DNA of 64,000 bases, taken from the NCBI RefSeq assembly GCF_024105735.1, contig NZ_JAAAML010000004.1, positions 186,001-250,000 of the forward strand. Reading direction: 5' to 3'. Position numbers and translations under genes: made by a program. This DNA is from Parahoeflea alexandrii. Lineage in GTDB: Bacteria; Pseudomonadota; Alphaproteobacteria; Rhizobiales; Rhizobiaceae. Shown here in pieces: positions 1 through 64,000 of this stretch (positions within the stretch are counted from its first letter, which is position 1; every line of letters starts with the position of its first letter). The notes below the pieces were generated by a model that saw only the letters and a program-made list of their open reading frames with translations, was not told where the DNA came from and did not search any database.

Positions 1-656
1 AAAAGCTTGACGCCGTCGATGCCGAACTTGTCGAGCTTGTCGATGGCGCGGAGAACGGTGAGGCGGCGAGATGCATTCTCGTCGCCACCAAGCCCGATGG
101 CCTCCATTACGCCGTCGAGCACCTTGCGGTTGTTGACGCGGATGACGTAGTCGCCGCGCGGGATGCCCAGCGCTTCCATGGTGTCGGCCATCATCATGCA
201 CATCTCGGCGTCGGCCTGGACACCCGGCGCGCCGACGATGTCGGCATCGAACTGCATGAACTGGCGGAACCGGCCCGGGCCGGGCTTTTCGTTGCGGAAC
301 ACCCATCCGGCGCGATAGGTGCGGTAGGGCAGCTGGATGTCGTTGAAGTTTTCGGCGACGTGACGCGCCAGCGGCGCGGTCAGGTCATAGCGCAGCGAGA
401 GCCATTGCTCGTCATCGTCCTGAAACGAAAAGACACCCTCGTTGGGCCGGTCCTGGTCGGGCAGGAACTTGCCCAGCGCGTCGGTGTATTCGACAAAGGG
501 CGTTTCCACCGGCTCGAAACCGAAGCGCTCGTAGACCAGCCTGATCTTCGCCATCATCTCGTCGGTGGCGCGGATATCGGCCGACGAGCGATCCGGAAAA
601 CCGCGCGCCAGGCGTGCCTTGAGTTTCTGGGGCTTCTTTTGCTTCTTGTCGGACAT
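1..656 (-). CDS. hisS: Histidyl-tRNA synthetase, N-terminal part (cut by window edge)
   Basis: Class II aminoacyl-tRNA synthetase that charges tRNA-His in the cytoplasm. Translating the minus strand from the ATG at 656 gives a protein opening [16 protein letters not shown], followed by the motif [14 protein letters not shown] and the motif-2 region with [20 protein letters not shown], which binds ATP and the acceptor end in HisRS. About 218 codons are present; the C-terminal catalytic part and anticodon-binding domain lie off the left edge. The length and the N-terminus resemble rhizobial HisS. Oddly, no Shine-Dalgarno precedes the ATG: the T-rich side of a strong hairpin runs directly into it. 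Identity is near certain; the exact start is less so. Confidence 0.95.
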
Positions 657-658
657 GA

Positions 659-718
659 AAAAGGGCCTGCGGCAGGAGAAACGACTTGTTGCGCTTCTCC
701 TAACCGACAGGCCCTTTT
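659..718 (-). terminator. Terminator-like hairpin abutting the hisS start
   Basis: On the minus strand AAAAGGGCCTG (718-708) pairs with CAGGCCCTTTT (669-659), with an additional inner stem AGGAGAA/TTCTCCT, and the descending arm ends in a T-run three bases before the hisS ATG. It can terminate the upstream BA14K gene, but its position also puts it in the hisS leader. Confidence 0.7.
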
Positions 719-798
719 GCTGCAAGGCTTGGGTGCTCCAGCTCAGGCATGCCGATGGTCAGACCGCCCGCCCGCCCGGGCCGGAACGCAAAGGCCAA

Positions 799-1278
799 TC
801 AATAATAAGGCGAGCGGCATTCGCGGCGCGGCCCGTGGTAAGGCTGGAAAGTGTTTGTCCGCTGGTCATAGGAGCGGTACTTGTTGTGGCACCAGCGGAC
901 ATGCTGCGGGTTGGTATAGCCCGGGCGGACGCCGACACTGCCGCGGTTGTTGCCGCCGATGATCTCGCCAAAGGAAAAGGCGGACGGCGGGAACCAGTAA
1001 CCGTTGTAGTGGCGATAGCCATGGCGCTTGTGGCGATAGCCGCGATGGCCGTTGTAATAACCGCGCTTGTGGTGGCGGTAAAAACCGCGCCTCTTGTGGT
1101 GGTGCCTTTCACGGAAATCGCGGCGGTGCCTGTCGCGGTACTGAACCTCGACCAGGCCAGAAGAGCCTGTAATCTCGACTGCCGGTTTCTGTACGACCAT
1201 CGGCGCCGCGCCCGCTGGAGCAAGTGCTGCCAGGCAAAACGAGGCCGTTACGATGGATTTCATCAAACTACTAAACAT
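799..1278 (-). CDS. BA14K-family secreted protein
   Basis: A 159-residue exported protein. The start ATG at 1278 is preceded by GAGGAG six bases upstream, which decides it over the longer frame starting at 1446 and over the internal ATG at 1263. The N-terminus (about residues 5-27) is a Sec signal peptide ending near APAGAA. The middle is very rich in His, Arg, Lys, Tyr and Gly (for example RHHHKRRGFYRHHKRGYYNG). The last 35 residues match the BA14K domain: HVRWCHNKYRSYD, then a Tyr/Pro-containing tail with a second Cys. BA14K of Brucella is a lectin-like immunoreactive protein; a periplasmic or surface role is inferred only from the family. It lies just upstream of hisS on the same strand, separated by a hairpin. 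Confidence 0.85.
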   Translation of the reverse strand: MFSSLMKSIVTASFCLAALAPAGAAPMVVQKPAVEITGSSGLVEVQYRDRHRRDFRERHHHKRRGFYRHHKRGYYNGHRGYRHKRHGYRHYNGYWFPPSAFSFGEIIGGNNRGSVGVRPGYTNPQHVRWCHNKYRSYDQRTNTFQPYHGPRRECRSPYY

Positions 1279-1401
1279 TCCACACTCCTCATGCAGGATT
1301 ACAAAATGGCCCTTCACGCTTTCAACGCGGTGACCGGGTGATGGTTCCTTGGGCAGATGGCGATGCGCCTGACTGCGAACCGTCGCTGACCCAGAGTGTC
1401 G

Positions 1402-1428
1402 TGGTGCCGGGGCAAGCCGGACTTGAAC
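1402..1428 (-). other. tRNA 3'-end-like fragment (acceptor and T-loop)
   Basis: The minus strand reads GTTCAAGTCCG, then GC TTG and CCCCGGC A CCA, which resembles a T-loop followed by an acceptor arm with discriminator A and an encoded CCA. No matching GCCGGGG 5' acceptor strand is found upstream, and the T-stem is broken by extra bases. It looks like the leftover 3' end of a tRNA gene, not a working tRNA. This could be chance. Confidence 0.3.
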
Positions 1429-1560
1429 AAATCGGCTCAAAATCACCCGGTCTCTGAGGACCTTGAGATGCCTGCCCCCTGTTGGTTCAGGCTACATCGG
1501 GGACAAGGATGGCGCGCCAGGCTTGAACTCCCGCTGAACCGTCCGTTCATCCGACATTCA

Positions 1561-1638
1561 GAAAGGGCGGGCAGAAAGGGCGGGCAGAAAGGGCGGGCAG
1601 AAAGGGCGGGCAGAAAGGGCGGGCAGAAAGGGCGGCCA
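1561..1638. repeat. 13-bp tandem repeat (about six copies)
   Basis: Five identical copies of GAAAGGGCGGGCA run head to tail from 1561 to 1625, followed by a sixth with one change (GAAAGGGCGGCCA). The unit is not a multiple of three and lies in the 470-base gene-free stretch upstream of the DMT permease, so copy-number change would not alter a protein. The rest of that stretch (1279-1752) shows no gene apart from the tRNA-like fragment at 1402-1428. Confidence 0.95.
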
Positions 1639-1752
1639 CGCAGCGCGGTACATCCTGTCTGTGGAAATCACACGGCAAGATCGACAGGCGGTGGCAATCG
1701 GGCGATAGGTAAGTCGTCGCCCTCCCGGGCCTCTCACGAAAGCGGTTCGTTC

Positions 1753-2637
1753 TTGCGCCTCATTCTGCTCACCAGCCTGACCATGATCGCGTTTGCCGCC
1801 AACTCGGTGCTTGGACGCATGGCGATTGCGCCAGGGCCCTTCGGATCGGGCGGTCTGCCGCTGATCGACCCGGCAAGCTATTCGGCGGTGCGGCTCGGCA
1901 GCGGCGCCGTCATGCTGGCGCTACTGGTCGCTGTTACCGGCACAGGCGCACGCCGCTGGCCGCGCCTCCAGTCAGGCTCCTGGGCCTCGGCGTTCGCCCT
2001 GTTTGCCTATGCGGTGGCGTTTTCCTACGCCTACGTGGCGCTCGATACCGGGATTGGCGCGCTGATCCTGTTTGCGTGCGTGCAGGCGACGATGATCGGC
2101 TGGAGCCTGAAGGAGGGCGACCGGCCCTCGCTGCTCGAATGGCTGGGCCTGATCGTGGCCTTCGGCGCGTTCATCTGGCTGGTTTCGCCGGGCCTGTCCG
2201 CGCCGGATCCGCTGGCGGCAGCGGCAATGGCTGCGTCGGGAATTGCCTGGGGCGCCTATTCGCTCAGGGGGCGCGGGCTGCCGGACCCGCTGAAGGCGAC
2301 GGCCGACAACTTCATGCGCTCGGTCGCCTTCATCATCCCGCTCTTTGGCCTTGTGCTGGTAACGCAATTGCCGGTGCATGCCAGCGCCAAGGGGGTGATG
2401 CTGGCCATTGCCTCCGGCGCGGTCACCTCGGGCCTGGGCTACGCGCTGTGGTACCGCGTGCTCAAGCGGATCGGCGCAACCCAGGGCGCGATCGTGCAAC
2501 TGACCGTGCCGGTGATCGCGGCAATCGGCGGCACGGTGTTCCTGGACGAGGGCTGGACGCTGAGACTGGCCGTCTCCTCGCTGCTGATCCTGGGCGGCGT
2601 GGCGCTGGCGACCATGGCCAAGCAGAGGCGGCTTTGA
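1753..2637 (+). CDS. EamA/DMT-superfamily membrane permease
   Basis: An inner-membrane protein of about 294 residues with roughly ten hydrophobic segments, organised as two EamA repeats. The first repeat begins LTMIAFAANSVLGRMA and the second lies after the KATADNFMRS loop; the protein ends in a short basic tail (MAKQRRL). DMT proteins of this type usually export amino acids or other small metabolites, but no substrate can be read here. The start is uncertain: the open frame continues upstream through the tandem repeat, which is unlikely to be coding. The TTG at 1753 keeps the full first helix, while the ATG at 1783 would give a slightly shorter protein. No clear ribosome-binding site is seen for either. 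Confidence 0.85.
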   Translation: MRLILLTSLTMIAFAANSVLGRMAIAPGPFGSGGLPLIDPASYSAVRLGSGAVMLALLVAVTGTGARRWPRLQSGSWASAFALFAYAVAFSYAYVALDTGIGALILFACVQATMIGWSLKEGDRPSLLEWLGLIVAFGAFIWLVSPGLSAPDPLAAAAMAASGIAWGAYSLRGRGLPDPLKATADNFMRSVAFIIPLFGLVLVTQLPVHASAKGVMLAIASGAVTSGLGYALWYRVLKRIGATQGAIVQLTVPVIAAIGGTVFLDEGWTLRLAVSSLLILGGVALATMAKQRRL

Positions 2638-2639
2638 AG

Positions 2640-2993
2640 TCAGATCCGTTTCATGCGCTTGCGCAGCTTGTAGGTCAGCGCCAGCGCGATGCAGTGCTTG
2701 AGTGCTTCGCGGTCGGCATCGATGCCTGGTGAGAGCACGATGGCGCGGTTGCCTTCATAGGTCAGGGCATCGGGATAGAGCCCGCGGAACTCATCGACCA
2801 GATTCGTATGGCAGATGAACATCAGCGCGAGTTCGCCATCCGGACGCGGCGCGATCCGGACCGAGCTGCCAACGTTGCGTTTGAGCGGCGTGAAGCTCTG
2901 CTCTCCCCATTTGAGGCTTTCCTCCAGCGGCCCGATTTCTGGCGTGGCTTCGGCAACCTGATGGATGAGCGTCTTGAGATCCTCAGGCGTCAT
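2640..2993 (-). CDS. DUF1801-domain protein
   Basis: A 117-residue soluble protein with the DUF1801 pattern: an N-terminal helix (MTPEDLKTLIHQVAEATPEI), then LKWGEQSF and RIAPRPDGELALMFICHTNLV, and a C-terminal helix ending in a Lys/Arg tail. The fold is a small alpha/beta domain whose biochemical role is not known. The start ATG at 2993 overlaps the stop codon of tag (ATGA), so the two genes are translationally coupled. Its 3' end lies two bases from the end of the convergent DMT permease gene. Coupling to a DNA-repair gene is suggestive but gives no function. Confidence 0.8.
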   Translation of the reverse strand: MTPEDLKTLIHQVAEATPEIGPLEESLKWGEQSFTPLKRNVGSSVRIAPRPDGELALMFICHTNLVDEFRGLYPDALTYEGNRAIVLSPGIDADREALKHCIALALTYKLRKRMKRI

Positions 2994-3625
2994 GCCGGGC
3001 GCACCAGAGCGCCGCGCAGCGCCTCGATATCCTGACGGCAGCAGCAACCCTCGAGGTGATCATTGACCAGACCCATGGCCTGCATGAAGGCATAGACGGT
3101 GGTCGGGCCGACAAAGCTCCAGCCGCGCTTCTTCAGATCCTTCGAGATCCGGGTTGATACCGCCGTAGTCGGGTTTGCCGTCAGGGTGGCATAGTCGACC
3201 GTCCCGGGCCGCTCGTCCGGACCGGGTTCATGGGCCCAGAAATAGGCGGCGAGCGAGCCGAACTCCTCGACCAGATCGATGGCGCGGCTGGCATTGTTGA
3301 TGGTCGAGACGATCTTGCCGCGATGGCGAATGATGCCCTTGTCGGCCACCAGCCGCTCGACGTCAGACTCGTCAAAGCGGGCGACCTTGTGGAAATCAAA
3401 CCCGGCAAAGGCGGCGCGGAAATTCTCACGCTTGCGCAGGATCGTCAGCCAGGACAGGCCCGACTGAAAACCTTCGAGGCAGATCTTTTCGAACAGGCGG
3501 ATATCGTCGGTTACCGGCCGGCCCCATTCGTGATCGTGATAGGCCAGGTAGTCGGGCAGATTGCCCGGCCAGAAGCAGCGCGTACGGCCATCCTCGCCGG
3601 TGATCAGGCCGTTTTCATGCGCCAT
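2990..3625 (-). CDS. tag: DNA-3-methyladenine glycosylase I
   Basis: Excises 3-methyladenine from alkylated DNA, the first step of base-excision repair. The protein (211 residues from the ATG at 3625) has the family landmarks: RCFW near the N-terminus, then YHDHEWGRPV, FEKICLEGFQSGLSWLTILRKRE, and the C-terminal VNDHLEGCCCRQ. The N-terminal Cys, the HDHEWG His, and the C-terminal His and Cys are the residues that bind the structural zinc in Tag. An in-frame ATG at 3643 would add six residues; neither has a strong ribosome-binding site. The downstream DUF1801 gene overlaps its stop. Three consecutive Cys in the tail are a little unusual but keep the ligand positions. Confidence 0.93.
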   Translation of the reverse strand: MAHENGLITGEDGRTRCFWPGNLPDYLAYHDHEWGRPVTDDIRLFEKICLEGFQSGLSWLTILRKRENFRAAFAGFDFHKVARFDESDVERLVADKGIIRHRGKIVSTINNASRAIDLVEEFGSLAAYFWAHEPGPDERPGTVDYATLTANPTTAVSTRISKDLKKRGWSFVGPTTVYAFMQAMGLVNDHLEGCCCRQDIEALRGALVRPA

Positions 3626-3855
3626 GGTACCGCTCGTCGTCATGGTTAATCGGGAATCGTATGCAATTAAGCGGTCGTTCACCGCGTTTGGCAAGACGGC
3701 GATAACCCTAAGGAGAGGTTTCGGGTGTTGCAGGCCTTTTATCGAGCCGGATTCACCAATTGATTCCACCCCTGCCGCAGCATGGATCCTGGAAGACAGG
3801 GCCATCGGCACAGCACACGTGATGGCAGCTGTCGTGATCAGACGAAAGGTATTTG

Positions 3856-4632
3856 GTGCGTCCGATGAAACAACTTGCTCTCTTTCTCATGTCCGGTGCG
3901 GCGCTCGGCCTTGCCGCATTTTCAGTGCCGGCCAGCGCCGGTGACCGCTACGGCCAGCGGCCGCCGGTGGTTCTCAGCCCCGACCTGACAGCCCCTTGGG
4001 TGATGCAGTTGCGCGGCCAGGCAGCGCCGCGCGGCGGCGTCGTCTACCGGACCAAGCCGCGGGCCGTGCGCGCGCTGGCGCCACAAACGCGAGCGCTGAA
4101 TTCTCAACGCCGCCAGGTGACCAATGTCGCGCTTGCCGCGCCGCGGGTGAAGGCCGCGCCGACCCGCCAGATCGAGGATCGCTTCCTGCCGCAGACAGTT
4201 GCCTACACCGGTAACCAGAAGCCCGGCACGATCATCATCAACACCAGCGAACGGCACCTTTACTACGTCATGGGCGATGGCCAGGCGCGGCGCTACGGCG
4301 TCGGTGTCGGCAAGGAAGGCCATGCCTGGAGCGGCACGGAGAAGATCACCCGCAAAGCCGAATGGCCGGACTGGCGTCCGCCTGCCGAAATGATCAAGCG
4401 GGTGCGCGAGAAGGAAGGCCGGATCCTGCCTGCTCACATGAAAGGCGGGCCGGAAAACCCGCTCGGCGCCCGGGCGCTCTATCTCGGCTCGACGCTCTAC
4501 CGAATCCACGGCACCAACCAGCCCTGGACCATCGGAAAAGCCGTTTCCTCCGGCTGCATCCGGATGCGCAATGAAGACGTCACGGATCTTTACGAACGGG
4601 CAAAGATCGGCGCCAAGGTGATTGTGATGTAA
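3856..4632 (+). CDS. L,D-transpeptidase (YkuD domain), Sec-exported
   Basis: A periplasmic enzyme of about 258 residues that makes or remodels 3-3 peptidoglycan cross-links or attaches envelope proteins. A signal peptide (RPMKQLALFLMSGAALGLAA, cleavage near SAG) is followed by about 90 residues of Pro/Arg-rich linker, then the YkuD domain from KPGTIIINTSERHLYYV. The active-site block is YRIHGTNQPWTIG followed by SSGCIRM; the Cys of SSGC is the nucleophile and the His of IHG assists. The GTG at 3856 sits seven bases after AAAGG and is preferred over the ATG at 3865, whose spacing is too long. A paralogue follows 180 bases downstream. Confidence 0.9.
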   Translation: MRPMKQLALFLMSGAALGLAAFSVPASAGDRYGQRPPVVLSPDLTAPWVMQLRGQAAPRGGVVYRTKPRAVRALAPQTRALNSQRRQVTNVALAAPRVKAAPTRQIEDRFLPQTVAYTGNQKPGTIIINTSERHLYYVMGDGQARRYGVGVGKEGHAWSGTEKITRKAEWPDWRPPAEMIKRVREKEGRILPAHMKGGPENPLGARALYLGSTLYRIHGTNQPWTIGKAVSSGCIRMRNEDVTDLYERAKIGAKVIVM

Positions 4633-4664
4633 CTGCAGAGCACTGCTTTCGGACTACTGACAAG

Positions 4665-4698
4665 AACCGGTTCGGGCCCGCTCCCGGACCGGTTTTTT
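4665..4698 (+). terminator. Rho-independent terminator
   Basis: AACCGG-TTCGGG pairs with CCCGGA-CCGGTT (one G-T pair) around a six-base loop, followed by TTTT. It closes the first L,D-transpeptidase gene and separates it from its paralogue. Confidence 0.9.
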
Positions 4699-4810
4699 GT
4701 TTCCCCGATCACAAACACGTTATGACTTTGATCGCGCGGGCTGTTGATCCCCACAAAATCAATGGTACCTTTTGTAACAAGGCCGAAGCAGCCAAGAGGG
4801 GAAAAGGGCT

Positions 4811-5530
4811 ATGACAACCAGGGTATCACGACGTTTCATGCTGACCGCCGGCGCCAGCGCGCTGATGGTCGCTCCTTTTGCACAGGGAGCTGCCGCGTTC
4901 CCACGCCTGGCTGCACCCGCGTCCGTGGAGGCCGGATCAGATGACGGCTTTCCGCTGGTCGAGGTCTCGACGTCGAAAAAGCCCAAGCCGGAATTCATGC
5001 GCAAGAAGGTGCGCCTCGTCACCAGCGAGAAGCCCGGCACCATCATCATCGATACCAGCACCAAGTATCTCTACTATGTCGAGGGCAACAACCGCGCGAC
5101 CCGCTACGGGGTTGGCGTTGGCCGGGAAGGCTTCGGCTGGTCTGGAACGGTGAAGGTGGGACGCAAGGCCGAATGGCCGGACTGGCGTCCGCCGGCAACC
5201 ATGATCGCGCGGGAGCGCAGGAAGGGCCGGATCATCCCGACCTACATGAAGGGTGGGCCCAACAATCCACTCGGGGCCCGCGCGCTCTATCTCTACAAGG
5301 GCGGCCGCGACACCATCTTCCGCATCCATGGCACCAACCAGCCCTGGACCATCGGCCAGAACATGTCGTCGGGCTGCATCCGGATGATGAACAAGGATGT
5401 CGAGCATCTCTACAAGCGGGCCGGCGTTGGCTCCAAGGTCATCGTCATCGGCCCCAACGGCAGGGGTGCCGAAAAGCTCTATACCGATCGCGGCATGGAT
5501 CTTCTGGGAACCCTCTTCGGCGGCGGCTGA
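4811..5530 (+). CDS. L,D-transpeptidase (YkuD domain), Tat-like signal
   Basis: A 239-residue paralogue of the preceding enzyme. Its N-terminus contains SRRFMLTAGASALMVAPFA, a twin-arginine type signal, unlike the Sec-type signal of its neighbour. The catalytic core is closely similar: KPGTIIIDTSTKYLYYVEG, the shared KAEWPDWRPP segment, FRIHGTNQPWTIGQNM and SSGCIRMM with the catalytic Cys. The linker between signal and domain is shorter than in the neighbour, and a C-terminal extension (DRGMDLLGTLFGGG) is present. The ATG at 4811 follows GAGGGGAAAAGGG. The preceding terminator and the 180-base gap suggest its own promoter. Confidence 0.9.
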   Translation: MTTRVSRRFMLTAGASALMVAPFAQGAAAFPRLAAPASVEAGSDDGFPLVEVSTSKKPKPEFMRKKVRLVTSEKPGTIIIDTSTKYLYYVEGNNRATRYGVGVGREGFGWSGTVKVGRKAEWPDWRPPATMIARERRKGRIIPTYMKGGPNNPLGARALYLYKGGRDTIFRIHGTNQPWTIGQNMSSGCIRMMNKDVEHLYKRAGVGSKVIVIGPNGRGAEKLYTDRGMDLLGTLFGGG

Positions 5531-5566
5531 CCGCGCGGAATTGCCCTTGGCAAGGCCGGAAATACA

Positions 5567-5600
5567 GAACGCGGCGCTTCAATAGCGCCGCGTTCTCTCT
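5567..5600. terminator. Terminator hairpin between convergent genes
   Basis: A perfect 12-bp stem GAACGCGGCGCT / AGCGCCGCGTTC with a five-base loop, followed on the plus strand by TCTCTT. It lies between the converging L,D-transpeptidase and glcF genes and could serve both. Confidence 0.85.
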
Positions 5601-5641
5601 TGGCGGACAACGTTTCCGCCTGACAGCAACAGGGTAGCGCT

Positions 5642-6985
5642 TTACTCGGCAGCGACCAATGGTGCCGACTTCGCCCGATCGATATCGGGCAGGCCCGCCG
5701 GCTTTTCTCCACCATAGACCCAGTCGAGCAACTCCACCGTGTGGATGATCGGGATATCTGTCCCGCCGGCGATCTGGGTCATGCAGCCGATATTGCCGGT
5801 GGCGATCAGATCCGGCTTTGTCCGCTCGATGTTCCTGACCTTGCGGTCGCGCAGCGTCCGGGCGATCTCGGGCTGCATGATGTTGTAGGTGCCGGCTGAA
5901 CCGCAGCAGAGATGGCCCTCGGGCGGGTCCTTGACGGTAAAACCGGCCGCCTTCAAGAGCGCCTTGGGCTGGGTGGTGATCTTCTGGCCATGCTGCATCG
6001 AACAGGCAGAGTGATAAGCCACGATCATGCTGGCGCCGTTGACCGGTGCGGGCATCTCGATGCCTGCCAGATATTCGGTGATGTCCTTGGCAAGCTCGGA
6101 GACACGGGCCGCTTTTGCCGCATAGTCCGGGTCCTCGCGCAGCATGTAGCCATAATCCTTGATCGTCGTGCCGCAGCCCGACGCGGTGATGATGATGGCG
6201 TCGAGCCCGCCATTGTCTATTGCGCGGGTCCAGGCGTCGACATTGTTGCGCGCCGCATCAAGCGCATCGTGCTCGCGGCCCATGTGATGGACCAGCGCGC
6301 CGCAGCAGCCCTCGCCTTCGGGCACCACCACCTCGACACCGATGCGGTTGAGCAGCCTGACGGTTGCCTCGTTGATGCCGGGCTTGAGTACCGGCTGGGC
6401 GCAGCCGGTCAGGATCGCGACACGGCCACGCTTCTGACCTTGCGCCGGATGGGCGCCGGGTCTGGCAACATCGGATTGCGCCGGGACAGAGGACGGCGCG
6501 AGTTCGAGCATCGCTGCCATTGGCTTGAGGCCCGGTAACGCCTTGAACAGCGGCGCGAAGGGCCGGCCAATCCGGGCTGCATAGAGCGAGGCGCGGAAGC
6601 GCCCCGGATAGGGCAGCACCATTGCCAGCAGTCCGCGGGTGATGCGGTTCATCAACGGCCGCTTGTAGGTCTTCTCGATATGGGCCCGGGCATGGTCGAC
6701 CAGGTGCATATAGTTGACGCCGGAGGGGCATGTGGTCATGCAGGCGAGGCACGACAGGCAGCGGTCGATATGGGTGACCACCTGCTTGTCGGCGGGGCGG
6801 TTGTTCTCGAGCATGTCCTTGATCAGGTAGATCCGGCCGCGCGGGCTGTCGAGTTCATTGCCAAGCGTGACATAGGTCGGGCAGGTGGCGGTGCAGAAAC
6901 CGCAATGGACACATTTCCTCAAAATCTTCTCGGATTCGGCGACACCGGGATCAGTCAGCTGCTCGGCGGTAAAATTGGTCTGCAT
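5642..6985 (-). CDS. glcF: Glycolate oxidase, iron-sulfur subunit
   Basis: The electron-transfer subunit of the membrane-associated glycolate oxidase, which converts glycolate to glyoxylate with GlcD and GlcE. The 447-residue protein has two ferredoxin-type cluster motifs, CVHCGFCTATCP (Cys 25, 28, 31, 35) and CLSCLACMTTCP (Cys 76, 79, 82, 86). Two CCG domains follow, with GEGCCGALVHHMG and GHLCCGSAGTYN. Size and architecture are standard for GlcF. It is the last gene of the minus-strand glc run but is separated from glcE by a small membrane-protein gene. The ATG at 6985 is preceded by AAGGAAACC. Confidence 0.97.
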   Translation of the reverse strand: MQTNFTAEQLTDPGVAESEKILRKCVHCGFCTATCPTYVTLGNELDSPRGRIYLIKDMLENNRPADKQVVTHIDRCLSCLACMTTCPSGVNYMHLVDHARAHIEKTYKRPLMNRITRGLLAMVLPYPGRFRASLYAARIGRPFAPLFKALPGLKPMAAMLELAPSSVPAQSDVARPGAHPAQGQKRGRVAILTGCAQPVLKPGINEATVRLLNRIGVEVVVPEGEGCCGALVHHMGREHDALDAARNNVDAWTRAIDNGGLDAIIITASGCGTTIKDYGYMLREDPDYAAKAARVSELAKDITEYLAGIEMPAPVNGASMIVAYHSACSMQHGQKITTQPKALLKAAGFTVKDPPEGHLCCGSAGTYNIMQPEIARTLRDRKVRNIERTKPDLIATGNIGCMTQIAGGTDIPIIHTVELLDWVYGGEKPAGLPDIDRAKSAPLVAAE

Positions 6986-7041
6986 GTCGCGGTTTCCTTG
7001 GAACTTTCAGAAATTGTGCCGCCTCTTGCGACAGGTGTCCG

Positions 7042-7419
7042 TCAAAGCAGCCAGCTTTGGGGATTGTCGATGGGCTCGTTGCGTCCGAGTTTCTGCAGCC
7101 CGACGACCGTGCGGATGACGATCCAGAGCGCGACCAGCAACATGGTCAGCATACCGATCATGACAATCATCAGCAGCATGCTGACAAAGGCGCCAAGAAG
7201 GCCGAGCCAGAAGGTACGGATCGCCCAAGTGTAGTGGCTTTCGAGCCAGGCTTCGGACTTGCCGCGATTGAGATGGGCCAACACGATGCCCACAAGGCCG
7301 GAAATCCCGATGACGAAACTGACAAGATAGAGAATGTAAATGACCTGCAGGTTGGTCTTGCCGGGCTCAAGCCAGCGGTCGGTCTTACGAGTTTCAGGGG
7401 CTTGGTCGTGATTGCTCAT
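7042..7419 (-). CDS. Small membrane protein (DUF4870-like)
   Basis: A 125-residue protein with three predicted membrane helices: about residues 25-48 (VIYILYLVSFVIGISGLVGI), 65-90 (IRTFWLGLLGAFVSMLLMIV) and 90-108. N- and C-termini are hydrophilic. The pattern, including the conserved-looking HYTWAIRTFW segment between helices, resembles DUF4870/Tic20-like small membrane proteins; no function is established for these. It is inserted between glcE (52 bases upstream) and glcF (56 bases downstream) on the same strand, with AAGGAGCG before its ATG. It is therefore probably co-transcribed with the glycolate oxidase genes. Whether it helps anchor the complex or is an unrelated passenger cannot be said. 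Confidence 0.75.
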   Translation of the reverse strand: MSNHDQAPETRKTDRWLEPGKTNLQVIYILYLVSFVIGISGLVGIVLAHLNRGKSEAWLESHYTWAIRTFWLGLLGAFVSMLLMIVMIGMLTMLLVALWIVIRTVVGLQKLGRNEPIDNPQSWLL

Positions 7420-7471
7420 TTCACGCTCCTTGTTCTGTCGAGGTCTGCATTTCCAAGAGGCTGCAATTCTA

Positions 7472-8689
7472 TCACATTCCGGCCGTCATGCGTCCCGGGT
7501 TGAGTACGCCAGCGGGATCGAACTGATCCTTGATGCGACGAGCCAGGGCCTCAAGCGGTTTGGGTTGCGGCTCGAACACCGCGACAGACGCGCGGGTCGC
7601 GGCATCGGCCCGAACCAGGGTGGCGTGTCCGCCCCCCAGTGCCTTGATGTACTGGCGGATCAGTCCGGCTTCCGGATCCGATTCCATGCGCAGCCAGACC
7701 AGCCCGCCCTGCCAGTCGTAGAAGGCATCAACGCCGGTCTTGAGCCGCAAGGCCGCGACAAGCTGATGGCCGGCAGACGGAGCGACCGACACCCGCCATA
7801 CAGGCTTCATGCTGCCGTCGGCAAAGGGCGTGACATCGCGGATATCGCGCCAGAGGCCGGCAGAAACGTCGCCGTCCAGCACGGATACCGTACCCCGACG
7901 GCCCATTTCGGCGACCAGCCGCCCGGTGCGAACCTCGACCGAAGGGATCAGCCCTTCAAGCCGCAGAACCGTTGCCGGGCCGCACTTGAGACTGCCACCG
8001 GCAAACCTGGCAATGACGCTTTCGGGCAAGTGCGCCGCGCCCGAGACTTCGACCGACATGGCCAGTGCTGCCGCCATGGCCTCGGCGGCTTCGGCATCGT
8101 TGAGGCCCGATACCGCGATTGTGACGGCGGTTTCGGGTCGCGGCAGCACCTTGAATATGACTTCGCTCAGAACCCCGAGCGTCCCCCAGGAGCCGGCCAT
8201 CAGCTTGACCAGATCAAGTCCTGTGACATTCTTCATCACCCGGCCGCCGCTTTTGACGATTTCGCCGGAGCCGTTGACGAAGCGGACACCGAGAAGATTG
8301 TCGCGCGCCGCGCCGGCGGAAATCCGCCGCGGGCCTGAGACGTTACCGGCAAAGACGCCGCCGATGGTCGGCTCGCCGACGGCACCCAGAAGCGGGCGGT
8401 GATCCATCGGCTCGAAGGTGAGCATCTGGTTGTTTTCCGCCAGCGCTGCCTCGATCTCCGCGAGCGGCGTTCCGGCACGCGCCGCCATCACCAGCTCGGA
8501 AGGGTCGTAATTGGTGATGCCGCTCAATTTGGCTACCGACAGAACGGAAGCGGATTGCACGGGACGACCCAGATCGAGCCGGGTGCCGCCTCCCCTCACC
8601 TCAATGGGACGGTTCGCCTTGCCCGCCTCGACGACGATGCGGGCAATTGCTTCCTCGCTCTCGGGATACTGGATATCGAGCGCACTCAT
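7472..8689 (-). CDS. glcE: Glycolate oxidase, FAD-binding subunit
   Basis: A 405-residue subunit related to GlcD, required for the three-subunit glycolate oxidase. The FAD-binding type 4 domain occupies the N-terminal half: PIEVRGGGTRLDLGRPV, then EPTIGGVFAGNVSGPRR and GGRVMKNVTGLDLVKLMAGSW are the flavin-contacting stretches. The C-terminus ends in the usual FDPAGVLNPGRM motif. The start ATG at 8689 overlaps the glcD stop (ATGA), so translation of the two is coupled. Compared with GlcD it lacks the large FAD-oxidase C-terminal domain, as is normal for GlcE. Confidence 0.96.
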   Translation of the reverse strand: MSALDIQYPESEEAIARIVVEAGKANRPIEVRGGGTRLDLGRPVQSASVLSVAKLSGITNYDPSELVMAARAGTPLAEIEAALAENNQMLTFEPMDHRPLLGAVGEPTIGGVFAGNVSGPRRISAGAARDNLLGVRFVNGSGEIVKSGGRVMKNVTGLDLVKLMAGSWGTLGVLSEVIFKVLPRPETAVTIAVSGLNDAEAAEAMAAALAMSVEVSGAAHLPESVIARFAGGSLKCGPATVLRLEGLIPSVEVRTGRLVAEMGRRGTVSVLDGDVSAGLWRDIRDVTPFADGSMKPVWRVSVAPSAGHQLVAALRLKTGVDAFYDWQGGLVWLRMESDPEAGLIRQYIKALGGGHATLVRADAATRASVAVFEPQPKPLEALARRIKDQFDPAGVLNPGRMTAGM

Positions 8690-10164
8690 GCCGCTGTCCT
8701 GTCGTCGGCGCTCTGGTTGCCCGGCTGCGAACCGTTCCTGCCGTCGAGCGGAAACACCTTGGAAGGATTAAGGATCCATTTAGGATCGAATGCGGCGCGT
8801 ACCCGCATCTGCTGGGCCAGATCGGCGTCGGAATACTGGTGGCGCATGAGGTCGCGCTTCTCGATGCCGACGCCATGCTCACCTGTCAGGCAGCCGCCGG
8901 CGTCGACGCAGAGCTTGAGAATATCGTTGCCGGCCATTTCTGCCTTCATGCTCTCATCCGGATCATTGGCGTCAAACAGGATGAGCGGGTGCATGTTGCC
9001 GTCGCCGGCATGAAACACATTGGCGACCCGCAGGCCGTAGCGGTCGATGATCTCGCTGGTTTTTTCCAGCACGTGCGACAATTGCCCGAGCGGCACGGTG
9101 CCGTCCATGCAGATGTAATCGGCGATGCGGCCGGTGGCACCGAAGGCTGATTTGCGACCTTTCCAGATCAGCGCCGCTTCTGTGGCGGACTGGCTCTCCC
9201 GGATGGTCTTGACGCCGTGCCTGCGGGCGATTTCGATAATGCGCTCGAGCATGGCATCCATCTCGGCGTCAGAGCCCTCGACCTCGACGATCAAGAGCGC
9301 CTCGACATCCATAGGATAACCGGCCTGGGCAAAGGCCTCGCAGATCTCGATGGCCGGCTTGTCCATGAATTCGATGGCAACCGGTATGATGCCCGCGCCA
9401 ATGATATCGGTGACGCAAGCGCCGGCGGCAACCGAGCTCTCAAAGCCGAACAGCACCGGCCGGGCGCCTTCAGGCTTGGCTATCAGCCTGACGGTTGCCT
9501 CGGTGACGATGCCCAGCTGACCTTCGGATCCGCAGATCAGCCCGAGCAGGTCGTAGCCCGCCGCATCGAGTGCCTTGCCGCCGATTTCGACGACGGAGCC
9601 GTCGAACATGACCATCTTGACGCCAAGGAGGTTGTTGGTGGTCACGCCGTATTTGAGACAGTGGGCTCCGCCCGAGTTCATGCCGATGTTGCCGCCGATG
9701 GTGCAGGCCAGCTGCGAGCTGGGGTCGGGCGCGTAGAAGAAGCCGTCTGCATCGACCGCCTGGCTGATGGAGATGTTGGTAACACCCGCCTGAACAACGG
9801 CGGCACGGTTGGAGAAATCGACCTCGAGAATGCGATTGAGCTTGGAGACGCCGATGACGATTGCATCTTCCTGAGGGATCGCGCCACCGGAGAGCGATGT
9901 GCCTGCCCCGCGCGGAATGACAGGGATCGAGTTTTCGTTGCAATATTTCAGCACGGCGGCGACCTGGGCCGTGGTTTCGGGTAGAACAACCGCGAGCGGC
10001 ATACGCCGGTAGGAGACGAAGGCATCGGTGTCAAACGGCACCAGCTCCCTCTCATCGGTTATCAGGCAGCTGTCAGGGAGCAGGCCCGCGAGATCGGCAA
10101 TGATTGCCGGACGGCGATCCAGAATCGCACGATCAGGCTCCAAAAAGGCAATCAACTCTGACAT
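8686..10164 (-). CDS. glcD: Glycolate oxidase, catalytic FAD subunit
   Basis: A 492-residue flavoprotein that oxidises glycolate (and often D-lactate). The FAD-binding type 4 domain is seen in VIPRGAGTSLSGGAIPQEDA and CTIGGNIGMNSGGAHCLKYG. The FAD-oxidase C-terminal domain contains NVFHAGDGNMHPLILFD, with the conserved substrate and metal His residues, and TGEHGVGIEKRDLM; the FDPKWILNPSKVFP ending is typical. It is the first gene of the glc run. A good promoter (TTGAGG, 17 bp, TACACT) lies 25-55 bases upstream, with a candidate operator immediately behind the -35 box. GGGAGGAAGCC precedes the ATG. Divergent from a LysR gene. Confidence 0.97.
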   Translation of the reverse strand: MSELIAFLEPDRAILDRRPAIIADLAGLLPDSCLITDERELVPFDTDAFVSYRRMPLAVVLPETTAQVAAVLKYCNENSIPVIPRGAGTSLSGGAIPQEDAIVIGVSKLNRILEVDFSNRAAVVQAGVTNISISQAVDADGFFYAPDPSSQLACTIGGNIGMNSGGAHCLKYGVTTNNLLGVKMVMFDGSVVEIGGKALDAAGYDLLGLICGSEGQLGIVTEATVRLIAKPEGARPVLFGFESSVAAGACVTDIIGAGIIPVAIEFMDKPAIEICEAFAQAGYPMDVEALLIVEVEGSDAEMDAMLERIIEIARRHGVKTIRESQSATEAALIWKGRKSAFGATGRIADYICMDGTVPLGQLSHVLEKTSEIIDRYGLRVANVFHAGDGNMHPLILFDANDPDESMKAEMAGNDILKLCVDAGGCLTGEHGVGIEKRDLMRHQYSDADLAQQMRVRAAFDPKWILNPSKVFPLDGRNGSQPGNQSADDRTAA

Positions 10165-10189
10165 GGCTTCCTCCCTACCGTCTCAAGAC

Positions 10190-10241
10190 AGTGTAGAAGT
10201 CCCGCATCCGGACCTCAACTGGTATTTTTTGTTTACCACTT
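10190..10241 (-). promoter_or_regulatory. glcD promoter with candidate GntR/FCD operator
   Basis: On the minus strand, -35 TTGAGG (10218-10213) and -10 TACACT (10195-10190) are 17 bases apart. On the plus strand AACTGG-N12-ACCAC spans 10217-10239, with TGGTA/TACCA arms touching the -35 box. The same spaced motif recurs at 11486-11508 in front of the FCD regulator gene. Confidence 0.55.
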
Positions 10242-10397
10242 AATTTGACGCTCGGCAATGCGGTCCGGGTTGCGGACCAGAGGCATGCCCGCCCTCGAAC
10301 GAAGGCCTCTTGAAAGCAGTTTGAACAAAACTGATCTGAGACACCAGTATCTGCGTACTGATCAGGATAAGGTATTGAAAGGGGGAGACGACCCGAG

Positions 10398-11309
10398 ATG
10401 AACAATCTGGGTGATCTTGAGATTTTTGCCCGCGTGGTGTCCGCCGGATCGATGTCCGCGGCAGGGCGTGAACTCGGGCTCTCTCCCGCAGTGGTCTCCA
10501 AGCGGCTACGCCGTCTTGAAGACCGGCTCGGCACCCGCCTGATGCAGCGCACCACCCGCCAGATTTCCCTTACCGAGGCTGGACAGGGCTTCTACGAACG
10601 CGTTGTCGCGATCCTTGCAGGCATCGAAGAGGCCGAAGCATTCGTTTCGCGCCGCTCTGCGCTGGCGCACGGGGTGCTCAAGGTCTCGGCCCCGACATCC
10701 TTCGGGCGCATGCACATTGCACCGCACATCAATGCCTTCATGCAGGCGAATCCGGATCTCGGCGTCAACCTGATGCTGCGTGATGAATTCGTTGATATCG
10801 TCGGAGACGGCTATGATCTCGCGATCAGGATCGCTGAATTGAGCGATTCCAGTCTGGTTGCCCGAAAACTGGCCCCTGTCCGGCGTATTTTGGTCGCTTC
10901 ACCCGATTATCTGAAGCGTCAGGGAACGCCGCAGAGGATCGAGGATCTCGACCGCCACATCTGTCTTGCACCCCATAACAACGAAGCCTGGAAACTCGAA
11001 GGCCCTCAGGGCCAGATGGTCCACCGGCCAGCCGGGCCGCTGCAAACCAATTCCAGCGAAGTGGTCCGTGAAGCCGTGATTGGCGGGGTCGGCATCGCCT
11101 TGCGCTCGACATGGGACATTGGCGCGGAGCTCGCCGACGGACGGCTGGTTCAAGTTCTTCCGGCCTATGAAGGATCGCGCAATGTCGCCATTCACGCCGT
11201 CTATGCCAGCCGCAGGTTTCTGCCGGCCAAGGTGCGGCTGTTCATAGACTATCTTGCAGATCTTTACGGTCCGACGCCCTATTGGGATGGACCCGAGACC
11301 GATCGGTAA
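10398..11309 (+). CDS. LysR-family transcriptional regulator
   Basis: A 303-residue LysR protein: an N-terminal helix-turn-helix (about residues 3-60, FARVVSAGSMSAAGRELGLS, VSKRLRRLEDRLGTRLMQRT) and a C-terminal effector-binding domain of periplasmic-binding fold (from about residue 90, GVLKVSAPTSFGRMHIAPHI). The domain resembles the large CrgA/DsdC-like subgroup (DEFVDIVGDGYDLAIRIAELSDSSLVARKLAP). It is divergent from glcD across a 233-base gap, so it may control the glc genes or only itself. A 5' GGGGGAGACGACCCGAG stretch precedes the ATG. No effector can be deduced. Confidence 0.9.
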   Translation: MNNLGDLEIFARVVSAGSMSAAGRELGLSPAVVSKRLRRLEDRLGTRLMQRTTRQISLTEAGQGFYERVVAILAGIEEAEAFVSRRSALAHGVLKVSAPTSFGRMHIAPHINAFMQANPDLGVNLMLRDEFVDIVGDGYDLAIRIAELSDSSLVARKLAPVRRILVASPDYLKRQGTPQRIEDLDRHICLAPHNNEAWKLEGPQGQMVHRPAGPLQTNSSEVVREAVIGGVGIALRSTWDIGAELADGRLVQVLPAYEGSRNVAIHAVYASRRFLPAKVRLFIDYLADLYGPTPYWDGPETDR

Positions 11310-11485
11310 GCGCTTCCGCACATGAACAAGGGCGCCTCGCGTGGATCAGCGGCGGCATCTCTTGAACACACTCGGCGTACGCCAGACAGAATAGCTGTGA
11401 GAAGCTCTTCCACCCCATGCAGCCTGACCGCAAGGCAACTCAAAGATGACCTCCAGTTGCGGCGGCGGGAGTGAAACTTGCCACA

Positions 11486-11529
11486 AACTGGATAAAAATA
11501 TTGACCACGTTTCCCGACCCTTGATACGG
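11486..11529 (+). promoter_or_regulatory. Promoter of the lut regulator with candidate operator
   Basis: AACTGG-N12-ACCAC (11486-11508) overlaps a -35 box TTGACC (11501-11506); GATACG or ATACGG at about 11523-11529 can act as -10. The spaced motif is the same as at the glcD promoter. The rest of the 249-base gap after the LysR gene shows no gene. Confidence 0.5.
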
Positions 11530-11558
11530 TCCCGGCGAGGATGGAGCAGGAAACGGCG

Positions 11559-12386
11559 ATGGCCACGGACATTTTTGCACGGATCGAGCACAGCCGGACG
11601 GCTGATGAAGTTGTTCATCAGATTGAAATCCTGGTGCTTGAAGGTATCCTGCGGGTGGGCGACCGGCTGCCCGGTGAGCGGGAGCTTGCCAAGCAATTCG
11701 ATGTGTCCCGGCCTATCCTTCGAGAAGCGCTCAAGGTGCTCGAGAGCCGGGGCCTGCTCAACACGCAGCATGGCGGCGGCACCTTTGTCGCCGATGTCAT
11801 CGGCCAGGTTTTCACCAAACCGGTAATGGAGCTGATCGCGCGGCATCAGAAGGCGACACTGGACTATCTCGAATACCGGCGCGAGATCGAGGGTATTGCC
11901 GCCGAGTTCGCAGCCCGCCGGGCCACCGAGGCCGACAAATCACTGCTGACCCGGATCATCACCTCGATGAAGGCCGCCCACGAGAAGGACGATTTCGAGG
12001 AAGAGGCCGGTATCGATGTCGAATTTCACAACGCAATCGGCGAATGCGCGCACAACATCATCCTGCTGCACACGCTGAGATCCTGCTATCGATTGCTGGC
12101 CGAGGGCGTGTTCTACAACCGGGCGCTGGTCTACAACCTTCCGGGCGCTCGCGATCAGTTGCTTGCCCAGCATGTCGCCATCTATGATGCGGTCATGGCG
12201 GCCAATCCGGAGGCGGCAAGGCGCGCAGCACAGGCCCATATCGATTTTGTCTCGAGGGCCATGACCGATGCCGAACGCTCGGGCGACTGGGAGCGGGTTT
12301 CGAAACTGCGGCTGCAGCAGCGCGCGCCGGATCTGTCGGCTTCGGTCAGACCACCAAAACAGAAACAATCGGAGGCGGCAGAGTGA
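11559..12386 (+). CDS. GntR/FadR-family (FCD domain) regulator of lactate utilisation
   Basis: A 275-residue regulator: winged helix at residues about 10-75 (GDRLPGERELAKQFDVSRPI, then LREALKVLESRGLLNTQHGG) and an all-helical FCD ligand-binding domain after residue 90 with the metal-site pattern DVEFHNAIGECAHN and later His residues (LLAQHVAIYDAV, AQAHIDF). FCD members such as LldR, GlcC and PdhR bind small hydroxy- or keto-acids. It overlaps lutA by one codon, so it belongs to the lut operon and most likely responds to lactate or glycolate. The ATG at 11559 has AGGAAA at good distance; an upstream ATG at 11541 would add six residues but has poor spacing. Confidence 0.9.
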   Translation: MATDIFARIEHSRTADEVVHQIEILVLEGILRVGDRLPGERELAKQFDVSRPILREALKVLESRGLLNTQHGGGTFVADVIGQVFTKPVMELIARHQKATLDYLEYRREIEGIAAEFAARRATEADKSLLTRIITSMKAAHEKDDFEEEAGIDVEFHNAIGECAHNIILLHTLRSCYRLLAEGVFYNRALVYNLPGARDQLLAQHVAIYDAVMAANPEAARRAAQAHIDFVSRAMTDAERSGDWERVSKLRLQQRAPDLSASVRPPKQKQSEAAE

Positions 12387-13168
12387 CGTCAAGCGAAGCG
12401 AAGGCTGCCCCACAGCCGCGTGTAGGACTTTTTGCGACCTGTCTGGTCGATCTTTTCAGGCCATCGGTCGGCTTTGCCAGCGTCAAGCTGCTGCAGGACG
12501 CCGGCTGCGAAGTGCATGTTCCGGTGGCTCAGACCTGCTGCGGCCAGCCGGCCTACAACACCGGCGACAGGGCGGACACGCGCGAAATCGCGGAACAGGT
12601 GATCGAAGCCTTTGAAGGTTTCGACTTCATCGTTGCGCCGTCGGGATCCTGCGCCTCGATGTTGAAAAAGCACTATCCCGGCCTGTTTGCGGGTGACGCC
12701 GCCTGGGAACAGCGGGCGCAGGCCTTTTCGGGCAAGTGCCACGAGCTGATTTCGTTTCTCACCGACGTGATGATGGTGCGCGACACCGGAGCATCGCTTG
12801 AAGCCAGCATCACCTATCACGATTCCTGTTCGGGATTGCGCGAGCTCGGCATCAGGGAACAACCGCGCAAGCTGCTTGGCAATGTCAGTGGCGTCGAGGT
12901 TCGCGAGATGACGGATTCGGATGTCTGTTGCGGTTTTGGCGGCACCTTCTGCGTGAAGTATTCCGACATTTCCAATGCCATCGTCACCAAGAAAGTCGGA
13001 AACATCGACACATCCGGCGCCGACATGCTGCTGGCCGGCGATCTTGGCTGTCTGATGAATATGGCCGGTAAACTCAAGCGGCAGGGGTCGGATGTCGAGG
13101 TTCGCCATGTCGCCGAAGTGCTCGCGGGAATGACCAGCCAGCCGCCGATTGCCGGCAGCGGCAAGTAA
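12383..13168 (+). CDS. lutA: Lactate utilisation protein A (Fe-S, CCG domains)
   Basis: A 261-residue cytoplasmic subunit of the LutABC (LldEFG) L-lactate-oxidising complex. Two CCG domains are visible: QTCCGQPAYNTGDRADTREI (first) and SDVCCGFGGTFCVKYSDIS (second), with LGCLMNMAGKLKR after it. They bind Fe-S clusters or mediate heterodisulfide-type electron transfer. The start is a GTG at 12383 that overlaps the regulator stop codon (GTGA) and follows GGAGG by seven bases. Length is slightly above the usual 240. It is the first structural gene of a lutA-lutB-lutC run. Confidence 0.95.
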   Translation: MTSSEAKAAPQPRVGLFATCLVDLFRPSVGFASVKLLQDAGCEVHVPVAQTCCGQPAYNTGDRADTREIAEQVIEAFEGFDFIVAPSGSCASMLKKHYPGLFAGDAAWEQRAQAFSGKCHELISFLTDVMMVRDTGASLEASITYHDSCSGLRELGIREQPRKLLGNVSGVEVREMTDSDVCCGFGGTFCVKYSDISNAIVTKKVGNIDTSGADMLLAGDLGCLMNMAGKLKRQGSDVEVRHVAEVLAGMTSQPPIAGSGK

Positions 13169-13187
13169 GCGGAAGAGGAGACAGTCG

Positions 13188-14639
13188 ATGGAACTCACCG
13201 CCAACAAGTTCAAGGCAAACGCGTCGAAGGCGCTGGTCGACGCGCAATTGCAGAAAGCGCTCGGCAATGTCCAGAAAGGCTTCATCGGCAAGCGCCAGAA
13301 GGCTGCCGACGCCCTGCCGGAATTCGATGAACTTCGCGACAATGCCCGCGACATCAAGAACCATGTGCTCGCCCATCTCGACCTCTATCTCGAGGAATAC
13401 GAGCGCAAGGTAACCGCCGCTGGCGGGCACGTGCACTGGGCCGAAACCGCCGAGGACGCGCGGCGCATCGTGCTCGACATCTGCCAGAAAGCCAACGCCC
13501 GGACGGTGACCAAGGGCAAGTCGATGATCACCGAGGAGATCGCGCTCAACGATCACCTCGCAGCCAACGGCATCGAGCCGGTGGAAACCGATCTCGGCGA
13601 GTACATCATCCAGCTGCGCGGCGAACATCCGAGCCATATCATCGCACCGGCAGTGCATCTCAACAAGGAGCAGGTCGAGGGTGATTTCCGGCGGGTGCAC
13701 ACCCATCTGGCCAAGGACCGCGACCTTTCCGAGCCGGTATCGCTGCTCAGCGAAGCGCGCGAAGTGCTGCGCCAGCGCTATTTTGCCGCCGATGTCGGCA
13801 TCACCGGCGCCAACTTTCTCATCGCCGAAACCGGCACATCGGTGATCGTCACCAATGAAGGCAATGGCGACCTGACCCAGACACTGGGCAAGGTTCACGT
13901 TGTTGTCGCCTCGATCGAGAAGATCGTGCCAACGCTGGAGGACACGTCACAGATCCTCAGGGTGCTGGCGCGCTCGGCCACCGGGCAGGACATGAGTGTC
14001 TACACGACATTCTCCACCGGCCCGAAGCGCGAGGAAGACCCGGACGGACCGGACGAGTATCACGTCGTGCTTCTGGACAATGGCCGATCGGCGATGCTCG
14101 GCACCGAGTACCAGGACATGCTGCGCTGCATCCGCTGCGGCGCCTGCATGAACCATTGCCCGGTCTATCACGCAGTCGGCGGCCACGCCTACGGCTCGGT
14201 CTATCCCGGCCCGATGGGCGCGGTTCTCACGCCGTCGCTGAACGGCATCGACGAAACCGGGCAGCTGCCCAACGCCTCGACCTTCTGCGGCCGCTGCGAA
14301 AGTGTCTGCCCGATGCGGATTCCGCTGCCGAAAATGATGCGGCACTGGCGCGAGCGCGAGTTCGAACGCAATTTGACGCCCGCAGTCGCGCGCTACGGCC
14401 TGAAGGCCTGGGCCTTCTTTGCCAAGCGGCCGAAGCTCTACCGGCTCGCCGCCTCCTTCGGCATGCCGCTGCTGTCGCTGTTCGGCGGCACTTCGCGACG
14501 CTTCCATTCTCTGCCGCTTGCCGGGGGATGGACCCGCCATCGCGACCTGCCGGCGCCCGAAGGCCGCACCTTCCTGCAGGCCTGGGCGCAGCGCGAGGCG
14601 TTGAAGCAGGAGCCACTCAAGCAAGAGGCTGGACAATGA
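13188..14639 (+). CDS. lutB: Lactate utilisation protein B (4Fe-4S ferredoxin type)
   Basis: A 483-residue subunit of the LutABC complex. The N-terminal LUD domain includes KGKSMITEEIALNDHLAANG and ETGTSVIVTNEGNGD. A C-terminal pair of cluster motifs, CIRCGACMNHCPVY and CGRCESVCPMRIPL, carries two 4Fe-4S clusters. The start ATG at 13188 is chosen because GGAAGAGGAG lies eight bases upstream; the longer frame overlaps lutA and is not needed. The C-terminus ends in a charged tail and overlaps lutC by the ATGA junction. Architecture and size are standard for LutB/LldF. Confidence 0.96.
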   Translation: MELTANKFKANASKALVDAQLQKALGNVQKGFIGKRQKAADALPEFDELRDNARDIKNHVLAHLDLYLEEYERKVTAAGGHVHWAETAEDARRIVLDICQKANARTVTKGKSMITEEIALNDHLAANGIEPVETDLGEYIIQLRGEHPSHIIAPAVHLNKEQVEGDFRRVHTHLAKDRDLSEPVSLLSEAREVLRQRYFAADVGITGANFLIAETGTSVIVTNEGNGDLTQTLGKVHVVVASIEKIVPTLEDTSQILRVLARSATGQDMSVYTTFSTGPKREEDPDGPDEYHVVLLDNGRSAMLGTEYQDMLRCIRCGACMNHCPVYHAVGGHAYGSVYPGPMGAVLTPSLNGIDETGQLPNASTFCGRCESVCPMRIPLPKMMRHWREREFERNLTPAVARYGLKAWAFFAKRPKLYRLAASFGMPLLSLFGGTSRRFHSLPLAGGWTRHRDLPAPEGRTFLQAWAQREALKQEPLKQEAGQ

Positions 14640-15307
14640 GCGCGCGCGACACGGTGCTGAGCAAGATCCGGGCGTCGATGCGGGTGCCGGACTCCGACGA
14701 CGTGCGCCGCAAGACGGTTGCCGAGCGGCTGGAAAGTACACCTACAGGCGTCATACCCGCCAGGGCAAAACTGCCGAAGGCCGGGCAGGTCGACCTGTTC
14801 TGCGCCATGGCCGAGCAATTCGGCGCGACCCTGGCAAGGGTCAGCGACTACAAGGCGGTTCCGGCGGAAGTCGCCACCTATCTGCGGTCGCGCAACCTGC
14901 CGGCCGAAATCCGGATGGGCGCCGACAAGCGGCTGAAGAAGGCCGGCTGGGAAACCGAGAAAAACCTCGAGATCCGCCACGGCGCCTCCGATGGCGGTGA
15001 TCTCTCCGGCGTCAGCCATGCTATGGCCGGGATCGCCGAGACCGGAACGCTGGCGCTGGCTTCCGGCCAGGACAACCCGACCACCATCAATTTCCTGCCC
15101 GAGCACCATATCGTGGTGCTCAAGGCCAGCGACATCAAGGGCGACATGGAAAGCGTCTGGGCGATGTTGCGCAAGGCGCGGGGCAAGGGCGAGATGCCGA
15201 GGGCCTTCAACCTGGTTACCGGTCCATCCCGCTCGGGCGACATCGAACAGACCATCCTGCTCGGCGCGCACGGCCCGCGGGCGCTGCATGTCATCGTGGT
15301 CGAGTAG
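14636..15307 (+). CDS. lutC: Lactate utilisation protein C (LUD domain)
   Basis: The 223-residue third subunit of the LutABC complex, a LUD-domain protein. Landmarks are GVSHAMAGIAETGTLALASG, NFLPEHHIVVLKASDI and a C-terminal VTGPSRSGDIEQTILLGAHG followed by the usual LHVIVVE ending. The ATG at 14636 overlaps the lutB stop. The stop codon lies nine bases from the stop of the convergent MOSC gene, with no hairpin between, so the two transcripts probably overlap at their 3' ends. Confidence 0.96.
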   Translation: MSARDTVLSKIRASMRVPDSDDVRRKTVAERLESTPTGVIPARAKLPKAGQVDLFCAMAEQFGATLARVSDYKAVPAEVATYLRSRNLPAEIRMGADKRLKKAGWETEKNLEIRHGASDGGDLSGVSHAMAGIAETGTLALASGQDNPTTINFLPEHHIVVLKASDIKGDMESVWAMLRKARGKGEMPRAFNLVTGPSRSGDIEQTILLGAHGPRALHVIVVE

Positions 15308-15316
15308 GCTGCCGCG

Positions 15317-16015
15317 CTACCCTTCAAGCCGGACGGTGACGTCTTCGCTAAAACCTCGATGGGATTTGCGGCTGAAAGCGTCCGCCCAACCGGGTGCAAG
15401 CCGCGGCAACCGGGCCAATACTGAAGCGATATCCGGGGCAAGTCGCGGATTGAGCCGGGCGCGGGTGACGCGTTCAACAGTCCAGTCCGGATTCGGGCAT
15501 TCCAGACGCATGATCTCGTCACCGATGCGCACCGTGCCAGGTTCAATCACGCGATAATACCAACCGGTGCGCGCGGTCTGCTGAAACAGGGCAGCCATGG
15601 TCTTCAAGCCCGCATGGGCATTGAGCTTCCAGCAAGGCTGGCGACCCTGGGATATCTCCACGATCGCAGACCCGAGTAGCAGTCTGTCGCCAATACAGAG
15701 ATCACTCTCTGTCATACCGGTTGTCGAGATGTTCTCGCCAAACCGACCGGGCCCGAAACCGTCCGCAGAGGGGCCTAGTTCCGCCCGCCATGCTTCGTAG
15801 TGCTCCGCGGCATAGTGATGAACCGCCTTCTCGACGCCGCCGTGAACCGCAAGATCGGCCTGCTGATCATCCGCGAAACCGGTTTCCGTGAGAACCTGTG
15901 CAGCCGCTGTCGGCAGCTTGCCTATTGCCGAGACAGCCTTGCCTGGCCAGAGCTGGCGGACCTGGCCGACATAGAGCCCGGTCACTATGGCTCGGAGTTC
16001 AGGTCGCACTGGCAT
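15317..16015 (-). CDS. MOSC-domain protein (YiiM-like)
   Basis: A 232-residue MOSC (molybdenum cofactor sulfurase C-terminal) domain protein. The motif DLAVHGGVEKAVHHYAAEHY and the segment GPGRFGENISTTGM are typical of the YiiM group; QGRQPCWKLNAHAG carries the conserved Cys that in MOSC proteins may bind sulfur or the molybdenum cofactor. A C-terminal 3-alpha-type helical region follows (residues about 170-225). YiiM proteins reduce N-hydroxylated compounds; a similar role here is an inference. The ATG at 16015 shares one base with the upstream marR stop (TGATG), so it is the second gene of a marR-MOSC operon. Confidence 0.88.
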   Translation of the reverse strand: MPVRPELRAIVTGLYVGQVRQLWPGKAVSAIGKLPTAAAQVLTETGFADDQQADLAVHGGVEKAVHHYAAEHYEAWRAELGPSADGFGPGRFGENISTTGMTESDLCIGDRLLLGSAIVEISQGRQPCWKLNAHAGLKTMAALFQQTARTGWYYRVIEPGTVRIGDEIMRLECPNPDWTVERVTRARLNPRLAPDIASVLARLPRLAPGWADAFSRKSHRGFSEDVTVRLEG

Positions 16016-16563
16016 CACGCGGGCGAATGTTCATGGCAGATCTGTTCTGTCTCCGCCGGTTCGAGATCGACCTTGAGCAGGTGACAATAACTGGCGGATC
16101 CGCGGCGCTCATGATGGCGGCACTGGCGGCACAGGCCGAAGGATCTGCCGCCTTGCGCGGCCAGCAAGGTCCGCAGGACATTGCCCAGCCCCTGCTCCAG
16201 CGCCTGCACCCTGTCGGGGGGCAGACTGGCGATCGCGTTGTCGAGCGCTTTTCCGCTGAGTGCCAGTTCGCGCCCCTTGGCTGTCACTGAATAAGAGATG
16301 CTGCGCCGGTCGTTTTGTGAACGTGTTTCGGTGACCAGACCCTTGCGTTCGAGGGCCCGCAAGGTCTGTGAGACAGTACCGCGGGTGGAGCCTGAAAAGG
16401 AGGCGACATGGGAGGGAGCTCGCGAAAAACGGTTGGCATTGGAGAGGTAGCTCAGCGCCGCCATCTGGGCGGGGTTGAGCTCTCCAGCCCAGTCTTCCGC
16501 TTCGGAAAGCCGGGCAAGTCGCTCGATCAGGGCACGGATCTGATTGGAATGATGGGTACTCAT
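16015..16563 (-). CDS. MarR-family regulator with C-terminal Cys/His cluster
   Basis: A 182-residue winged-helix repressor-type protein. The DNA-binding core is LNPAQMAALSYLSNANRFSR, TRGTVSQTLRALERKGLVTE and a wing ending RRSISYSVTAKG. Unusually, the last 45 residues hold C-x2-C-x2-HH-x8-C-H and C-H-x-H, a probable metal- or cluster-binding site absent from ordinary MarR proteins. The start at 16563 is supported by a promoter whose -10 box lies only seven bases upstream, so the mRNA is probably leaderless. It likely controls both itself with the MOSC gene and the divergent secreted-protein gene through the palindromic region at 16571-16622. Confidence 0.88.
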   Translation of the reverse strand: MSTHHSNQIRALIERLARLSEAEDWAGELNPAQMAALSYLSNANRFSRAPSHVASFSGSTRGTVSQTLRALERKGLVTETRSQNDRRSISYSVTAKGRELALSGKALDNAIASLPPDRVQALEQGLGNVLRTLLAAQGGRSFGLCRQCRHHERRGSASYCHLLKVDLEPAETEQICHEHSPA

Positions 16564-16570
16564 GGCGATG

Positions 16571-16622
16571 ATAATAGCGACTCGAAATATATCTTGCAAT
16601 AGTTTCGACTCGCTACTATTAA
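16571..16622. promoter_or_regulatory. Symmetric divergent promoter and MarR operator
   Basis: The self-complementary hexamer TTGCAA (16594-16599) serves as -35 box in both directions. Exactly 17 bases away on each side lie TATTAA (16617-16622, plus) and TATTAT (16576-16571, minus). The spacers form an inverted repeat: AATAGCGACTCGAAA (16573-16587) against TTTCGACTCGCTACTATT (16603-16620). Confidence 0.7.
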
Positions 16623-16650
16623 GACCCGGTCAACCTGAAAGGAGACACCC

Positions 16651-17397
16651 ATGAAACCACTTCTCATCATCGCTCTGAGCGGACTGCTCACCAGCCCGGC
16701 TCATGCAGACGAAACCCACGCGATCAACCAGAAAGGTGCGATCCAGTCGAAAGCCGACACCGGCACACCGGCACCGTTCGACATTCTCGCGGCCCATGTT
16801 CACAGGACCGGCAGTTCGATTACGTTTCACATGACAACGGAAGGGACAGCCGGGGCGGAGAAACCCTCCGCGAACGGTGCGCTTGCTGGCGCTCCGGTCT
16901 GGTCCTATGTCTGGCCGACTTCGCTCGATCCCTCCGAAGTGGGCTTTGAAGGCGGGACGGGCATTCTGGCGCTTGCCGCCACCAGCCATCCGGATTTCGA
17001 CGACACACCGCTTTATGACGAGAACGGCGACGGCGACATGGCAAATGACGGCGCCGGCTGGCACAGCCATTGGGTGGTCCTGACCCCAAACGAGGCTTGC
17101 GGAGCGGGAGCGTTGTCCGTGCGTGACATCGGAGAGAACGAGACACCGAAATTGCCGGCAACGTGGCCGGGGTTACCGCTTTTCATCGACAGCCCTGGCT
17201 TCAATCCCGTGTTTGATGGTCCGGAAATTGCCGTCACGGTCACGTTGGCGGATTCCGGCGGAATTGCCGGGGCATCGTTCGACGGCGTAACAGCGGCACT
17301 GAAGATCAACGCAAACGTACATGCACCGCTGCTTTGTGTGACGGATGTGTTTGACATCGCTTCCGGAGATCTCAGTCTGCCGGGCACCATCGAATAG
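16651..17397 (+). CDS. Secreted protein of unknown function
   Basis: A 248-residue protein with a clear Sec signal peptide (MKPLLIIALSGLLTSPAHA, cleavage before DET). The mature part is acidic, has only two Cys (PNEACGAGAL and PLLCVTDV), and contains GWHSHWVVL, a possible metal-binding His pair, and DENGDGDMANDG, a calcium-binding-like Asp/Asn run. It looks like a beta-rich periplasmic protein. I do not recognise the family. AAAGGAGAC precedes the ATG. It is transcribed from the promoter shared with the marR-MOSC operon, which suggests a role in the same response, perhaps to a metal or oxidant. Confidence 0.8.
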   Translation: MKPLLIIALSGLLTSPAHADETHAINQKGAIQSKADTGTPAPFDILAAHVHRTGSSITFHMTTEGTAGAEKPSANGALAGAPVWSYVWPTSLDPSEVGFEGGTGILALAATSHPDFDDTPLYDENGDGDMANDGAGWHSHWVVLTPNEACGAGALSVRDIGENETPKLPATWPGLPLFIDSPGFNPVFDGPEIAVTVTLADSGGIAGASFDGVTAALKINANVHAPLLCVTDVFDIASGDLSLPGTIE

Positions 17398-17413
17398 TAT
17401 CCGCTGATACCTG

Positions 17414-17450
17414 CCCGGACCCGCACCAATTGATCAGGTGCGGGTCCGGG
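17414..17450 (+). terminator. Strong hairpin, probable terminator
   Basis: A perfect 14-bp stem CCCGGACCCGCACC / GGTGCGGGTCCGGG with a nine-base loop directly after the secreted-protein gene. No T-run follows, so it may terminate weakly or only protect the mRNA end. Confidence 0.6.
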
Positions 17451-17512
17451 GATATTGACGCTCGCGGAAATTTACGGCTTGCTCCGGTTTTTCCACTTCG
17501 GAGCCAGACGCC

Positions 17513-18157
17513 ATGCCAGTCTCACCCGAGCATTTTGCCGCATTCGTGCTCGCCAGCATCATCCTGCTGGTCATTCCAGGGCCGACCATCGTCATGGTGA
17601 TCACCCAGGCGCTGGCGCATGGCCGCAAGACTGCGCTTGCGAGCGTGATGGGTGTCGGGCTGGGAGACCTGCTTGCGACATCGCTGTCAATCGCAGGCGC
17701 CGGCGCATTGCTGGCGGCGTCCGCGTCGCTGTTTCAGGCGCTGAAGTTCATCGGTGCGGTCTATCTGATCTGGATCGGATACAAGATGTGGCGGACGCCT
17801 GTGACACTGCCCGAGATGGCTGCAGCCGAAGTGGCAGACCATTCCGGCAAACCGACGACGATCTTTCGCGATTCCTTTCTGATCACGGCGCTCAACCCCA
17901 AGGGTATCCTGTTCTTCGTGGCCTTCGTGCCGCAGTTCATCGACCCCGCCCTGCCCTATGCGCCGCAGGCCGCAACCTATGTGCTGACCTTCACCTTTCT
18001 CGGAGTAATCAACGCGGCCATGTTCGCCTATGCCGCCGCCGGCGCCCGGCAGACCATCCGCCGGCCAAAGGTGATGAAACTGGCGATGCGCACCGGCGGA
18101 TCGCTGTTGATCATGGCAGGCGTTGCCGCGGCGCTGACACGGCGGGCGACCAGTTGA
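17513..18157 (+). CDS. LysE/RhtB-family amino-acid exporter
   Basis: A 214-residue inner-membrane protein with six predicted helices. The family signature is present at the N-terminus (LLVIPGPTIVMVITQALAHG followed by RKTALASVMGVGLGDL), then FQALKFIGAVYLIWIGYKMW and FLITALNPKGILFFVAFVPQ. RhtB-type members export amino acids such as homoserine, threonine or leucine; the substrate is not readable. The ATG at 17513 is preceded by GGAG at eight bases. It stands alone between the secreted-protein gene and rsmE. Confidence 0.92.
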   Translation: MPVSPEHFAAFVLASIILLVIPGPTIVMVITQALAHGRKTALASVMGVGLGDLLATSLSIAGAGALLAASASLFQALKFIGAVYLIWIGYKMWRTPVTLPEMAAAEVADHSGKPTTIFRDSFLITALNPKGILFFVAFVPQFIDPALPYAPQAATYVLTFTFLGVINAAMFAYAAAGARQTIRRPKVMKLAMRTGGSLLIMAGVAAALTRRATS

Positions 18158-18205
18158 TCTCCCCGGGAGCTTGATCTTCCGGTCGGCCTGGGCAAGAAGA
18201 CGCGC

Positions 18206-18940
18206 ATGCGTGCCAATTACAAACTGCAAAGACTTTATCTCGACACCGAACTTGCCGAAGGTGCGCTTGCCCCGTTGGGCAAGGAACAGGCACATTACCT
18301 GCTCACCGTGCTGCGGTTCGGTGATGGCGCCGAGGTTCTTGTCTTCAACGGACGTGACGGCGAGTTTTCCGCTACGCTGCGTCCTCAAGGCAAGAAATCT
18401 GCAAGCCTGGAAATCAGCGTCCGGACCCGGGAACAACCCGAGCAATCGCGGCTGGATTTCCTGTTCGCGCCGCTGAAAGTCGGCCGGCTGGAATATCTCG
18501 TGCAAAAAGCTACCGAAATGGGTGTGCGCAGGATCACGCCGGTGTTCACCGATCATACCCAGCTGCACAAGGTCAATGCAGGGCGGCTTGAGGCCAACAT
18601 TATCGAAGCAGCCGAGCAATGTGGCAATCTCGCAATCCCGGAACTGGCGGAAGCGGTCAAGTTTGACAGCCTGATTGCTGACTGGGACCCGGCGCGCCGC
18701 ATCATTTTCTGCAACGAGAGCCAGGCCGGCAACAATCCGGCCAAGGCGCTTGAGAGCATCAAGGAACGCGATCTGGCGCTGTTGGTCGGTCCGGAAGGCG
18801 GCTTTTCCGAGCGGGAACGGGAGGTCCTGACCGCCCTGCCCTTCGTCACATCAATACCGCTGGGACCGCGTATCCTTCGCGCCGACACGGCCGCGGTGGC
18901 GGCCCTGACAGCGGTTCAAATGACCATCGGCGACTGGTAG
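18206..18940 (+). CDS. rsmE: 16S rRNA m3U1498 methyltransferase
   Basis: A 244-residue SPOUT-class methyltransferase that methylates U1498 of 16S rRNA. An N-terminal PUA-like domain (QRLYLDTELAEGALAPLGKE, HYLLTVLRFGDG) precedes the trefoil-knot catalytic domain. Knot motifs are FAPLKVGRLEYLVQKATEMG, LALLVGPEGGFSEREREVL and IPLGPRILRADTAAVAALTA. Size and order are typical. It is followed by hairpins and then gshA on the same strand, an arrangement common in rhizobia. Confidence 0.96.
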   Translation: MRANYKLQRLYLDTELAEGALAPLGKEQAHYLLTVLRFGDGAEVLVFNGRDGEFSATLRPQGKKSASLEISVRTREQPEQSRLDFLFAPLKVGRLEYLVQKATEMGVRRITPVFTDHTQLHKVNAGRLEANIIEAAEQCGNLAIPELAEAVKFDSLIADWDPARRIIFCNESQAGNNPAKALESIKERDLALLVGPEGGFSEREREVLTALPFVTSIPLGPRILRADTAAVAALTAVQMTIGDW

Positions 18941-18957
18941 GGTTGCAGATCAGCTAC

Positions 18958-18993
18958 GGATCAAGCTTCTTTGATCCTTCGATCAAGGATTTT
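18958..18993 (+). terminator. Overlapping hairpins between rsmE and gshA
   Basis: GGATCAA/TTGATCC (18958-18977) overlaps a second stem ATCCTT/AAGGAT (18974-18990) followed by TTT. The two stems cannot form together. The second is a weak terminator of rsmE; an attenuator role before gshA is only a possibility. Confidence 0.4.
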
Positions 18994-19079
18994 CGCTTGC
19001 ATGGCGGACCGGTTCCGGTCCAATCAGCGTCAGGATGCGTGGTTTGAGATCGCGCCTGTGAGATGAAAAAGGGTCAGCC

Positions 19080-20453
19080 ATGGCGCGCGACACCACCGAC
19101 GACACCCCGATCAGTTCGATCAATGAACTGGCCGACTGGATGGCTGCGGGCTGCAAGCCGCAGGACAAATGGCGGATCGGCACCGAGCACGAGAAGTTCG
19201 TGTTCTATACCGATACCCACGAACCCGTCCCCTATGAGGGCGATCGCTCGATCAAGGCATTGCTCGAGGGCATGGCATCCATGCTTGGCTGGGAGCCGAT
19301 CATCGACGCGGGGAAGATCATAGGCCTGGTCGAACCGACAGGCGCCGGCGCCATCAGCCTTGAGCCGGGCGGGCAGTTCGAGCTGTCAGGCGCGCCGCTC
19401 GAGACCATTCACCAGACCTGCCGCGAATCCAATGCCCACCTGGCGCAATTGCGGGAGATCGCCGAGCCGCTGGGCATCCGTTTTCTCGGCATCGGCGGCA
19501 GCCCGGCGTGGTCTCTGGCCGAGACGCCGAAGATGCCGAAATCCCGCTATGACATCATGACCCGCTACATGCCGAAGGTCGGAAGCCAGGGGCTCGACAT
19601 GATGTACCGGACCTGCACGATCCAGGTTAATCTCGACTTTTCCTCGGAAGCCGACATGCGCCGAAAGATGCAGCTGGGCATGAAGCTGCAGCCGCTGGCG
19701 ACCGCGCTGTTTGCCGCATCTCCCTTCACCGAAGGCAAGCCCAACGGCCTGGTTTCCTGGCGCGGCGATATCTGGCGCGACACCGACAACCAGCGCTCGG
19801 GGCAATTGCCGTTTGTCTATTCGGATGATTTCGGCTTCCTGGATTACGTCGAATGGGCGCTGGATGTACCGATGTATTTCGTGCTTCGCGACGGGCGTTA
19901 CCACGAGGCGACCCATGTCACCTTCCGTCAGTTCATGAACGGCGCCTTGAAGGGCGAACTGGACCAGCCCATGCCCACGATGGGCGACTGGACCAACCAT
20001 CTGGGGACGCTGTTTCCCGACGCCCGGCTCAAGCGCTTCATCGAAATGCGCGGCGCAGACGGTGGCCCGTGGCGTCGGATCTGTGCGCTGCCGGCGTTCT
20101 GGGTCGGTCTGCTCTATGATGAAAGCGCGATCGGTGAAGCGCTCGAACTCACCCGCAACTGGAGCCTGGAAGAGGTGAACAGCCTGCGCAACACCACTCC
20201 ACGCGATGGGCTGAACGCCAGAATCAATGACAAATCGCTGCATGATATCGGCCGCGAGGTGCTCGGCATTTCCCGCCGGGGCCTCATCAACAGGGCACGG
20301 CTGAATTCCGAAGGCAATGACGAAAGCCATTTCCTGGCTCCGCTGGAGGAATCCATCGCTCGCGGAACAACCCTGGCCGAAGAAATGCTGGCGCTCTACA
20401 ACGGCCGCTGGCAAGGATCCGTCGACCCGGTCTTCACCGATTACGCCTATTGA
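19080..20453 (+). CDS. gshA: Glutamate-cysteine ligase (alphaproteobacterial/plant type)
   Basis: A 457-residue enzyme for the first, ATP-dependent step of glutathione synthesis, joining glutamate and cysteine. It belongs to the GCS2/plant-like class used by rhizobia rather than the E. coli class. Landmarks are KWRIGTEHEKFVFY (N-terminal active-site strand), GAGAISLEPGGQFELSGAPL, MYRTCTIQVNLDFSSEADM and a C-terminal DPVFTDYAY. No export signal. The ATG at 19080 follows AAAGGG at six bases. Essential for redox buffering and, in rhizobia, for stress tolerance and symbiosis. Confidence 0.96.
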   Translation: MARDTTDDTPISSINELADWMAAGCKPQDKWRIGTEHEKFVFYTDTHEPVPYEGDRSIKALLEGMASMLGWEPIIDAGKIIGLVEPTGAGAISLEPGGQFELSGAPLETIHQTCRESNAHLAQLREIAEPLGIRFLGIGGSPAWSLAETPKMPKSRYDIMTRYMPKVGSQGLDMMYRTCTIQVNLDFSSEADMRRKMQLGMKLQPLATALFAASPFTEGKPNGLVSWRGDIWRDTDNQRSGQLPFVYSDDFGFLDYVEWALDVPMYFVLRDGRYHEATHVTFRQFMNGALKGELDQPMPTMGDWTNHLGTLFPDARLKRFIEMRGADGGPWRRICALPAFWVGLLYDESAIGEALELTRNWSLEEVNSLRNTTPRDGLNARINDKSLHDIGREVLGISRRGLINRARLNSEGNDESHFLAPLEESIARGTTLAEEMLALYNGRWQGSVDPVFTDYAY

Positions 20454-20680
20454 TCCATGTCGCGCTCATTTGGATCGGATAGAGCGACAGCATACATGCA
20501 TTTGTTCTCAGCGTTACAGCGCCCTTAGCCCATCCAATCGAATGCGCGGCGCTGTAGCCCCGGACGCGGGTATCCAGACAATGCGTGCCCGGACAAGGGA
20601 TTGCCGCCCTAGGCACAAAGCTTCGGGCGGTATAGTCTTTGCTCAAGCCCCTTGGGGCGATTGAGGAGAGACCTGATCCG

Positions 20681-21565
20681 ATGATGCCGCTTTACGACAT
20701 GATGATGAACGCCAACAACGGCAACGCGATGCGGGCCATGGCGCAGCAATTCGGCCTGAGCACCAGCCAGGTGGAACAGGCAATGGCGGCACTGATGCCA
20801 GCCTTTTCAACGGGCCTGAAGCGCAACGCTTCCAACCCCATGGACATGTCGAATTTCCTGTCAGCGCTCGCTGGCGGCAACCATGCCCAGTATTTCGAGA
20901 ACATGCAGAATGCTTTCAGCCCACAGGCCATGCAGGAGGGCAACGGCATTCTGGGGCACCTGTTCGGATCCAAGGAAGTCAGCCGCGCGGTCGCGGCACA
21001 GGCCGAAGCGGCGACAGGCATCGGCCAGGAGGTCTACAAGCAGATGCTGCCGATCCTGGCGACGACCATTATGGGCGGGCTCTTCAAGCAGGCGACCGGA
21101 CAGGCTTCCGGCCATGGTCAAGCCAATGCCATGGGTGGCTCCAATCCGATCGGGGACCTGATCTCCGAGATGATGCGCCAGGGCTTGGGGGGCGGCCAAG
21201 CGAAACCGGCGCCCAGGGCCTCGCCAATGGACAATCCGCTGGGGCAGATCCTTGAAGGCATGTTCGGCGGCGGGGCGCAGCGCCCGGCCACGCAAACTAC
21301 CGGCAACCCTTTCGGCGACAATCCTCTCGGACAGATCTTTCAGGACATGCTCGGTGGCGCCATGGGCGGCGGCCAGCCTCGTGAGGCGCCCGAGCCCGAG
21401 CAACAGCCTGACCCGGACCGCATGCCGTCAGGCCGCAAGCGCAACCCCTATGACGACTTGTTCGGACCGATGTTCGATGCCGGCAAGGAGGTGCAGCAGG
21501 GCTATCAGAAGAACATGGAAACGATTTTTGACCAGTATCTTCAGGGCATGAAGCGGTCGCAGTAG
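20681..21565 (+). CDS. DUF937-domain protein
   Basis: A 294-residue Met/Gly/Gln-rich protein. The N-terminal half is a DUF937 domain: LYDMMMNANNGNAMRAMAQQ and FGLSTSQVEQAMAALMPAFS, then LGHLFGSKEVSRAVAAQAEA and QMLPILATTIMGGLFKQATG. The second half carries low-complexity Gly-rich stretches with repeated NPLGQI(L/F) units (near residues 185 and 215) and a charged C-terminus. Related small proteins include YidB, but the function is not known. GAGGAGAG lies about 12 bases before the ATG at 20681. The 227 bases between gshA and this gene hold no recognisable gene. Confidence 0.75.
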   Translation: MMPLYDMMMNANNGNAMRAMAQQFGLSTSQVEQAMAALMPAFSTGLKRNASNPMDMSNFLSALAGGNHAQYFENMQNAFSPQAMQEGNGILGHLFGSKEVSRAVAAQAEAATGIGQEVYKQMLPILATTIMGGLFKQATGQASGHGQANAMGGSNPIGDLISEMMRQGLGGGQAKPAPRASPMDNPLGQILEGMFGGGAQRPATQTTGNPFGDNPLGQIFQDMLGGAMGGGQPREAPEPEQQPDPDRMPSGRKRNPYDDLFGPMFDAGKEVQQGYQKNMETIFDQYLQGMKRSQ

Positions 21566-21577
21566 CACCTGCAACAA

Positions 21578-21621
21578 AAAGACCCGGCCGCGAAACTCGA
21601 AGGAGTTGCCGGGCGGCCGGG
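21578..21621 (-). terminator. Terminator of the DUF1127 gene
   Basis: CCCGGCCG (21621-21614 on the minus strand) pairs with CGGCCGGG (21590-21583) and is followed by TCTTTTTG. It lies between the converging DUF937 and DUF1127 genes. Confidence 0.65.
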
Positions 21622-21667
21622 CTAAGGGCGGGACACAGGGCAGTATCCCGCGGGGGACAGTGATAAT

Positions 21668-21949
21668 TCAGTAGTAGCTGTTCAGGCGTGCGCGGCGGGC
21701 CAGCTCAACCGTCGGATCGGCATTGAACGGCACGGAAAATCCATAGCGCACATCATCGCGGGTCAAGCCGATATCCGACAGTTCACGATCGGACAGCTCG
21801 GCAATCTTGCAAGCCTTACGGCGATTGAGCCGAGCATTGGAAACCTGCCGGACGTTGCGCACCAGCGCGTGCGCGAAACCCAGGACGACCGAGCCGAAAC
21901 CCGGAGTGCGGACAGCCGACAATGCGGCAGTGAAACTGCGTGCGTTCAT
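21668..21949 (-). CDS. DUF1127 small protein
   Basis: A 93-residue protein whose middle is a DUF1127 (YjiS-like) motif, RRKACKIAELSDRELSDIGL, followed by TRDDVRYGFSVPFNADP. Members are small, Arg-rich proteins common in alphaproteobacteria, several of which influence RNA turnover or phosphate and carbon responses, mostly of unknown mechanism. The N-terminal 35 residues (VRTPGFGSVVLGFAHALVRN) are mildly hydrophobic. It is divergent from a LysR gene across 143 bases, which suggests control by that regulator. Confidence 0.85.
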   Translation of the reverse strand: MNARSFTAALSAVRTPGFGSVVLGFAHALVRNVRQVSNARLNRRKACKIAELSDRELSDIGLTRDDVRYGFSVPFNADPTVELARRARLNSYY

Positions 21950-22062
21950 GGCAATGATCCTTAATAAAACCTGCGCCAGTCAAAGGGCCGGGGCGCAAAC
22001 CGAACTTGCAAATCCTGTTTCTCAAAAAACGATTGATCATACCAGCGAATGTTTCTAATTCT

Positions 22063-22082
22063 TATCATCAGAACTTTTGATA
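22063..22082 (+). promoter_or_regulatory. Candidate LysR box
   Basis: TATCA-N10-TGATA inverted repeat ending ten bases before the LysR start codon and next to its AGGAG. The position suits autorepression. Confidence 0.35.
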
Positions 22083-22092
22083 GGAGCCTGAC

Positions 22093-23052
22093 ATGCCCGC
22101 ACCGCTTGATATCGATCAGCTGCAGACCTTCGTGGCGATTGTCGACACCGGGAGCTTCACGCGTGCGGCAGACAAGGTGTTCAAGACCCAGAGCGCGGTT
22201 TCGATGCAAATGCGGAGGCTTGAGGAGCGGGTCGGCAAGACCCTGTTCATTCGCGACGGCAGGCTCAACCGGCTAAGCGAGGACGGGGAGCGCATGCTCG
22301 GTTATGCACGCCGGATCATCCGCCTCAACAACGAAACCATCGCCGCATTCGATGATCACCAGCTCGAAGGCTCGATCCGGATCGGCACTCCTGACGACTA
22401 TGCCGACCGCTATATGCCCGCCATCATCGCCCGCTTTGCCAAGACAAATCCGAATGTCGAGCTCTATATCGAATGCGAGCCATCGGTGGAACTTGCCGCG
22501 AGGCTAGCGCGGGGCGAGCTCGACGTGGCGCTGGTGACCCACAATCCGCGTGAACGGACATCGGAAGTGGTGCGGACCGAGCCGCTCTACTGGGTGACTT
22601 CGATGAACCACACGGTGCATGAGGACCCGGTGGTGCCGCTGGCCGTGGGGCGCAGGTCCTGCAACTGGCGCAACATTGCCTGCACGGCGCTGGATTCGGC
22701 CGGACGCGACTATCAGGTGCTGTTTACCAGCTGGTCGGCAACCGTTGTGGCGTCCGCCGTGCTTTCGGGTCTTGCGGTGTCGCTGTTGCCTGAATGCGCG
22801 GTGCGCCCGGGGATGCGAATCCTGTCTCCGGCTGATGGATTTCCAGCACTTCAACCAGCACAGATCGGCCTGATGAAACGACCGGGCGCGCCTGCTGCGC
22901 TGGTCAATGCGATCTGCGGCCACATAGCCGCCAGCCTCGACAACATCACCCCGGTGGGTTCAGAGGAAAAACCGATGTCGGCGGCTTCGGGGTCCTCCTC
23001 ACGCCGCGAGGCCCGGGGCCGAGGGGATCTTGCCGCGGTCCCCGCCTGGTAA
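22093..23052 (+). CDS. LysR-family transcriptional regulator
   Basis: A 319-residue LysR protein. The helix-turn-helix is DIDQLQTFVAIVDTGSFTRA and VFKTQSAVSMQMRRLEERVG; the effector domain starts near residue 90 (LEGSIRIGTPDDYADRYMPA) and includes the usual VASAVLSGLAVSLLPECAV. The last 35 residues after MSAASGSSSRRE are a disordered Ser/Arg tail not usual in the family. AGGAG lies five bases before the ATG. It is divergent from the DUF1127 gene, which is its most likely target besides itself. Confidence 0.9.
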   Translation: MPAPLDIDQLQTFVAIVDTGSFTRAADKVFKTQSAVSMQMRRLEERVGKTLFIRDGRLNRLSEDGERMLGYARRIIRLNNETIAAFDDHQLEGSIRIGTPDDYADRYMPAIIARFAKTNPNVELYIECEPSVELAARLARGELDVALVTHNPRERTSEVVRTEPLYWVTSMNHTVHEDPVVPLAVGRRSCNWRNIACTALDSAGRDYQVLFTSWSATVVASAVLSGLAVSLLPECAVRPGMRILSPADGFPALQPAQIGLMKRPGAPAALVNAICGHIAASLDNITPVGSEEKPMSAASGSSSRREARGRGDLAAVPAW

Positions 23053-23186
23053 GAAGCCCGACCAGCCAAGCTGCAGTCTTGCCATCAGCGTTCAGTTGGT
23101 GGGACCAGAGGTCCGGCCCGACTGGTCGCAGCCTTACATTGCAGTGATTTTGAGCTATGCTCTTTCAGTTGAATGCAGAGAGAGGA

Positions 23187-24299
23187 ATGGCCGTGTCGTT
23201 CATTTCATCCATTCGCTACATCAAGCCCGATGCGCACCGGGCCTTCGTCGCCGAGCGGCTGAAGGCGCTCAAGCAGCAGCTTGATGAGGAAATCCACGGC
23301 CAAACGGACGACACCTCGCTCAGGCTTGCGACCTGGAACATCATGCATTTTTCCGATGGCGGTGCCTATGACCGGACCACGGAATCGCTACTCTACATTG
23401 CCGAGATCATCGATCACTTCGACCTCGTCGCCATCCAGGAAGTCAATCACGACCTGAAGAAGTTCGAACTGCTGATGCAGCGATATCTGGGCGGCGACTG
23501 GGACTACATTCTCACCGACGCCAGTGGCAACCGCGAACGCCTGGCCTTTGTCTACCGCAAGGCAAAGGTCCGGTTTCTTCGCGAAGCCGGGGAAATCGTC
23601 TTGCCGGAAGGCCAGGAAATCGTCGCTCCGGACCAGGTGAATGCGACCCGCAAACTTCAGTTCGCGCGCACGCCCTTTGCCGTCACCTTCCAGGCGGGAT
23701 GGTTCCGGTTCAAGCTTTGCACGGTGCATATCTATTACGGGAAATCGGCGGACAATTCCCCGGAAATGGAGCAGCGACGCGGCGAGATCGAAAAGATCGC
23801 GGTGTTTCTGGCGAAAATGCAAAAGGCAGAGAAACGCAGTTCGGGCACTGATGCCAACATGATCCTGCTGGGAGACTTCAACATCATCAGCCCGGAACAC
23901 CGGACCATGAAAGCCTTGCTGGATGCGGGATTCGTGACCACCGACGGGATCAAGGATGCGGCCACCAGCCTGTCGGGCAAGCACCACTACGACCAGATTG
24001 TCTTCAAACTCGCCGAGCGAAGGGTGAAGCTCGGCCGATCCGGTGTGCTCGACATCTTCAAGAGCGTCTATCGCAGCGAGGATGCCGCGCATTATGCGGA
24101 CGTGTCGGAAATCAAACGGATCACCGATGGCCGGGACGGCAGCGCCCGCACCAGGGACAAGGCGATGGACTATTTCCGGAACTACTACCGCAAGCACCAG
24201 CTGTCAGATCACAATCTGCTCTGGTGCGAGGTCAAGACGGATTTTTCCGGTCATTATCTCGATGCCATCGCCTCCGGACGCGACCCGCGCAAGATGTAG
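23187..24299 (+). CDS. Endonuclease/exonuclease/phosphatase-family protein
   Basis: A 370-residue protein with the DNase I-like fold. Motifs are LRLATWNIMHFSDGGAYDRT (catalytic Asn), LVAIQEVNHD (metal-binding Glu), ILLGDFNIISPEHRTM (catalytic Asp and Asn) and KHQLSDHNLLWCEVK (Asp-His). No signal peptide, so it probably acts in the cytoplasm on nucleic acid or a phosphoester; the substrate is not clear. A helix-rich N-terminal extension of about 45 residues precedes the domain. The GAGAGG sits one or two bases before the ATG at 23187 but seven before the in-frame GTG at 23193, so translation may really start two codons later. Confidence 0.85.
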   Translation: MAVSFISSIRYIKPDAHRAFVAERLKALKQQLDEEIHGQTDDTSLRLATWNIMHFSDGGAYDRTTESLLYIAEIIDHFDLVAIQEVNHDLKKFELLMQRYLGGDWDYILTDASGNRERLAFVYRKAKVRFLREAGEIVLPEGQEIVAPDQVNATRKLQFARTPFAVTFQAGWFRFKLCTVHIYYGKSADNSPEMEQRRGEIEKIAVFLAKMQKAEKRSSGTDANMILLGDFNIISPEHRTMKALLDAGFVTTDGIKDAATSLSGKHHYDQIVFKLAERRVKLGRSGVLDIFKSVYRSEDAAHYADVSEIKRITDGRDGSARTRDKAMDYFRNYYRKHQLSDHNLLWCEVKTDFSGHYLDAIASGRDPRKM

Positions 24300-24360
24300 G
24301 TCCTTCTGGTATTCACGCGACGCGCTATGCCAGTCTCAGGCTTTTACGGGGATGCACCGC

Positions 24361-24786
24361 TCAAGCGATGTGAAATGCCAGAAGCAGCCACTGAACCAGA
24401 TTGATCGCCAGGCCGACAATGAACAGCATCCGGCGTGGCCTGATGCGGTTGGTTGTCAGGTGGATCCAGGCGTGGGCCGCGCGGGCCAGCACAAAGGCCC
24501 AGGCCACGATCACCGCCGCCATACCGGCTCCGCCGGTGACGAAGAGCGACAGGCAGGCTGCGAAAAACAGCACCGGCAGCTCAAACTGGTTGGTCAGGTT
24601 GCGGGCTGCGGTCGCACTCGGTTCCGGCTCGATCGACGGAACCTTGAAATCCGATGGTCTGGCGTTGCCGGCCTTGACCGCGCCGATACGGCGGGAGGAC
24701 ATGACGACATAGACCACGTAGGTCAGAAGCACCTGGGCCAGAACCGGCCAGAAAATTGCAGTCGATGAGGTCATTGCGCCATACAC
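24361..24786 (-). CDS. MAPEG-family membrane protein
   Basis: A 141-residue protein with four membrane helices, of the MAPEG type (membrane-associated proteins in eicosanoid and glutathione metabolism). The segment ARNLTNQFELPVLFFAACLS carries the typical Asn-x-x-Glu-x-Pro, and RAAHAWIHLTTNRIRPRRML contains the conserved Arg/His loop. Bacterial members may use glutathione, but substrate and reaction are not known here. The start may be the ATG at 24786 or the one at 24774. It lies downstream of guaB and a membrane protein on the same strand. Confidence 0.88.
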   Translation of the reverse strand: MYGAMTSSTAIFWPVLAQVLLTYVVYVVMSSRRIGAVKAGNARPSDFKVPSIEPEPSATAARNLTNQFELPVLFFAACLSLFVTGGAGMAAVIVAWAFVLARAAHAWIHLTTNRIRPRRMLFIVGLAINLVQWLLLAFHIA

Positions 24787-24852
24787 CCATGGTTGCCAAG
24801 GTTTCGCCTTCCCTAAACTGCAATCACGTCAACAGCAAGGGATCGGGTCTGG

Positions 24853-27089
<2,237 letters not shown>

Positions 27090-27133
27090 TCACCGAATTT
27101 CGCTGCGGCGCACACTTTCGGCATTCCGAGCAA

Positions 27134-27160
27134 ACAAAAACCCGGGCATTGCTGCCCGGG
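27134..27160 (-). terminator. Rho-independent terminator of the MBL gene
   Basis: On the minus strand CCCGGGCA-GCAA-TGCCCGGG is followed by TTTTTG, 33 bases after the MBL stop codon and upstream of guaB. Confidence 0.9.
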
Positions 27161-27192
27161 CCCTGGCTCTCACACCGGGATAGGATGAATCC

Positions 27193-28179
27193 TCAGAGAT
27201 CCAGCTGGTAGGTCTCGGGGATGAAGCGGTAGCCTTCCGACGCCTTCTCGATAAAGCCGACGGACGGGAACGGCATGTGGTAGCCGATGAACGGGAGCCG
27301 GTCGGCAGCAATCATGTCAAACACGGCCTTGCGGGTCTGGGCGGCAGCGGCCTTGTCGGCATCAAACAGCACTTCCCAGTCCGGGCGCTGCAGCGAAAGA
27401 ACAAAGTGATTTGCCGTATCGGCGGTCAGCATCAGCTTGCGGCCACCTGATTCCAGACCATAGATCATGTGACCCGGGGTATGGCCGAAGGCTGCCATGC
27501 TGGTGATGCCTGATACCACGCTTTCACCATCGCCGATGAAGCTCATCTTTTCGGCGAGCGGCACGACTTTTGAGACGACGCCCTTATGGCCGTTTTCCGC
27601 GCCGGTTCCGATGCGGTCTTCAGACGACCAGAAGTCATACTCGGCCTGACCGGTGACGTAGCGGGCGTTCGGGAACGTCGGAGCGCCGGCTTCCATCAGG
27701 CCGCCGATGTGGTCGCCATGCAGGTGGGTGAGCACCACAACGGTGACCTGTTCGGGCGTGTAGCCAGAAGCCTTGAGATTTGCCAGCGTCTGGCCGACGC
27801 CGCCTTCGCGGCCGCCCTCGCCATTGCCGGTGTCGAACAGAACCAGATCGGACCCGGTGTTGACCAGGGTCGGTGCAAATGTGAACTGCATCTGGTCGAC
27901 CGGCAGGTAATTGGTATTGAGAAGCTCTGCGACTTCTTCCTCGGTCTTGTTGGTGCCGAAGATCTTCTGCGGGCCGGGTACGACGCGATGGCCGTCGGAC
28001 AGCACGGTGATCTCGAATTCACCCAAGGAAAAGCGCTTGTAGGCAGCAGGTTGAGCCGCAGCCATCGGCACCTCTGCCTGGGCAGCGCGAACCATCAGCT
28101 GGGGAGCAGCGAGTGCTCCAGCACCGAGGACGGTCGCCTTGAAAAGATTACGACGGGACATGCTGGATGAGTTTGACAC
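27193..28179 (-). CDS. MBL-fold metallohydrolase, Tat-exported
   Basis: A 328-residue protein with a twin-arginine signal (MSRRNLFKATVLGAGALAAP, cleavage near AQA) followed by a metallo-beta-lactamase domain. The dinuclear zinc motif is THLHGDHIGG (His152, His154, Asp156, His157), with further ligands in FGHTPGHMIY and LTADTANHF. The domain order resembles AttM-like lactonases and other periplasmic MBL hydrolases; the FDTGNGEGG before the motif and GYHMPFPSVGFIEK near the end fit this group. Export after folding suits a metalloenzyme. Substrate unknown; a lactone is only a guess. Confidence 0.9.
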   Translation of the reverse strand: MSNSSSMSRRNLFKATVLGAGALAAPQLMVRAAQAEVPMAAAQPAAYKRFSLGEFEITVLSDGHRVVPGPQKIFGTNKTEEEVAELLNTNYLPVDQMQFTFAPTLVNTGSDLVLFDTGNGEGGREGGVGQTLANLKASGYTPEQVTVVVLTHLHGDHIGGLMEAGAPTFPNARYVTGQAEYDFWSSEDRIGTGAENGHKGVVSKVVPLAEKMSFIGDGESVVSGITSMAAFGHTPGHMIYGLESGGRKLMLTADTANHFVLSLQRPDWEVLFDADKAAAAQTRKAVFDMIAADRLPFIGYHMPFPSVGFIEKASEGYRFIPETYQLDL

Positions 28180-28315
28180 GGTAAAAGCCTCCGAGGGAAA
28201 GAAGATGCACCGACCCGAGATGGCGCGACATTGCCGAACGGCAAGCGTTGGGCGACCTTTACAAAGGGTGACGCAGCGTCAAGCCAGTGTGAACAATCCC
28301 GTCAAAGATGAGAAA

Positions 28316-28335
28316 TTACAGGGAGAATGCTGTAA
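28316..28335. promoter_or_regulatory. Inverted repeat, candidate operator
   Basis: TTACAG-N8-CTGTAA lies in the 235-base gap between the divergent MBL and hydrolase-like genes, just before an AT-rich stretch (CATATAAATTTA) that could carry a -10 box. No regulator is adjacent. Confidence 0.35.
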
Positions 28336-28414
28336 TCCAACCCCCACCATATAAATTTAGGGTTGAAATTTACACGCTATGCGCGGCATAGGGGGTTCTC
28401 AAGGGAGCCTCATC

Positions 28415-29449
28415 TTGAACAATCTGCTCGGCCTGATCGCTGCCTTTCTGGCGTCGTTTTTCCTGCTCTACGCGCTGGTCAGCAAGGACCAGCCGGCGAA
28501 GCATGCGGGCTTGAAATCCGTCGGTCTGCCGCCCTTGCTCGCGATCCATGATCTCTATGCAGCATCAAGCGCTTTGCCGCGCCATGACAAGGAACCGAAC
28601 ATCGGCTTAACATCCGGCACCGAGATAGGGTGGCGGCAGCGATACGGCAACAGGAACGGCAGCACCATCCGTCTTGCGTTGCCGCTAACAGGTCCCAATC
28701 CAGGGCCGTTGCCGATGGTCGTTGTGATAGAAAGCGGGGCTGAGAGCGGCATTTCGGCAGACAGGAAACGCACAGAGCTCTTCCTGACCAATCGCGGATA
28801 TGCAGTGCTTTCCATTGCTTGCCGGGGGGCTTCATCCGCCAATCTGGCTTTGGGCGCACCCTTAGATGCCACCCGAGAGAGCTCCTGCGGGGCCGCTATG
28901 ATCCGGGACGAGGTCAGGCTGCGGATCGAACAGGGTATCGCCGACCCGCAGGCCCTGGCGGTGCTTGGATCAGGGATGGGCGCGCGCCTGGCGCTGATGA
29001 CCATGGTGCTCGAGCCCGACCTGTTCAAAGCCGCAATCCTTCATTCCGCCGTGATCGACATGCCGCGGCCTCTCCCCGGCAGGCAATCCGTGATGACCCC
29101 GTTCAAGGCTGTCGTTACAAGCGTGCAAGGTACCGGCGAAGGCGATGTGATGCCTTTGATCGTCGCCTCCCCGTTTGAACTTGCAAAAAGCATTCGGGGT
29201 GCGGTTTTGATCACCCATGGCAAAGCGGATGAGGTTGCGCCCGTCGAACACGCAGAGGCCTTTGCCCGTGCGCTTCGACGCGCAGGAAAGGCCGTCGAAG
29301 CGGCCTACTTCAATCACGAAGACCACTGCTATTCCCTTTGGCAAACCCGTGTGCAGACCGCACGCCTGTCCGAAAGCTTCCTCGCCCATCATCTGGGTGG
29401 CAGGAATGGCGGCTATGACTTTATTGAACTGCTGGCAAAACTGTTCTGA
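28415..29449 (+). CDS. Membrane-anchored alpha/beta-hydrolase-like protein (S9-like), nucleophile altered
   Basis: A 344-residue protein: one N-terminal membrane helix (LLGLIAAFLASFFLLYALVS) and then a prolyl-oligopeptidase-like (S9) alpha/beta-hydrolase domain facing the periplasm. The nucleophile elbow region reads IADPQALAVLGSGMGARLAL. In S9 enzymes the equivalent is GGSxGG, so the catalytic Ser position holds Gly and a Ser sits one place earlier. The acid (HGKADEVAPVEHA) and His (NHEDHCYS) regions are kept. The TTG at 28415 is chosen because GGGAG lies seven bases upstream; the ATG at 28379 has no ribosome-binding site. It may be inactive or use another mechanism. Confidence 0.75.
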   Translation: MNNLLGLIAAFLASFFLLYALVSKDQPAKHAGLKSVGLPPLLAIHDLYAASSALPRHDKEPNIGLTSGTEIGWRQRYGNRNGSTIRLALPLTGPNPGPLPMVVVIESGAESGISADRKRTELFLTNRGYAVLSIACRGASSANLALGAPLDATRESSCGAAMIRDEVRLRIEQGIADPQALAVLGSGMGARLALMTMVLEPDLFKAAILHSAVIDMPRPLPGRQSVMTPFKAVVTSVQGTGEGDVMPLIVASPFELAKSIRGAVLITHGKADEVAPVEHAEAFARALRRAGKAVEAAYFNHEDHCYSLWQTRVQTARLSESFLAHHLGGRNGGYDFIELLAKLF

Positions 29450-29677
29450 GATTTAGCATAATTATATATGCATTGCTGATTCGAATGGCTTTAAAGCTTG
29501 CCGCGCACAGGGCAATCGCCTGGGAAAGCCGCTCCGGTTCGAAGGGGCGTTCAGGTTGACTTCGCCAAGATTGACATGGTGTCACCCTTTCAGTGACGGC
29601 TTTTTCCTGCGATACCGTCAGCCTTCCATTTGCTTCCGTGCCCGGCGCGGCTGTCTCTGCTCCAACGGATACTTCCT

Positions 29678-31093
29678 GTGAATCGTTCAATTCCGCTTGT
29701 TCTGGCTGTTGCCCTTTTCATGGAACAGATGGATTCGACCGTCATCGCCACCGCGCTGCCGGCGATCGCGGCCGACGTCAACACGAGTCCGATCTCGCTC
29801 AAACTGGCCTTGACGGCCTATCTCGTATCGCTCGCAATCTTCATTCCTATTTCCGGCTGGATGGCCGACCGTTTCGGCGCACGGCGCATCTTTGCCATCG
29901 CCATCGGCGTGTTCCTCGCGGGATCGATCGCCTGCGCCGTCTCGGGCAGCCTCATCGAATTCGTGGCTGCGCGCTTCCTGCAAGGCATGGGCGGGGCGAT
30001 GATGACGCCGGTGGGCCGGCTGGTGCTGCTGAGGTCGACCGAAAAGTCGCAACTGGTCAGTGCCATGGCCTGGCTGACGATACCCGCACTGGTCGGCCCG
30101 ATGGTGGGCCCGCCGGTCGGTGGTTTCCTGACCACGTTCCTGAGCTGGCACTGGATCTTTTTGATCAACATTCCGATCGGGCTCGCCGGCATCGTTTTCG
30201 CGATCAAGATCCTGCCTGACGACGGCATCCGCGTCCGCGACAAGGTGGACTGGACCGGTTTCCTGCTATCGGGAACCGCAACCTCGGGAATCGTCTTCGG
30301 CCTGTCGGTGATCAGCCTTCCGGTCCTGCCGCCGGTGTGGGGTCTGGCCATAACCGGGATCGGCATACTGTCGCTGATCGCCTATCTCAGGCACGCCCGC
30401 GCGCACCCCAAGCCGCTGCTCGATCCGAAGATCTTCCGGAACCGGACGTTTTCCCTGTCGCTGCTCGGATCAAGCCTGTTCCGGGTCGGGTCGGGCGCCG
30501 TTCCCTTTCTGCTGCCGCTGATGCTCCAGCTCGGCTTCGGCATGTCGCCGTTCCAGTCCGGCATGATCACCTTCATCTCGGCCGCAGGCGCCATCCTGAT
30601 GAAATTTGCCATCAAACGAATCCTGAGCCTCGGCGGCTTCCGCTTCACGCTGCTGGTGGCAGCCGCCGGATCTGCGCTCTCGATCGCGGTCAACGGGTTC
30701 TTCACACCCGCGACTCCGATCACGCTGATCCTCCTGATCCTGTTCGTCAGCGGACTTGTACGGTCGATGTTCTTCACCGCGGTCAATGCCCTGACCTTTT
30801 CCGAAATCAGCCCAGAAGAGGCGGCCCAGGCGAGCTCGATCACCTCGGCATCCCAGCAGGTCTCCATCGCCATCGGCGTGGCACTTGCCGGCGGCATTGT
30901 CGAAGTGGTGACAAGGCTGGATGGCGGAGTGCTCGGTCTCAACGCGTTTCACACCGCCTTCTTCGCGGTGGCAGCGCTGACCTCTGTGGCGATCCTGCCG
31001 TTCCTGGTTTTGCCCCCGGATGCCGGCGACGCGGTATCGGGCCGGGCGCTCGGGCGCGCCGGGCCCCGCGCCGCTTCACCCGTTCGCAGCTAG
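29678..31093 (+). CDS. MFS drug-efflux-type transporter (DHA2 family)
   Basis: A protein of about 471 residues with 13-14 predicted helices. DHA2 signatures include [20 protein letters not shown] in helix 1, the motif [13 protein letters not shown] after helix 2, and a proline-rich [20 protein letters not shown] in helix 5 (antiporter motif C type). Members export drugs or metabolites by proton antiport. The GTG at 29678 is chosen because the upstream TTG frame adds a non-hydrophobic stretch; neither has a clear ribosome-binding site. Its last 18 bases overlap the end of convergent rlmE. The 228 bases upstream hold no gene. Confidence 0.88.
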
Positions 31094-31792
31094 CTCCGAA
31101 TTACCGCGGCCCTTGAAGCCCTTGGCCAGAACGAACATCTCCACCGATTCAGCGCGCGAAGACGGCGGCTTGATGTGGATGACCGATTTGAAATTCTGCT
31201 TGAGCAGGGTCAGGAGATCGTTCTCGGTACCGCCCTGAAAGGTCTTGGCGAGAAAGTGACCTCCAGGGGTCAGCACCTCGATGGCAAAATGCGCCGCCAC
31301 CTCGCACAGATGCATGGTCCTGAGGTGATCGGTGCGCTGGTGGCCGGTGGTGGGGGCCGCCATGTCGGACAAGACGACGTCGGGCGCGCCGCCGAGCGCG
31401 TCCTTGAGGGCTTGCGGCGCGGCGTCGTCGAGAAAGTCCATCTGCAGGAACTTGACGCCGGCCAGACCATCCATCTCGAGGAAATCGATAGCCACGACCT
31501 TCGGATCTTGATCGGTGGAGTCGGTCACCTGCGCCGAGATCTGCGACCAGCCGCCGGGTGCTGCGCCGAGGTCGATGATGCGTTTGGCCTTGTCAAGAAT
31601 CTTGTGCTTGGCGTCGATCTCGAGAAGCTTGTAGACAGCGCGCGAGCGGTAGCCTTCCTGCTTGGCCTGCTGGACATAGGGATCGTTGAGATGGCGCTCG
31701 ATCCAGCGCCGGGACGAGGCCTTGAGCTTGCTCTTGCGCTTGACCTTCTGTCCAAGCTTGCGCCCGGTGGGTCCTGTCGGAGGACGGGTCAT
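31076..31792 (-). CDS. rlmE: 23S rRNA 2'-O-methyltransferase (U2552)
   Basis: A 238-residue FtsJ/RrmJ-type enzyme that methylates U2552 of 23S rRNA in the 50S subunit. After a basic N-terminus ([20 protein letters not shown]) come the landmarks [20 protein letters not shown] (catalytic Lys), [14 protein letters not shown] (SAM site), [20 protein letters not shown] (catalytic Asp), [12 protein letters not shown] (catalytic Lys) and [20 protein letters not shown] (catalytic Glu). The ATG at 31792 overlaps the stop of the ppx gene (ATGA), so the two are coupled, a common arrangement in rhizobia. Confidence 0.96.
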
Positions 31793-33348
31793 GGTTTGTC
31801 CCCTTGCACGGGTCGCGGGTTGCGATGGCGGTGGTTCCGGCCGCTGCGCCGCCAGGCCCCGTCGGACGCCATCATCTCGTTGAGAAGACCCTCGCGCAGT
31901 CCGCGATCGGCAACGCGCATCCGCTCCGATGGCCAGCGCTTGCGGATCGACTGCAGGATGGCGCAACCGGCCAGCACCAGATCGGCCCGGTCGGCGCCGA
32001 TGCAGGGATTGGCGGCGCGGGCCTCGAAATCCCAGGACAAGAGCCTGTCGAGCATGCGGTCGACATCCTCGTTTGACAGCCACAATCCGTCTACCTTGCG
32101 GCGGTCATAACGCGGCAGGTCGAGATGCAGGCCGGCAAGCGTGGTGACCGTTCCCGACGTGCCGAGCAGGTGGATGCGGCCCTCGCCGAGCGCCGAAAAC
32201 GCCGGCAGCGACGGCGGGTCAAAGGCCGCGAGCATGGCATCGACTTCCTCGACCATCGCCTGAAACACCGCGGGCGTGACCAGGCAGCCGCCATGGCGTT
32301 CCGACAATGTCACGACGCCCACGGGCAGCGACGTCCAGGCCTTGATGTGATTGGCCAGCCGGTTCGAGCGGTTTTCGGTCAGGTCGATCATGGCAATCTC
32401 GGAAGAGCCGCCGCCAATATCGAACAACACCAGGCCGTCGGTCTCGCGGCCTACCAGCGACGAGCAGCCGGCCACGGCCAGCCTGGCTTCGGTTTCGCGG
32501 GTGACGATTTCGAGCTCGAGGCCGGTTTCGGCCAGCACACGCTCCAGAAACGCCGCACCATTGCGCGCCGACCGGCAGGCTTCCGTGGCAATCAGGCGAT
32601 GCCGTCGCACCGGCCGGTTCTTGAGCTTTCCGGCACAGATCTTCAACGCTTCCACGGCCCTGTCCATGGCGTCCTGCGACAACTCGCCGGTGGCATCGAG
32701 GCCTTCGCCCAACCGGACAATCCGCGAAAACGCATCCACCACCCTGAACTGACCCGGCCGCGTCGGCTGGGCGACCAGCAGGCGGCAATTGTTGGTGCCC
32801 AGATCAAGCGCGGCATAGAGGTCATCGGCCTGCCTGCGCACGCCCTGCCCGGAAGCGGCGGCGGGCTTGGTTTGCACACCGGCCACAGGTTGAGTGCTTG
32901 CGCCGGCTTGCTGCCCGGCATGCGGCTGGCCCGGTGATTTCTGCGAGGTGAGCGGGCGGCCCTGAATTTCGCGGCCGGACTTGCGGCGTCGCCTGCGCCC
33001 TTTCTTGCCGCCCGCGGGCGCTGCCGCGGTCTCGGCTGACGGTGTGTTTTCGGTGGAGGCCGCGGGTGCGCTCGCGGTCTCGCCCTTGCGCGCAGATTTC
33101 CTGCGTCGCCGCCTGCGTCGTCCCGACGGCTCCGGGCCGTCCTTTCTGGTGGTGGATTCGCTGGCCGAAGATCGCCCTGATGCCGATGCATCAGAAGACG
33201 AGCTTGGAACCACGGTTTTGCCGTGTTCCTGCTTCACGCCGTCCGTCGCTGCCTTGCCGGCGCGCCCAGACTGCCTTTCACCTGCCAGTGATGCACCTAC
33301 GTCTGGCGTGTCGCCGTCGCGAAGGTCTTTCACGGTCTGTCCTGTCAT
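31789..33348 (-). CDS. Ppx/GppA phosphatase with basic N-terminal extension
   Basis: A 519-residue protein of the exopolyphosphatase/pppGpp phosphatase family. The actin-like ATPase-fold core starts near residue 180 ([20 protein letters not shown]), with [15 protein letters not shown] and [16 protein letters not shown] as phosphate-binding loops, and ends in the usual [10 protein letters not shown]. The first 170 residues are an extension rich in Ser, Ala, Gly and Arg with two Arg/Lys blocks ([14 protein letters not shown] and [11 protein letters not shown]) and no predicted fold. The core is of normal size. Start at 33348 is likely but has only a weak ribosome-binding site. Coupled to rlmE downstream. 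Confidence 0.85.
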
Positions 33349-33591
33349 GCGCGGCGAGCAAGGGCCCGCACCACGCTTCACGGTTTGTCGTTGGGAAAAG
33401 ATTAGCAAAGCGGCGGACAGAACGCAAAAACTCTTTTCGCGTTCCGTCCGCCGGGACGCGAGGCAGGCGCAGGCATGATCTGCCATTTATCCTGAGCATT
33501 ATCAAAAAACTCTGCAATCCGGGTTTGCATCCCTATCGTTTATTGGTTATACACCGGCGCGCCGACCGGGTTCTGCCCGTGCCGGCCGCGT

Positions 33592-33665
33592 TGGGGAATA
33601 GGTTAACGGTAGACCCACGGACTCTGACTCCGTTAGTCCTGGTTCGAATCCAGGTTCCCCAGCCA
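33592..33665 (+). tRNA. tRNA-Gln (CTG)
   Basis: A complete cloverleaf: acceptor TGGGGAA / TTCCCCA with discriminator G and an encoded CCA, D-arm with GGTTAACGGTAGA, anticodon stem ACGGA / TCCGT with loop CTCTGAC (anticodon CTG), and T-arm CCTGG-TTCGAAT-CCAGG. The anticodon reads CAG glutamine codons. Decayed recombinase and transposase pieces lie directly downstream. Confidence 0.97.
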
Positions 33666-33712
33666 CTCTTTTCAAGTTTTTGATCTGATTTACTTTCTCG
33701 CTCGGATTGCGG

Positions 33713-34110
33713 CTATATTTCAATGGCTTGCAAGCGCACTCGTGTGGCTGAGGCCGGATATACCTCCCCTTCGGGACCAGCCGACAGCCGTAGAGTTGCT
33801 GCCGTCTTTCCCGGCAGTGTTGGGCAGGCGGTTCGATACGTAGTAGCGGTGGCGCTTGCCTCTATTGTTGGCGTGGCTGTGTGTGAGCTTGTCGATGGTC
33901 TCGTCGACGAGCTTGCCGGCAAGAGGACTTATGATTGCCCCACCCTTGCCCTCGACCCGCTTTGGGGCAGCACTTTCCTGCATATGCATCCAGACCCGAT
34001 CCCAGACATCCGGATCGAAGATTGGCGCATGCAGCCCTTGCTGGATGACGTCCTTGTGCCGATACGACCGGCATAGACCGGGTTGGTCAACAGGTAGTGG
34101 AGCGTCGCGT
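33713..34110 (-). pseudogene. Large serine recombinase, C-terminal remnant
   Basis: Minus-strand translation shows LHYLLTNPVYAGRI in one frame and then, after a frameshift near 34060, HKDVIQQGLHAPIFDPDVWD and LVDETIDKLTHSHANNRGKR followed by HRYYVSNRL in another. These are the recombinase-domain segments of large serine integrases. A third frame near 33715-33790 may hold the next segment (LRLSAGPEGE). There is no catalytic N-terminal resolvase domain, so the gene is a dead fragment. It begins about 50 bases from tRNA-Gln. Confidence 0.75.
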
Positions 34111-34244
34111 GTTCGAAGCGAACGATGCAATCGTTCCGATCGATTGAAGTTGCCTGGTTTCCGCCGCTGATCGATCCGCCGTCTGCGCCGTGCCCTGGAC
34201 CTCCGAGATGGCTCGCATGCGGTGCGGCGTCGGTTCCCTGCCCC

Positions 34245-34420
34245 TCGACGAGCTCGGGCTTGTTCCGGCCGCCACGCTCAAACACGCCGGACGCAGCTTC
34301 GAGCAGAGCGCGTTTCCATTGGGGGATCATCGTCCGATACCCCCGAACCGGGTCACCAACCCGGCGGCGGTCTCTTTGCTCTCCAGGGCTTCCAGGGCGA
34401 GATTTGCCTTGAATTCGGAC
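34245..34420 (-). pseudogene. IS3-family transposase OrfA remnant
   Basis: The minus strand encodes NQRASEFKANLALEALESKE and TAAGLVTRFGG, then after a stop and frame change MIPQWKRALLEAASGVFERG and GRNKPEL. This is the helix-turn-helix region of an IS3-type OrfA protein. No OrfB, terminal inverted repeats or intact frame are seen. It lies immediately upstream (in reading direction) of the recombinase remnant, making a small graveyard of mobile DNA between tRNA-Gln and the next permease gene. Confidence 0.7.
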
Positions 34421-34549
34421 GCGCGCTGATTGCGTGTTGAGATCTCTGATCTCCTTCTCGTCCAAGACCGGCAGACTGCAAATCGCAACCAATGTCAGTG
34501 TCCAGGTTTCAGGGCGTGGCCCAATCCATGGCCTTTGTTCTTCGGAAAG

Positions 34550-35443
34550 CTACGAAGTGCTATGCTTGCTGCGCTCACGGAAGAAGAGAAACAGCCCGGC
34601 TGCAATGATGATTGCGGCGCCTGCGAGCATTGCCGGGCGCGGCACGTCGCCGAAAACGATGAAACCGAAGACGACTGCCCAGAACAACAGTGTGTACTGG
34701 AACGGCGCGACAACCGCCGCGTCTGCAAGCTTCATTGCCCGGTTGACGCAGACATGCGCCAACATGGCAACGACGCCGAGCCCGCCCAGCAGGGCCAGAT
34801 CGAATCCGGATGGCTGTACCCAGCCAAACGACGCCGTCACAAGGCCCAAAAGTCCGGCTCCAACGCTTTGCCAGAACACCAGCACCTTGTCGGGCGTGGC
34901 TCTGAGCGCCCGGCCCGAGAGCATCATGAAAGCAAAGCAGAATGTTCCCAATACAGAGATCAAGGCCGGCGCCGTCATTGTCGCCGACGAGGGTTCGAGC
35001 GCGATGATGACTCCCGCGAAGCCGATGACGATGGCCGTCCAACGGCGCCAGCCCACGTGTTCGCCCAGCAGGAAAGGCGACATCGCCGCGACATAGATCG
35101 GCGCCGCCAGCCAATAGGTCATGACGTCGGCCAGGGGCAAGTAGATGACCGCGAAGTAGAAGGCGTAGACTTCGAGTGATGACAGGCCCACCCGCAAGAC
35201 TTGCATGCCCGGGCGCTCGAGGCTGAACAGCGGCCTCCAGCCCATGCGCCAAAGGAAAGGCCAAAGAACCAGCAGCGCCGCGATACTGCGGACAAGCAAT
35301 ACCTGGCCGACCGAGTAGGTCGCGACCAGCCACTTGCCCAGCGTGTCGTTGAGCGCGAACAGGAAGATCCCGAGCAGCATGACCGCGACACCGAGCCGTG
35401 CGTTCGGGGAATGGAGGGCCGAGGCCACGGACACAGCGGTCAT
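34550..35443 (-). CDS. EamA/DMT-superfamily permease
   Basis: A 297-residue inner-membrane protein with ten predicted helices in two EamA repeats. The first begins VAVMLLGIFLFALNDTLGKW, the second near LISVLGTFCFAFMMLSGRAL. Typical features are a conserved PLADVMTYWLAAPIYVAAMS segment and FQYTLLFWAVVFGFIVFGDV near the end. The group includes riboflavin/RarD-type and S-adenosylmethionine-type carriers, so a metabolite importer or exporter is possible but no substrate can be named. It is not close in sequence to the DMT permease at 1753-2637. Flanked on its 3' side by mobile-DNA remnants. Confidence 0.9.
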   Translation of the reverse strand: MTAVSVASALHSPNARLGVAVMLLGIFLFALNDTLGKWLVATYSVGQVLLVRSIAALLVLWPFLWRMGWRPLFSLERPGMQVLRVGLSSLEVYAFYFAVIYLPLADVMTYWLAAPIYVAAMSPFLLGEHVGWRRWTAIVIGFAGVIIALEPSSATMTAPALISVLGTFCFAFMMLSGRALRATPDKVLVFWQSVGAGLLGLVTASFGWVQPSGFDLALLGGLGVVAMLAHVCVNRAMKLADAAVVAPFQYTLLFWAVVFGFIVFGDVPRPAMLAGAAIIIAAGLFLFFRERSKHSTS

Positions 35444-35673
35444 GAACGAAAAGCCGGATCCACGTTGAGCGAAGACAAAGCCAAGCCATTATCCGACGCG
35501 GCAATACCGGAACCCATCGGCATTCTGCAGGTCATTTGTTTTTCCAATTCTGCACTCGCCCGCTTCTCCGGCCACCGCCCGGAGCCTGCCCGCGTCCCCA
35601 GGACTGGGCATCGTAGCCCGCTCCCTGCTCCTTTCTCGTGAAGCCTCAACAGCAAAACGCCAGGTCCCAAGGT

Positions 35674-36396
35674 CTATTTTGCATCAAGCCACTCCCTGAG
35701 TTCCGCCTCCGCCCTTTCGAGAGCACTGTAGTTGAGGAGTTTGCGCAGGAAGGCCACCGTGACCGACCGGGCCCGGAGATTGAAGCGGCCATCCTCGTTC
35801 TCGTCGTTCGATGTCTGATAGACATCGAGTTTGTCGTAAAGGTTCTGCAGGCGGTTCTGGACGCTGCGCAGCGAAAGGTTGCGGCGCCTGGCAATGGTCC
35901 GGTCGGTCAGTCCGAGCGCGATGTCGACGAGGATCTCGTATTCGGAATCGGTGAAGCCGTTGGTCTGGCCCAGGCTTTTTTGCTGGAGGCCCCGCACCTC
36001 GCGGTCAATGACGCACTGGCTCTCGATGAAGATCGAGCGAAGCGCGAGCCGCAGCCGTTCATCGGAGGCTGATTTCAAGACGTAACCATAGGCGGCGCCG
36101 TCAGGAACGATGCGCGAAACACCTCTGACATAGGCCTCGTCCGAGTAGTTCGACCAGAACAGGATGTGCGTCTCCGGCCGTTCCTTCCAGATCGTGCGCG
36201 CCGCCTCGATGCCATTGCGGGTCGCCATCTGCAGATCCATGACGATATGCGCGGATTTGTGGTCGCGGGCGAGCTTTTCCCCGGCCAACCCGTTTTCCGC
36301 CTCGATCACCGTGTCGCACTCCGGCAGGGCGGCAACCACCGCCTCGTGGAGATAGGTGCGATGCAACGGGTCGTCCTCAACGATCAGAACCTTCAT
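35674..36396 (-). CDS. Response regulator with LuxR-type HTH (NarL-like)
   Basis: A 240-residue two-component regulator. The receiver domain has the acidic pocket VEDD, phospho-acceptor Asp54 (IVMDLQMATRNG), a Ser in place of the usual Thr (ILFWSNYSDE) and the conserved Lys (YVLKSASDE). The output is a LuxR-type helix-turn-helix near residues 165-210 (FTDSEYEILVDIALGLTDRT, RRNLSLRSVQNRLQNLYDKL). GGAGGGG precedes the ATG at 36396, which lies inside the end of the kinase gene (20-base overlap). The pair is divergent from a sugar ABC operon that it probably controls. Confidence 0.9.
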   Translation of the reverse strand: MKVLIVEDDPLHRTYLHEAVVAALPECDTVIEAENGLAGEKLARDHKSAHIVMDLQMATRNGIEAARTIWKERPETHILFWSNYSDEAYVRGVSRIVPDGAAYGYVLKSASDERLRLALRSIFIESQCVIDREVRGLQQKSLGQTNGFTDSEYEILVDIALGLTDRTIARRRNLSLRSVQNRLQNLYDKLDVYQTSNDENEDGRFNLRARSVTVAFLRKLLNYSALERAEAELREWLDAK

Positions 36397-37642
36397 ACCG
36401 CCCCTCCCCAAGGCTTTCCACGCCGGCTGGCGTCGCAAGCGGCAGCACCACGCGGACCACGGTACCACGATTGTCGGGCCCCGAAGCGATCGTGAACCGC
36501 GCGGAGATCAGCCGGGCGCGGGTCTGCATATTGTCGATGCCTCCACCGATCCGCTTTCGCGTTTTTGCGTGTCCGCTGCCGTCATCGGAAATCTCGATCA
36601 GCAGCCGCTCGTCATCCGCGTCGAGGCGGACCGTGATGGCAAGCGGGGCCGCGTGGCGCACCGCATTGTTGATCGCCTCCTGCGCTATGCGGAAAAGCGC
36701 GACGCTGACAGTGGGTTCAAACTTTTCCAGGACACCATGGGTTTCATCGGTGAGGCGCCACTCGGTAGTGGAGCCGGTGTCCCTCATCGATCGATCCAGG
36801 TGGTGCTCGATAGCCTGGGCGAGACCAAACAGCTGCAGGACGGAGGGCTTTGCCTGTTCGATGATATGCCGCAGATCCTGCATACAGTGCTGCAGGGACC
36901 GCGAAACCGGCTCCAGCGCCTCCGGCGCCATTTCGCCTGCATGGGACAGGCGGTCGACGTGGCGGGCGAGGCGTGTCAGGTCAGCCAGTGTCTGATCGTG
37001 AAGATCCATGCCGATGCGCTGACGCTCCTGCTCGAGCGCCTCGGTGAGTTTCAATGCGCCGAGCCTCAGCCCCTCTTCGCGCGCCCGCGCCTCGGCCTCG
37101 ACGATAGCCGAGCGCTGGGCCTGTTCGGCGGCGCGCAAGGCGAAGAAATAGGGTGTCAGAAGGTCGGCGATAATGCGGGCGCGCTCGACATCCTCCATCG
37201 TGTAGATGCCGGCCTTCTGCGACGAACAGGAAAGTGCCGCGATGATCGTGCCCTGCACTTTCATCGGCACATGCAGGCGACTTCTGAGCGATTGCTCGAA
37301 GATGGGTCGCTTGAAGGCGCCCTCGAAGTGGAAGCGCGGATCGGTCATGGCGTCATCAGCAAGCAAGTAGTCCACTTCGCCCCAGAGCAGGGAGCGGATC
37401 GGGCTGTCGACAACCGGCGCGCCCACAAGCTCGCCCCAGGCAGTGTCGATTCCGGTCTCATAGGCCGTGTGGTAGTTGCCATCCTCAAGCAGCACGCAGA
37501 CATCGAGATGATCGTGCGGCACGATATGGGCGACTTCGGCCGCGACAGAACAAATGGCTGAGCGAAAATCGAGCTGTCCCGCAAGCAGCCTGCAAATGCC
37601 CAGGTAATGATCGATCAGGGCTGCCGGTGCGAGATGCAGCAT
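36377..37642 (-). CDS. Soluble GAF-domain sensor histidine kinase (HisKA_3)
   Basis: A 421-residue kinase with no membrane helix. Residues about 10-165 form a GAF-type domain (DHLDVCVLLEDGNYHTAYE, LRSRLHVPMKVQGTIIAALS). A coiled region leads to the HisKA_3 dimerisation box ERQRIGMDLHDQTLADL, with phospho-acceptor His215. The ATPase domain has the N-box FRIAQEAINNAVRHA and the G-box ISDDGSGHAKTRKRIGGGID. The ATG at 37642 follows GGGAGGAA by seven bases. A cytosolic ligand, possibly the sugar taken up by the divergent transporter or a product of it, is the likely input. Confidence 0.9.
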   Translation of the reverse strand: MLHLAPAALIDHYLGICRLLAGQLDFRSAICSVAAEVAHIVPHDHLDVCVLLEDGNYHTAYETGIDTAWGELVGAPVVDSPIRSLLWGEVDYLLADDAMTDPRFHFEGAFKRPIFEQSLRSRLHVPMKVQGTIIAALSCSSQKAGIYTMEDVERARIIADLLTPYFFALRAAEQAQRSAIVEAEARAREEGLRLGALKLTEALEQERQRIGMDLHDQTLADLTRLARHVDRLSHAGEMAPEALEPVSRSLQHCMQDLRHIIEQAKPSVLQLFGLAQAIEHHLDRSMRDTGSTTEWRLTDETHGVLEKFEPTVSVALFRIAQEAINNAVRHAAPLAITVRLDADDERLLIEISDDGSGHAKTRKRIGGGIDNMQTRARLISARFTIASGPDNRGTVVRVVLPLATPAGVESLGEGRYEGSDR

Positions 37643-37879
37643 TGTCAGTTCCTCCCGAAACGGCAAGCTCCCTCCGCCGCCATCGCCTCGCCAGTAAGCG
37701 CCTGCGGAGGGGGCTCCGTCTTGCATAAACCCGCAGGTTTTTGCGCAGAACCCGCAAACATCTTGCCGCCACGCGCCTGTACAGCCCCAAACGGCTTCAG
37801 CATACTGGCCTTACTGAGAGGAGGAAGCTCAGTGCAAGAACATTTTTTTGTTCAGGCTCATTGGGGGCCGGGATGAAGC

Positions 37880-37901
37880 GATCCGCCAATTTGGCGGGAT
37901 C
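37880..37901 (+). promoter_or_regulatory. Inverted repeat upstream of a sugar-binding protein gene
   Basis: CCGCCAA-T-TTGGCGG flanked by GAT/ATC, 17 bases before the ATG and next to the ribosome-binding site GGGAGGAA. It could be an operator or an mRNA stem; a target of the adjacent response regulator is possible. The rest of the 275-base divergent gap shows no gene. Confidence 0.35.
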
Positions 37902-37917
37902 ATCAGGGAGGAAAGAC

Positions 37918-38934
37918 ATGACAATTCGTAAGATGCTTCTGGCATCGGTCGCCGTCGCGTGCGCCGCCATGCCTGTTTCCGTATTCGCCGACACCGCCGA
38001 CAAGAAGATCGCGCTCTCCAACAATTATGCCGGGAACTCCTGGCGCCAGGCCATGCTGACCAGCTGGGAGAAGGTGACCGGCGAGGCCGTGAAGACAGGC
38101 GTCGTTGCCGCCGCGGATGCCTTCACCACTGCTGAAAACCAGGCCACGGAACAGGCCGCCCAGATCCAGAACATGATCCTTCAGGGTTATGACGCGATCG
38201 TCATCAACGCTGCCTCGCCGACAGCGCTGAACGGCGCAGTCAAGGAAGCCTGCGATGCTGGCGTGACTGTCGTTTCCTTCGATGGCATCGTGACCGAACC
38301 CTGTGCCTGGCGGATCGCCGTCGACTTCAAGGAAATGGGGCGCAGCCAGGTCGAGTATCTCGCCGGAAAGCTGCCAGACGGCGGCAATCTGCTGGAGATC
38401 CGCGGCCTCGCCGGCGTCTTCGTCGATGACGAGATCTCGGCCGGCATCCATGCCGGCGTCGAGGAATACCCGAAGTTCAAGATCGCCGGCTCGGTTCATG
38501 GCGACTGGGCGCAGGACGTCGCACAGAAGGCGGTTGCCGGCATCCTGCCGAGCCTGCCTGCGATCGTCGGCGTTGTCACCCAGGGCGGCGACGGCTATGG
38601 CGCGGCCCAGGCGATCGCCGCAACCGACCGGGATATGCCGATCATCGTGATGGGCAATCGCGAAGACGAACTGAAGTGGTGGAAAGAGCAGAAGGACGCA
38701 AACAGCTACGAAACCATGTCGGTCTCGATCGCGCCCGGCGTCTCGACGCTGGCGTTCTGGGTCGCCCAGCAAATCCTTGACGGCAAGGACGTCAGCAAGG
38801 ATCTCGTCGTGCCGTTCCTGCGCATCGACCAGGACAACCTTGAAGAAAACCTGGCCAATACCCAGGCCGGTGGCGTTGCCAATGTTGAATACTCGCAGGA
38901 AGATGCAATTCAGGTCATCGAAGCCGCGAACTGA
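37918..38934 (+). CDS. Sugar ABC transporter, periplasmic binding protein (CUT2 type)
   Basis: A 338-residue type I periplasmic binding protein for a sugar or related small molecule. The signal peptide is TIRKMLLASVAVACAAMPVS, cleavage near FAD. The mature part shows the alternating lobes of the family: KKIALSNNYAGNSWRQAMLT, QIQNMILQGYDAIVINAASP, GVTVVSFDGIVTEP and later VVTQGGDGYGAAQAIAATDR. GGGAGGAAAGAC precedes the ATG at 37918, which is preferred over an upstream frame. First gene of an ABC operon with ATPase, two permeases and an SMP-30 protein; the ligand cannot be named. Confidence 0.92.
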   Translation: MTIRKMLLASVAVACAAMPVSVFADTADKKIALSNNYAGNSWRQAMLTSWEKVTGEAVKTGVVAAADAFTTAENQATEQAAQIQNMILQGYDAIVINAASPTALNGAVKEACDAGVTVVSFDGIVTEPCAWRIAVDFKEMGRSQVEYLAGKLPDGGNLLEIRGLAGVFVDDEISAGIHAGVEEYPKFKIAGSVHGDWAQDVAQKAVAGILPSLPAIVGVVTQGGDGYGAAQAIAATDRDMPIIVMGNREDELKWWKEQKDANSYETMSVSIAPGVSTLAFWVAQQILDGKDVSKDLVVPFLRIDQDNLEENLANTQAGGVANVEYSQEDAIQVIEAAN

Positions 38935-39009
38935 ACCTCCCGGTGACTGGCGTGCGGTCGCGAATGGCCGTGCGCTTTTCTTTCTTTGTTCGATGAGACG
39001 ACGGCGACC

Positions 39010-40464
39010 ATGGCCAAAGACATGAAGAAGGCGGTCATCGAGGTTGATGGCGCCCGGGTTAGCTTCGGCGCCGTGAAGGCGCTCGACGGGGTGACGCTGA
39101 GCGTCATGCCGGGTGAATGTATCGGTCTCGTCGGGCACAACGGCGCCGGCAAATCGACACTCGTCAACGTGATCAATGGCGGCCTGACCCCGCAGCAAGG
39201 GACGGTCGCCAGCGATGGCGAGCGGCTCGATCGCTACAACATCACCATCGCGCGGGGACGGGGGATGCGCTGCGTCTTCCAGGAATTGTCTCTCTGCCCC
39301 AATCTTTCCATCGTCGAGAATACGCGCATCATGCACCATGAACTTGGCGGCTTCGGCTGGCGCGCGAAGGCCGCCAAGGTGATAGAGACAAGCCTGGATG
39401 CGGTGTTTCCGGGTCACAACATCGACAGCGGCCAGCCGGTAGGCGACCTGTCGATCGCAGAACGCCAGATGGTCGAAATTGCCATGGCCTTCTCCGATGC
39501 CGGCATTGCGCCGCGCCTGGTCATCCTCGACGAGCCGACCTCATCCCTGGACGCGAGCCTCGCACGCCAGATGCTGGACCACGTCAGGCGTTTCGTTGCG
39601 AGCGGCGGCTCGGTCATCTTCATATCGCATATCCTGCACGAAATTCTCGAAACCTCGGACCGCATCGTCGTCATGAAGGACGGCCGTGTCGTCGCCGAAC
39701 GGCCGGCCACCGAGTTCGACCACCAACGCCTGGTCGAGGCGATGGGCAGCGTGGCCAAGGAGGAGGCGTTTCAGCGGTCCGCCCGGGAACTTGCAGCCGC
39801 CCCGGTCGTGCTCAGGCATCAGGCTGACGGCATTCCCTTCACCGCCCGTCAGGGCGAAATCATCGGGCTCGCCGGGCTTGCGGGACACGGGCAGACCGAG
39901 TTGCTGCTTGCCCTTCACGCCGTGCAATCAAACGCCTGGTGGCCGCGACGCGATCCGCTCGTAACCTTCGTCGCCGGTGACCGGCGTCTCAACGGAATCT
40001 TCGAACTCTGGAGCATCCTTCGCAATTTTTCCATAGCCTCGCTGGCAGACCTGTCTCAGGGCGGCGTCGTCCGGACCGCCGAGGAAGCAGAGCGTGGAGC
40101 CGACTGGAAGCGGCGTATCGAGATCCGCACACAGGACGTGGACAACGGTATCCTTTCGCTGTCGGGCGGCAATCAGCAGAAGGTGCTTTTCGCACGCGCG
40201 CTTGCCACCCGGGCGCCGGTGATCCTGATGGACGATCCCATGCGCGGCGTCGATGTCGGCACCAAGCAGGAAGTCTACGAGATCATCCGCCAGGAGGCGG
40301 CCAAGGGACGGACTTTTATCTGGTATTCCACCGAGATGGACGAGGTGCGGCTGTGCGACCGCGTCTATGTTTTCCGAGAGCGTGTCATCACGGCGGAACT
40401 CGTCGGCGACGAGGTCAACGAGATCAACATCATCGCCGCCTCCTTCGGGGGAGTGGCGGCATGA
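39010..40464 (+). CDS. Sugar ABC transporter, ATP-binding protein (double ATPase)
   Basis: A 484-residue protein with two ATPase halves, as in RbsA/XylG. First half: Walker A GHNGAGKST, signature LSIAERQMVEIAMAF, Walker B LVILDEPTSSLD. Second half: degenerate Walker A (GLAGLAGHGQTELLL), signature LSGGNQQKVLFARALA and Walker B VILMDDPMRGVDVG. A degenerate second Walker A is normal in this family. The start at 39010 is chosen over a TTG at 38986. Its ATGA junction couples it to the first permease. Confidence 0.93.
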   Translation: MAKDMKKAVIEVDGARVSFGAVKALDGVTLSVMPGECIGLVGHNGAGKSTLVNVINGGLTPQQGTVASDGERLDRYNITIARGRGMRCVFQELSLCPNLSIVENTRIMHHELGGFGWRAKAAKVIETSLDAVFPGHNIDSGQPVGDLSIAERQMVEIAMAFSDAGIAPRLVILDEPTSSLDASLARQMLDHVRRFVASGGSVIFISHILHEILETSDRIVVMKDGRVVAERPATEFDHQRLVEAMGSVAKEEAFQRSARELAAAPVVLRHQADGIPFTARQGEIIGLAGLAGHGQTELLLALHAVQSNAWWPRRDPLVTFVAGDRRLNGIFELWSILRNFSIASLADLSQGGVVRTAEEAERGADWKRRIEIRTQDVDNGILSLSGGNQQKVLFARALATRAPVILMDDPMRGVDVGTKQEVYEIIRQEAAKGRTFIWYSTEMDEVRLCDRVYVFRERVITAELVGDEVNEINIIAASFGGVAA

Positions 40465-41408
40465 AGCTGGGTCTCACTTCGGATGCGATGCGGCTGGTGA
40501 TTCCGGCGCTTTCGATGACGGTTTTGCTCGCAGCCGTCTTCTGGCTGCAGCCGCGGGCCATGAGCTATTTCGGGCTCAACCTTCTCTTGAACCTGGCAGT
40601 GCCGATCGCGCTGGCGACGATCGCCCAGATGCTGGTGATGGCAGTGAACGATCTCGATCTTTCAATCGGCGCCTTTGTCAGCTTCGTCGCCTGCGTGACG
40701 GCGACCTTCCTGCGTGACGCGCCGCTTGTCGGCACACTGATTCTTGCCGGCGCGGTGGGCATTTATGCACTGATAGGTGTCGTGATCTACTTGCGCAATC
40801 TGCCCTCGATCGTCGTGACGCTGGGAATGAGCTTTGTCTGGGCCGGGCTCGCGGTGTTGATGCTGCCGGCGCCGGGCGGGCAGGCGCCGGACTGGGTGCG
40901 CTGGCTGATGACCGTCAAGCCGCCGCTCATGCCGATGGCCATCGTCGCCAGCATCGTCATCGCCATCGTCGCGCATCTCATCGTCATGCGCTCGTCGCTG
41001 GGCGTTCTGATCCGTGGCGTTGGCGGCAACCAGCGCTCCGTGGAGCGTGCGGGCTGGTCGATAATTGCCGCGCGGGCTGCCGCCTACGGACTTGCCGGTG
41101 TGTTCGCGGTCGCCGCGGGCATTGCGCTGGTCGGGCTGACCACGTCGGCGGACGCCAATATCGCGCTGCGCTACACGCTGCTGTCGATTGCCGGCGTCAT
41201 CCTCGGCGGCGGCGAGTTCACCGGCGGGCGCGTGTCGCCAATCGGCGCGGTCATCGGTGCGCTGACGCTGACACTGGCGGGTTCGTTCCTATCGTTCCTG
41301 CGCATCTCTCCCGACTGGCAGATCGGCGCTCAGGGCGCGATCCTGATCATCGTGCTGGCGCTGCGCCTTGTCTTCAACCGTGTCGAGAAACGGAGGGCGC
41401 AGCCATGA
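40461..41408 (+). CDS. Sugar ABC transporter, permease 1
   Basis: A 315-residue CUT2-type membrane subunit with eight to ten helices. The family segment VPIALATIAQMLVMAVNDLD and LSIGAFVSFVACVTATF (the DLSVG-like motif) is clear, as is the late LRYTLLSIAGVILGGGEFTG. It overlaps both neighbours by four bases (ATGA). It pairs with the second permease to form the transmembrane channel of the operon's transporter. Confidence 0.93.
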   Translation: MKLGLTSDAMRLVIPALSMTVLLAAVFWLQPRAMSYFGLNLLLNLAVPIALATIAQMLVMAVNDLDLSIGAFVSFVACVTATFLRDAPLVGTLILAGAVGIYALIGVVIYLRNLPSIVVTLGMSFVWAGLAVLMLPAPGGQAPDWVRWLMTVKPPLMPMAIVASIVIAIVAHLIVMRSSLGVLIRGVGGNQRSVERAGWSIIAARAAAYGLAGVFAVAAGIALVGLTTSADANIALRYTLLSIAGVILGGGEFTGGRVSPIGAVIGALTLTLAGSFLSFLRISPDWQIGAQGAILIIVLALRLVFNRVEKRRAQP

Positions 41409-42355
41409 TTTCCTTCGGCAATCTGGCAAGAAAGCCCTGGATCTGGTCATGGATGGCGGCCTTCCTGGTCTGGTTCGCGACGATCATGGTAACGGGTGGC
41501 GCAAGCACGCTGGGGCTGAGCCAGGCGGCACTCACCTTCGCCGCCTTCTCGATCATCGTGGGTATCGGACAGATGTTCGTCATCACGCTTGGCCCGGGCA
41601 ACATCGACCTTTCGGTGCCCGCCACAATGACGCTGGCGGGCACGGTAGCGCTGAAGTTGATGAATGTCGAAAACGGCATGGTGGTGCCTGGCCTTCTTGT
41701 CGCGGTACTGATCGGCTTGGCGGTCGGCGTCGGGAACTACGCGCTGATCAAGGCGCTGCGGATTCCGCCGATCATCGCGACGCTTTCAATGAGCTTCATC
41801 GTGCAGTCGGCGGCGATCTGGACAAACCGGGGTCTGCGCATCAAGCCGCCGTCCGTCCTGGCGGATTTCACGACGTCCAGCACGTTGGGTGTCCCGAATG
41901 TCGCGCTGGTCGCGCTCGGCCTGTCGCTCATTGCCTGGGTGCTTCTGGAAAAATCGGTCTATGGCCGCTGGATCTCGGCTATCGGCCAGAGCATGGCGGC
42001 CGCCCGCATGGCCGGCATCCCGGTCGACGGCGCGCGCTTTGTGACCTATCTGCTGTGCGCGGTGCTCGCATCGGTGGCCGGCTACCTGCTTGCCTGTTTC
42101 TCCGGCGGCGCGGCGCTCAACATGGGGGCGGAGTATCTGCTGATGTCGATCGCGGTCGTCGTCATCGGCGGCACGGCAGTCGCCGGCGGCTACTCCAACG
42201 TGCCCGGAATCTGGGGCGCATCGCTCTTTATGTTCCTGGTCGTCTCGATGCTCAACACCTACGGCATCGGCGCCGGTGTCCGCCTCATCATGACCGGGCT
42301 CATCATCATCAGCGTCATCATGCTCGCCGGCGGTCGCCGGACAGGCATGCGATAA
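41405..42355 (+). CDS. Sugar ABC transporter, permease 2
   Basis: A 316-residue CUT2-type permease, homologous to but distinct from its neighbour. Landmarks are GIGQMFVITLGPGNIDLSVP, MNVENGMVVPGLLVAVLIGL, and the C-terminal SIAVVVIGGTAVAGGYSNVP. It differs from the usual family wording (PGNIDLS rather than GGIDLS). Having two different permeases in one operon indicates a heterodimeric channel. Confidence 0.93.
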   Translation: MISFGNLARKPWIWSWMAAFLVWFATIMVTGGASTLGLSQAALTFAAFSIIVGIGQMFVITLGPGNIDLSVPATMTLAGTVALKLMNVENGMVVPGLLVAVLIGLAVGVGNYALIKALRIPPIIATLSMSFIVQSAAIWTNRGLRIKPPSVLADFTTSSTLGVPNVALVALGLSLIAWVLLEKSVYGRWISAIGQSMAAARMAGIPVDGARFVTYLLCAVLASVAGYLLACFSGGAALNMGAEYLLMSIAVVVIGGTAVAGGYSNVPGIWGASLFMFLVVSMLNTYGIGAGVRLIMTGLIIISVIMLAGGRRTGMR

Positions 42356-42369
42356 ACAGAAAGACCGAC

Positions 42370-43284
42370 ATGGCAGAAGCCAGCATCTACGAAATCCATG
42401 ACCCGCGCTTTAGGCACCTGATCGTGACAAGCGCGGGACTCGACGAGCTCTACTCCGGCTGCCGCTGGGCAGAAGGTCCGGTCTGGTTCAATGACGCCAA
42501 CCAGCTGTTGTGGAGCGACATTCCAAACCAGCGCATGTTGCGATGGACGCCCGACGGCGGCGTTTCGGTCTACCGGGAGCCGTCGAACTTCGCCAATGGC
42601 CATACCCGTGACAGGCAGGGGCGTCTGATCTCGTGCGAGCATGGCACGCGCCGGGTCACGCGCACGGAGATAGATGGTTCGATTACGGTGCTTGCCGACA
42701 GTTTCGAAGGGGCACGGTTCAATTCGCCAAATGACGTCGTGGTCAAATCCGACGGCACTGTCTGGTTCACCGATCCCACCTACGGCATCCTGTCCGACTA
42801 TGAAGGCTACCGCGCGGACCCCGAGCAGCCGACGCGCAATGTCTACCGCCTTGATCCCGCGACCGGCGAACTCACGGCCGTGGTGACGGACTTCGTCCAG
42901 CCCAACGGCCTCGTCTTCTCGCATGACGAAACCGTTCTCTACGTGGCCGATTCCGCGGCAAGCCATGACGACAGCCTGCCGCGGCACATCCGCGTCTTCG
43001 ATGTGAAGGATGGCAAGCGGCTTGCCAATGGCCGCGTCTTCAGCGTGATCGACAACGGCATTCCGGACGGCATCCGCACCGACATGAACGGAAATCTCTG
43101 GTCAAGTGCCGCGGACGGCGTTCACTGCTTCGATTCCTCCGGCAAGCTGCTTGGCAAGATCCTGGTGCCGCAGACGGTCGCCAACCTCACCTTCGGCGGC
43201 CCGAAGCGCAACCGCCTGTTCATTGCCGCCACCCGCTCGCTCTATTCTATCTATGTCACCGCGACCGGCGCCCAGGTTCCATGA
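42370..43284 (+). CDS. SMP-30/gluconolactonase-family protein
   Basis: A 304-residue six-bladed beta-propeller enzyme of the SMP-30 family, most of which hydrolyse sugar lactones using a divalent metal. Visible motifs are CRWAEGPVWFNDANQLLWSD (metal-binding Glu), GARFNSPNDVVVKSDGTVWF (Asn), QPNGLVFSHDETVLYVADSA and NGIPDGIRTDMNGNLWSSA (metal-binding Asp). No signal peptide. Last gene of the ABC operon, so the imported compound is probably an aldonolactone, or a sugar that a cell enzyme first oxidises to one. Nearest dehydrogenase is a broken fragment just downstream. Confidence 0.9.
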   Translation: MAEASIYEIHDPRFRHLIVTSAGLDELYSGCRWAEGPVWFNDANQLLWSDIPNQRMLRWTPDGGVSVYREPSNFANGHTRDRQGRLISCEHGTRRVTRTEIDGSITVLADSFEGARFNSPNDVVVKSDGTVWFTDPTYGILSDYEGYRADPEQPTRNVYRLDPATGELTAVVTDFVQPNGLVFSHDETVLYVADSAASHDDSLPRHIRVFDVKDGKRLANGRVFSVIDNGIPDGIRTDMNGNLWSSAADGVHCFDSSGKLLGKILVPQTVANLTFGGPKRNRLFIAATRSLYSIYVTATGAQVP

Positions 43285-43471
43285 CTTGGGGGTGGCATGA
43301 GCATGGCGGTCAACACGTGGCTCATGTTTCTCGCAAACAGAAGAAGTGAAGTGTTTCCGAGCTGAGATTGGGAAAGGTCCATTCACCGGTGCTCGAACAA
43401 CGGTGCGCGGACTTGGGCACTGTTGCCACCACTCCGGGTAGCCATGAGCACCAAAACAGAAGTGCCAGGGC

Positions 43472-43680
43472 GCGGGTGCACATCCAACGGATCGGAATCT
43501 ACGGCACCGACATCTCCGAAGGCAGCCATCCCTATCTGGCATATCCTCGGATCATGGGTCATGAACTGGCCGGCGAGACCATAGACGTGTCCGAAGGCCG
43601 CCGCTTTCCAATTGGCGATACCGTTGTTGGAAATCCCTGTCTTTCGTGTGGCGGACAAGCCTGCTGCGCGGTTCATCAAT
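43472..43680 (+). pseudogene. Zinc-type alcohol dehydrogenase, N-terminal fragment
   Basis: A short open stretch encodes VHIQRIGIYGTDISEGSHPY and LAYPRIMGHELAGETIDVSE, then RFPIGDTVVGNPCLSCGGQ, the N-terminal catalytic region of a zinc alcohol/polyol dehydrogenase. The rest of the domain and the NAD-binding domain are missing. The usual first zinc ligand (GICGTD) reads GIYGTD, consistent with decay. The frame then runs into the convergent LysR gene. It lies directly after the SMP-30 gene and may once have been part of that sugar pathway. Confidence 0.75.
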
Positions 43681-44602
43681 CCGATGATGGCCGGTATTCA
43701 TCGGAGAGCGACAGGGTGATCTGTTCGACGAAACGGGACGCTGCGACCGGCAAGGCGCGGTTTCGTTTGAGGCCGAGCAGCAGCATTCCGCCCGTCACAT
43801 CGCGCGTGTCGATCTCGCGGCTGATGATGCCCCTGTCCTGCGGGGCTGACTGAGAAGCGTCCGGCGCACCGATCTGGATCTGGAAGGTGATCGCGTCGGT
43901 CGTCGCCACATGGGCCATAAGGTACTCAAAGGAATCGCTCTGTACGATGGGCGGCTTCCTGAAGGTCTTGCCGTGGAGCGCGCGTTCGAGAAGCAACCGG
44001 CCGCTGAAGCCGCGCAGGGCGAGCGCGACGGGATACTCATAACATTGCCTGAGACGCAGGATCTTGTGGCGGGCGAGCGGGTGGTCCCGCGCCATGATCG
44101 CTGCAAGGCGCTGTGGAACCGCCAGATGCACCTCGTAATCGGGCACGGTCTTCTCGTCGAAAACCAGCGCGATATCCACCTGGAAGGCCTCCAGCGCTTC
44201 GGCGGCACGGCTGTGTTCCATGACCTGAACGTTGAAGGTGACCTCTGGATATCTGGCCTGGTAGCGGGCGATCTGGGCGGGCAGAAAATACGGCATGAGA
44301 GCCTGGCTGCAGCCAATGTTGACATGTCCGCGCCGCACGCCCGCAAGATCGGCGATCAGGGAATTGAGCCGCTCTGTGTCGGCAAGCGTCTGGCGGATGT
44401 GCTGGATGGCCATTTCACCGGCGGCATTGAGCCGGACACCCTTGCTGGTGCGCTGGAAAATCTCGTAGCCGAGTTCGTCTTCATAGTTTTGCAAACGGCG
44501 CTGAACGGCGGATGGCGTCTGATTCACCTGTTCGGCCGCAGAGCGGATGGAACCCGTGCGTGCGATGGCATCGATCATGCGAAAGGTGACGAGGTGTTTC
44601 AT
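43676..44602 (-). CDS. LysR-family transcriptional regulator
   Basis: A 308-residue LysR protein. The helix-turn-helix is MIDAIARTGSIRSAAEQVNQ and QRRLQNYEDELGYEIFQRTS; the effector domain starts near residue 85 (RGHVNIGCSQALMPYFLPAQ). The ATG at 44602 is preferred because the longer frame runs through the promoter. It is divergent from the heterocycle-catabolism operon across 109 bases that carry paired GCAACGCG half-sites, so it is the probable regulator of that operon. The ligand is likely the imported heterocycle or an intermediate. Confidence 0.9.
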   Translation of the reverse strand: MKHLVTFRMIDAIARTGSIRSAAEQVNQTPSAVQRRLQNYEDELGYEIFQRTSKGVRLNAAGEMAIQHIRQTLADTERLNSLIADLAGVRRGHVNIGCSQALMPYFLPAQIARYQARYPEVTFNVQVMEHSRAAEALEAFQVDIALVFDEKTVPDYEVHLAVPQRLAAIMARDHPLARHKILRLRQCYEYPVALALRGFSGRLLLERALHGKTFRKPPIVQSDSFEYLMAHVATTDAITFQIQIGAPDASQSAPQDRGIISREIDTRDVTGGMLLLGLKRNRALPVAASRFVEQITLSLSDEYRPSSD

Positions 44603-44619
44603 GGCATTTGACTGTAACA

Positions 44620-44682
44620 CGCGTTGCGTTTTGGGCAACGCGGTTGAGAAAATTTAGCACAAGACAGCTACGCAGCAACGCG
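44620..44682. promoter_or_regulatory. Candidate LysR operator (three half-sites)
   Basis: CGCGTTGC (44620-44627) and GCAACGCG (44635-44642) form an inverted repeat with a seven-base gap. A third copy GCAACGCG follows at 44675-44682, about four helical turns from the second. This fits a LysR recognition and activation site arrangement. Confidence 0.55.
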
Positions 44683-44711
44683 TCAACACTCTGCCCAAAC
44701 AGGAGAGTAGC

Positions 44712-45500
44712 GTGCACGAAATTCATGACAGACAGGGACGGAGAGATCGTTGGTCGCGGGATGCGTCCGGGATCAGCCTTGTGCGCCCGTCTGTCGAACC
44801 ACGCCCGGTCCGGTTTGCCGCCGAGCCTGAACCGATAGAGATCGACCTGGCGCGCTCCGCCCTGATCATCGTCGACATGCAGAACGACTTTCTTGATGCC
44901 GAAGGCTGGTTTGCAGCGGTTCGCAATGCGGAGGTTGCGCCGCTCGGCGGCATCATTCCGCGGATCAACGCACTGTCTTCAGCCTTCCGCGGTGCAGGCG
45001 CGCCGGTGATCCATCTCAACTGGGGCATACGCGCCGATGTGGCCAACCTGCCAGCCAATGTTGTCGACAAGGGATCGTCGTGCGGGCAGATCCCGGGCTA
45101 CGGGGACACGATCGCATCCGGCGATGTGCTGGTTGAAGGAAGCTGGGGGTCGGCCAGCGTTCCGGCAATCGATCAGGCCGATACCGACATCACCGTGTTC
45201 AAGCATCGGCTGTCAGGCTTCCAGGACAACGAGCTGGATCAGATCCTGCGCCGCCTCGGCATCACGACGGTCTTCTACACCGGCGTGAACCTTGATCGCT
45301 GCGTCTTTGCCACCCTGATGGACGGATGTTTCCAAGGCTACGACGCGGTGCTGGTGGAAGACGCCACGACGACTGTATCGCCCGGCCATGTCAGCGACGC
45401 CATCCTCTACCTGATCCGGCTGCTCTACGGCTTTACCACCAAGACCCAAGCGCTTCTCAACGCAATCGCAACCAAGACCGACATTGGAGAGACAGCATGA
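44712..45500 (+). CDS. Isochorismatase-fold cysteine hydrolase
   Basis: A 262-residue member of the cysteine-hydrolase superfamily. The catalytic triad is visible: Asp55 (LIIVDMQNDF), Lys164 (FKHRLSGF) and Cys197 (NLDRCVFATL). Superfamily members hydrolyse biuret, ureidoacrylate, N-carbamoylsarcosine or nicotinamide; among these a carbamoyl-amide substrate fits the neighbouring ring-opening enzyme. The N-terminal 40 residues form an extension. The GTG at 44712 follows AGGAGAG by four bases. First gene of the operon. Confidence 0.85.
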   Translation: MHEIHDRQGRRDRWSRDASGISLVRPSVEPRPVRFAAEPEPIEIDLARSALIIVDMQNDFLDAEGWFAAVRNAEVAPLGGIIPRINALSSAFRGAGAPVIHLNWGIRADVANLPANVVDKGSSCGQIPGYGDTIASGDVLVEGSWGSASVPAIDQADTDITVFKHRLSGFQDNELDQILRRLGITTVFYTGVNLDRCVFATLMDGCFQGYDAVLVEDATTTVSPGHVSDAILYLIRLLYGFTTKTQALLNAIATKTDIGETA

Positions 45501-46534
45501 CCATTACACGACGCCGTTTCACACAACTCGCCGCAGCGGGACTTGCAACGGGCCTGGCTTCGCCCGCCCTCGGCCAGAGCAAGACCAAGCTGAACATGAT
45601 CCTCAACTGGACCTACCAGGGACCGCAATCCTGGTTTTTCCTGGCCCAGGACAACGGCTATTTCGACGAGGTCGGGATCGACCTGACAATCGACCAGGGC
45701 AAGGGCTCCGGCGCTGCCGTGGGCCAGGTCGCAGGCGGCGCCTACGACGTGGGCTTCGGCGACGTCAACGCGTTGATCCGCCTGGCCGGAAACACCACCG
45801 AAGAGACGCCGATCTGCGTCTACCAGATGTACAACAAGCCGCCGTTCACGGTGGCGGTGCTTTCGAAATCCGACATCAAGACCGCAGCCGATCTTCAGGG
45901 ACGCAAGCTCGGCGGTGCCGCCAATGACGGCGCGCTCAAGCTTTTCCCGGCCTTCGCCAATGTCGCCGGACTGGATACCGCGGGCATCGAGATCCTCAAC
46001 TTCCAGTCCAATCTTCGAGAGCAGATGCTGAAATCCGAACAGGTCGAGGGCGTTTTCGGATACGTCAACACGATCAGGTTCTCGGCCAAGCTTTCGGGCA
46101 TGAACCCCGACGAGGACATCCGCTTCATCAATTTCGGCGATTACGGCATGGACCTCTATTCGAACGGGATCATCCTGTCGAAAAAGCTGGTTGCTGAAAA
46201 CCCGGAGCTGGTGAAGGGCATGGTTTGGGCGATCAACAAGGGTGTGCAGGACACCCTTGCCGATCTGGACGCGGCCGTCGAATCCGTCGCCAGGCGCGAA
46301 CCGCTGATCAACAAGGCGGTCGAGAAAGAACGGCTAATCGCGACCCTCCAGGACGAGATGAACCATCCGGAGCTGGCAGAAACCGGCCTGGGCGCCGTGA
46401 GTCCGGACCGTTTCAAGGAATCGATCGATCTGGTGGTCAAGGCAGACGGCCTGGAGCGTACCCCGGCCGCGTCGGAGATCTTTACCGACGCGTTTTTGCC
46501 GTCGGCCGACGAACGCATCTACAAGCTGCTCTGA
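45497..46534 (+). CDS. NMT1/THI5-like ABC binding protein, Tat-exported
   Basis: A 345-residue periplasmic binding protein. The N-terminus TRRRFTQLAAAGLATGLASP is a twin-arginine signal with cleavage near ALG. The mature part matches the NMT1/THI5 (SsuA-like) family: LNWTYQGPQSWFFLAQDNGY, then IDQGKGSGAAVGQVAGGAYD and VGFGDVNALI. Known NMT1/THI5 proteins bind pyrimidines, sulfonates or nitrate. It has a close paralogue (50368-51363) with a Sec signal in the same operon. ATGA junction with the cysteine hydrolase gene. Confidence 0.9.
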   Translation: MTITRRRFTQLAAAGLATGLASPALGQSKTKLNMILNWTYQGPQSWFFLAQDNGYFDEVGIDLTIDQGKGSGAAVGQVAGGAYDVGFGDVNALIRLAGNTTEETPICVYQMYNKPPFTVAVLSKSDIKTAADLQGRKLGGAANDGALKLFPAFANVAGLDTAGIEILNFQSNLREQMLKSEQVEGVFGYVNTIRFSAKLSGMNPDEDIRFINFGDYGMDLYSNGIILSKKLVAENPELVKGMVWAINKGVQDTLADLDAAVESVARREPLINKAVEKERLIATLQDEMNHPELAETGLGAVSPDRFKESIDLVVKADGLERTPAASEIFTDAFLPSADERIYKLL

Positions 46535-46543
46535 GATCCGCGA

Positions 46544-47338
46544 ATGGACCTTCAACTCAAAGACAAGATCGTGGTGGTCACCGGCCCGGCCAAGGGCATG
46601 GGTGCCGCGATCTCCCTGGGGTTCGCGCGTGAAGGCGCGAACCTCGCCCTGCTCGGCCGTGATACCGGTGCGATCGAGCCTGTTGCCGGCGAGGCCAGGG
46701 CGATGGGGGTTCAGGCAGAGATCTTCTCCTGTGACGTGACCGATCCGGATGCGGTCGAAGCCGCGATTGCAAACGTCCTGGAAAGATATGATGGCCGGAT
46801 CGACATCCTGGTCAATGTAGCCGGAGGCACGGGCCCGATCGGGAAGAGCGGCGTGGAGACTTCAGCCCGCGAATTCGACGAGATCATCCACCTCAACATG
46901 CGCGGCCCGTTCAACCTCATCCGGGCGGTGGCCCCGACGATGCAACGCCAGCGCAGCGGCAAGATCGTCAATGTGGGGGGAACCTTCGGCCTGCGCGGGC
47001 GCGCCATGCGGATGGCTTACTCCAGCTCGAAATGGGGGCTGCGCGGCATCACAAAGAGTTTCGCGCTGGAGCTTGGACCCGACAACATCAATGTCAACCT
47101 GGTTGCGCCGGGCATGGTTGAGGGTCCGCGCTTTCGCACCAAGGTCGTCCCCCAGGTCGCGGCCCAACACGGCATCTCCGAGGACGAGGCCGCAGAACTG
47201 CACGCCAGCGATTACGCGCTGGCGCGTATCAGCACCGACGAGGACATCGCGGCTGCGACACTGTTCCTTGCCTCTGAACAATCGCGCCAGATCACCGGGG
47301 TCGACCTGCCGGTCGACGGTGGCTGGGCAGCACTCTAG
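46544..47338 (+). CDS. Short-chain dehydrogenase/reductase
   Basis: A 264-residue SDR. The NAD(P)-binding TGPAKGMGAAISLGFAREG, then NVAGGTGPIG (NAG-like), catalytic Ser in VNVGGTFGLRG region, and YSSSKWGLRGITKSFAL (Tyr-x3-Lys) are seen. The C-terminus ends in the usual TGVDLPVDGGW. Reduction or oxidation of a ring or side-chain hydroxyl/keto group is possible in this operon, but no substrate is known. Ribosome-binding site weak (GAG). Located between the first binding-protein gene and the dihydroorotase-like gene. Confidence 0.9.
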   Translation: MDLQLKDKIVVVTGPAKGMGAAISLGFAREGANLALLGRDTGAIEPVAGEARAMGVQAEIFSCDVTDPDAVEAAIANVLERYDGRIDILVNVAGGTGPIGKSGVETSAREFDEIIHLNMRGPFNLIRAVAPTMQRQRSGKIVNVGGTFGLRGRAMRMAYSSSKWGLRGITKSFALELGPDNINVNLVAPGMVEGPRFRTKVVPQVAAQHGISEDEAAELHASDYALARISTDEDIAAATLFLASEQSRQITGVDLPVDGGWAAL

Positions 47339-47346
47339 GGACTTCC

Positions 47347-48765
47347 ATGACGGATCTCATTCTCAAAGGCGGCACCGTCGTTCATGAAAACGGACGCGAA
47401 ACAGCCGACATCGCGATCACCGGAGAGCTGATCTCCGCCATTGGCGCCCCCGGAACCTTGGGTGATGCCCTGGAGGTGGTCGATGTGAGCGGCCATCATC
47501 TGATCCCGGGCGGCATCGACATGCATGTGCATTTTCGCGAGCCGGGGTACACCCACAAGGAAGACTGGGGCACAGGCACGCAGGCTGCGGCTATGGGCGG
47601 AGTGACCACGGTCTTCGAGATGCCCAACACCAACCCGCCCACGCGCTCGGCGATCGAGTTGCGGCAAAAGCAGGACTGCGCCCAAAAGGCCTGCGTGGAT
47701 TTCGGCCTCTACGGACTTCTGGCAGAGGACAACATCGACGAGATCCCCGGCTTGATCGAGGCCGGGGCCAACGCCTTCAAATGCTTCATGGGCAACACGT
47801 TCGGCAACCTGCCTTCGCCCTCGACCGGTGCAATGCTCGAAGGGTTCGAGCTGATTGCGGCATCCGGCCTACGGATCTCGCTGCATGCGGAAACCGCGTC
47901 GATCATGGCCTGGCGGCAGGCCAAACTCGAAGCCGCGGGGCTGAGCGCGCCGCTCCACCACATAGCTGCCCGGCCTGAAGTCGTGGCGATCGAGGCGGTC
48001 GCCCGCGCAGCCATCCTTGCCGAGTGGACCGGGGCACGCATCCACGTGCTGCATATCTCGTCGGCCGGAGAACTGCGTCCCCTCGCCGAGGCCAAGGCGC
48101 GCGGCGTCGATGTGACCGGAGAGACCTGCCCCTGTTATCTCTTCCTCGACAGCCGCGATTACGACCGGCTGGGCAGCATCATCCGGATCAACCCACCGGT
48201 GCGGGAAGAGAAAGATTCCAAAGCCATCTGGGACGCCTTGCAGTCGGGCGTGGTCGACATGATCGCGACCGACCACGCGCCGCATACGCCTGAGGAAAAG
48301 CGGAAAGACATTATCTGGCAGGCCGATTGCGGCTTTCCCGGCGTGGAGACCCAGATGCCGCTGATGCTCACCGAAGTTGTCGCCGGTCGGATGACGCTCG
48401 AGCATTATGTGCGGATCTCGTCAGCCAATCCGGCCCGCGCATTCGGGCTTTATCCGATGAAGGGACGCTTGGCGGTCGGCGCGCATGCCGATATCGCAGT
48501 TCTCGACATGGCGCGCGAGGAAATCGTGCAGGCCGCGCGGCTTCACAGCCGCGGCAAGATCACGCCGTTCGAGGGACGCAAGACGATCGGGGCGCCGGTG
48601 CACACACTGGTGCGCGGCTGTTTTGTCCAGCGCGACAGGATGCTGGTGCCGGACATGGCCGGACACGGCAGACAGGTTACCGACATCCAGTCCATGCCCG
48701 AAGCAAAACCAAAAAACATCGAGATGAGCCTCGCTCATCTGCTCAGCGCGGGTGCCGTGACATGA
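47347..48765 (+). CDS. Dihydroorotase/allantoinase-like cyclic amidohydrolase
   Basis: A 472-residue amidohydrolase with a binuclear zinc site: His60 and His62 (MHVHFREPG), carbamylated Lys145 (FKCFMGN), His180 (SLHAET), His236 (LHISS) and Asp309 (ATDHAPH). This is the pattern of dihydroorotase, allantoinase and hydantoinase, which open cyclic ureides. It is longer than a typical dihydroorotase (about 430). Its presence with a barbiturase-family enzyme points to catabolism rather than pyrimidine synthesis. The gene overlaps the ABC ATPase start (ATGA). Confidence 0.88.
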   Translation: MTDLILKGGTVVHENGRETADIAITGELISAIGAPGTLGDALEVVDVSGHHLIPGGIDMHVHFREPGYTHKEDWGTGTQAAAMGGVTTVFEMPNTNPPTRSAIELRQKQDCAQKACVDFGLYGLLAEDNIDEIPGLIEAGANAFKCFMGNTFGNLPSPSTGAMLEGFELIAASGLRISLHAETASIMAWRQAKLEAAGLSAPLHHIAARPEVVAIEAVARAAILAEWTGARIHVLHISSAGELRPLAEAKARGVDVTGETCPCYLFLDSRDYDRLGSIIRINPPVREEKDSKAIWDALQSGVVDMIATDHAPHTPEEKRKDIIWQADCGFPGVETQMPLMLTEVVAGRMTLEHYVRISSANPARAFGLYPMKGRLAVGAHADIAVLDMAREEIVQAARLHSRGKITPFEGRKTIGAPVHTLVRGCFVQRDRMLVPDMAGHGRQVTDIQSMPEAKPKNIEMSLAHLLSAGAVT

Positions 48766-49577
48766 GTATGGCCCGGTTTGTCGAACTCGAGAATGTCGGC
48801 GTGACGTTTGGCCAGGGGCCGGAGCAGACCGAAGCCTTGCAGCCAACCAGCCTGACTGTCGAGCGAGGCGATTTCCTGGCCTTTGTCGGGCCCTCCGGCT
48901 GTGGGAAATCGACCATCCTGAAACTTGTCAGCGAGCTGTTGCGGCCGACAACGGGCAACATCTTTTTTGGCGGACGCGAATTGGGTGCCAAGCCGGTGCG
49001 GGTGGGCATGGCGTTTCAGAGCGCATCGCTGCTGCCTTGGATGTCGGTTCGCGACAATGTGATGCTTCCGCTCAAGATCGTACCGCCGTTCAAGTCCGGT
49101 TTTCGCAGCAAGAAGAACGGCGAATACCGGGACCGGGCAGACGCGCTGCTTGCGCAGGTTGGTCTCGAGGACTTTGCCGACAAGAGCCCGTGGCAGCTTT
49201 CGGGTGGCATGATGCAAAGGGCAAACCTGTGCCGTGCGCTGATTCACGATCCCGATATCCTGCTGCTCGATGAACCATTCGGCGCGCTGGATCAGTTCAC
49301 CCGCGAAGAGCTTTGGCAGACGCTGCAGGACCTCTGGATCGACCGGAAATCAACGGTGATGCTAGTCACCCACGATCTGCGCGAGGCCGCCTACCTGGCA
49401 AACCGTATCTGCGTCATGAGCCCGCGACCGGGCCGCATCATCGATGACCGGCAAGTGAGTTTCGCCCGCCCGCGCCCGATAGACCTGACCTTTGATCCTG
49501 ATTTTGTCACGCTGGTTCAGGACTTGCGAGGCCTCATCGTCCATGCCCCGAACGTCAAGAAGGTAGACGCGACATGA
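48762..49577 (+). CDS. ABC transporter ATP-binding protein (NitT/TauT type)
   Basis: A 271-residue ATPase. Walker A GPSGCGKST, the Q-loop FQSASLLPW, signature WQLSGGMMQRANLCRAL, Walker B DILLLDEPFGALD and the H-loop LVTHDLREA are present. The group energises uptake of taurine, nitrate, pyrimidines or thiamine precursors with NMT1/THI5-type binding proteins, of which the operon has two. An insertion before the signature (FKSGFRSKKNGEYRD) is a little longer than usual. Coupled by ATGA to the permease gene. Confidence 0.93.
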   Translation: MSMARFVELENVGVTFGQGPEQTEALQPTSLTVERGDFLAFVGPSGCGKSTILKLVSELLRPTTGNIFFGGRELGAKPVRVGMAFQSASLLPWMSVRDNVMLPLKIVPPFKSGFRSKKNGEYRDRADALLAQVGLEDFADKSPWQLSGGMMQRANLCRALIHDPDILLLDEPFGALDQFTREELWQTLQDLWIDRKSTVMLVTHDLREAAYLANRICVMSPRPGRIIDDRQVSFARPRPIDLTFDPDFVTLVQDLRGLIVHAPNVKKVDAT

Positions 49578-50329
49578 AGCCGACGATGCGTAAATTTGCG
49601 CCGACCATCCTGATCATCGGAGTGTTCGTTTTCTGGGAACTCTTCTGCCTCTTGGCTGGGATTTCGGAACTTGTGCTTCCTCGTCCGACACGGATCCTCG
49701 CGGCCTTTTTCGAGTACGCGCCCGCAATCATGCCGCACGCCTGGCAGACCCTCTACACCACGCTTGTGGGCTTCTCGTTCGGAGTGATGATCGGGCTTTC
49801 CCTCGGCGTTCTGATCGGCTCTTCGAAACTGGCCTATGACACCGCCTATCCATTGCTGGTGGGGATCTCCTCGATCCCCAAGGTGGCGGTTGTCCCGATC
49901 CTGGTGTTGTGGTTTGGCGCAGGCACGGTGCCTGCAATCCTGACGGCGATGATCATCTGCATCTTCCCGATCGTCGTCAACGTCTCCACCGGCATTGCCA
50001 CGGTTGAGCCGGAACTCGAAGACGTCATGCGCTCACTCAAGGCAAAGCGCTGGGAGATGCTCTGGAACGTCGGCCTGCCCCGGTCGATGCCCTACTTCTT
50101 TGCCTCCCTGAAAGTGGCGATCACCCTGTCCTTCGTAGGCTCGGTCATTGCCGAGACCGTCGCCTCCAACAAGGGCGTCGGCAACATGATGCTTATCGCC
50201 TCTTCCTCCTTCAACGTGCCGCTCGTCTTCGCAGGCCTGATGATCCTCGCGGTCATGGGGATCACGCTTTACGCGATCTTCTCGGTGGTCGAACGGCGGA
50301 TGGTCGGATGGGCGCTTCGCAAACAGTAG
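49574..50329 (+). CDS. ABC transporter permease (NitT/TauT type)
   Basis: A 251-residue membrane protein with six helices and the EAA loop near AKRWEMLWNVGLPRSMPYFF, where the ATPase docks. FSFGVMIGLSLGVLIGSSKL and FVGSVIAETVASNKGVGNMM are family landmarks. Only one permease is present, so the channel is a homodimer. It completes the transporter served by the two binding proteins. AAGG lies nine bases before the ATG. Confidence 0.93.
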   Translation: MKPTMRKFAPTILIIGVFVFWELFCLLAGISELVLPRPTRILAAFFEYAPAIMPHAWQTLYTTLVGFSFGVMIGLSLGVLIGSSKLAYDTAYPLLVGISSIPKVAVVPILVLWFGAGTVPAILTAMIICIFPIVVNVSTGIATVEPELEDVMRSLKAKRWEMLWNVGLPRSMPYFFASLKVAITLSFVGSVIAETVASNKGVGNMMLIASSSFNVPLVFAGLMILAVMGITLYAIFSVVERRMVGWALRKQ

Positions 50330-50367
50330 ACCGAGAAAACCACCGCCAACCAACCGGAGATCTGAAA

Positions 50368-51363
50368 ATGAAAAGATTGCTGACTGCGGCTTTTGCCGTA
50401 ATTTCGATGACGGCATCCGCCGGTGCCGCCGATATCCCGATCAAGTTCACGCTCGACTGGAAGATCCAGGGTGTGCACAGCTGGTTCTACCTGGCCAAGG
50501 AGAAGGGCTACTTTGCCGCCGAGGGTCTGGACGTCACCATCGACCAGGGCGAAGGCTCGGCCGCGACCGTCACGCGCATCATGTCGGGTGCCTATGACGC
50601 CGGCTTCGGCGACATGAATGCGATCATCCAGAATGCCGCGACCAATCCGGATGAAGCCCCGGTGATGGTTTACCAGATCTACAACCAGCCACCGTTTGCG
50701 GTTCTGACCAAGGCGGGCGGAAAAGTCGAAAGCCTTTCCGGTCTTGAAGGTCTCAAGGTCGGTGGCCCCGCCGGTTCCGCCTCGACCAAGCTGTTTCCCG
50801 CATTGGCGGAAGCAGCCGGTTTCGATGCGGCAAAGGTCGAGATCATCAATGTCGCGCCCAACCTGCAGGAACAGATGCTGATCCAGGACCAGGTGGATGC
50901 GAGCCTCGTCTTCAACGTGACCAGCTATCTCAACATTCTGGGCCAGAACATGGATCCGGACGAGGACTTCAAATGGTTCCCCTATGGCGAAGCCGGGCTG
51001 GATATCTATTCCAATGGCGTGATGGTCTCGCCAAAGCTCCTGAACGACCATCCAGACGCGGTAAAGGGCCTGGTTTCGGCTATCGCCAAGGCGATGGCTG
51101 ACGTGATCGCCAATCCCGCAGAAGGCATCGACATCATCGTCAAGACCGAGCCGCTTTCCAATGGCGCACTTGAAATGAAGCGGATGGAGTTTGCCTTGAA
51201 CAATCTGATCTATTCCGATGAAACCAAGGCCAACGGCATCGGCACAGTCGACCCGGAAAGACTGACGCGGTCGATTGCCGTCATCCAGAAACTTTATGAT
51301 CTGCCCAATGCGCCCGAAGCGAGTGCCGTTTTCGACGATGCCTTTCTGCCGGCCACGCAATAA
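50368..51363 (+). CDS. NMT1/THI5-like ABC binding protein, Sec-exported
   Basis: A 331-residue binding protein, paralogue of the one at 45497-46534. It has an ordinary Sec signal (MKRLLTAAFAVISMTASAGA) instead of a Tat signal. Shared blocks include SWFYLAKEKGYFAAEGLDVT, IDQGEGSAATVTRIMSGAYD and AGFGDMNAII; the C-terminal DDAFLPATQ matches TDAFLPSAD. The two probably bind related ligands with different affinity or oxidation state and use the same ATPase and permease. CCGGAGA precedes the ATG. Confidence 0.92.
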   Translation: MKRLLTAAFAVISMTASAGAADIPIKFTLDWKIQGVHSWFYLAKEKGYFAAEGLDVTIDQGEGSAATVTRIMSGAYDAGFGDMNAIIQNAATNPDEAPVMVYQIYNQPPFAVLTKAGGKVESLSGLEGLKVGGPAGSASTKLFPALAEAAGFDAAKVEIINVAPNLQEQMLIQDQVDASLVFNVTSYLNILGQNMDPDEDFKWFPYGEAGLDIYSNGVMVSPKLLNDHPDAVKGLVSAIAKAMADVIANPAEGIDIIVKTEPLSNGALEMKRMEFALNNLIYSDETKANGIGTVDPERLTRSIAVIQKLYDLPNAPEASAVFDDAFLPATQ

Positions 51364-51380
51364 CCGTTCTCAACCCAACT

Positions 51381-51412
51381 CCCCGGGGCACGGCTCCGGG
51401 GTGCCCCCGGGG
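51381..51412 (+). other. Stable stem-loop between binding-protein and amidohydrolase genes
   Basis: CCCCGGGGCAC pairs with GTGCCCCCGGGG (one C bulge) around a nine-base loop. Such structures after a binding-protein gene often protect the upstream mRNA and lower expression of the genes beyond; that role is inferred. Confidence 0.6.
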
Positions 51413-51418
51413 TTCATC

Positions 51419-52867
51419 ATGGATACCACCATCATCGCAGCCGAGGCTGCACTCGCCGGCGCGGATTATTCGCTCACCGGTCCCTGCGAAATCCTCGTCT
51501 CAGGCGGGCTGATCGAAGCGATCCGCCCAGTCGCCGCGACACCGCAAGCGCCGCGCCTGCTGGCCATTCCCGCGCTTGCGGATGCCCACAATCACGCTCG
51601 ACCGCTCTCGACCACGTCATTCGGCTGCGGCAACAAACCTCTGGAAACATGGCTGCCCCAGCTTGCCGTCATGCCATCCGTCGATCCCTACACGGCCGCG
51701 GCCGCATCTTTTGCCCGCTCGCTGCGCGGTGGCGTGACCTCGATCATGGTGCACCTGACGCGCGCGATGGGTCTGACACCGCTGACCGAAGAAGCCCGTG
51801 AAATCGCCCGGGCCGCGCATGATGTCGGCGTTTCGATCGGCTTTGCCATTGCCATGCGCGACCGCAATCCGCTGATCTATGGTGATGATGCCGAGATCCT
51901 TAACCGGCTGGACCCGTCCGAGCGCGATCTCGTCAGGCAAACCTGGCTCCGGCCGCTACCCCCGGTCAGCGAGCAGATGGCGCTCGTCGATGCCGTTGCC
52001 GATGCGGTTTCAGACATGCCCGGCCATATCGATGTTCAATATGGCCCGACCGGCGTGCAATGGTGCTCCGCGGAACTGCTGCAGGCGATCGCCAGGGCCT
52101 CCAAACAGACCGGGCGGCGGATCCATATGCACCTTCTGGAAACGAAGCCGCAAAGGGTCTGGGCGGATGGCGCCTACCCCGACGGAATCGTATCCTTTCT
52201 CGATCAGATCGGCCTGCTGTCGCCGCGGCTGACGCTGGCCCATTGCGTCTGGGCGCGGCCGGAGGAACTGGCTTTGATCGCTGGTGCGGGTGCGCGGATC
52301 GCGGTCAATGCTTCGTCAAACCTGCACCTCTACTCGGGAATTGCCCCAGTGCCCGACATGCTGGAAGCAGGCGTTTCGGTGGCCATGGGCCTCGACGGCT
52401 GCGCGCTTGACGAGGACGACGATGCGCTCAGAGAGATGCGGCTGTTTCATTTGCTCAATCATGCTGCGGGATTCAGCGACGGCGGATTGACCCGTCAAAC
52501 CGCGTTGCATGCGGCATGCGCTGCGGGCCGTCCGGGTCTGGGGCTTGGCCCCGGTGGTGTCCTTGCCGCCGAACTGCCGGCCGATATCCTGCTGCTTGAT
52601 CTCGCGGCTCTTGACCGGGACGCGTTGATGCCGGTGAACCCTACGGATTACCTCTTCGCCCGTGCCGGTCAGGCCCATATCGTCGAGGCCTACTCGAGAG
52701 GCCGCAAGGTTCTGTCCAATGGCACCGTGCTCGGTGTCGACCTTCCCGCGCTCGAAACCAGTTTGCGCTCCGCCTATCGAGACGGTCTGCCGGATAAGGC
52801 GCCCCTTGTTGCCGCCTGGCCCAAGATAGAGGCGGCAATCGGCAGCTTCTACCGGGGCTGCTGCTGA
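51419..52867 (+). CDS. Amidohydrolase (cytosine/s-triazine deaminase-like)
   Basis: A 482-residue member of the mononuclear amidohydrolase group that includes AtzB, TrzN, GuaD and cytosine deaminase. Ligands: His57 and His59 (DAHNHARPL), His238 with Glu241 (HMHLLET), His275 (LAHCVW) and Asp326 (MGLDGCALD). These enzymes remove an amino, chloro or alkylamino group from a heterocycle. Here a deamination feeding the next enzyme is likely. The ATG at 51419 has no ribosome-binding site and lies seven bases from a stable hairpin. TGATG junction with the AtzD-family gene. Confidence 0.85.
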   Translation: MDTTIIAAEAALAGADYSLTGPCEILVSGGLIEAIRPVAATPQAPRLLAIPALADAHNHARPLSTTSFGCGNKPLETWLPQLAVMPSVDPYTAAAASFARSLRGGVTSIMVHLTRAMGLTPLTEEAREIARAAHDVGVSIGFAIAMRDRNPLIYGDDAEILNRLDPSERDLVRQTWLRPLPPVSEQMALVDAVADAVSDMPGHIDVQYGPTGVQWCSAELLQAIARASKQTGRRIHMHLLETKPQRVWADGAYPDGIVSFLDQIGLLSPRLTLAHCVWARPEELALIAGAGARIAVNASSNLHLYSGIAPVPDMLEAGVSVAMGLDGCALDEDDDALREMRLFHLLNHAAGFSDGGLTRQTALHAACAAGRPGLGLGPGGVLAAELPADILLLDLAALDRDALMPVNPTDYLFARAGQAHIVEAYSRGRKVLSNGTVLGVDLPALETSLRSAYRDGLPDKAPLVAAWPKIEAAIGSFYRGCC

Positions 52868-53967
52868 TGCCGGGTGAAGCTCAGGTCTTTCGTCTGCCCA
52901 TGAGCGGGCCTGACGACGTGTCCGGGATCGCGTCGCTGATCACAGACGGCAGCCTCGACCCGACGCAGATCATTGCGATCCTTGGCAAGACCGAGGGCAA
53001 TGGCTGTGTCAACGATTTCACCCGCGGCTATGCCACGCAATCCCTGCGCGCCATGCTGGCCAGGTACCTCGGCGAGGCGCAGATCGCGCGGATACCGCTG
53101 GTGATGTCCGGTGGCACCGAGGGCGGACTGTCACCGCACTGGATCGTTCTGAGCCGGACCGAAGGAACTGGTTCAGTACAGTCCGAAACAGAGGCCCCGG
53201 CACTGGCGATGGCCGGCGTGATCACCCGCCCGCTCGATCCGCGCGAAATCGGTCGCAGCGAGCAGGCGGAACTGGTGCGCACCGCTGTGCTGGAAGCGAT
53301 GACAGCGGCTGATATTTCAGGGCCCGATGACGTGCATTTTGTTCAGATCAAGTGTCCGCTGCTGACATCCAGGCGGGCCAATTCCGCCGTCGGTGATGTG
53401 GCGACGGACAACATGCTCAAGTCGATGGGTCTGTCCCGCGGCGCCTCAGCACTTGGTGTGGCCTTGGCGCTTGGCGAGGTCGAGACGATCACCGATGCGC
53501 AGATCGGGACCGACATGTCGCTTTGGTCGAGCCGCGCTTCCTGCTCGGCCGGGATCGAGCTGATGGCCTGCGAGATCATCGTGCTTGGCCTGTCGCGGCA
53601 ATGGTCCGGTCCCTTGCGGATCGGTCATGACGTGATGCGTGATGCGATCGATGCCCCGGCCATCGCCGGGCTTCTGGCACAGGCCGCACCGGGCACTGGC
53701 CTGCAGCAGGCTCAAGCCAGTCTGATCGCGGTTCTTGCCAAGGCGGAAGCCTCGGGCTCTGGCCAGATCCGCGGCAAGAGGCACACGATGCTCGAGGACA
53801 GCGACATCTCCTCCACCCGCCATGCGCGCGGCTTTGTCGGCGGTCTGCTGGCGGGGCTCATCGGCCATACCGAGCTTTTCGTCTCCGGCGGCGCGGAACA
53901 CCAGGGCCCCGATGGCGGCGGACCGGTGGCCATCATTTACACATCACTGAAAGGAACAGATGCATGA
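52867..53967 (+). CDS. Ring-opening amidohydrolase (AtzD/barbiturase family)
   Basis: A 366-residue enzyme of the small family of cyanuric-acid hydrolases and barbiturases. The threefold pseudo-repeat is visible as three Lys/Ser pairs: Lys41 (ILGKTEGNG) with Ser81 (VMSGGTEGG), Lys162 (VQIKCPLLT) with Ser227 (SCSAGIE), and Lys292 (LAKAEASG) with Ser340 (FVSGGAEHQGPDGGG). The family hydrolyses the ring of cyanuric acid to carboxybiuret or of barbiturate to ureidomalonate; which one applies here cannot be read. Coupled to both neighbours by overlapping start/stop codons. Confidence 0.93.
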   Translation: MPGEAQVFRLPMSGPDDVSGIASLITDGSLDPTQIIAILGKTEGNGCVNDFTRGYATQSLRAMLARYLGEAQIARIPLVMSGGTEGGLSPHWIVLSRTEGTGSVQSETEAPALAMAGVITRPLDPREIGRSEQAELVRTAVLEAMTAADISGPDDVHFVQIKCPLLTSRRANSAVGDVATDNMLKSMGLSRGASALGVALALGEVETITDAQIGTDMSLWSSRASCSAGIELMACEIIVLGLSRQWSGPLRIGHDVMRDAIDAPAIAGLLAQAAPGTGLQQAQASLIAVLAKAEASGSGQIRGKRHTMLEDSDISSTRHARGFVGGLLAGLIGHTELFVSGGAEHQGPDGGGPVAIIYTSLKGTDA

Positions 53968-54377
53968 CCAAGCTTATTGTCCGGGCCGGAGATTTCGTCT
54001 TCGGCGGCCATCTCGAGGAAGAGGCCGCTCCCGCAACGACTGCCGCCTTCAAGGCGCTGCTACCCTACAAGGGCAAGATCGTGCATGTACGCTGGTCCGG
54101 CGAAGGGGTCTGGATTCCGCTGGGCGACACGAATTTCGGCGTCGGCTACGAAAACCACACCAGCCACCCCGCGCCCGGACACATCATCCTCTATCCCGGC
54201 GGCATCAGCGAAACCGAGATCCTTCTGGCCTATGGCGGAGTGGATTTTTCCTCGAAAATGGGACAATTGGCGGGCAACCATTTCATCACGCTGACCTCGG
54301 GACTGGAAAACCTGATGACGCTCGGCAATGCGGTTCTCTGGAAGGGCGCGCATGACATCTCGTTTGAAATCGCCTGA
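53964..54377 (+). CDS. DUF3830 protein (cyclophilin-like fold)
   Basis: A 137-residue soluble protein of the DUF3830 type, with a predicted beta-barrel. Typical segments are VHVRWSGEGVWIPLGDTNFG, NHTSHPAPGHIILYPGGISE and EILLAYGGVDFSSKMGQLAG. The family has no known activity; tight coupling (ATGA) to the AtzD-family gene suggests a catalytic or binding role on the same small molecule. No signal peptide, so it acts in the cytoplasm. Confidence 0.8.
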   Translation: MTKLIVRAGDFVFGGHLEEEAAPATTAAFKALLPYKGKIVHVRWSGEGVWIPLGDTNFGVGYENHTSHPAPGHIILYPGGISETEILLAYGGVDFSSKMGQLAGNHFITLTSGLENLMTLGNAVLWKGAHDISFEIA

Positions 54378-54380
54378 TCA

Positions 54381-54962
54381 ATGACTGGCCGCGCCATCAA
54401 GACGATCGCGGTTTACTGCGGCTCGAACACCGGACAGGGAGATGTCTACCTGCGGGCCGCAGATGCGCTCGGGCGCCATCTGGCAAAATCCGGTATCGGG
54501 ATCGTATATGGCGGCACCCACAAGGGACTGATGGGGGCCCTGGCAGACGCGGCCATCGCGGAGGGCGGGATGGTTCACGGCGTAATCACCGAGCGGCTGC
54601 GCGACAAGGGCCACCTGCATGAACAACTGTCCCGGCATGAAATCCTGCCGACGATGAAGGAACGCAAGCACCGCATGATGGAGCTTGCCGACGCCTTCAT
54701 CGCCCTGCCGGGAGGTATCGGAACCCTCGAGGAGTTCATGGAAGTCTGGACCCTGAACCAGCTCGGCGAGTTTGAAAAACCCGCCGGGCTGTTCAGTGTC
54801 GACGGCTACTACGAGCCATTCATGGGTTTCATCGACCACATGATTTCACAGGCCTTCCTGCCGGCCGCGCACCGGAACTCGATCGTGCTGGCTTCCGATC
54901 CCAGGAGTCTGCTCGACGGGCTGATCAATTTTCGCAGAATAGATGTGCCGAAGTGGATGTAG
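54381..54962 (+). CDS. LOG-family protein (nucleotide 5'-monophosphate phosphoribohydrolase type)
   Basis: A 193-residue Rossmann-like LOG protein. The signature GIGIVYGGTHKGLMGALADA and the second motif ALPGGIGTLEEFMEVW are complete. LOG enzymes split adenosine-type monophosphates into base and ribose 5-phosphate. In this operon it could release a heterocyclic base from a nucleotide for the ring-opening enzymes. It starts four bases after the DUF3830 stop and ends the operon. No clear terminator is seen in the 247 bases before the converging ABC gene, only a weak stem GCTTG/CAAGC near 55084-55100. Confidence 0.88.
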   Translation: MTGRAIKTIAVYCGSNTGQGDVYLRAADALGRHLAKSGIGIVYGGTHKGLMGALADAAIAEGGMVHGVITERLRDKGHLHEQLSRHEILPTMKERKHRMMELADAFIALPGGIGTLEEFMEVWTLNQLGEFEKPAGLFSVDGYYEPFMGFIDHMISQAFLPAAHRNSIVLASDPRSLLDGLINFRRIDVPKWM

Positions 54963-55209
54963 GCAGGCCATCCCGGAGTTTCCGATCACACTGTTTGTGT
55001 GTTGCTGCTGCCTGAGAACCTGGTTGAGACCAGGCCGCTCATGCAGGTCTTTTGCACAGGGCTCTCGGAGCCTGTCCTGTAAGGCTTGCCGGGACAAGCA
55101 ACCTTTTACGGCGCTATGTCAGGGTTCCCGGCCTCGACGGACCCATCGACATTTCAGAGGCAGAAAGCCGTGCGGCATGGGGTCTGAACCAGCACACTTC
55201 TCAAGCATT

Positions 55210-56739
55210 TCAAGCGGCCTGGCCAGAATTGTCCCCCAAACCGGAGATGGCCTGGATCAGGCTGTCCTCGGTGACTTCCTCGGAGGTAAATTCACGCATG
55301 ATCCGGCCGCTGTACATGGCGACGATTCGATCGGAAACCTGCAGCACTTCAGGCATTTCCGACGAGATCACAACAACAGCGTAGCCCTGTGAAGCAAGGT
55401 CCCGGATCAGTTTGTGGATCTCGGACTTGGAGCCGACATCAATGCCGCGCGTCGGCTCGTCCACGATTAGCACCTTCGGGTGCATGGACAGCCATTTCCC
55501 GATGACGATCTTCTGCTGGTTGCCCCCCGACAGATTGCCCGCCTGCTGCTTCCAGCTTGGGGTCTTGATCTCCAGCTTGTCATAATAGTGGTCGAAAATC
55601 GCAATCTCCGCGCCGTCCGAAACGAAAGGCCCGGCGGTCAGGTCACTGACTTGGGGCAGTGTCATGTTGTCCCGGCAATTCATGCCCAGCACGAGACCTT
55701 GTTCCTTGCGGTTTTCAGGCACCAGAGAAATGCCAAGATTGATCGCGTCCACAGGTGAGGAAATCTCCACCTCCTGGCCTTCCAGGACAATGCAGCCCCC
55801 GGTCGGCGTTCGGAGGCCAAACAGTGTTTCGGCGATTTCGGTGCGCCCGGCACCGACCAGACCGTAAAAGCCGACCACCTCCCCGGCGCGAACCTTGAAA
55901 CTGATATCCTTGTAGAGCGAACCGCAGGAAAGACCCTTCACCTCGAGCGCCACTTCGCCAAGTTCATGGTCGCTTGCGTGCCGCGTCAGATCAAGCTTGC
56001 GCCCGATCATCAACTGGGTGATGTCTTCCTCGGTGGTCTCCGCGGTTTCCAGCGTGCCGCGGTACTGACCATCACGCAGAACGGAAATCCGATCTGTGAT
56101 CTTGAAGATCTCTTCCATCCGGTGCGAGATGTAGATGATGCCGACGCCATGGGATTTGAGATCGTCGATCACCTCGAAGAGGACGGTTTTCTCGGCATCG
56201 GTAAGCGAGGCTGTCGGCTCATCGAAGATCACAGCCTTGGCTTCATGGGTCAGCGCCCGTGCAATTTCGACCATCTGCTGGTTGGCGATCGACAGGTCCC
56301 CGACCCGGGTCCGGGCGTCGAAGCCCACCTTGAGACGCTGCAGGATCGTGTTGGTCTTGTCGAAAAGAGCTTGCCAGTCCACCAGGCCGAAGCGCTTGCG
56401 CGGCAATTCGCCCAGGTAGATGTTTTCCGCAACCGTGAGCTCCTTGGCCAGACTGAGCTCCTGATGAATGAAGACAATGCCCTTGTGCTTGGCCTCGAGC
56501 GGCGAGCTCATCTTCACGGGCGTTTCACTGACAATGATGCGGCCGCTGTCTGGCTGATGAATGCCGCCAAGGACCTTCATCAGTGTTGACTTACCCGCAC
56601 CGTTTTCTCCCATCAGGGCGTGCACCTCACCTGGCATCACATCGAAGGAGACGCCGTCGAGTGCGCGGACACCGGGAAAGGTCTTGACGATGGCTTCAAG
56701 GCGAAGCGCGGGAACCGATGCGGAAACTTGCTCGCTCAT
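55210..56739 (-). CDS. Sugar ABC transporter, ATP-binding protein (double ATPase, CUT2)
   Basis: A 509-residue RbsA/MglA-type protein with two ATPase halves. First half: GENGAGKST, signature LSIANQQMVEIARAL and Walker B AVIFDEPTASLTD. Second half: GLVGAGRTEIAETL (degenerate Walker A), LSGGNQQKIVIGKWL and VLIVDEPTRGIDVGSK. ATGA overlap with the upstream permease gene. Last gene of the minus-strand operon SBP-SDR-permease-permease-ATPase. It is of normal length and both signatures are intact, unlike the shorter relative at 39010. Confidence 0.94.
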   Translation of the reverse strand: MSEQVSASVPALRLEAIVKTFPGVRALDGVSFDVMPGEVHALMGENGAGKSTLMKVLGGIHQPDSGRIIVSETPVKMSSPLEAKHKGIVFIHQELSLAKELTVAENIYLGELPRKRFGLVDWQALFDKTNTILQRLKVGFDARTRVGDLSIANQQMVEIARALTHEAKAVIFDEPTASLTDAEKTVLFEVIDDLKSHGVGIIYISHRMEEIFKITDRISVLRDGQYRGTLETAETTEEDITQLMIGRKLDLTRHASDHELGEVALEVKGLSCGSLYKDISFKVRAGEVVGFYGLVGAGRTEIAETLFGLRTPTGGCIVLEGQEVEISSPVDAINLGISLVPENRKEQGLVLGMNCRDNMTLPQVSDLTAGPFVSDGAEIAIFDHYYDKLEIKTPSWKQQAGNLSGGNQQKIVIGKWLSMHPKVLIVDEPTRGIDVGSKSEIHKLIRDLASQGYAVVVISSEMPEVLQVSDRIVAMYSGRIMREFTSEEVTEDSLIQAISGLGDNSGQAA

Positions 56740-57737
56740 ACCTTCAACTCCCCCTTGGCCTTGATGTTGAGCTGGCGATCGAGGAACAGCACCGCGATCA
56801 GGATCAGGCCGATGACCAGATTGACGGTTTCGGTGCCTGCGCCGATGTAACCCAGCCCCTTGCGCAACAACTGAATGGCAATGACGCCACCAAGAGTGGA
56901 AACGATTGACCCGGCCCCGCCGGTCAGCTTGGTCCCGCCCAGCACCACGGCGGTGATGGCCCAGAGTTCGAACAGCTCGCCATCATTGGGGTTGACCGAG
57001 CCGCTTTCGGAATAGAACACCACAGCAGAGAGTGCCGCCAGGAACCCGATCAGCATGAAATTGATCATCATGTGCGGTCCGACGCGAATGCCAGCATTGA
57101 CCGCTGCCTCGCGATTGTCGCCAATGGCATAGGCATTGCGGCCATGAACCGTGCGGTTCATCAGGAACCACAAGCCGCCGACAACTGCGAGAAGGAACCA
57201 GGTTGCCGTGTGCAGGCCCAAAAACTGCGCCTCGGCGAAATCGACAAGCGTCCAGTTGAGATGGGACGTCGGTTCTTCACCATTGTACATGAACACCAGC
57301 CCACGGTAGCCGAGCATCGCCCCCAGGGTGACAATGAACGCATCGACTCCGGTCTTCCAGACTATGAGGCCATTGACCGCGCCAAGCGCCACACCGGTCA
57401 TAAGCGCCAGGATCCACGAGACCGGGATCACCCAGTCACCAAAACCGGCGAAGACCGGCCAGGTCATGCTGTCGAGCATCACGATTGCCGCCAGCGCATA
57501 GGTTGCCCCGACGCTCAAGTCGATGTTGCCGTTGATCATGATGATCGTCATGCCCAGCGCGATAATCCCGATGGGGGCCGACTGCTTGAGCAACAGCAAC
57601 ATGTTGTCGAGATCCATAAAGGCGCTTTCCGACAGCGAGAGATAACTCCCGGCGACCGAAAAGAACACAAGCTCGAACAGGATGAAGCCCCAGATGGCAC
57701 CCTTCTTGATCAGTCTCGTCCGGCTTTCATTGTTCAT
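56736..57737 (-). CDS. Sugar ABC transporter, permease (CUT2)
   Basis: A 333-residue membrane protein with about ten helices. Family motifs: GIIALGMTIIMINGNIDLSV and ATYALAAIVMLDS, then ITAVVLGGTKLTGGAGSIVS near the end. GAGGG lies six bases before the ATG at 57737, which is preferred over a longer frame into the neighbour. It pairs with the permease encoded just upstream. Ten bases separate the two genes. Confidence 0.93.
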   Translation of the reverse strand: MNNESRTRLIKKGAIWGFILFELVFFSVAGSYLSLSESAFMDLDNMLLLLKQSAPIGIIALGMTIIMINGNIDLSVGATYALAAIVMLDSMTWPVFAGFGDWVIPVSWILALMTGVALGAVNGLIVWKTGVDAFIVTLGAMLGYRGLVFMYNGEEPTSHLNWTLVDFAEAQFLGLHTATWFLLAVVGGLWFLMNRTVHGRNAYAIGDNREAAVNAGIRVGPHMMINFMLIGFLAALSAVVFYSESGSVNPNDGELFELWAITAVVLGGTKLTGGAGSIVSTLGGVIAIQLLRKGLGYIGAGTETVNLVIGLILIAVLFLDRQLNIKAKGELKV

Positions 57738-57747
57738 CAAACCGCCC

Positions 57748-58725
57748 TCACGCGATGGGGGACAACAAGCGGCCACGCTTGGCCGCGATGTCGAGCCAGA
57801 CCGCCAGAATAATGATCACCCAGGTCACCACATATTGCGCGTAGAACTGCAGGCCAACGAGCAGCAGACCGTTCTGGATGAAGCCCAGGATCAACACGCC
57901 GACGATTGTCTTGAAGATCGTGCCGGACCCACCGAGCAGCGATGCGCCGCCGAGGATGACAGCTGCGAGAACCTCGAGCTCCAGCCCCTGCCCCACTGTG
58001 TTCTGGCTTCCCAGGCTCCGGCTGGCCTGGATAAGTCCGGCCGTGGCAACGCAAAAGGCGGAAAGCAGGTAACAGGTGAACACCACCCTCGCCCTGCGAA
58101 TCCCGGAGAATGTCGCGGCCACTCCGTTGCCGCCGACGGCGTAGACCTTTCGCCCGAACGGTGTCTTTGCCAGCACCATGCCGAGCACCGCCGCCAACAG
58201 GCCGAAAATCAGGATCGGCACCGGGATGCCCAATGCACTGCTTTGCCCGAAGACCGCGAACCAGGTGCCGTCCTTGTCAGCTATGTCCATGTTCTTGCCG
58301 CCGGAATAGGTCAGCGTGAGCCCGTGAATGGCCGACAGCATGCCGAGCGTCACGATCAGCGAATTGAGCTTGAGATAGCCAACAAGAAACCCGATGAAAG
58401 CGCCCAGGCAAAGCGTCATCGCAAACATTGCGGGTATGGCAAGCGCCGGCCCGATCTTGTCATGAAGATCAAGCACCACAATCGTCGAAAACGACATCAT
58501 TGATCCGACGGACAGATCGAGATTGCCGCTGATCACAACGAAGGTGACGCCGAGCGCCATCACACCAAGAATTGCAGAGGAGCGAACGACTCCCATGACA
58601 TTTTCGGGCGCCAGAAAACGTTCATTGGCGATCGTAAAGCCGATCATGAAAATGACAAAGGCAATCAAGATGCCCTGCTTGGCGAGGAGCCCGCCAATAT
58701 TCGACCTACTGAAACCACCAGCCAT
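57748..58725 (-). CDS. Sugar ABC transporter, permease (CUT2)
   Basis: A 325-residue membrane protein homologous to the next permease. Motifs: ILGVMALGVTFVVISGNLDL and SVGSMMSFSTIVV, then LEVLAAVILGGASLLGGSGT near the end. GGGAGGCAGG lies before the ATG at 58725. With its partner it forms the channel for a ribose- or xylose-type sugar or a polyol. Confidence 0.93.
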   Translation of the reverse strand: MAGGFSRSNIGGLLAKQGILIAFVIFMIGFTIANERFLAPENVMGVVRSSAILGVMALGVTFVVISGNLDLSVGSMMSFSTIVVLDLHDKIGPALAIPAMFAMTLCLGAFIGFLVGYLKLNSLIVTLGMLSAIHGLTLTYSGGKNMDIADKDGTWFAVFGQSSALGIPVPILIFGLLAAVLGMVLAKTPFGRKVYAVGGNGVAATFSGIRRARVVFTCYLLSAFCVATAGLIQASRSLGSQNTVGQGLELEVLAAVILGGASLLGGSGTIFKTIVGVLILGFIQNGLLLVGLQFYAQYVVTWVIIILAVWLDIAAKRGRLLSPIA

Positions 58726-58794
58726 CGTTTCCTGCCTCCCATTCGAAAGTGCCCGCAGCGAGACAAACACGCTGCTGCCTTTGCGAAACCTTGC

Positions 58795-59592
58795 TCAGAC
58801 CAGCACCATACCGCCGTCGATCATGACGACCTGGCCGGTCATGTAGTCGCTGTCAGCCGAAGCCAGGAACGTCGTTGTTCCGGTGATATCGCGCGGCGCG
58901 GCGACACGGCCCTTGAGAATCCCGGCGGCAAAATCCTCCATTGCCTGCCCCGGACGCTCGGCAGCGCCAATCTCCATCAGATCCTGGTCGACCTGCTCCC
59001 ACATTTCGGTGGCGACCACACCCGGCGCAAAGCCGGTCACGGTAATGTTGTGCTTGGCCAGATCGCGCGCGCCCGACTGGGTCAGGGATACAACCGCGAA
59101 TTTGCTGGCGCAATACGGCGCGACATTGTCAAACCCCTGGCGGGAAGCAATCGACGCGGTGTTTATGATCTTGCCGCCGGTGCCCTGGGCAATCATCTGG
59201 CGCGCGGTCTCCTGCATGCCGATCAGGCAGCCAAGACCGTTCACACCCATGATGAAGTTCCAGTTCTCTTCCGTCACGTCGAGAAAATTCATCGGCCGGT
59301 TGACGCCGGCATTGTTGAACTTGACATCGATCTTTCCGAAGACGGATACGGCATGCGCGATCAGCGCACGAACCTGCATACGATCAGTCACATCGACCGA
59401 CGCGTGCGTTACCTTGCCGCCGGCGGCCTCGGCGGAGGCAAGGTTCGATGCCGCGACTTCAGCGACCTTGTCGCCATCTATATCGGCAAAACAGACATCG
59501 GCTCCCTCGCACAAGAGCGCCTCGCCAATGGCTCTGCCAATTCCGCGCGCAGCTCCGGTGACAATGCAGGAGCGTCCAGACAACCGGCCCAT
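58795..59592 (-). CDS. Short-chain dehydrogenase (polyol dehydrogenase-like)
   Basis: A 265-residue classical SDR. Cofactor site TGAARGIGRAIGEALLCEG with acidic residues (FADIDGDK) that favour NAD; NNAGVNRP; catalytic Ser in INTASIASRQ and YCASKFAVV (Tyr-x3-Lys). The loop PGVVATEMWEQVDQDLMEIG resembles sorbitol and meso-butanediol dehydrogenases. The ATG at 59592 follows GGGGAGGTG. It lies between the binding-protein gene and the permeases, so it probably oxidises the imported polyol or sugar. A paralogue is encoded at 62733-63539. Confidence 0.92.
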   Translation of the reverse strand: MGRLSGRSCIVTGAARGIGRAIGEALLCEGADVCFADIDGDKVAEVAASNLASAEAAGGKVTHASVDVTDRMQVRALIAHAVSVFGKIDVKFNNAGVNRPMNFLDVTEENWNFIMGVNGLGCLIGMQETARQMIAQGTGGKIINTASIASRQGFDNVAPYCASKFAVVSLTQSGARDLAKHNITVTGFAPGVVATEMWEQVDQDLMEIGAAERPGQAMEDFAAGILKGRVAAPRDITGTTTFLASADSDYMTGQVVMIDGGMVLV

Positions 59593-59677
59593 GCTCACCT
59601 CCCCGATCACATGGCAAACTCGACAGGAAAATCCGGACGCAGCACCCGCCGCGTCCGGAGAAAAAGCTTCACGAGCC

Positions 59678-60634
59678 TCAGAAAACCGGCTTGGTGAAAT
59701 TGGACATGTTGTCCTGGGTGATTTTCGGCGTGTCGAAGTAGTTGAGGAACGGGACTTCCTTTCCATCAAGCACATCAATCGCGGTTTTCAGCGCCGCCTT
59801 GGCATCGTCGACAGGGGACTGGTAGATCGACCCCCAGTACTCACCCTTTTCCATCGCCTCGTATCCGACAGCGAAGTTGGTCGCACCGACGAAGATGATG
59901 CCCTCGCGACCGGCTGCCTTGGCGGCATTGAGGGCGCCGACACCCATGTTGTCGTCTCCGGCATAGACGCCGTCGATCTTGTCATACTTGACGAGGAAGG
60001 CTTCCATCACCTTCTGGGATTTTTCGCGGTTCCAGTCGCCCGGCTGGGTTTCAAGAACAGTCACATCCGGGCAGACTTCGGGAAGCCGGTCATCGAAGCC
60101 CTTCTGACGTTCGATTGCGGTGGTGTAGCCGGGCTGGCCCGAAATCTGCACCACCTGGGCTGTCGTTTCGATACCCATTTCCTTGAACTTGTCGCACATG
60201 ATCTCCGCCGAACGGGAGCCCTGCGTGATGTTGTCCGGTCCGGAGAACGACTTGACGAAGTCAAAGCCGGCTTCCGCGATGTTGGAATTGGTGACGATGA
60301 CCGGAATTCCCGCATTCTTGGCCTTGCGAACGGCGGGAATGACAGCCTCGCCATTTGTCGGCCAGATGATGATGGCCTGAACCTGCTGCTGGATCAGATC
60401 CTCGATCTGGGCGATCTGGCGTGCAACATCGCCACCAGCGTCAAGCACAACCGCTTCGACACTGTCGTTTGCCTCGACAGCCTCCTTGAAGGACTGGTCG
60501 TAGGTCGTCTGGTAGCTGTCGACGCCAACGTTGTTCTGGGTAATGCCAATCCTGTATTCGGCAGCACTTGCCGAGCTTGCGAAGGCAAGACCCGCCATCG
60601 CGGTCGACAGGGTTATCATGGTACGAATTTTCAT
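59678..60634 (-). CDS. Sugar ABC transporter, periplasmic binding protein (CUT2)
   Basis: A 318-residue type I periplasmic binding protein. The signal peptide is KIRTMITLSTAMAGLAFASS, cleavage near ASA. The mature part begins YRIGITQNNVGVDSYQTTYD, then QIEDLIQQQVQAIIIWPTNG, GIPVIVTNSNIAEAG, and the hinge VYAGDDNMGVGALNAAKAAG. GGGAGGAAA precedes the ATG. First gene of the minus-strand operon and divergent from the fusion regulator across 240 bases. The ligand is probably a sugar or polyol. Confidence 0.93.
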   Translation of the reverse strand: MKIRTMITLSTAMAGLAFASSASAAEYRIGITQNNVGVDSYQTTYDQSFKEAVEANDSVEAVVLDAGGDVARQIAQIEDLIQQQVQAIIIWPTNGEAVIPAVRKAKNAGIPVIVTNSNIAEAGFDFVKSFSGPDNITQGSRSAEIMCDKFKEMGIETTAQVVQISGQPGYTTAIERQKGFDDRLPEVCPDVTVLETQPGDWNREKSQKVMEAFLVKYDKIDGVYAGDDNMGVGALNAAKAAGREGIIFVGATNFAVGYEAMEKGEYWGSIYQSPVDDAKAALKTAIDVLDGKEVPFLNYFDTPKITQDNMSNFTKPVF

Positions 60635-60790
60635 TTGGTTTCCTCCCGAAATTTCCTGCTCACACTATCGTTGGTTTCGCTTTTCCTCTGCTCAGTGAGC
60701 ACTGCAACAGGAAGCGGCCTCTATCCGCGATCATGCAAAACACAGCCGTAAGGTGCCGACAAGCGCCCCGCGATTGAGTCTGAAATATGT

Positions 60791-60820
60791 CCAATATGGA
60801 TATTTTGATATCCAAAATGG
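60791..60820. promoter_or_regulatory. 30-bp palindrome, candidate operator of the fusion regulator
   Basis: CCA-N4-GGATAT-N4-ATATCC-N4-TGG is symmetric about 60805-60806 (11 of 13 outer pairs match). A shorter palindrome TCCA-ATA-TGGA overlaps its left end. It lies in the divergent gap between the sugar-binding-protein gene and the wHTH-SBP gene, 55 bases before the latter's ATG. Confidence 0.65.
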
Positions 60821-60874
60821 TTTTCTTGCGCGTATCCTCAAATCACCAATTTGAACATCTTTCGGGAGGCAGCC

Positions 60875-62716
60875 ATGACAAAGGGTAAGCAGCAGTTCGA
60901 AGCGAGGCGCGTTCCGGCCGAATCGAACAGCGCGATCGGCAGGGCGGGAGCCGGAACCATGCTTTCAATCAACAGGGGAGGAGATGAAGCGCGAAGACCG
61001 CCTGATCCGCAATTCGAGAAGACCGAATTGCTTGACGTGGTGGCTTTCCTCGAGGATTTCGAACACGAGCTGTCCGATGCCCTGAGCGTTTTCGCGCCCG
61101 ATCCTTATGTTCGCATGACGCTCCATCTCATCCGCAGCCATCTCGAAGCCAAGACGGTCACGCCGACATCGCTGATCGGCGCCTCCGGTGTTCCCTATGC
61201 AACGGCAACCCGGCGCATTGGCGAAATGATCGAAAACGGTCTGATCGATCAGCGGCCGCGCACCCGCAGCGGCAAGACATTCTCCATGCACCCGAGCGAG
61301 AAGCTGCTTGAATCCTGGATGCAATTGTCCGGGCGCTTGCAGCGTCTTGCCGAAACCCGCCTGATGCGATCAGCCGATGGTTCTGCTGGCCAGGAATACT
61401 ACTTTGGCGGCTCCTACATGGCAGCCCAGTCGATCCCGCCCCTTCAGGTGCTGGCAGAACCGTTGCGGCTTGCAGGCGGCGTTCGCGTGCTGGTGCACGG
61501 AGACCCCACTTTCATGGTGATGGACAATCTCAAACGGCGGTTCGAGCAGGTCGTGGGCACTGAGATTCACCAACGCGCCTTCTCCATCGACCGGCTGCAC
61601 CAGGAAGCGCTGAAGAACGCCGAACGCAAGACAAGCCGCTACGACATCATTGCCGTTGACTTGCCCTGGATCGGCGAGTTTGCCGAAAAGAACGTGCTCA
61701 TGCCGCTGGACGAGGCAATGGACATTGCACGCCTGGATCCGGCCGATTTCCACACGGCCGGCTGGAAGGCAGCGCATTGGGGCGGACGCCCCTATGGCGT
61801 ACCTGCGCAGACCACGCCGGAACTGCTGTTCTATCGCAAGGACATCTTCGCCGAAGCCGGCATGGAGGTGCCCGCAACCACGGCGGACGTCATCAAGGCG
61901 GCAAAGTCGCTGCATGATCCCGTCAGAGGGTTTTACGGAATAGCCTGGAACGCGGCGCGCGGCACCGCACTTGGCCACACATTCCTGATGACCATGGCAG
62001 ACTTTGGCCAACCGGTGATCGACATTCCGCCGGAGGCCGGAGGCTTCAACACCGACGGGCTCAAGCAAGACGTCTACCGTCCGATGATCGATTCGGAAGC
62101 AGGGATGGCGGCTGCGGAATACCTCATGGAGCTGCTGAAGTATTCGCCCCCCTACATCCTTTCAATGTCCTGGTACGAGCGGATCCGTCCCTATGCGGCG
62201 GGCGAAGTCGCCATGGCCTATGGCTACACCTTGCTTGCCCCCTATTTCGAGCTCGACCCGGCATCGCCGGCACACGGCCAGACCGGTTTCCTGCCGCATC
62301 CGGCCGGACCGGAGGCCACACCGGTCGCGCCCGTGGGCGGGTATGTGATGGGCATTCCGCGCAACATTGCCCCTGAGAGAATAGAAGCCGCCGCAGAAGC
62401 GCTAATCGTTTTCACCTCTGCGGGCGCCCAGAAGCTCTACGTCGAAAACGGCAGCCGGACCAATCCGCGTTACTCGGTTGGCGCAGACCCGGAAGTGCGC
62501 CGCGCATCGCCAATCTTCGAGGCCGTCGACCAGATGTCCTGGCGCGATGAGCTTCAGTTCTGGCCACGCCCGCCAATCCCCGAGATTGGCAAGATCTTCC
62601 AGATCTGCGGCGAGGAACTGCACGACATGCTTCGCGGGATCATCCCGCCGAAAACCGCATTGCAAAACGCCCAGAAGCGGGCGGAACAGGCCCTGCGGGA
62701 GCAACACAAGACTTGA
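60875..62716 (+). CDS. Winged-helix DNA-binding protein fused to a MalE-type solute-binding domain
   Basis: A 613-residue soluble protein with no signal peptide or membrane helix. Residues 1-50 are polar and probably disordered. Residues about 75-140 form a winged helix (TSLIGASGVPYATATRRIGE, MIENGLIDQRPRTRSGKTFS). From about 200 to 600 is a complete family 1 extracellular solute-binding domain: VRVLVHGDPTFMVMDNLKRR, YDIIAVDLPWIGEFAEKNVL, YGVPAQTTPELLFYRKDIFA, and APVGGYVMGIPRN. Automatic annotation would call it a binding protein, but without export it must act in the cytoplasm, as a one-component sugar sensor. GGGAGG precedes the ATG at 60875. Divergent from the sugar transporter operon with a palindrome between. 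Confidence 0.88.
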   Translation: MTKGKQQFEARRVPAESNSAIGRAGAGTMLSINRGGDEARRPPDPQFEKTELLDVVAFLEDFEHELSDALSVFAPDPYVRMTLHLIRSHLEAKTVTPTSLIGASGVPYATATRRIGEMIENGLIDQRPRTRSGKTFSMHPSEKLLESWMQLSGRLQRLAETRLMRSADGSAGQEYYFGGSYMAAQSIPPLQVLAEPLRLAGGVRVLVHGDPTFMVMDNLKRRFEQVVGTEIHQRAFSIDRLHQEALKNAERKTSRYDIIAVDLPWIGEFAEKNVLMPLDEAMDIARLDPADFHTAGWKAAHWGGRPYGVPAQTTPELLFYRKDIFAEAGMEVPATTADVIKAAKSLHDPVRGFYGIAWNAARGTALGHTFLMTMADFGQPVIDIPPEAGGFNTDGLKQDVYRPMIDSEAGMAAAEYLMELLKYSPPYILSMSWYERIRPYAAGEVAMAYGYTLLAPYFELDPASPAHGQTGFLPHPAGPEATPVAPVGGYVMGIPRNIAPERIEAAAEALIVFTSAGAQKLYVENGSRTNPRYSVGADPEVRRASPIFEAVDQMSWRDELQFWPRPPIPEIGKIFQICGEELHDMLRGIIPPKTALQNAQKRAEQALREQHKT

Positions 62717-62732
62717 AAAATGGAGGAGTGAA

Positions 62733-63539
62733 ATGGATCCCAATCGGCTCAAAGGAAAGAATATTCTCATCACCGGCGCGGCGCGCGGCATGGGCGCGGC
62801 GAATGCAGAGAACTTCGCCCAGCAGGGCGCAAATGTCTGCCTGGGTGATCTGGATCTCGACGAAGCCCAGAAAGTCGCCGACCGCATCAATGCTGCCGGA
62901 AACGGCAAGGCGATTGCCGTGAGGATGGATGTCACCAAGCGCGAGGACAACGCGGCGGCCGTGGCCGCAACGGTGGAGGCCTTCGGCTCGATCAATGTAG
63001 GCGTCTTCAATGCCGGTCTGAACAAGCCCCGCTTCTTCATGGATATCGATGAAGACAACTGGGACATGATCATGAATGTCAACACGAAGGCGATGTGGCT
63101 CGGGATGCAGGAAACAGCCCGCCAGATGATCGAACAGGGGCCCATGGACGAGCCCTACAAGATCATCAATGTCGGCTCCATTGCGTCGAGAAAGCCGCTG
63201 GTTGACGTCACCGTCTACTGCACCTCGAAATATGGCTGCCTGGCGCTCACCCATTGCGGTGCCGTGGCGCTCGCGGAGCATAACATCACCGTCAACGGCT
63301 ATGCGCCGGGCGTTGTGGTGACGCCGCTTTGGGAGCAGCTCGACAAGGATCTTGTCGAAATCGGCTTCAAGGAGAAGGCCGGCCAGGCCTACGAGGATAT
63401 TGCTCGCGACCAGCTGCAGATCAAGCGGGTCTCCTATCCCGACGACATTGTCGGAACAGCCTCGTTCCTCGCCAGCCGGGACAGCGACTACATGACCGGC
63501 CAGATGATCCACATCGATGGCGGCTGGTGCATCCAGTAA
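62733..63539 (+). CDS. Short-chain dehydrogenase (polyol dehydrogenase-like)
   Basis: A 268-residue classical SDR, paralogue of the one at 58795-59592. Cofactor site TGAARGMGAANAENFAQQG with LGDLDLDEA after it, NAGLNKPR, INVGSIASRKP and YCTSKYGCLALT (Tyr-x3-Lys). Both share GMQETARQMI and a PGVV-x3-(M/L)WEQ-(V/L)D loop. GGAGGAG precedes the ATG at 62733, 16 bases after the fusion regulator. Two related dehydrogenases in one locus suggest successive oxidation of a polyol, or two related substrates. Confidence 0.92.
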   Translation: MDPNRLKGKNILITGAARGMGAANAENFAQQGANVCLGDLDLDEAQKVADRINAAGNGKAIAVRMDVTKREDNAAAVAATVEAFGSINVGVFNAGLNKPRFFMDIDEDNWDMIMNVNTKAMWLGMQETARQMIEQGPMDEPYKIINVGSIASRKPLVDVTVYCTSKYGCLALTHCGAVALAEHNITVNGYAPGVVVTPLWEQLDKDLVEIGFKEKAGQAYEDIARDQLQIKRVSYPDDIVGTASFLASRDSDYMTGQMIHIDGGWCIQ

Positions 63540-63603
63540 CGGCGTAAACCCAGGTTTCAACGAATGAAACGGGCGCGTGAAGGCGGGTCCGGAGGAGAAA
63601 GTC

Positions 63604-64000
63604 ATGTCGCGTGCACTGACACCGAACATCCTGACAGCCCAGGATCTCGAACCCCAGTGGAAATGGGAAAACCGGCTGCCCGCGTGGGGCCACACATCCG
63701 TCGATTTCGAACGCAGGATCGATCATGACCGGCTGCGGCGCTATCGCCTGAGCCGGACCCGGCAGGCATTGCAGAACTCCCCTGCCGGGACGCTGCTGCT
63801 GTTTGACGTCAACAACATCCGCTACGTTTCAGCGACCAAGATCGGCGAGTGGGAACGTGACAAGATGTGCCGTTTCTGCCTGCTGACAGGCGACGACTCG
63901 CCTTACGTCTGGGACTTCGGATCGGCGGCCATGCACCACAAGAAGTTCTCGGACTGGCTCGAGCCGGACCATTGCCGGGCCGGCGTTGTCGGCATGCGCG
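63604..64000 (+). CDS. M24-family (creatinase/Xaa-Pro peptidase-like) protein, N-terminal part
   Basis: The first 132 residues of a protein running off the right edge. The start ATG at 63604 follows GGAGGAGAAAG. After a 50-residue lead (PNILTAQDLEPQWKWENRLP), the segment TLLLFDVNNIRYVSATKIGE and FCLLTGDDSPYVWDFGSAAM resembles the N-terminal creatinase domain of M24 peptidase-fold enzymes, including DddP-like and ectoine-hydrolase-like members. The metal-binding catalytic half is outside the window, so the reaction cannot be named. It follows the SDR by 64 bases and is probably in the same operon. Confidence 0.7.
   Translation, partial: MSRALTPNILTAQDLEPQWKWENRLPAWGHTSVDFERRIDHDRLRRYRLSRTRQALQNSPAGTLLLFDVNNIRYVSATKIGEWERDKMCRFCLLTGDDSPYVWDFGSAAMHHKKFSDWLEPDHCRAGVVGMR

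Follow-up and report, generated by a model that had tools for sequence, protein, structure and literature searches.

An operon of Parahoeflea alexandrii that probably degrades nitrogen-rich ring molecules via cyanuric acid

The closest described counterparts of the locus analysed here are the atzDGEHF genes of Pseudomonas sp. ADP and the cyanuric acid/biuret cluster of Rhizobium leguminosarum 3841 (pRL10). The locus is an eleven-gene operon in a 64,000-nucleotide stretch of Parahoeflea alexandrii (contig NZ_JAAAML010000004.1, positions 186,001 to 250,000), hereafter the window, in whose coordinates the features below are given. As far as the available part of PMC6219798 describes atzDGEHF, an AtzD-type ring opener is common to both, and atzG, atzE, atzH-like and atzF genes are also present in the window's genome, but these homologues are separated from the operon by 45 kb instead of sharing it, and the operon further comprises an importer, a deaminase (DEAM), a short-chain dehydrogenase (SDR), a cyclic amidohydrolase (DHO), a DUF3830 protein and a LOG protein of its own. 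The R. leguminosarum cluster shares AtzD, an importer and cysteine hydrolase(s) with the operon, but its importer is of the BMP type, it carries a biuret hydrolase (BiuH) that exceeds the cut-off of its model as well as a TrtA-type protein, and the 17 kb seen contain no SDR, DHO or TRZ/ATZ deaminase. The initial annotation's statement that known cyanuric-acid pathways do not contain this full set thus holds against these two clusters, to the extent of the accounts available.

Individual enzymes have further relatives. Barbiturase (5hwe) belongs to the fold family of AtzD but differs from it at five of five specificity residues; the Rut-pathway enzyme RutB resembles the operon's cysteine hydrolase (cysH) in a KxRxSGF segment, the latter scoring 102 against a cut-off of 378 in the RutB model TIGR03614; and the allantoinase/dihydroorotase/hydantoinase family shares metal ligands and fold with DHO, whereas no allantoate-pathway gene is found among the eleven.

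Gene content and conservation

The eleven genes lie in one direction on the + strand (44712-54962), as initially annotated and with the families then assigned, including the pair of NMT1/THI5-type binding proteins. They are flanked by a divergent LysR gene, which the earlier gene list did not include.

43676..44638, - strand: lysR, LysR-type regulator, divergent; longest open reading frame, the likelier start being the in-frame ATG at 44602 (from the translation)
44621..44641, no strand: palindrome GCGTTGC-N7-GCAACGC, resembling an operator and lying between lysR and the operon
44712..45500, + strand: cysH, cysteine hydrolase of the isochorismatase fold, active site RutB-like; starts with GTG
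45497..46534, + strand: SBP1, NMT1/THI5-type substrate-binding protein
46544..47338, + strand: SDR, short-chain dehydrogenase with Gly replacing the canonical catalytic Ser
47347..48765, + strand: DHO, allantoinase/dihydroorotase-like cyclic amidohydrolase
48762..49577, + strand: ABC importer ATPase
49574..50329, + strand: ABC importer permease
50368..51363, + strand: SBP2, another NMT1/THI5-type binding protein (40% identity with SBP1)
51419..52867, + strand: DEAM, TRZ/ATZ-family deaminase-like amidohydrolase; start uncertain (51401 by script)
52867..53967, + strand: AtzD-type cyanuric acid hydrolase (putative)
53964..54377, + strand: DUF3830 protein, for which a low-confidence model suggests a cyclophilin-like fold
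54381..54962, + strand: LOG-family protein, present in 5/21 core loci

The domain families are isochorismatase, NMT1 (twice), SDR, Amidohydro_1 (twice), ABC ATPase, permease, Amido_AtzD_TrzD, DUF3830 and LOG/Lysine_decarbox. With the start codons chosen in this analysis, on which the counts depend, genes overlap by 1-4 bases at five of the ten junctions (cysH/SBP1, DHO/ATPase, ATPase/permease, deaminase/AtzD and AtzD/DUF3830), three are spaced by 3-9 bases and two have gaps of 38 (permease-SBP2) and 55 bases (SBP2-deaminase). Start and stop codons had been described as mostly overlapping, which is slightly generous since half of the junctions are spaced.

SBP1, SDR and DHO are common to 21 loci including the window, here called core loci, which belong to alpha-, beta- and gammaproteobacteria and whose genes were called with a codon-score caller; the proteins of the other 20 are 40-89% identical to those of the window. 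The gene set is more than a chance assembly, because it recurs, whole or in part, in these 20 other loci. The operon is a new combination of known families; its proposed novelty stands in that no description was found in the literature searched, but it is already present in other sequenced genomes, where it is annotated gene by gene.

A lysR homologue accompanies 18 of the 21 core loci. A pattern related to the palindrome has one match in the window, where 0.04 are expected. A consensus scores above all 200 shuffles in 9/18 loci (the window, L033, L069, L034, L037, L039, L055, L113 and L116), equals the best shuffle in three (L035, L158 and L159) and falls below it in six (L070, L088, L056, L157, L160 and L109), counts which describe rather than test the element, as the consensus was drawn from the scored loci and the shuffles keep base composition only. 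They also leave out degenerate palindromes visible by eye in some loci. A regulatory element kept in all loci is thus only partly borne out.

AtzD, the deaminase and the route to ammonia

AtzD has all 12 of the cyanuric-acid-hydrolase residues checked and none of the five barbiturase residues. The three Ser-Lys pairs, which had been noted as complete, are intact and accompanied by three Arg (K42, K162, K296, S85, S233, S344, R54, R195 and R325 in AtzD numbering). The positions given for cyanuric acid hydrolase specificity in the available part of PMC3758960 (Arg195, Thr321, Arg325, Gly345 and Gly346) are all matched, whereas barbiturase has Asn/His/Lys/Val/Ser(-Ala) there. AtzD also passes the curated model NF052395 (519.4, cut-off 360), and the cyanuric acid hydrolase 4nq3 is its best relative among solved structures. 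By its specificity residues the window protein is therefore predicted to be a cyanuric acid hydrolase, and of the initial AtzD/barbiturase assignment the barbiturase half is not supported.

AtzD is found in 67 of 397 genomes and in 12 of the 21 core loci, which leads us to reject it as essential to the operon. The operon AtzDs are scattered over several places of the family tree, with at least five partnership changes, and they keep the hydrolase residues, with position 321 being Ser instead of Thr in L037 and L039.

In DEAM the amidohydrolase residues HxH, His, Glu, His and Asp, which we take to be the TRZ/ATZ amidohydrolase active site, are invariant in 5/5 aligned sequences. No curated functional model was passed (best score 126.5 against 609), and the structure model (pLDDT 68.6) matches the whole TRZ/ATZ amidohydrolase group, including TrzN and AtzA, singling out no triazine enzyme.

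Gene neighbourhoods tie DEAM to AtzD. Fourteen of the 21 core loci have SBP2 as well as DEAM, and the remaining seven, by best hit, have neither; raw tblastn flags SBP2 in four of the loci lacking DEAM (L037, L039, L055 and L109), each of which has a single SBP1-type gene by best-hit assignment and was therefore counted as without SBP2. The DEAM of L069, missed by the codon-score caller, was found by tblastn and is an open frame in G115. In Aliiruegeria, SBP2-DEAM-AtzD occur with neither SDR nor DHO over the 21 kb seen; next to them come a BMP-type importer, BiuH (413.8 bits against a cut-off of 370) and the beginning of an allophanate hydrolase gene. Two further genomes (G070 and G106) have DEAM-AtzD pairs without the remaining operon genes in the 20 kb seen of each. 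Homologues of DEAM with at least 45% identity occur in 34 of 387 genomes, and AtzD co-occurs in 28 of these 34, compared with the overall 67/397; six have DEAM without AtzD. The two genes lie at most 55 kb apart in 16 of the 28 genomes, where 0.6 would be expected under random placement, the distance cut having been chosen after the distances were seen and the 16 pairs representing seven genera, with seven pairs from a single genus; in 10 of the 28 they are on different contigs and in two more than 2 Mb apart.

The Aliiruegeria module and this co-occurrence and linkage suggest that the deaminase probably makes the substrate of AtzD, cyanuric acid, from an amino-triazine, and they uphold the placing of a deaminase-like amidohydrolase in heterocycle catabolism. 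DEAM is not the sole source of this substrate, as four of the 12 core loci holding AtzD (L037, L039, L055 and L056) lack it.

The window's genome holds atzG, atzE, atzH-like, TrtA-like and atzF genes (G000:C9, 285.8-291.7 kb), on the same contig as the operon and downstream of it. The atzG, atzE, atzH-like and atzF genes could, by homology, complete the conversion of cyanuric acid to ammonia. Against this, AtzE- and AtzH-type proteins serve other routes too, and the HpxZ oxalurate model is passed by the AtzH-like protein here. In the available part of PMC6219798, atzGEH clusters rarely accompany atzD. The TrtA-like homologue, 50 kb away, is 65% identical to the putative TrtA of R. leguminosarum, itself 63% identical to the solved TrtA 6xix, and scores below the BiuH cut-off (246 against 370). 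An allophanate hydrolase over cut-off was seen in 20 of 21 genomes with a whole or partial operon, an observation given no weight as evidence.

The SBP1-SDR-DHO module

SBP1, SDR and DHO, often with DUF3830 and one amidase, probably form a cyclic-ureide branch. The amidase partner in core loci is cysH in eight and FmdA in six, the two never occurring together. As initially annotated, cysH has an intact triad, Asp-Lys-Cys, kept in 8/8 operon cysH sequences. Of the biuret-binding residues of BiuH/TrtA, the second Lys (K145/K132) and the Gln (Q215/Q202) are both replaced by Leu in the window protein; among the operon sequences the Lys is absent from 8/8 and the Gln from 6/8, being present in L037 and L039. 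On the missing residues and the model scores (for BiuH, 89 bits against a cut-off of 370), cysH is rejected as a biuret (BiuH) or triuret (TrtA) hydrolase, which does not favour the linear route as initially proposed.

DHO exceeds the allantoinase (AllB) model TIGR03178 by 1.4 bits (359.2, cut-off 357.85) and stays below the more specific allantoinase models PRK06189 (360 against 631) and PRK08044 (276 against 688). Its metal ligands, HxH, Lys, His, His and Asp, are present in 27/27 sequences. Model score and ligands make it allantoinase-like.

The classical SDR catalytic set is Asn-Ser-Tyr-Lys. The operon SDR has the Tyr and Lys, and the Ser position, 13 residues before the Tyr, is a Gly within a GGTFG invariant in 27/27 sequences. 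DUF3830 proteins occur in 104 of the 397 genomes of the host's order; the structure model is of low confidence (mean pLDDT 56), and Foldseek gave leads only, to the cyclophilin-like 3kop (E 5.2e-4) and the Pictet-Spenglerase KslB (E 1.8e-3).

Proposed function and competing explanations

The earlier proposal of heterocycle catabolism is supported, and the operon probably imports nitrogen-rich ring molecules and breaks them down via cyanuric acid. The explanation favoured, to which we give an even chance in the form set out here, is a LysR-controlled nitrogen-scavenging operon of two modules sharing one ABC importer, with all activities and the order of steps predicted from sequence. In module A, SBP2 would deliver an s-triazine with an amino substituent (ammelide or a near analogue), DEAM would convert it to cyanuric acid and AtzD would open this to 1-carboxybiuret, which AtzG-AtzE, AtzH and AtzF, encoded 45 kb downstream, would take via allophanate to ammonia and CO2. 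In module B, SBP1 would deliver a cyclic ureide, the SDR would alter its redox state, the allantoinase-like DHO would open the ring and the RutB-like cysH, or an acetamidase/formamidase in other operons, would remove a terminal amide or carbamoyl group; also tentatively assigned to this branch are DUF3830 and LOG.

A single pathway is a less probable alternative, in which a natural N-heterocycle (for example an oxidised purine or 5-azapyrimidine) would be deaminated and converted by SDR and DHO to cyanuric acid for opening by AtzD, the amidase taking a formyl or carbamoyl side product. It draws on the company DHO keeps: DHO with at least 57% identity occurs in 12 of 397 genomes, five of them from one genus, which weakens the case, and 11 of the 12 have an AtzD-family gene (p 1.6e-8), although an AtzD with all 12 hydrolase residues is present in only nine (that of G236 has Glu at 321, G206 has only forms without Ser 233 and G226 has no AtzD). 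The identities of AtzD and DHO covary over 12 operons (r 0.75, as high in 1 of 2000 permutations), the operon AtzDs have changed partners and keep their hydrolase residues, and in a second type of cluster (L117 and L118) AtzD and DHO stand together with a molybdenum hydroxylase and a different deaminase. However, SBP2-deaminase and SBP1-SDR-DHO occur apart, which also tells against the linear route of import, deamination, ring opening and ureide cleavage initially proposed; AtzD is missing from the stretch seen of two Azospirillum operons; and no substrate is known to require every step. A literature search for 5-azauracil together with cyanuric acid found no paper.

Recently assembled catabolism of man-made s-triazines (melamine or herbicide residues) is improbable: a TRZ/ATZ-family deaminase with fold matches including TrzN and AtzA stands beside AtzD, and three core loci (L157, L159 and L160) are on plasmids, with an IS630 transposase in the L159 stretch, but identities of 40-89% between the window's proteins and those of the other core loci are unlike recent spread, and no part in an s-triazine route is known for SDR or DHO. 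Least probable by far is an oxidative pyrimidine route with AtzD as barbiturase and cysH as a ureidomalonase-like enzyme; the RutB-like active site of cysH and the kinship of barbiturase with AtzD would fit, but AtzD has Arg/Thr/Arg/Gly/Gly instead of the barbiturase residues at all five positions, and the placement of AtzD in the family tree, a check proposed with the initial annotation, puts the actinobacterial barbiturase-type sequences far off.

The association of AtzD with a dedicated deaminase, importer and regulator, in an operon whose proteins are 40-89% identical over three proteobacterial classes, points to a natural precursor; cyanuric acid may thus have a natural source not yet known. 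Degradation of a natural N-heterocycle through cyanuric acid, the compound perhaps being a 5-azapyrimidine or derived by oxidation from guanine or uric acid, is a tentative and less probable idea; if true, it would give cyanuric acid hydrolases, until now accounted for mostly by man-made triazines, the natural source pathway that they lack, and the serine-less SDR and the DUF3830 enzyme would be new steps. The operon names genes with which the natural precursor of cyanuric acid could be found, and gives testable roles to DUF3830 and to a group of SDRs without the usual catalytic serine.

Layout and distribution of the operon

The eleven-gene set is a real operon that is partly conserved over three classes of Proteobacteria. 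All eleven co-directional genes proposed in the initial annotation are present, with families assigned by Pfam and NCBIfam:

43676-44638, divergent from the operon: LysR gene
44621-44641: palindrome GCGTTGC-N7-GCAACGC
44712-54962, + strand: operon of 11 genes

The order is cysteine hydrolase (cysH), NMT1 binding protein SBP1, SDR, an allantoinase/dihydroorotase-like hydrolase (DHO), ABC ATPase and ABC permease, followed by a second NMT1 binding protein (SBP2, 40% identical to SBP1), a deaminase-like amidohydrolase (DEAM), the ring-opening enzyme AtzD (52867-53967), DUF3830 and LOG. The junctions, described earlier as mostly overlapping, overlap in five of ten cases with the start codons chosen here; three are spaced by 3-9 bases and two are gaps of 38 and 55 bases. 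The window, with 61.4% GC, is part of a 568 kb contig; the genome measures 4.91 Mb. Patterns related to the palindrome (≤3 mismatches) occur once in the window against 0.04 expected, and similar palindromes occupy the same position in about half of the relatives, with 9 of 18 scored loci above all shuffles. By eye, ribose-type ABC transporter genes flank the operon on both sides (38986-43284 and 55210-56739), the left group including an SMP-30/gluconolactonase gene (42400-43284). Between this gene and lysR, the ORF at 43368-43853, which by eye contains a stretch like the N-terminal part of zinc alcohol dehydrogenase, is perhaps a gene remnant.

SBP1, SDR and DHO occur together, within the identity limits used, in 21 fetched loci (window included, a duplicate of L069 removed), here termed core loci, which also contain lysR (18), AtzD (12), DUF3830 (10) and LOG (5); the complete set is found only in the window and in L070 of genome G067. 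Holders include Meridianimarinicoccus, Pseudolabrys, Aureimonas, Halopseudomonas, a betaproteobacterial MAG, and Skermanella and Azospirillum plasmids. In the draw of 397 genomes from the order, an AtzD-family gene is present in 67 and DHO (E < 1e-90) in 26, of which 12 reach at least 57% identity. In 11 of these 12 genomes an AtzD-family gene accompanies DHO (Fisher p 1.6e-8); G226 is the one without any, and five of the 12 come from one genus. In comparisons between 12 operons, AtzD identity tracks DHO identity (r 0.75; 1 of 2000 permutations as high), the SDR-DHO correlation being weaker (rho 0.30). Because both the AtzD-family gene and DHO (E < 1e-90) are absent from all 20 same-family genomes of the draw, the distribution is patchy and the operon was probably acquired.

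AtzD and its probable partner deaminase

The window AtzD carries all the hallmarks of a cyanuric acid hydrolase, an activity predicted from its sequence. Its score with the cyanuric acid hydrolase model is 519 bits, above the cut-off of 360, and among solved structures it comes closest to cyanuric acid hydrolases (390 bits for 4nq3, against 254 bits for barbiturase 5hwe). At the positions that PMC3758960, in the part available, names as responsible for specificity, read in an alignment of 79 distinct AtzD-family sequences, it has Arg, Thr, Arg, Gly and Gly with complete catalytic residues, where barbiturase has Asn, His, Lys, Val and Ser. Of the AtzD/barbiturase assignment made initially, the cyanuric acid hydrolase half is thus retained, and the barbiturase half is dropped since these residues differ. 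All 12 hydrolase residues are present in AtzD of 9 of the 12 DHO genomes; Glu replaces Thr321 in G236, and both forms in G206 lack serine at 233. These two G206 proteins (locus L124, contig G206:C23, at 4117 and 11539) carry Phe or Tyr instead and likely have a different function; being divergent, they were excluded beforehand from the 77-row AtzD tree. In that tree the window clusters with Aliiruegeria, G115, Meridianimarinicoccus and G067 (support 100/94), and carriage of all or part of the operon, used as a label (14 rows, including Aliiruegeria), needs seven changes, gains and losses lumped, at least five of them forced by well-supported branches.

Fourteen of the 21 core loci have SBP2 together with DEAM, and by best hit the other seven lack both. 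A search of 387 genomes gives DEAM homologues (at least 45% identity) in 34; AtzD, scored in the 397-genome draw, is present in 28 of them. The two genes lie within 55 kb of each other, a cut chosen after the distances were known, in 16 of the 28, against 0.6 expected by random placement; these 16 represent seven genera, one giving seven of the pairs. In the remaining 12 they are on different contigs (10) or more than 2 Mb apart (2). In G070 and G106, DEAM-AtzD is a lone pair in the 20 kb seen. From this co-occurrence and linkage, DEAM probably makes the substrate of AtzD, the simplest reaction being ammelide to cyanuric acid; against this, four operons have AtzD without DEAM, and 6 of the 34 DEAM genomes lack AtzD. 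In three loci (L110, L114, L115; genomes G065, G207, G294), SBP1-SDR-DHO-ABC-SBP2-DEAM precedes a PotF-type ABC transporter that stands where AtzD would be; in these genomes AtzD is located 19.5-51 kb from the deaminase gene.

Aliiruegeria lutimaris has SBP2-DEAM-AtzD without SDR or DHO in the 21 kb seen, next to a BMP-type importer, formamidase, BiuH (413.8 bits, cut-off 370), a TrtA-type protein, a cupin and the first part of an allophanate hydrolase, truncated where the stretch ends. This adjoining cluster resembles that of R. leguminosarum 3841, and no atzD of its own was seen within the 21 kb; the atzD beside DEAM would feed it.

The SDR-DHO-amidase branch

The SBP1-SDR-DHO module is often accompanied by DUF3830 and one amidase, which in the core loci, stretches of limited length, is cysH (8) or acetamidase/formamidase (6), never both, and neither in seven. 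DHO and DUF3830 form a separate unit on two Azospirillum plasmids, and in G310 SDR-DHO-DUF3830-LOG form a group with neither AtzD nor importer genes beside it; LOG and DUF3830 therefore belong with this branch. Of the 397 genomes from the order, 104 encode DUF3830 (53964-54377 in the window; PF12903). Its fold matches, from a low-confidence model, include the Pictet-Spenglerase KslB, which makes a role in C-N condensation or its reverse a candidate.

DHO exceeds the allantoinase model cut-off by 1.4 bits, its nearest solved structures are allantoinases and an L-selective hydantoinase, and all 27 sequences compared preserve its metal ligands. In SDR, Gly occupies the classical catalytic serine position, placed by the catalytic tetrad, within an invariant GGTFG (27 of 27). 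Operon cysH retains Asp, Lys and Cys and resembles RutB around the catalytic lysine. The second lysine and glutamine that BiuH and TrtA require, according to the available part of PMC7948467, are absent from 8 of 8 and 6 of 8 operon cysH, respectively. The branch would take a cyclic ureide through a redox step, ring opening, then loss of an amide or carbamoyl group. In another cluster type (L117, L118, L119; genomes G245, G159, G064), a molybdenum hydroxylase large subunit adjoins a DHO-like protein and another TRZ/ATZ deaminase; two of these three loci also have AtzD, and the hydroxylase may substitute for SDR.

Proposed route to ammonia and possible source of the substrate

A further gene set lies on the same contig, 45 kb past the operon:

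G000:C9, 285.8-291.7 kb (L172): TrtA-like, AtzG-like, AtzE, 5-FTHF cyclo-ligase-like, AtzH-like, divergent allophanate hydrolase

The AtzG-like protein belongs to PF13318 and the AtzH-like protein to PF11533 (HpxZ in NCBIfam); AtzE scores 675.9 bits (cut-off 425.75) and the allophanate hydrolase 755.6 (cut-off 511). The cyclo-ligase-like protein sits between AtzE and AtzH, and a similar-looking one follows atzH in L049 (by eye). In G354, about 7 kb separates the operon from allophanate hydrolase, AtzE and, by eye, AtzG- and AtzH-like genes. Of the 397 genomes, 97 encode AtzE; it accompanies AtzD in 58 of 67 genomes (p 1e-33) and DHO in 10 of 12. The available part of PMC6219798 reports the Pseudomonas ADP route from cyanuric acid to ammonia reconstituted in vitro, and atzGEH found rarely with atzD. 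AtzD with the downstream AtzG-like, AtzE, AtzH-like and allophanate hydrolase proteins would follow the same route.

The operon is built from known enzyme families, and triazine or ureide catabolism is of a known kind. The initial view that known pathways lack the full set agrees with the open-licence literature searched, and the gene combination is new as far as found: titles and parts of abstracts on cyanuric acid hydrolase, barbiturase, biuret hydrolase and dihydroorotase gave no published description of the operon, and nothing was found on DUF3830, on 5-azauracil with cyanuric acid, on marine or roseobacter cyanuric acid, or linking ring-opening amidohydrolase, allantoinase and ABC transporter. 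The interesting question of the operon is the parent compound. Cyanuric acid can form naturally by guanine oxidation. The available part of PMC7948467 names uric acid oxidation as a source. A natural cyanuric acid source is a candidate that would explain the operon.
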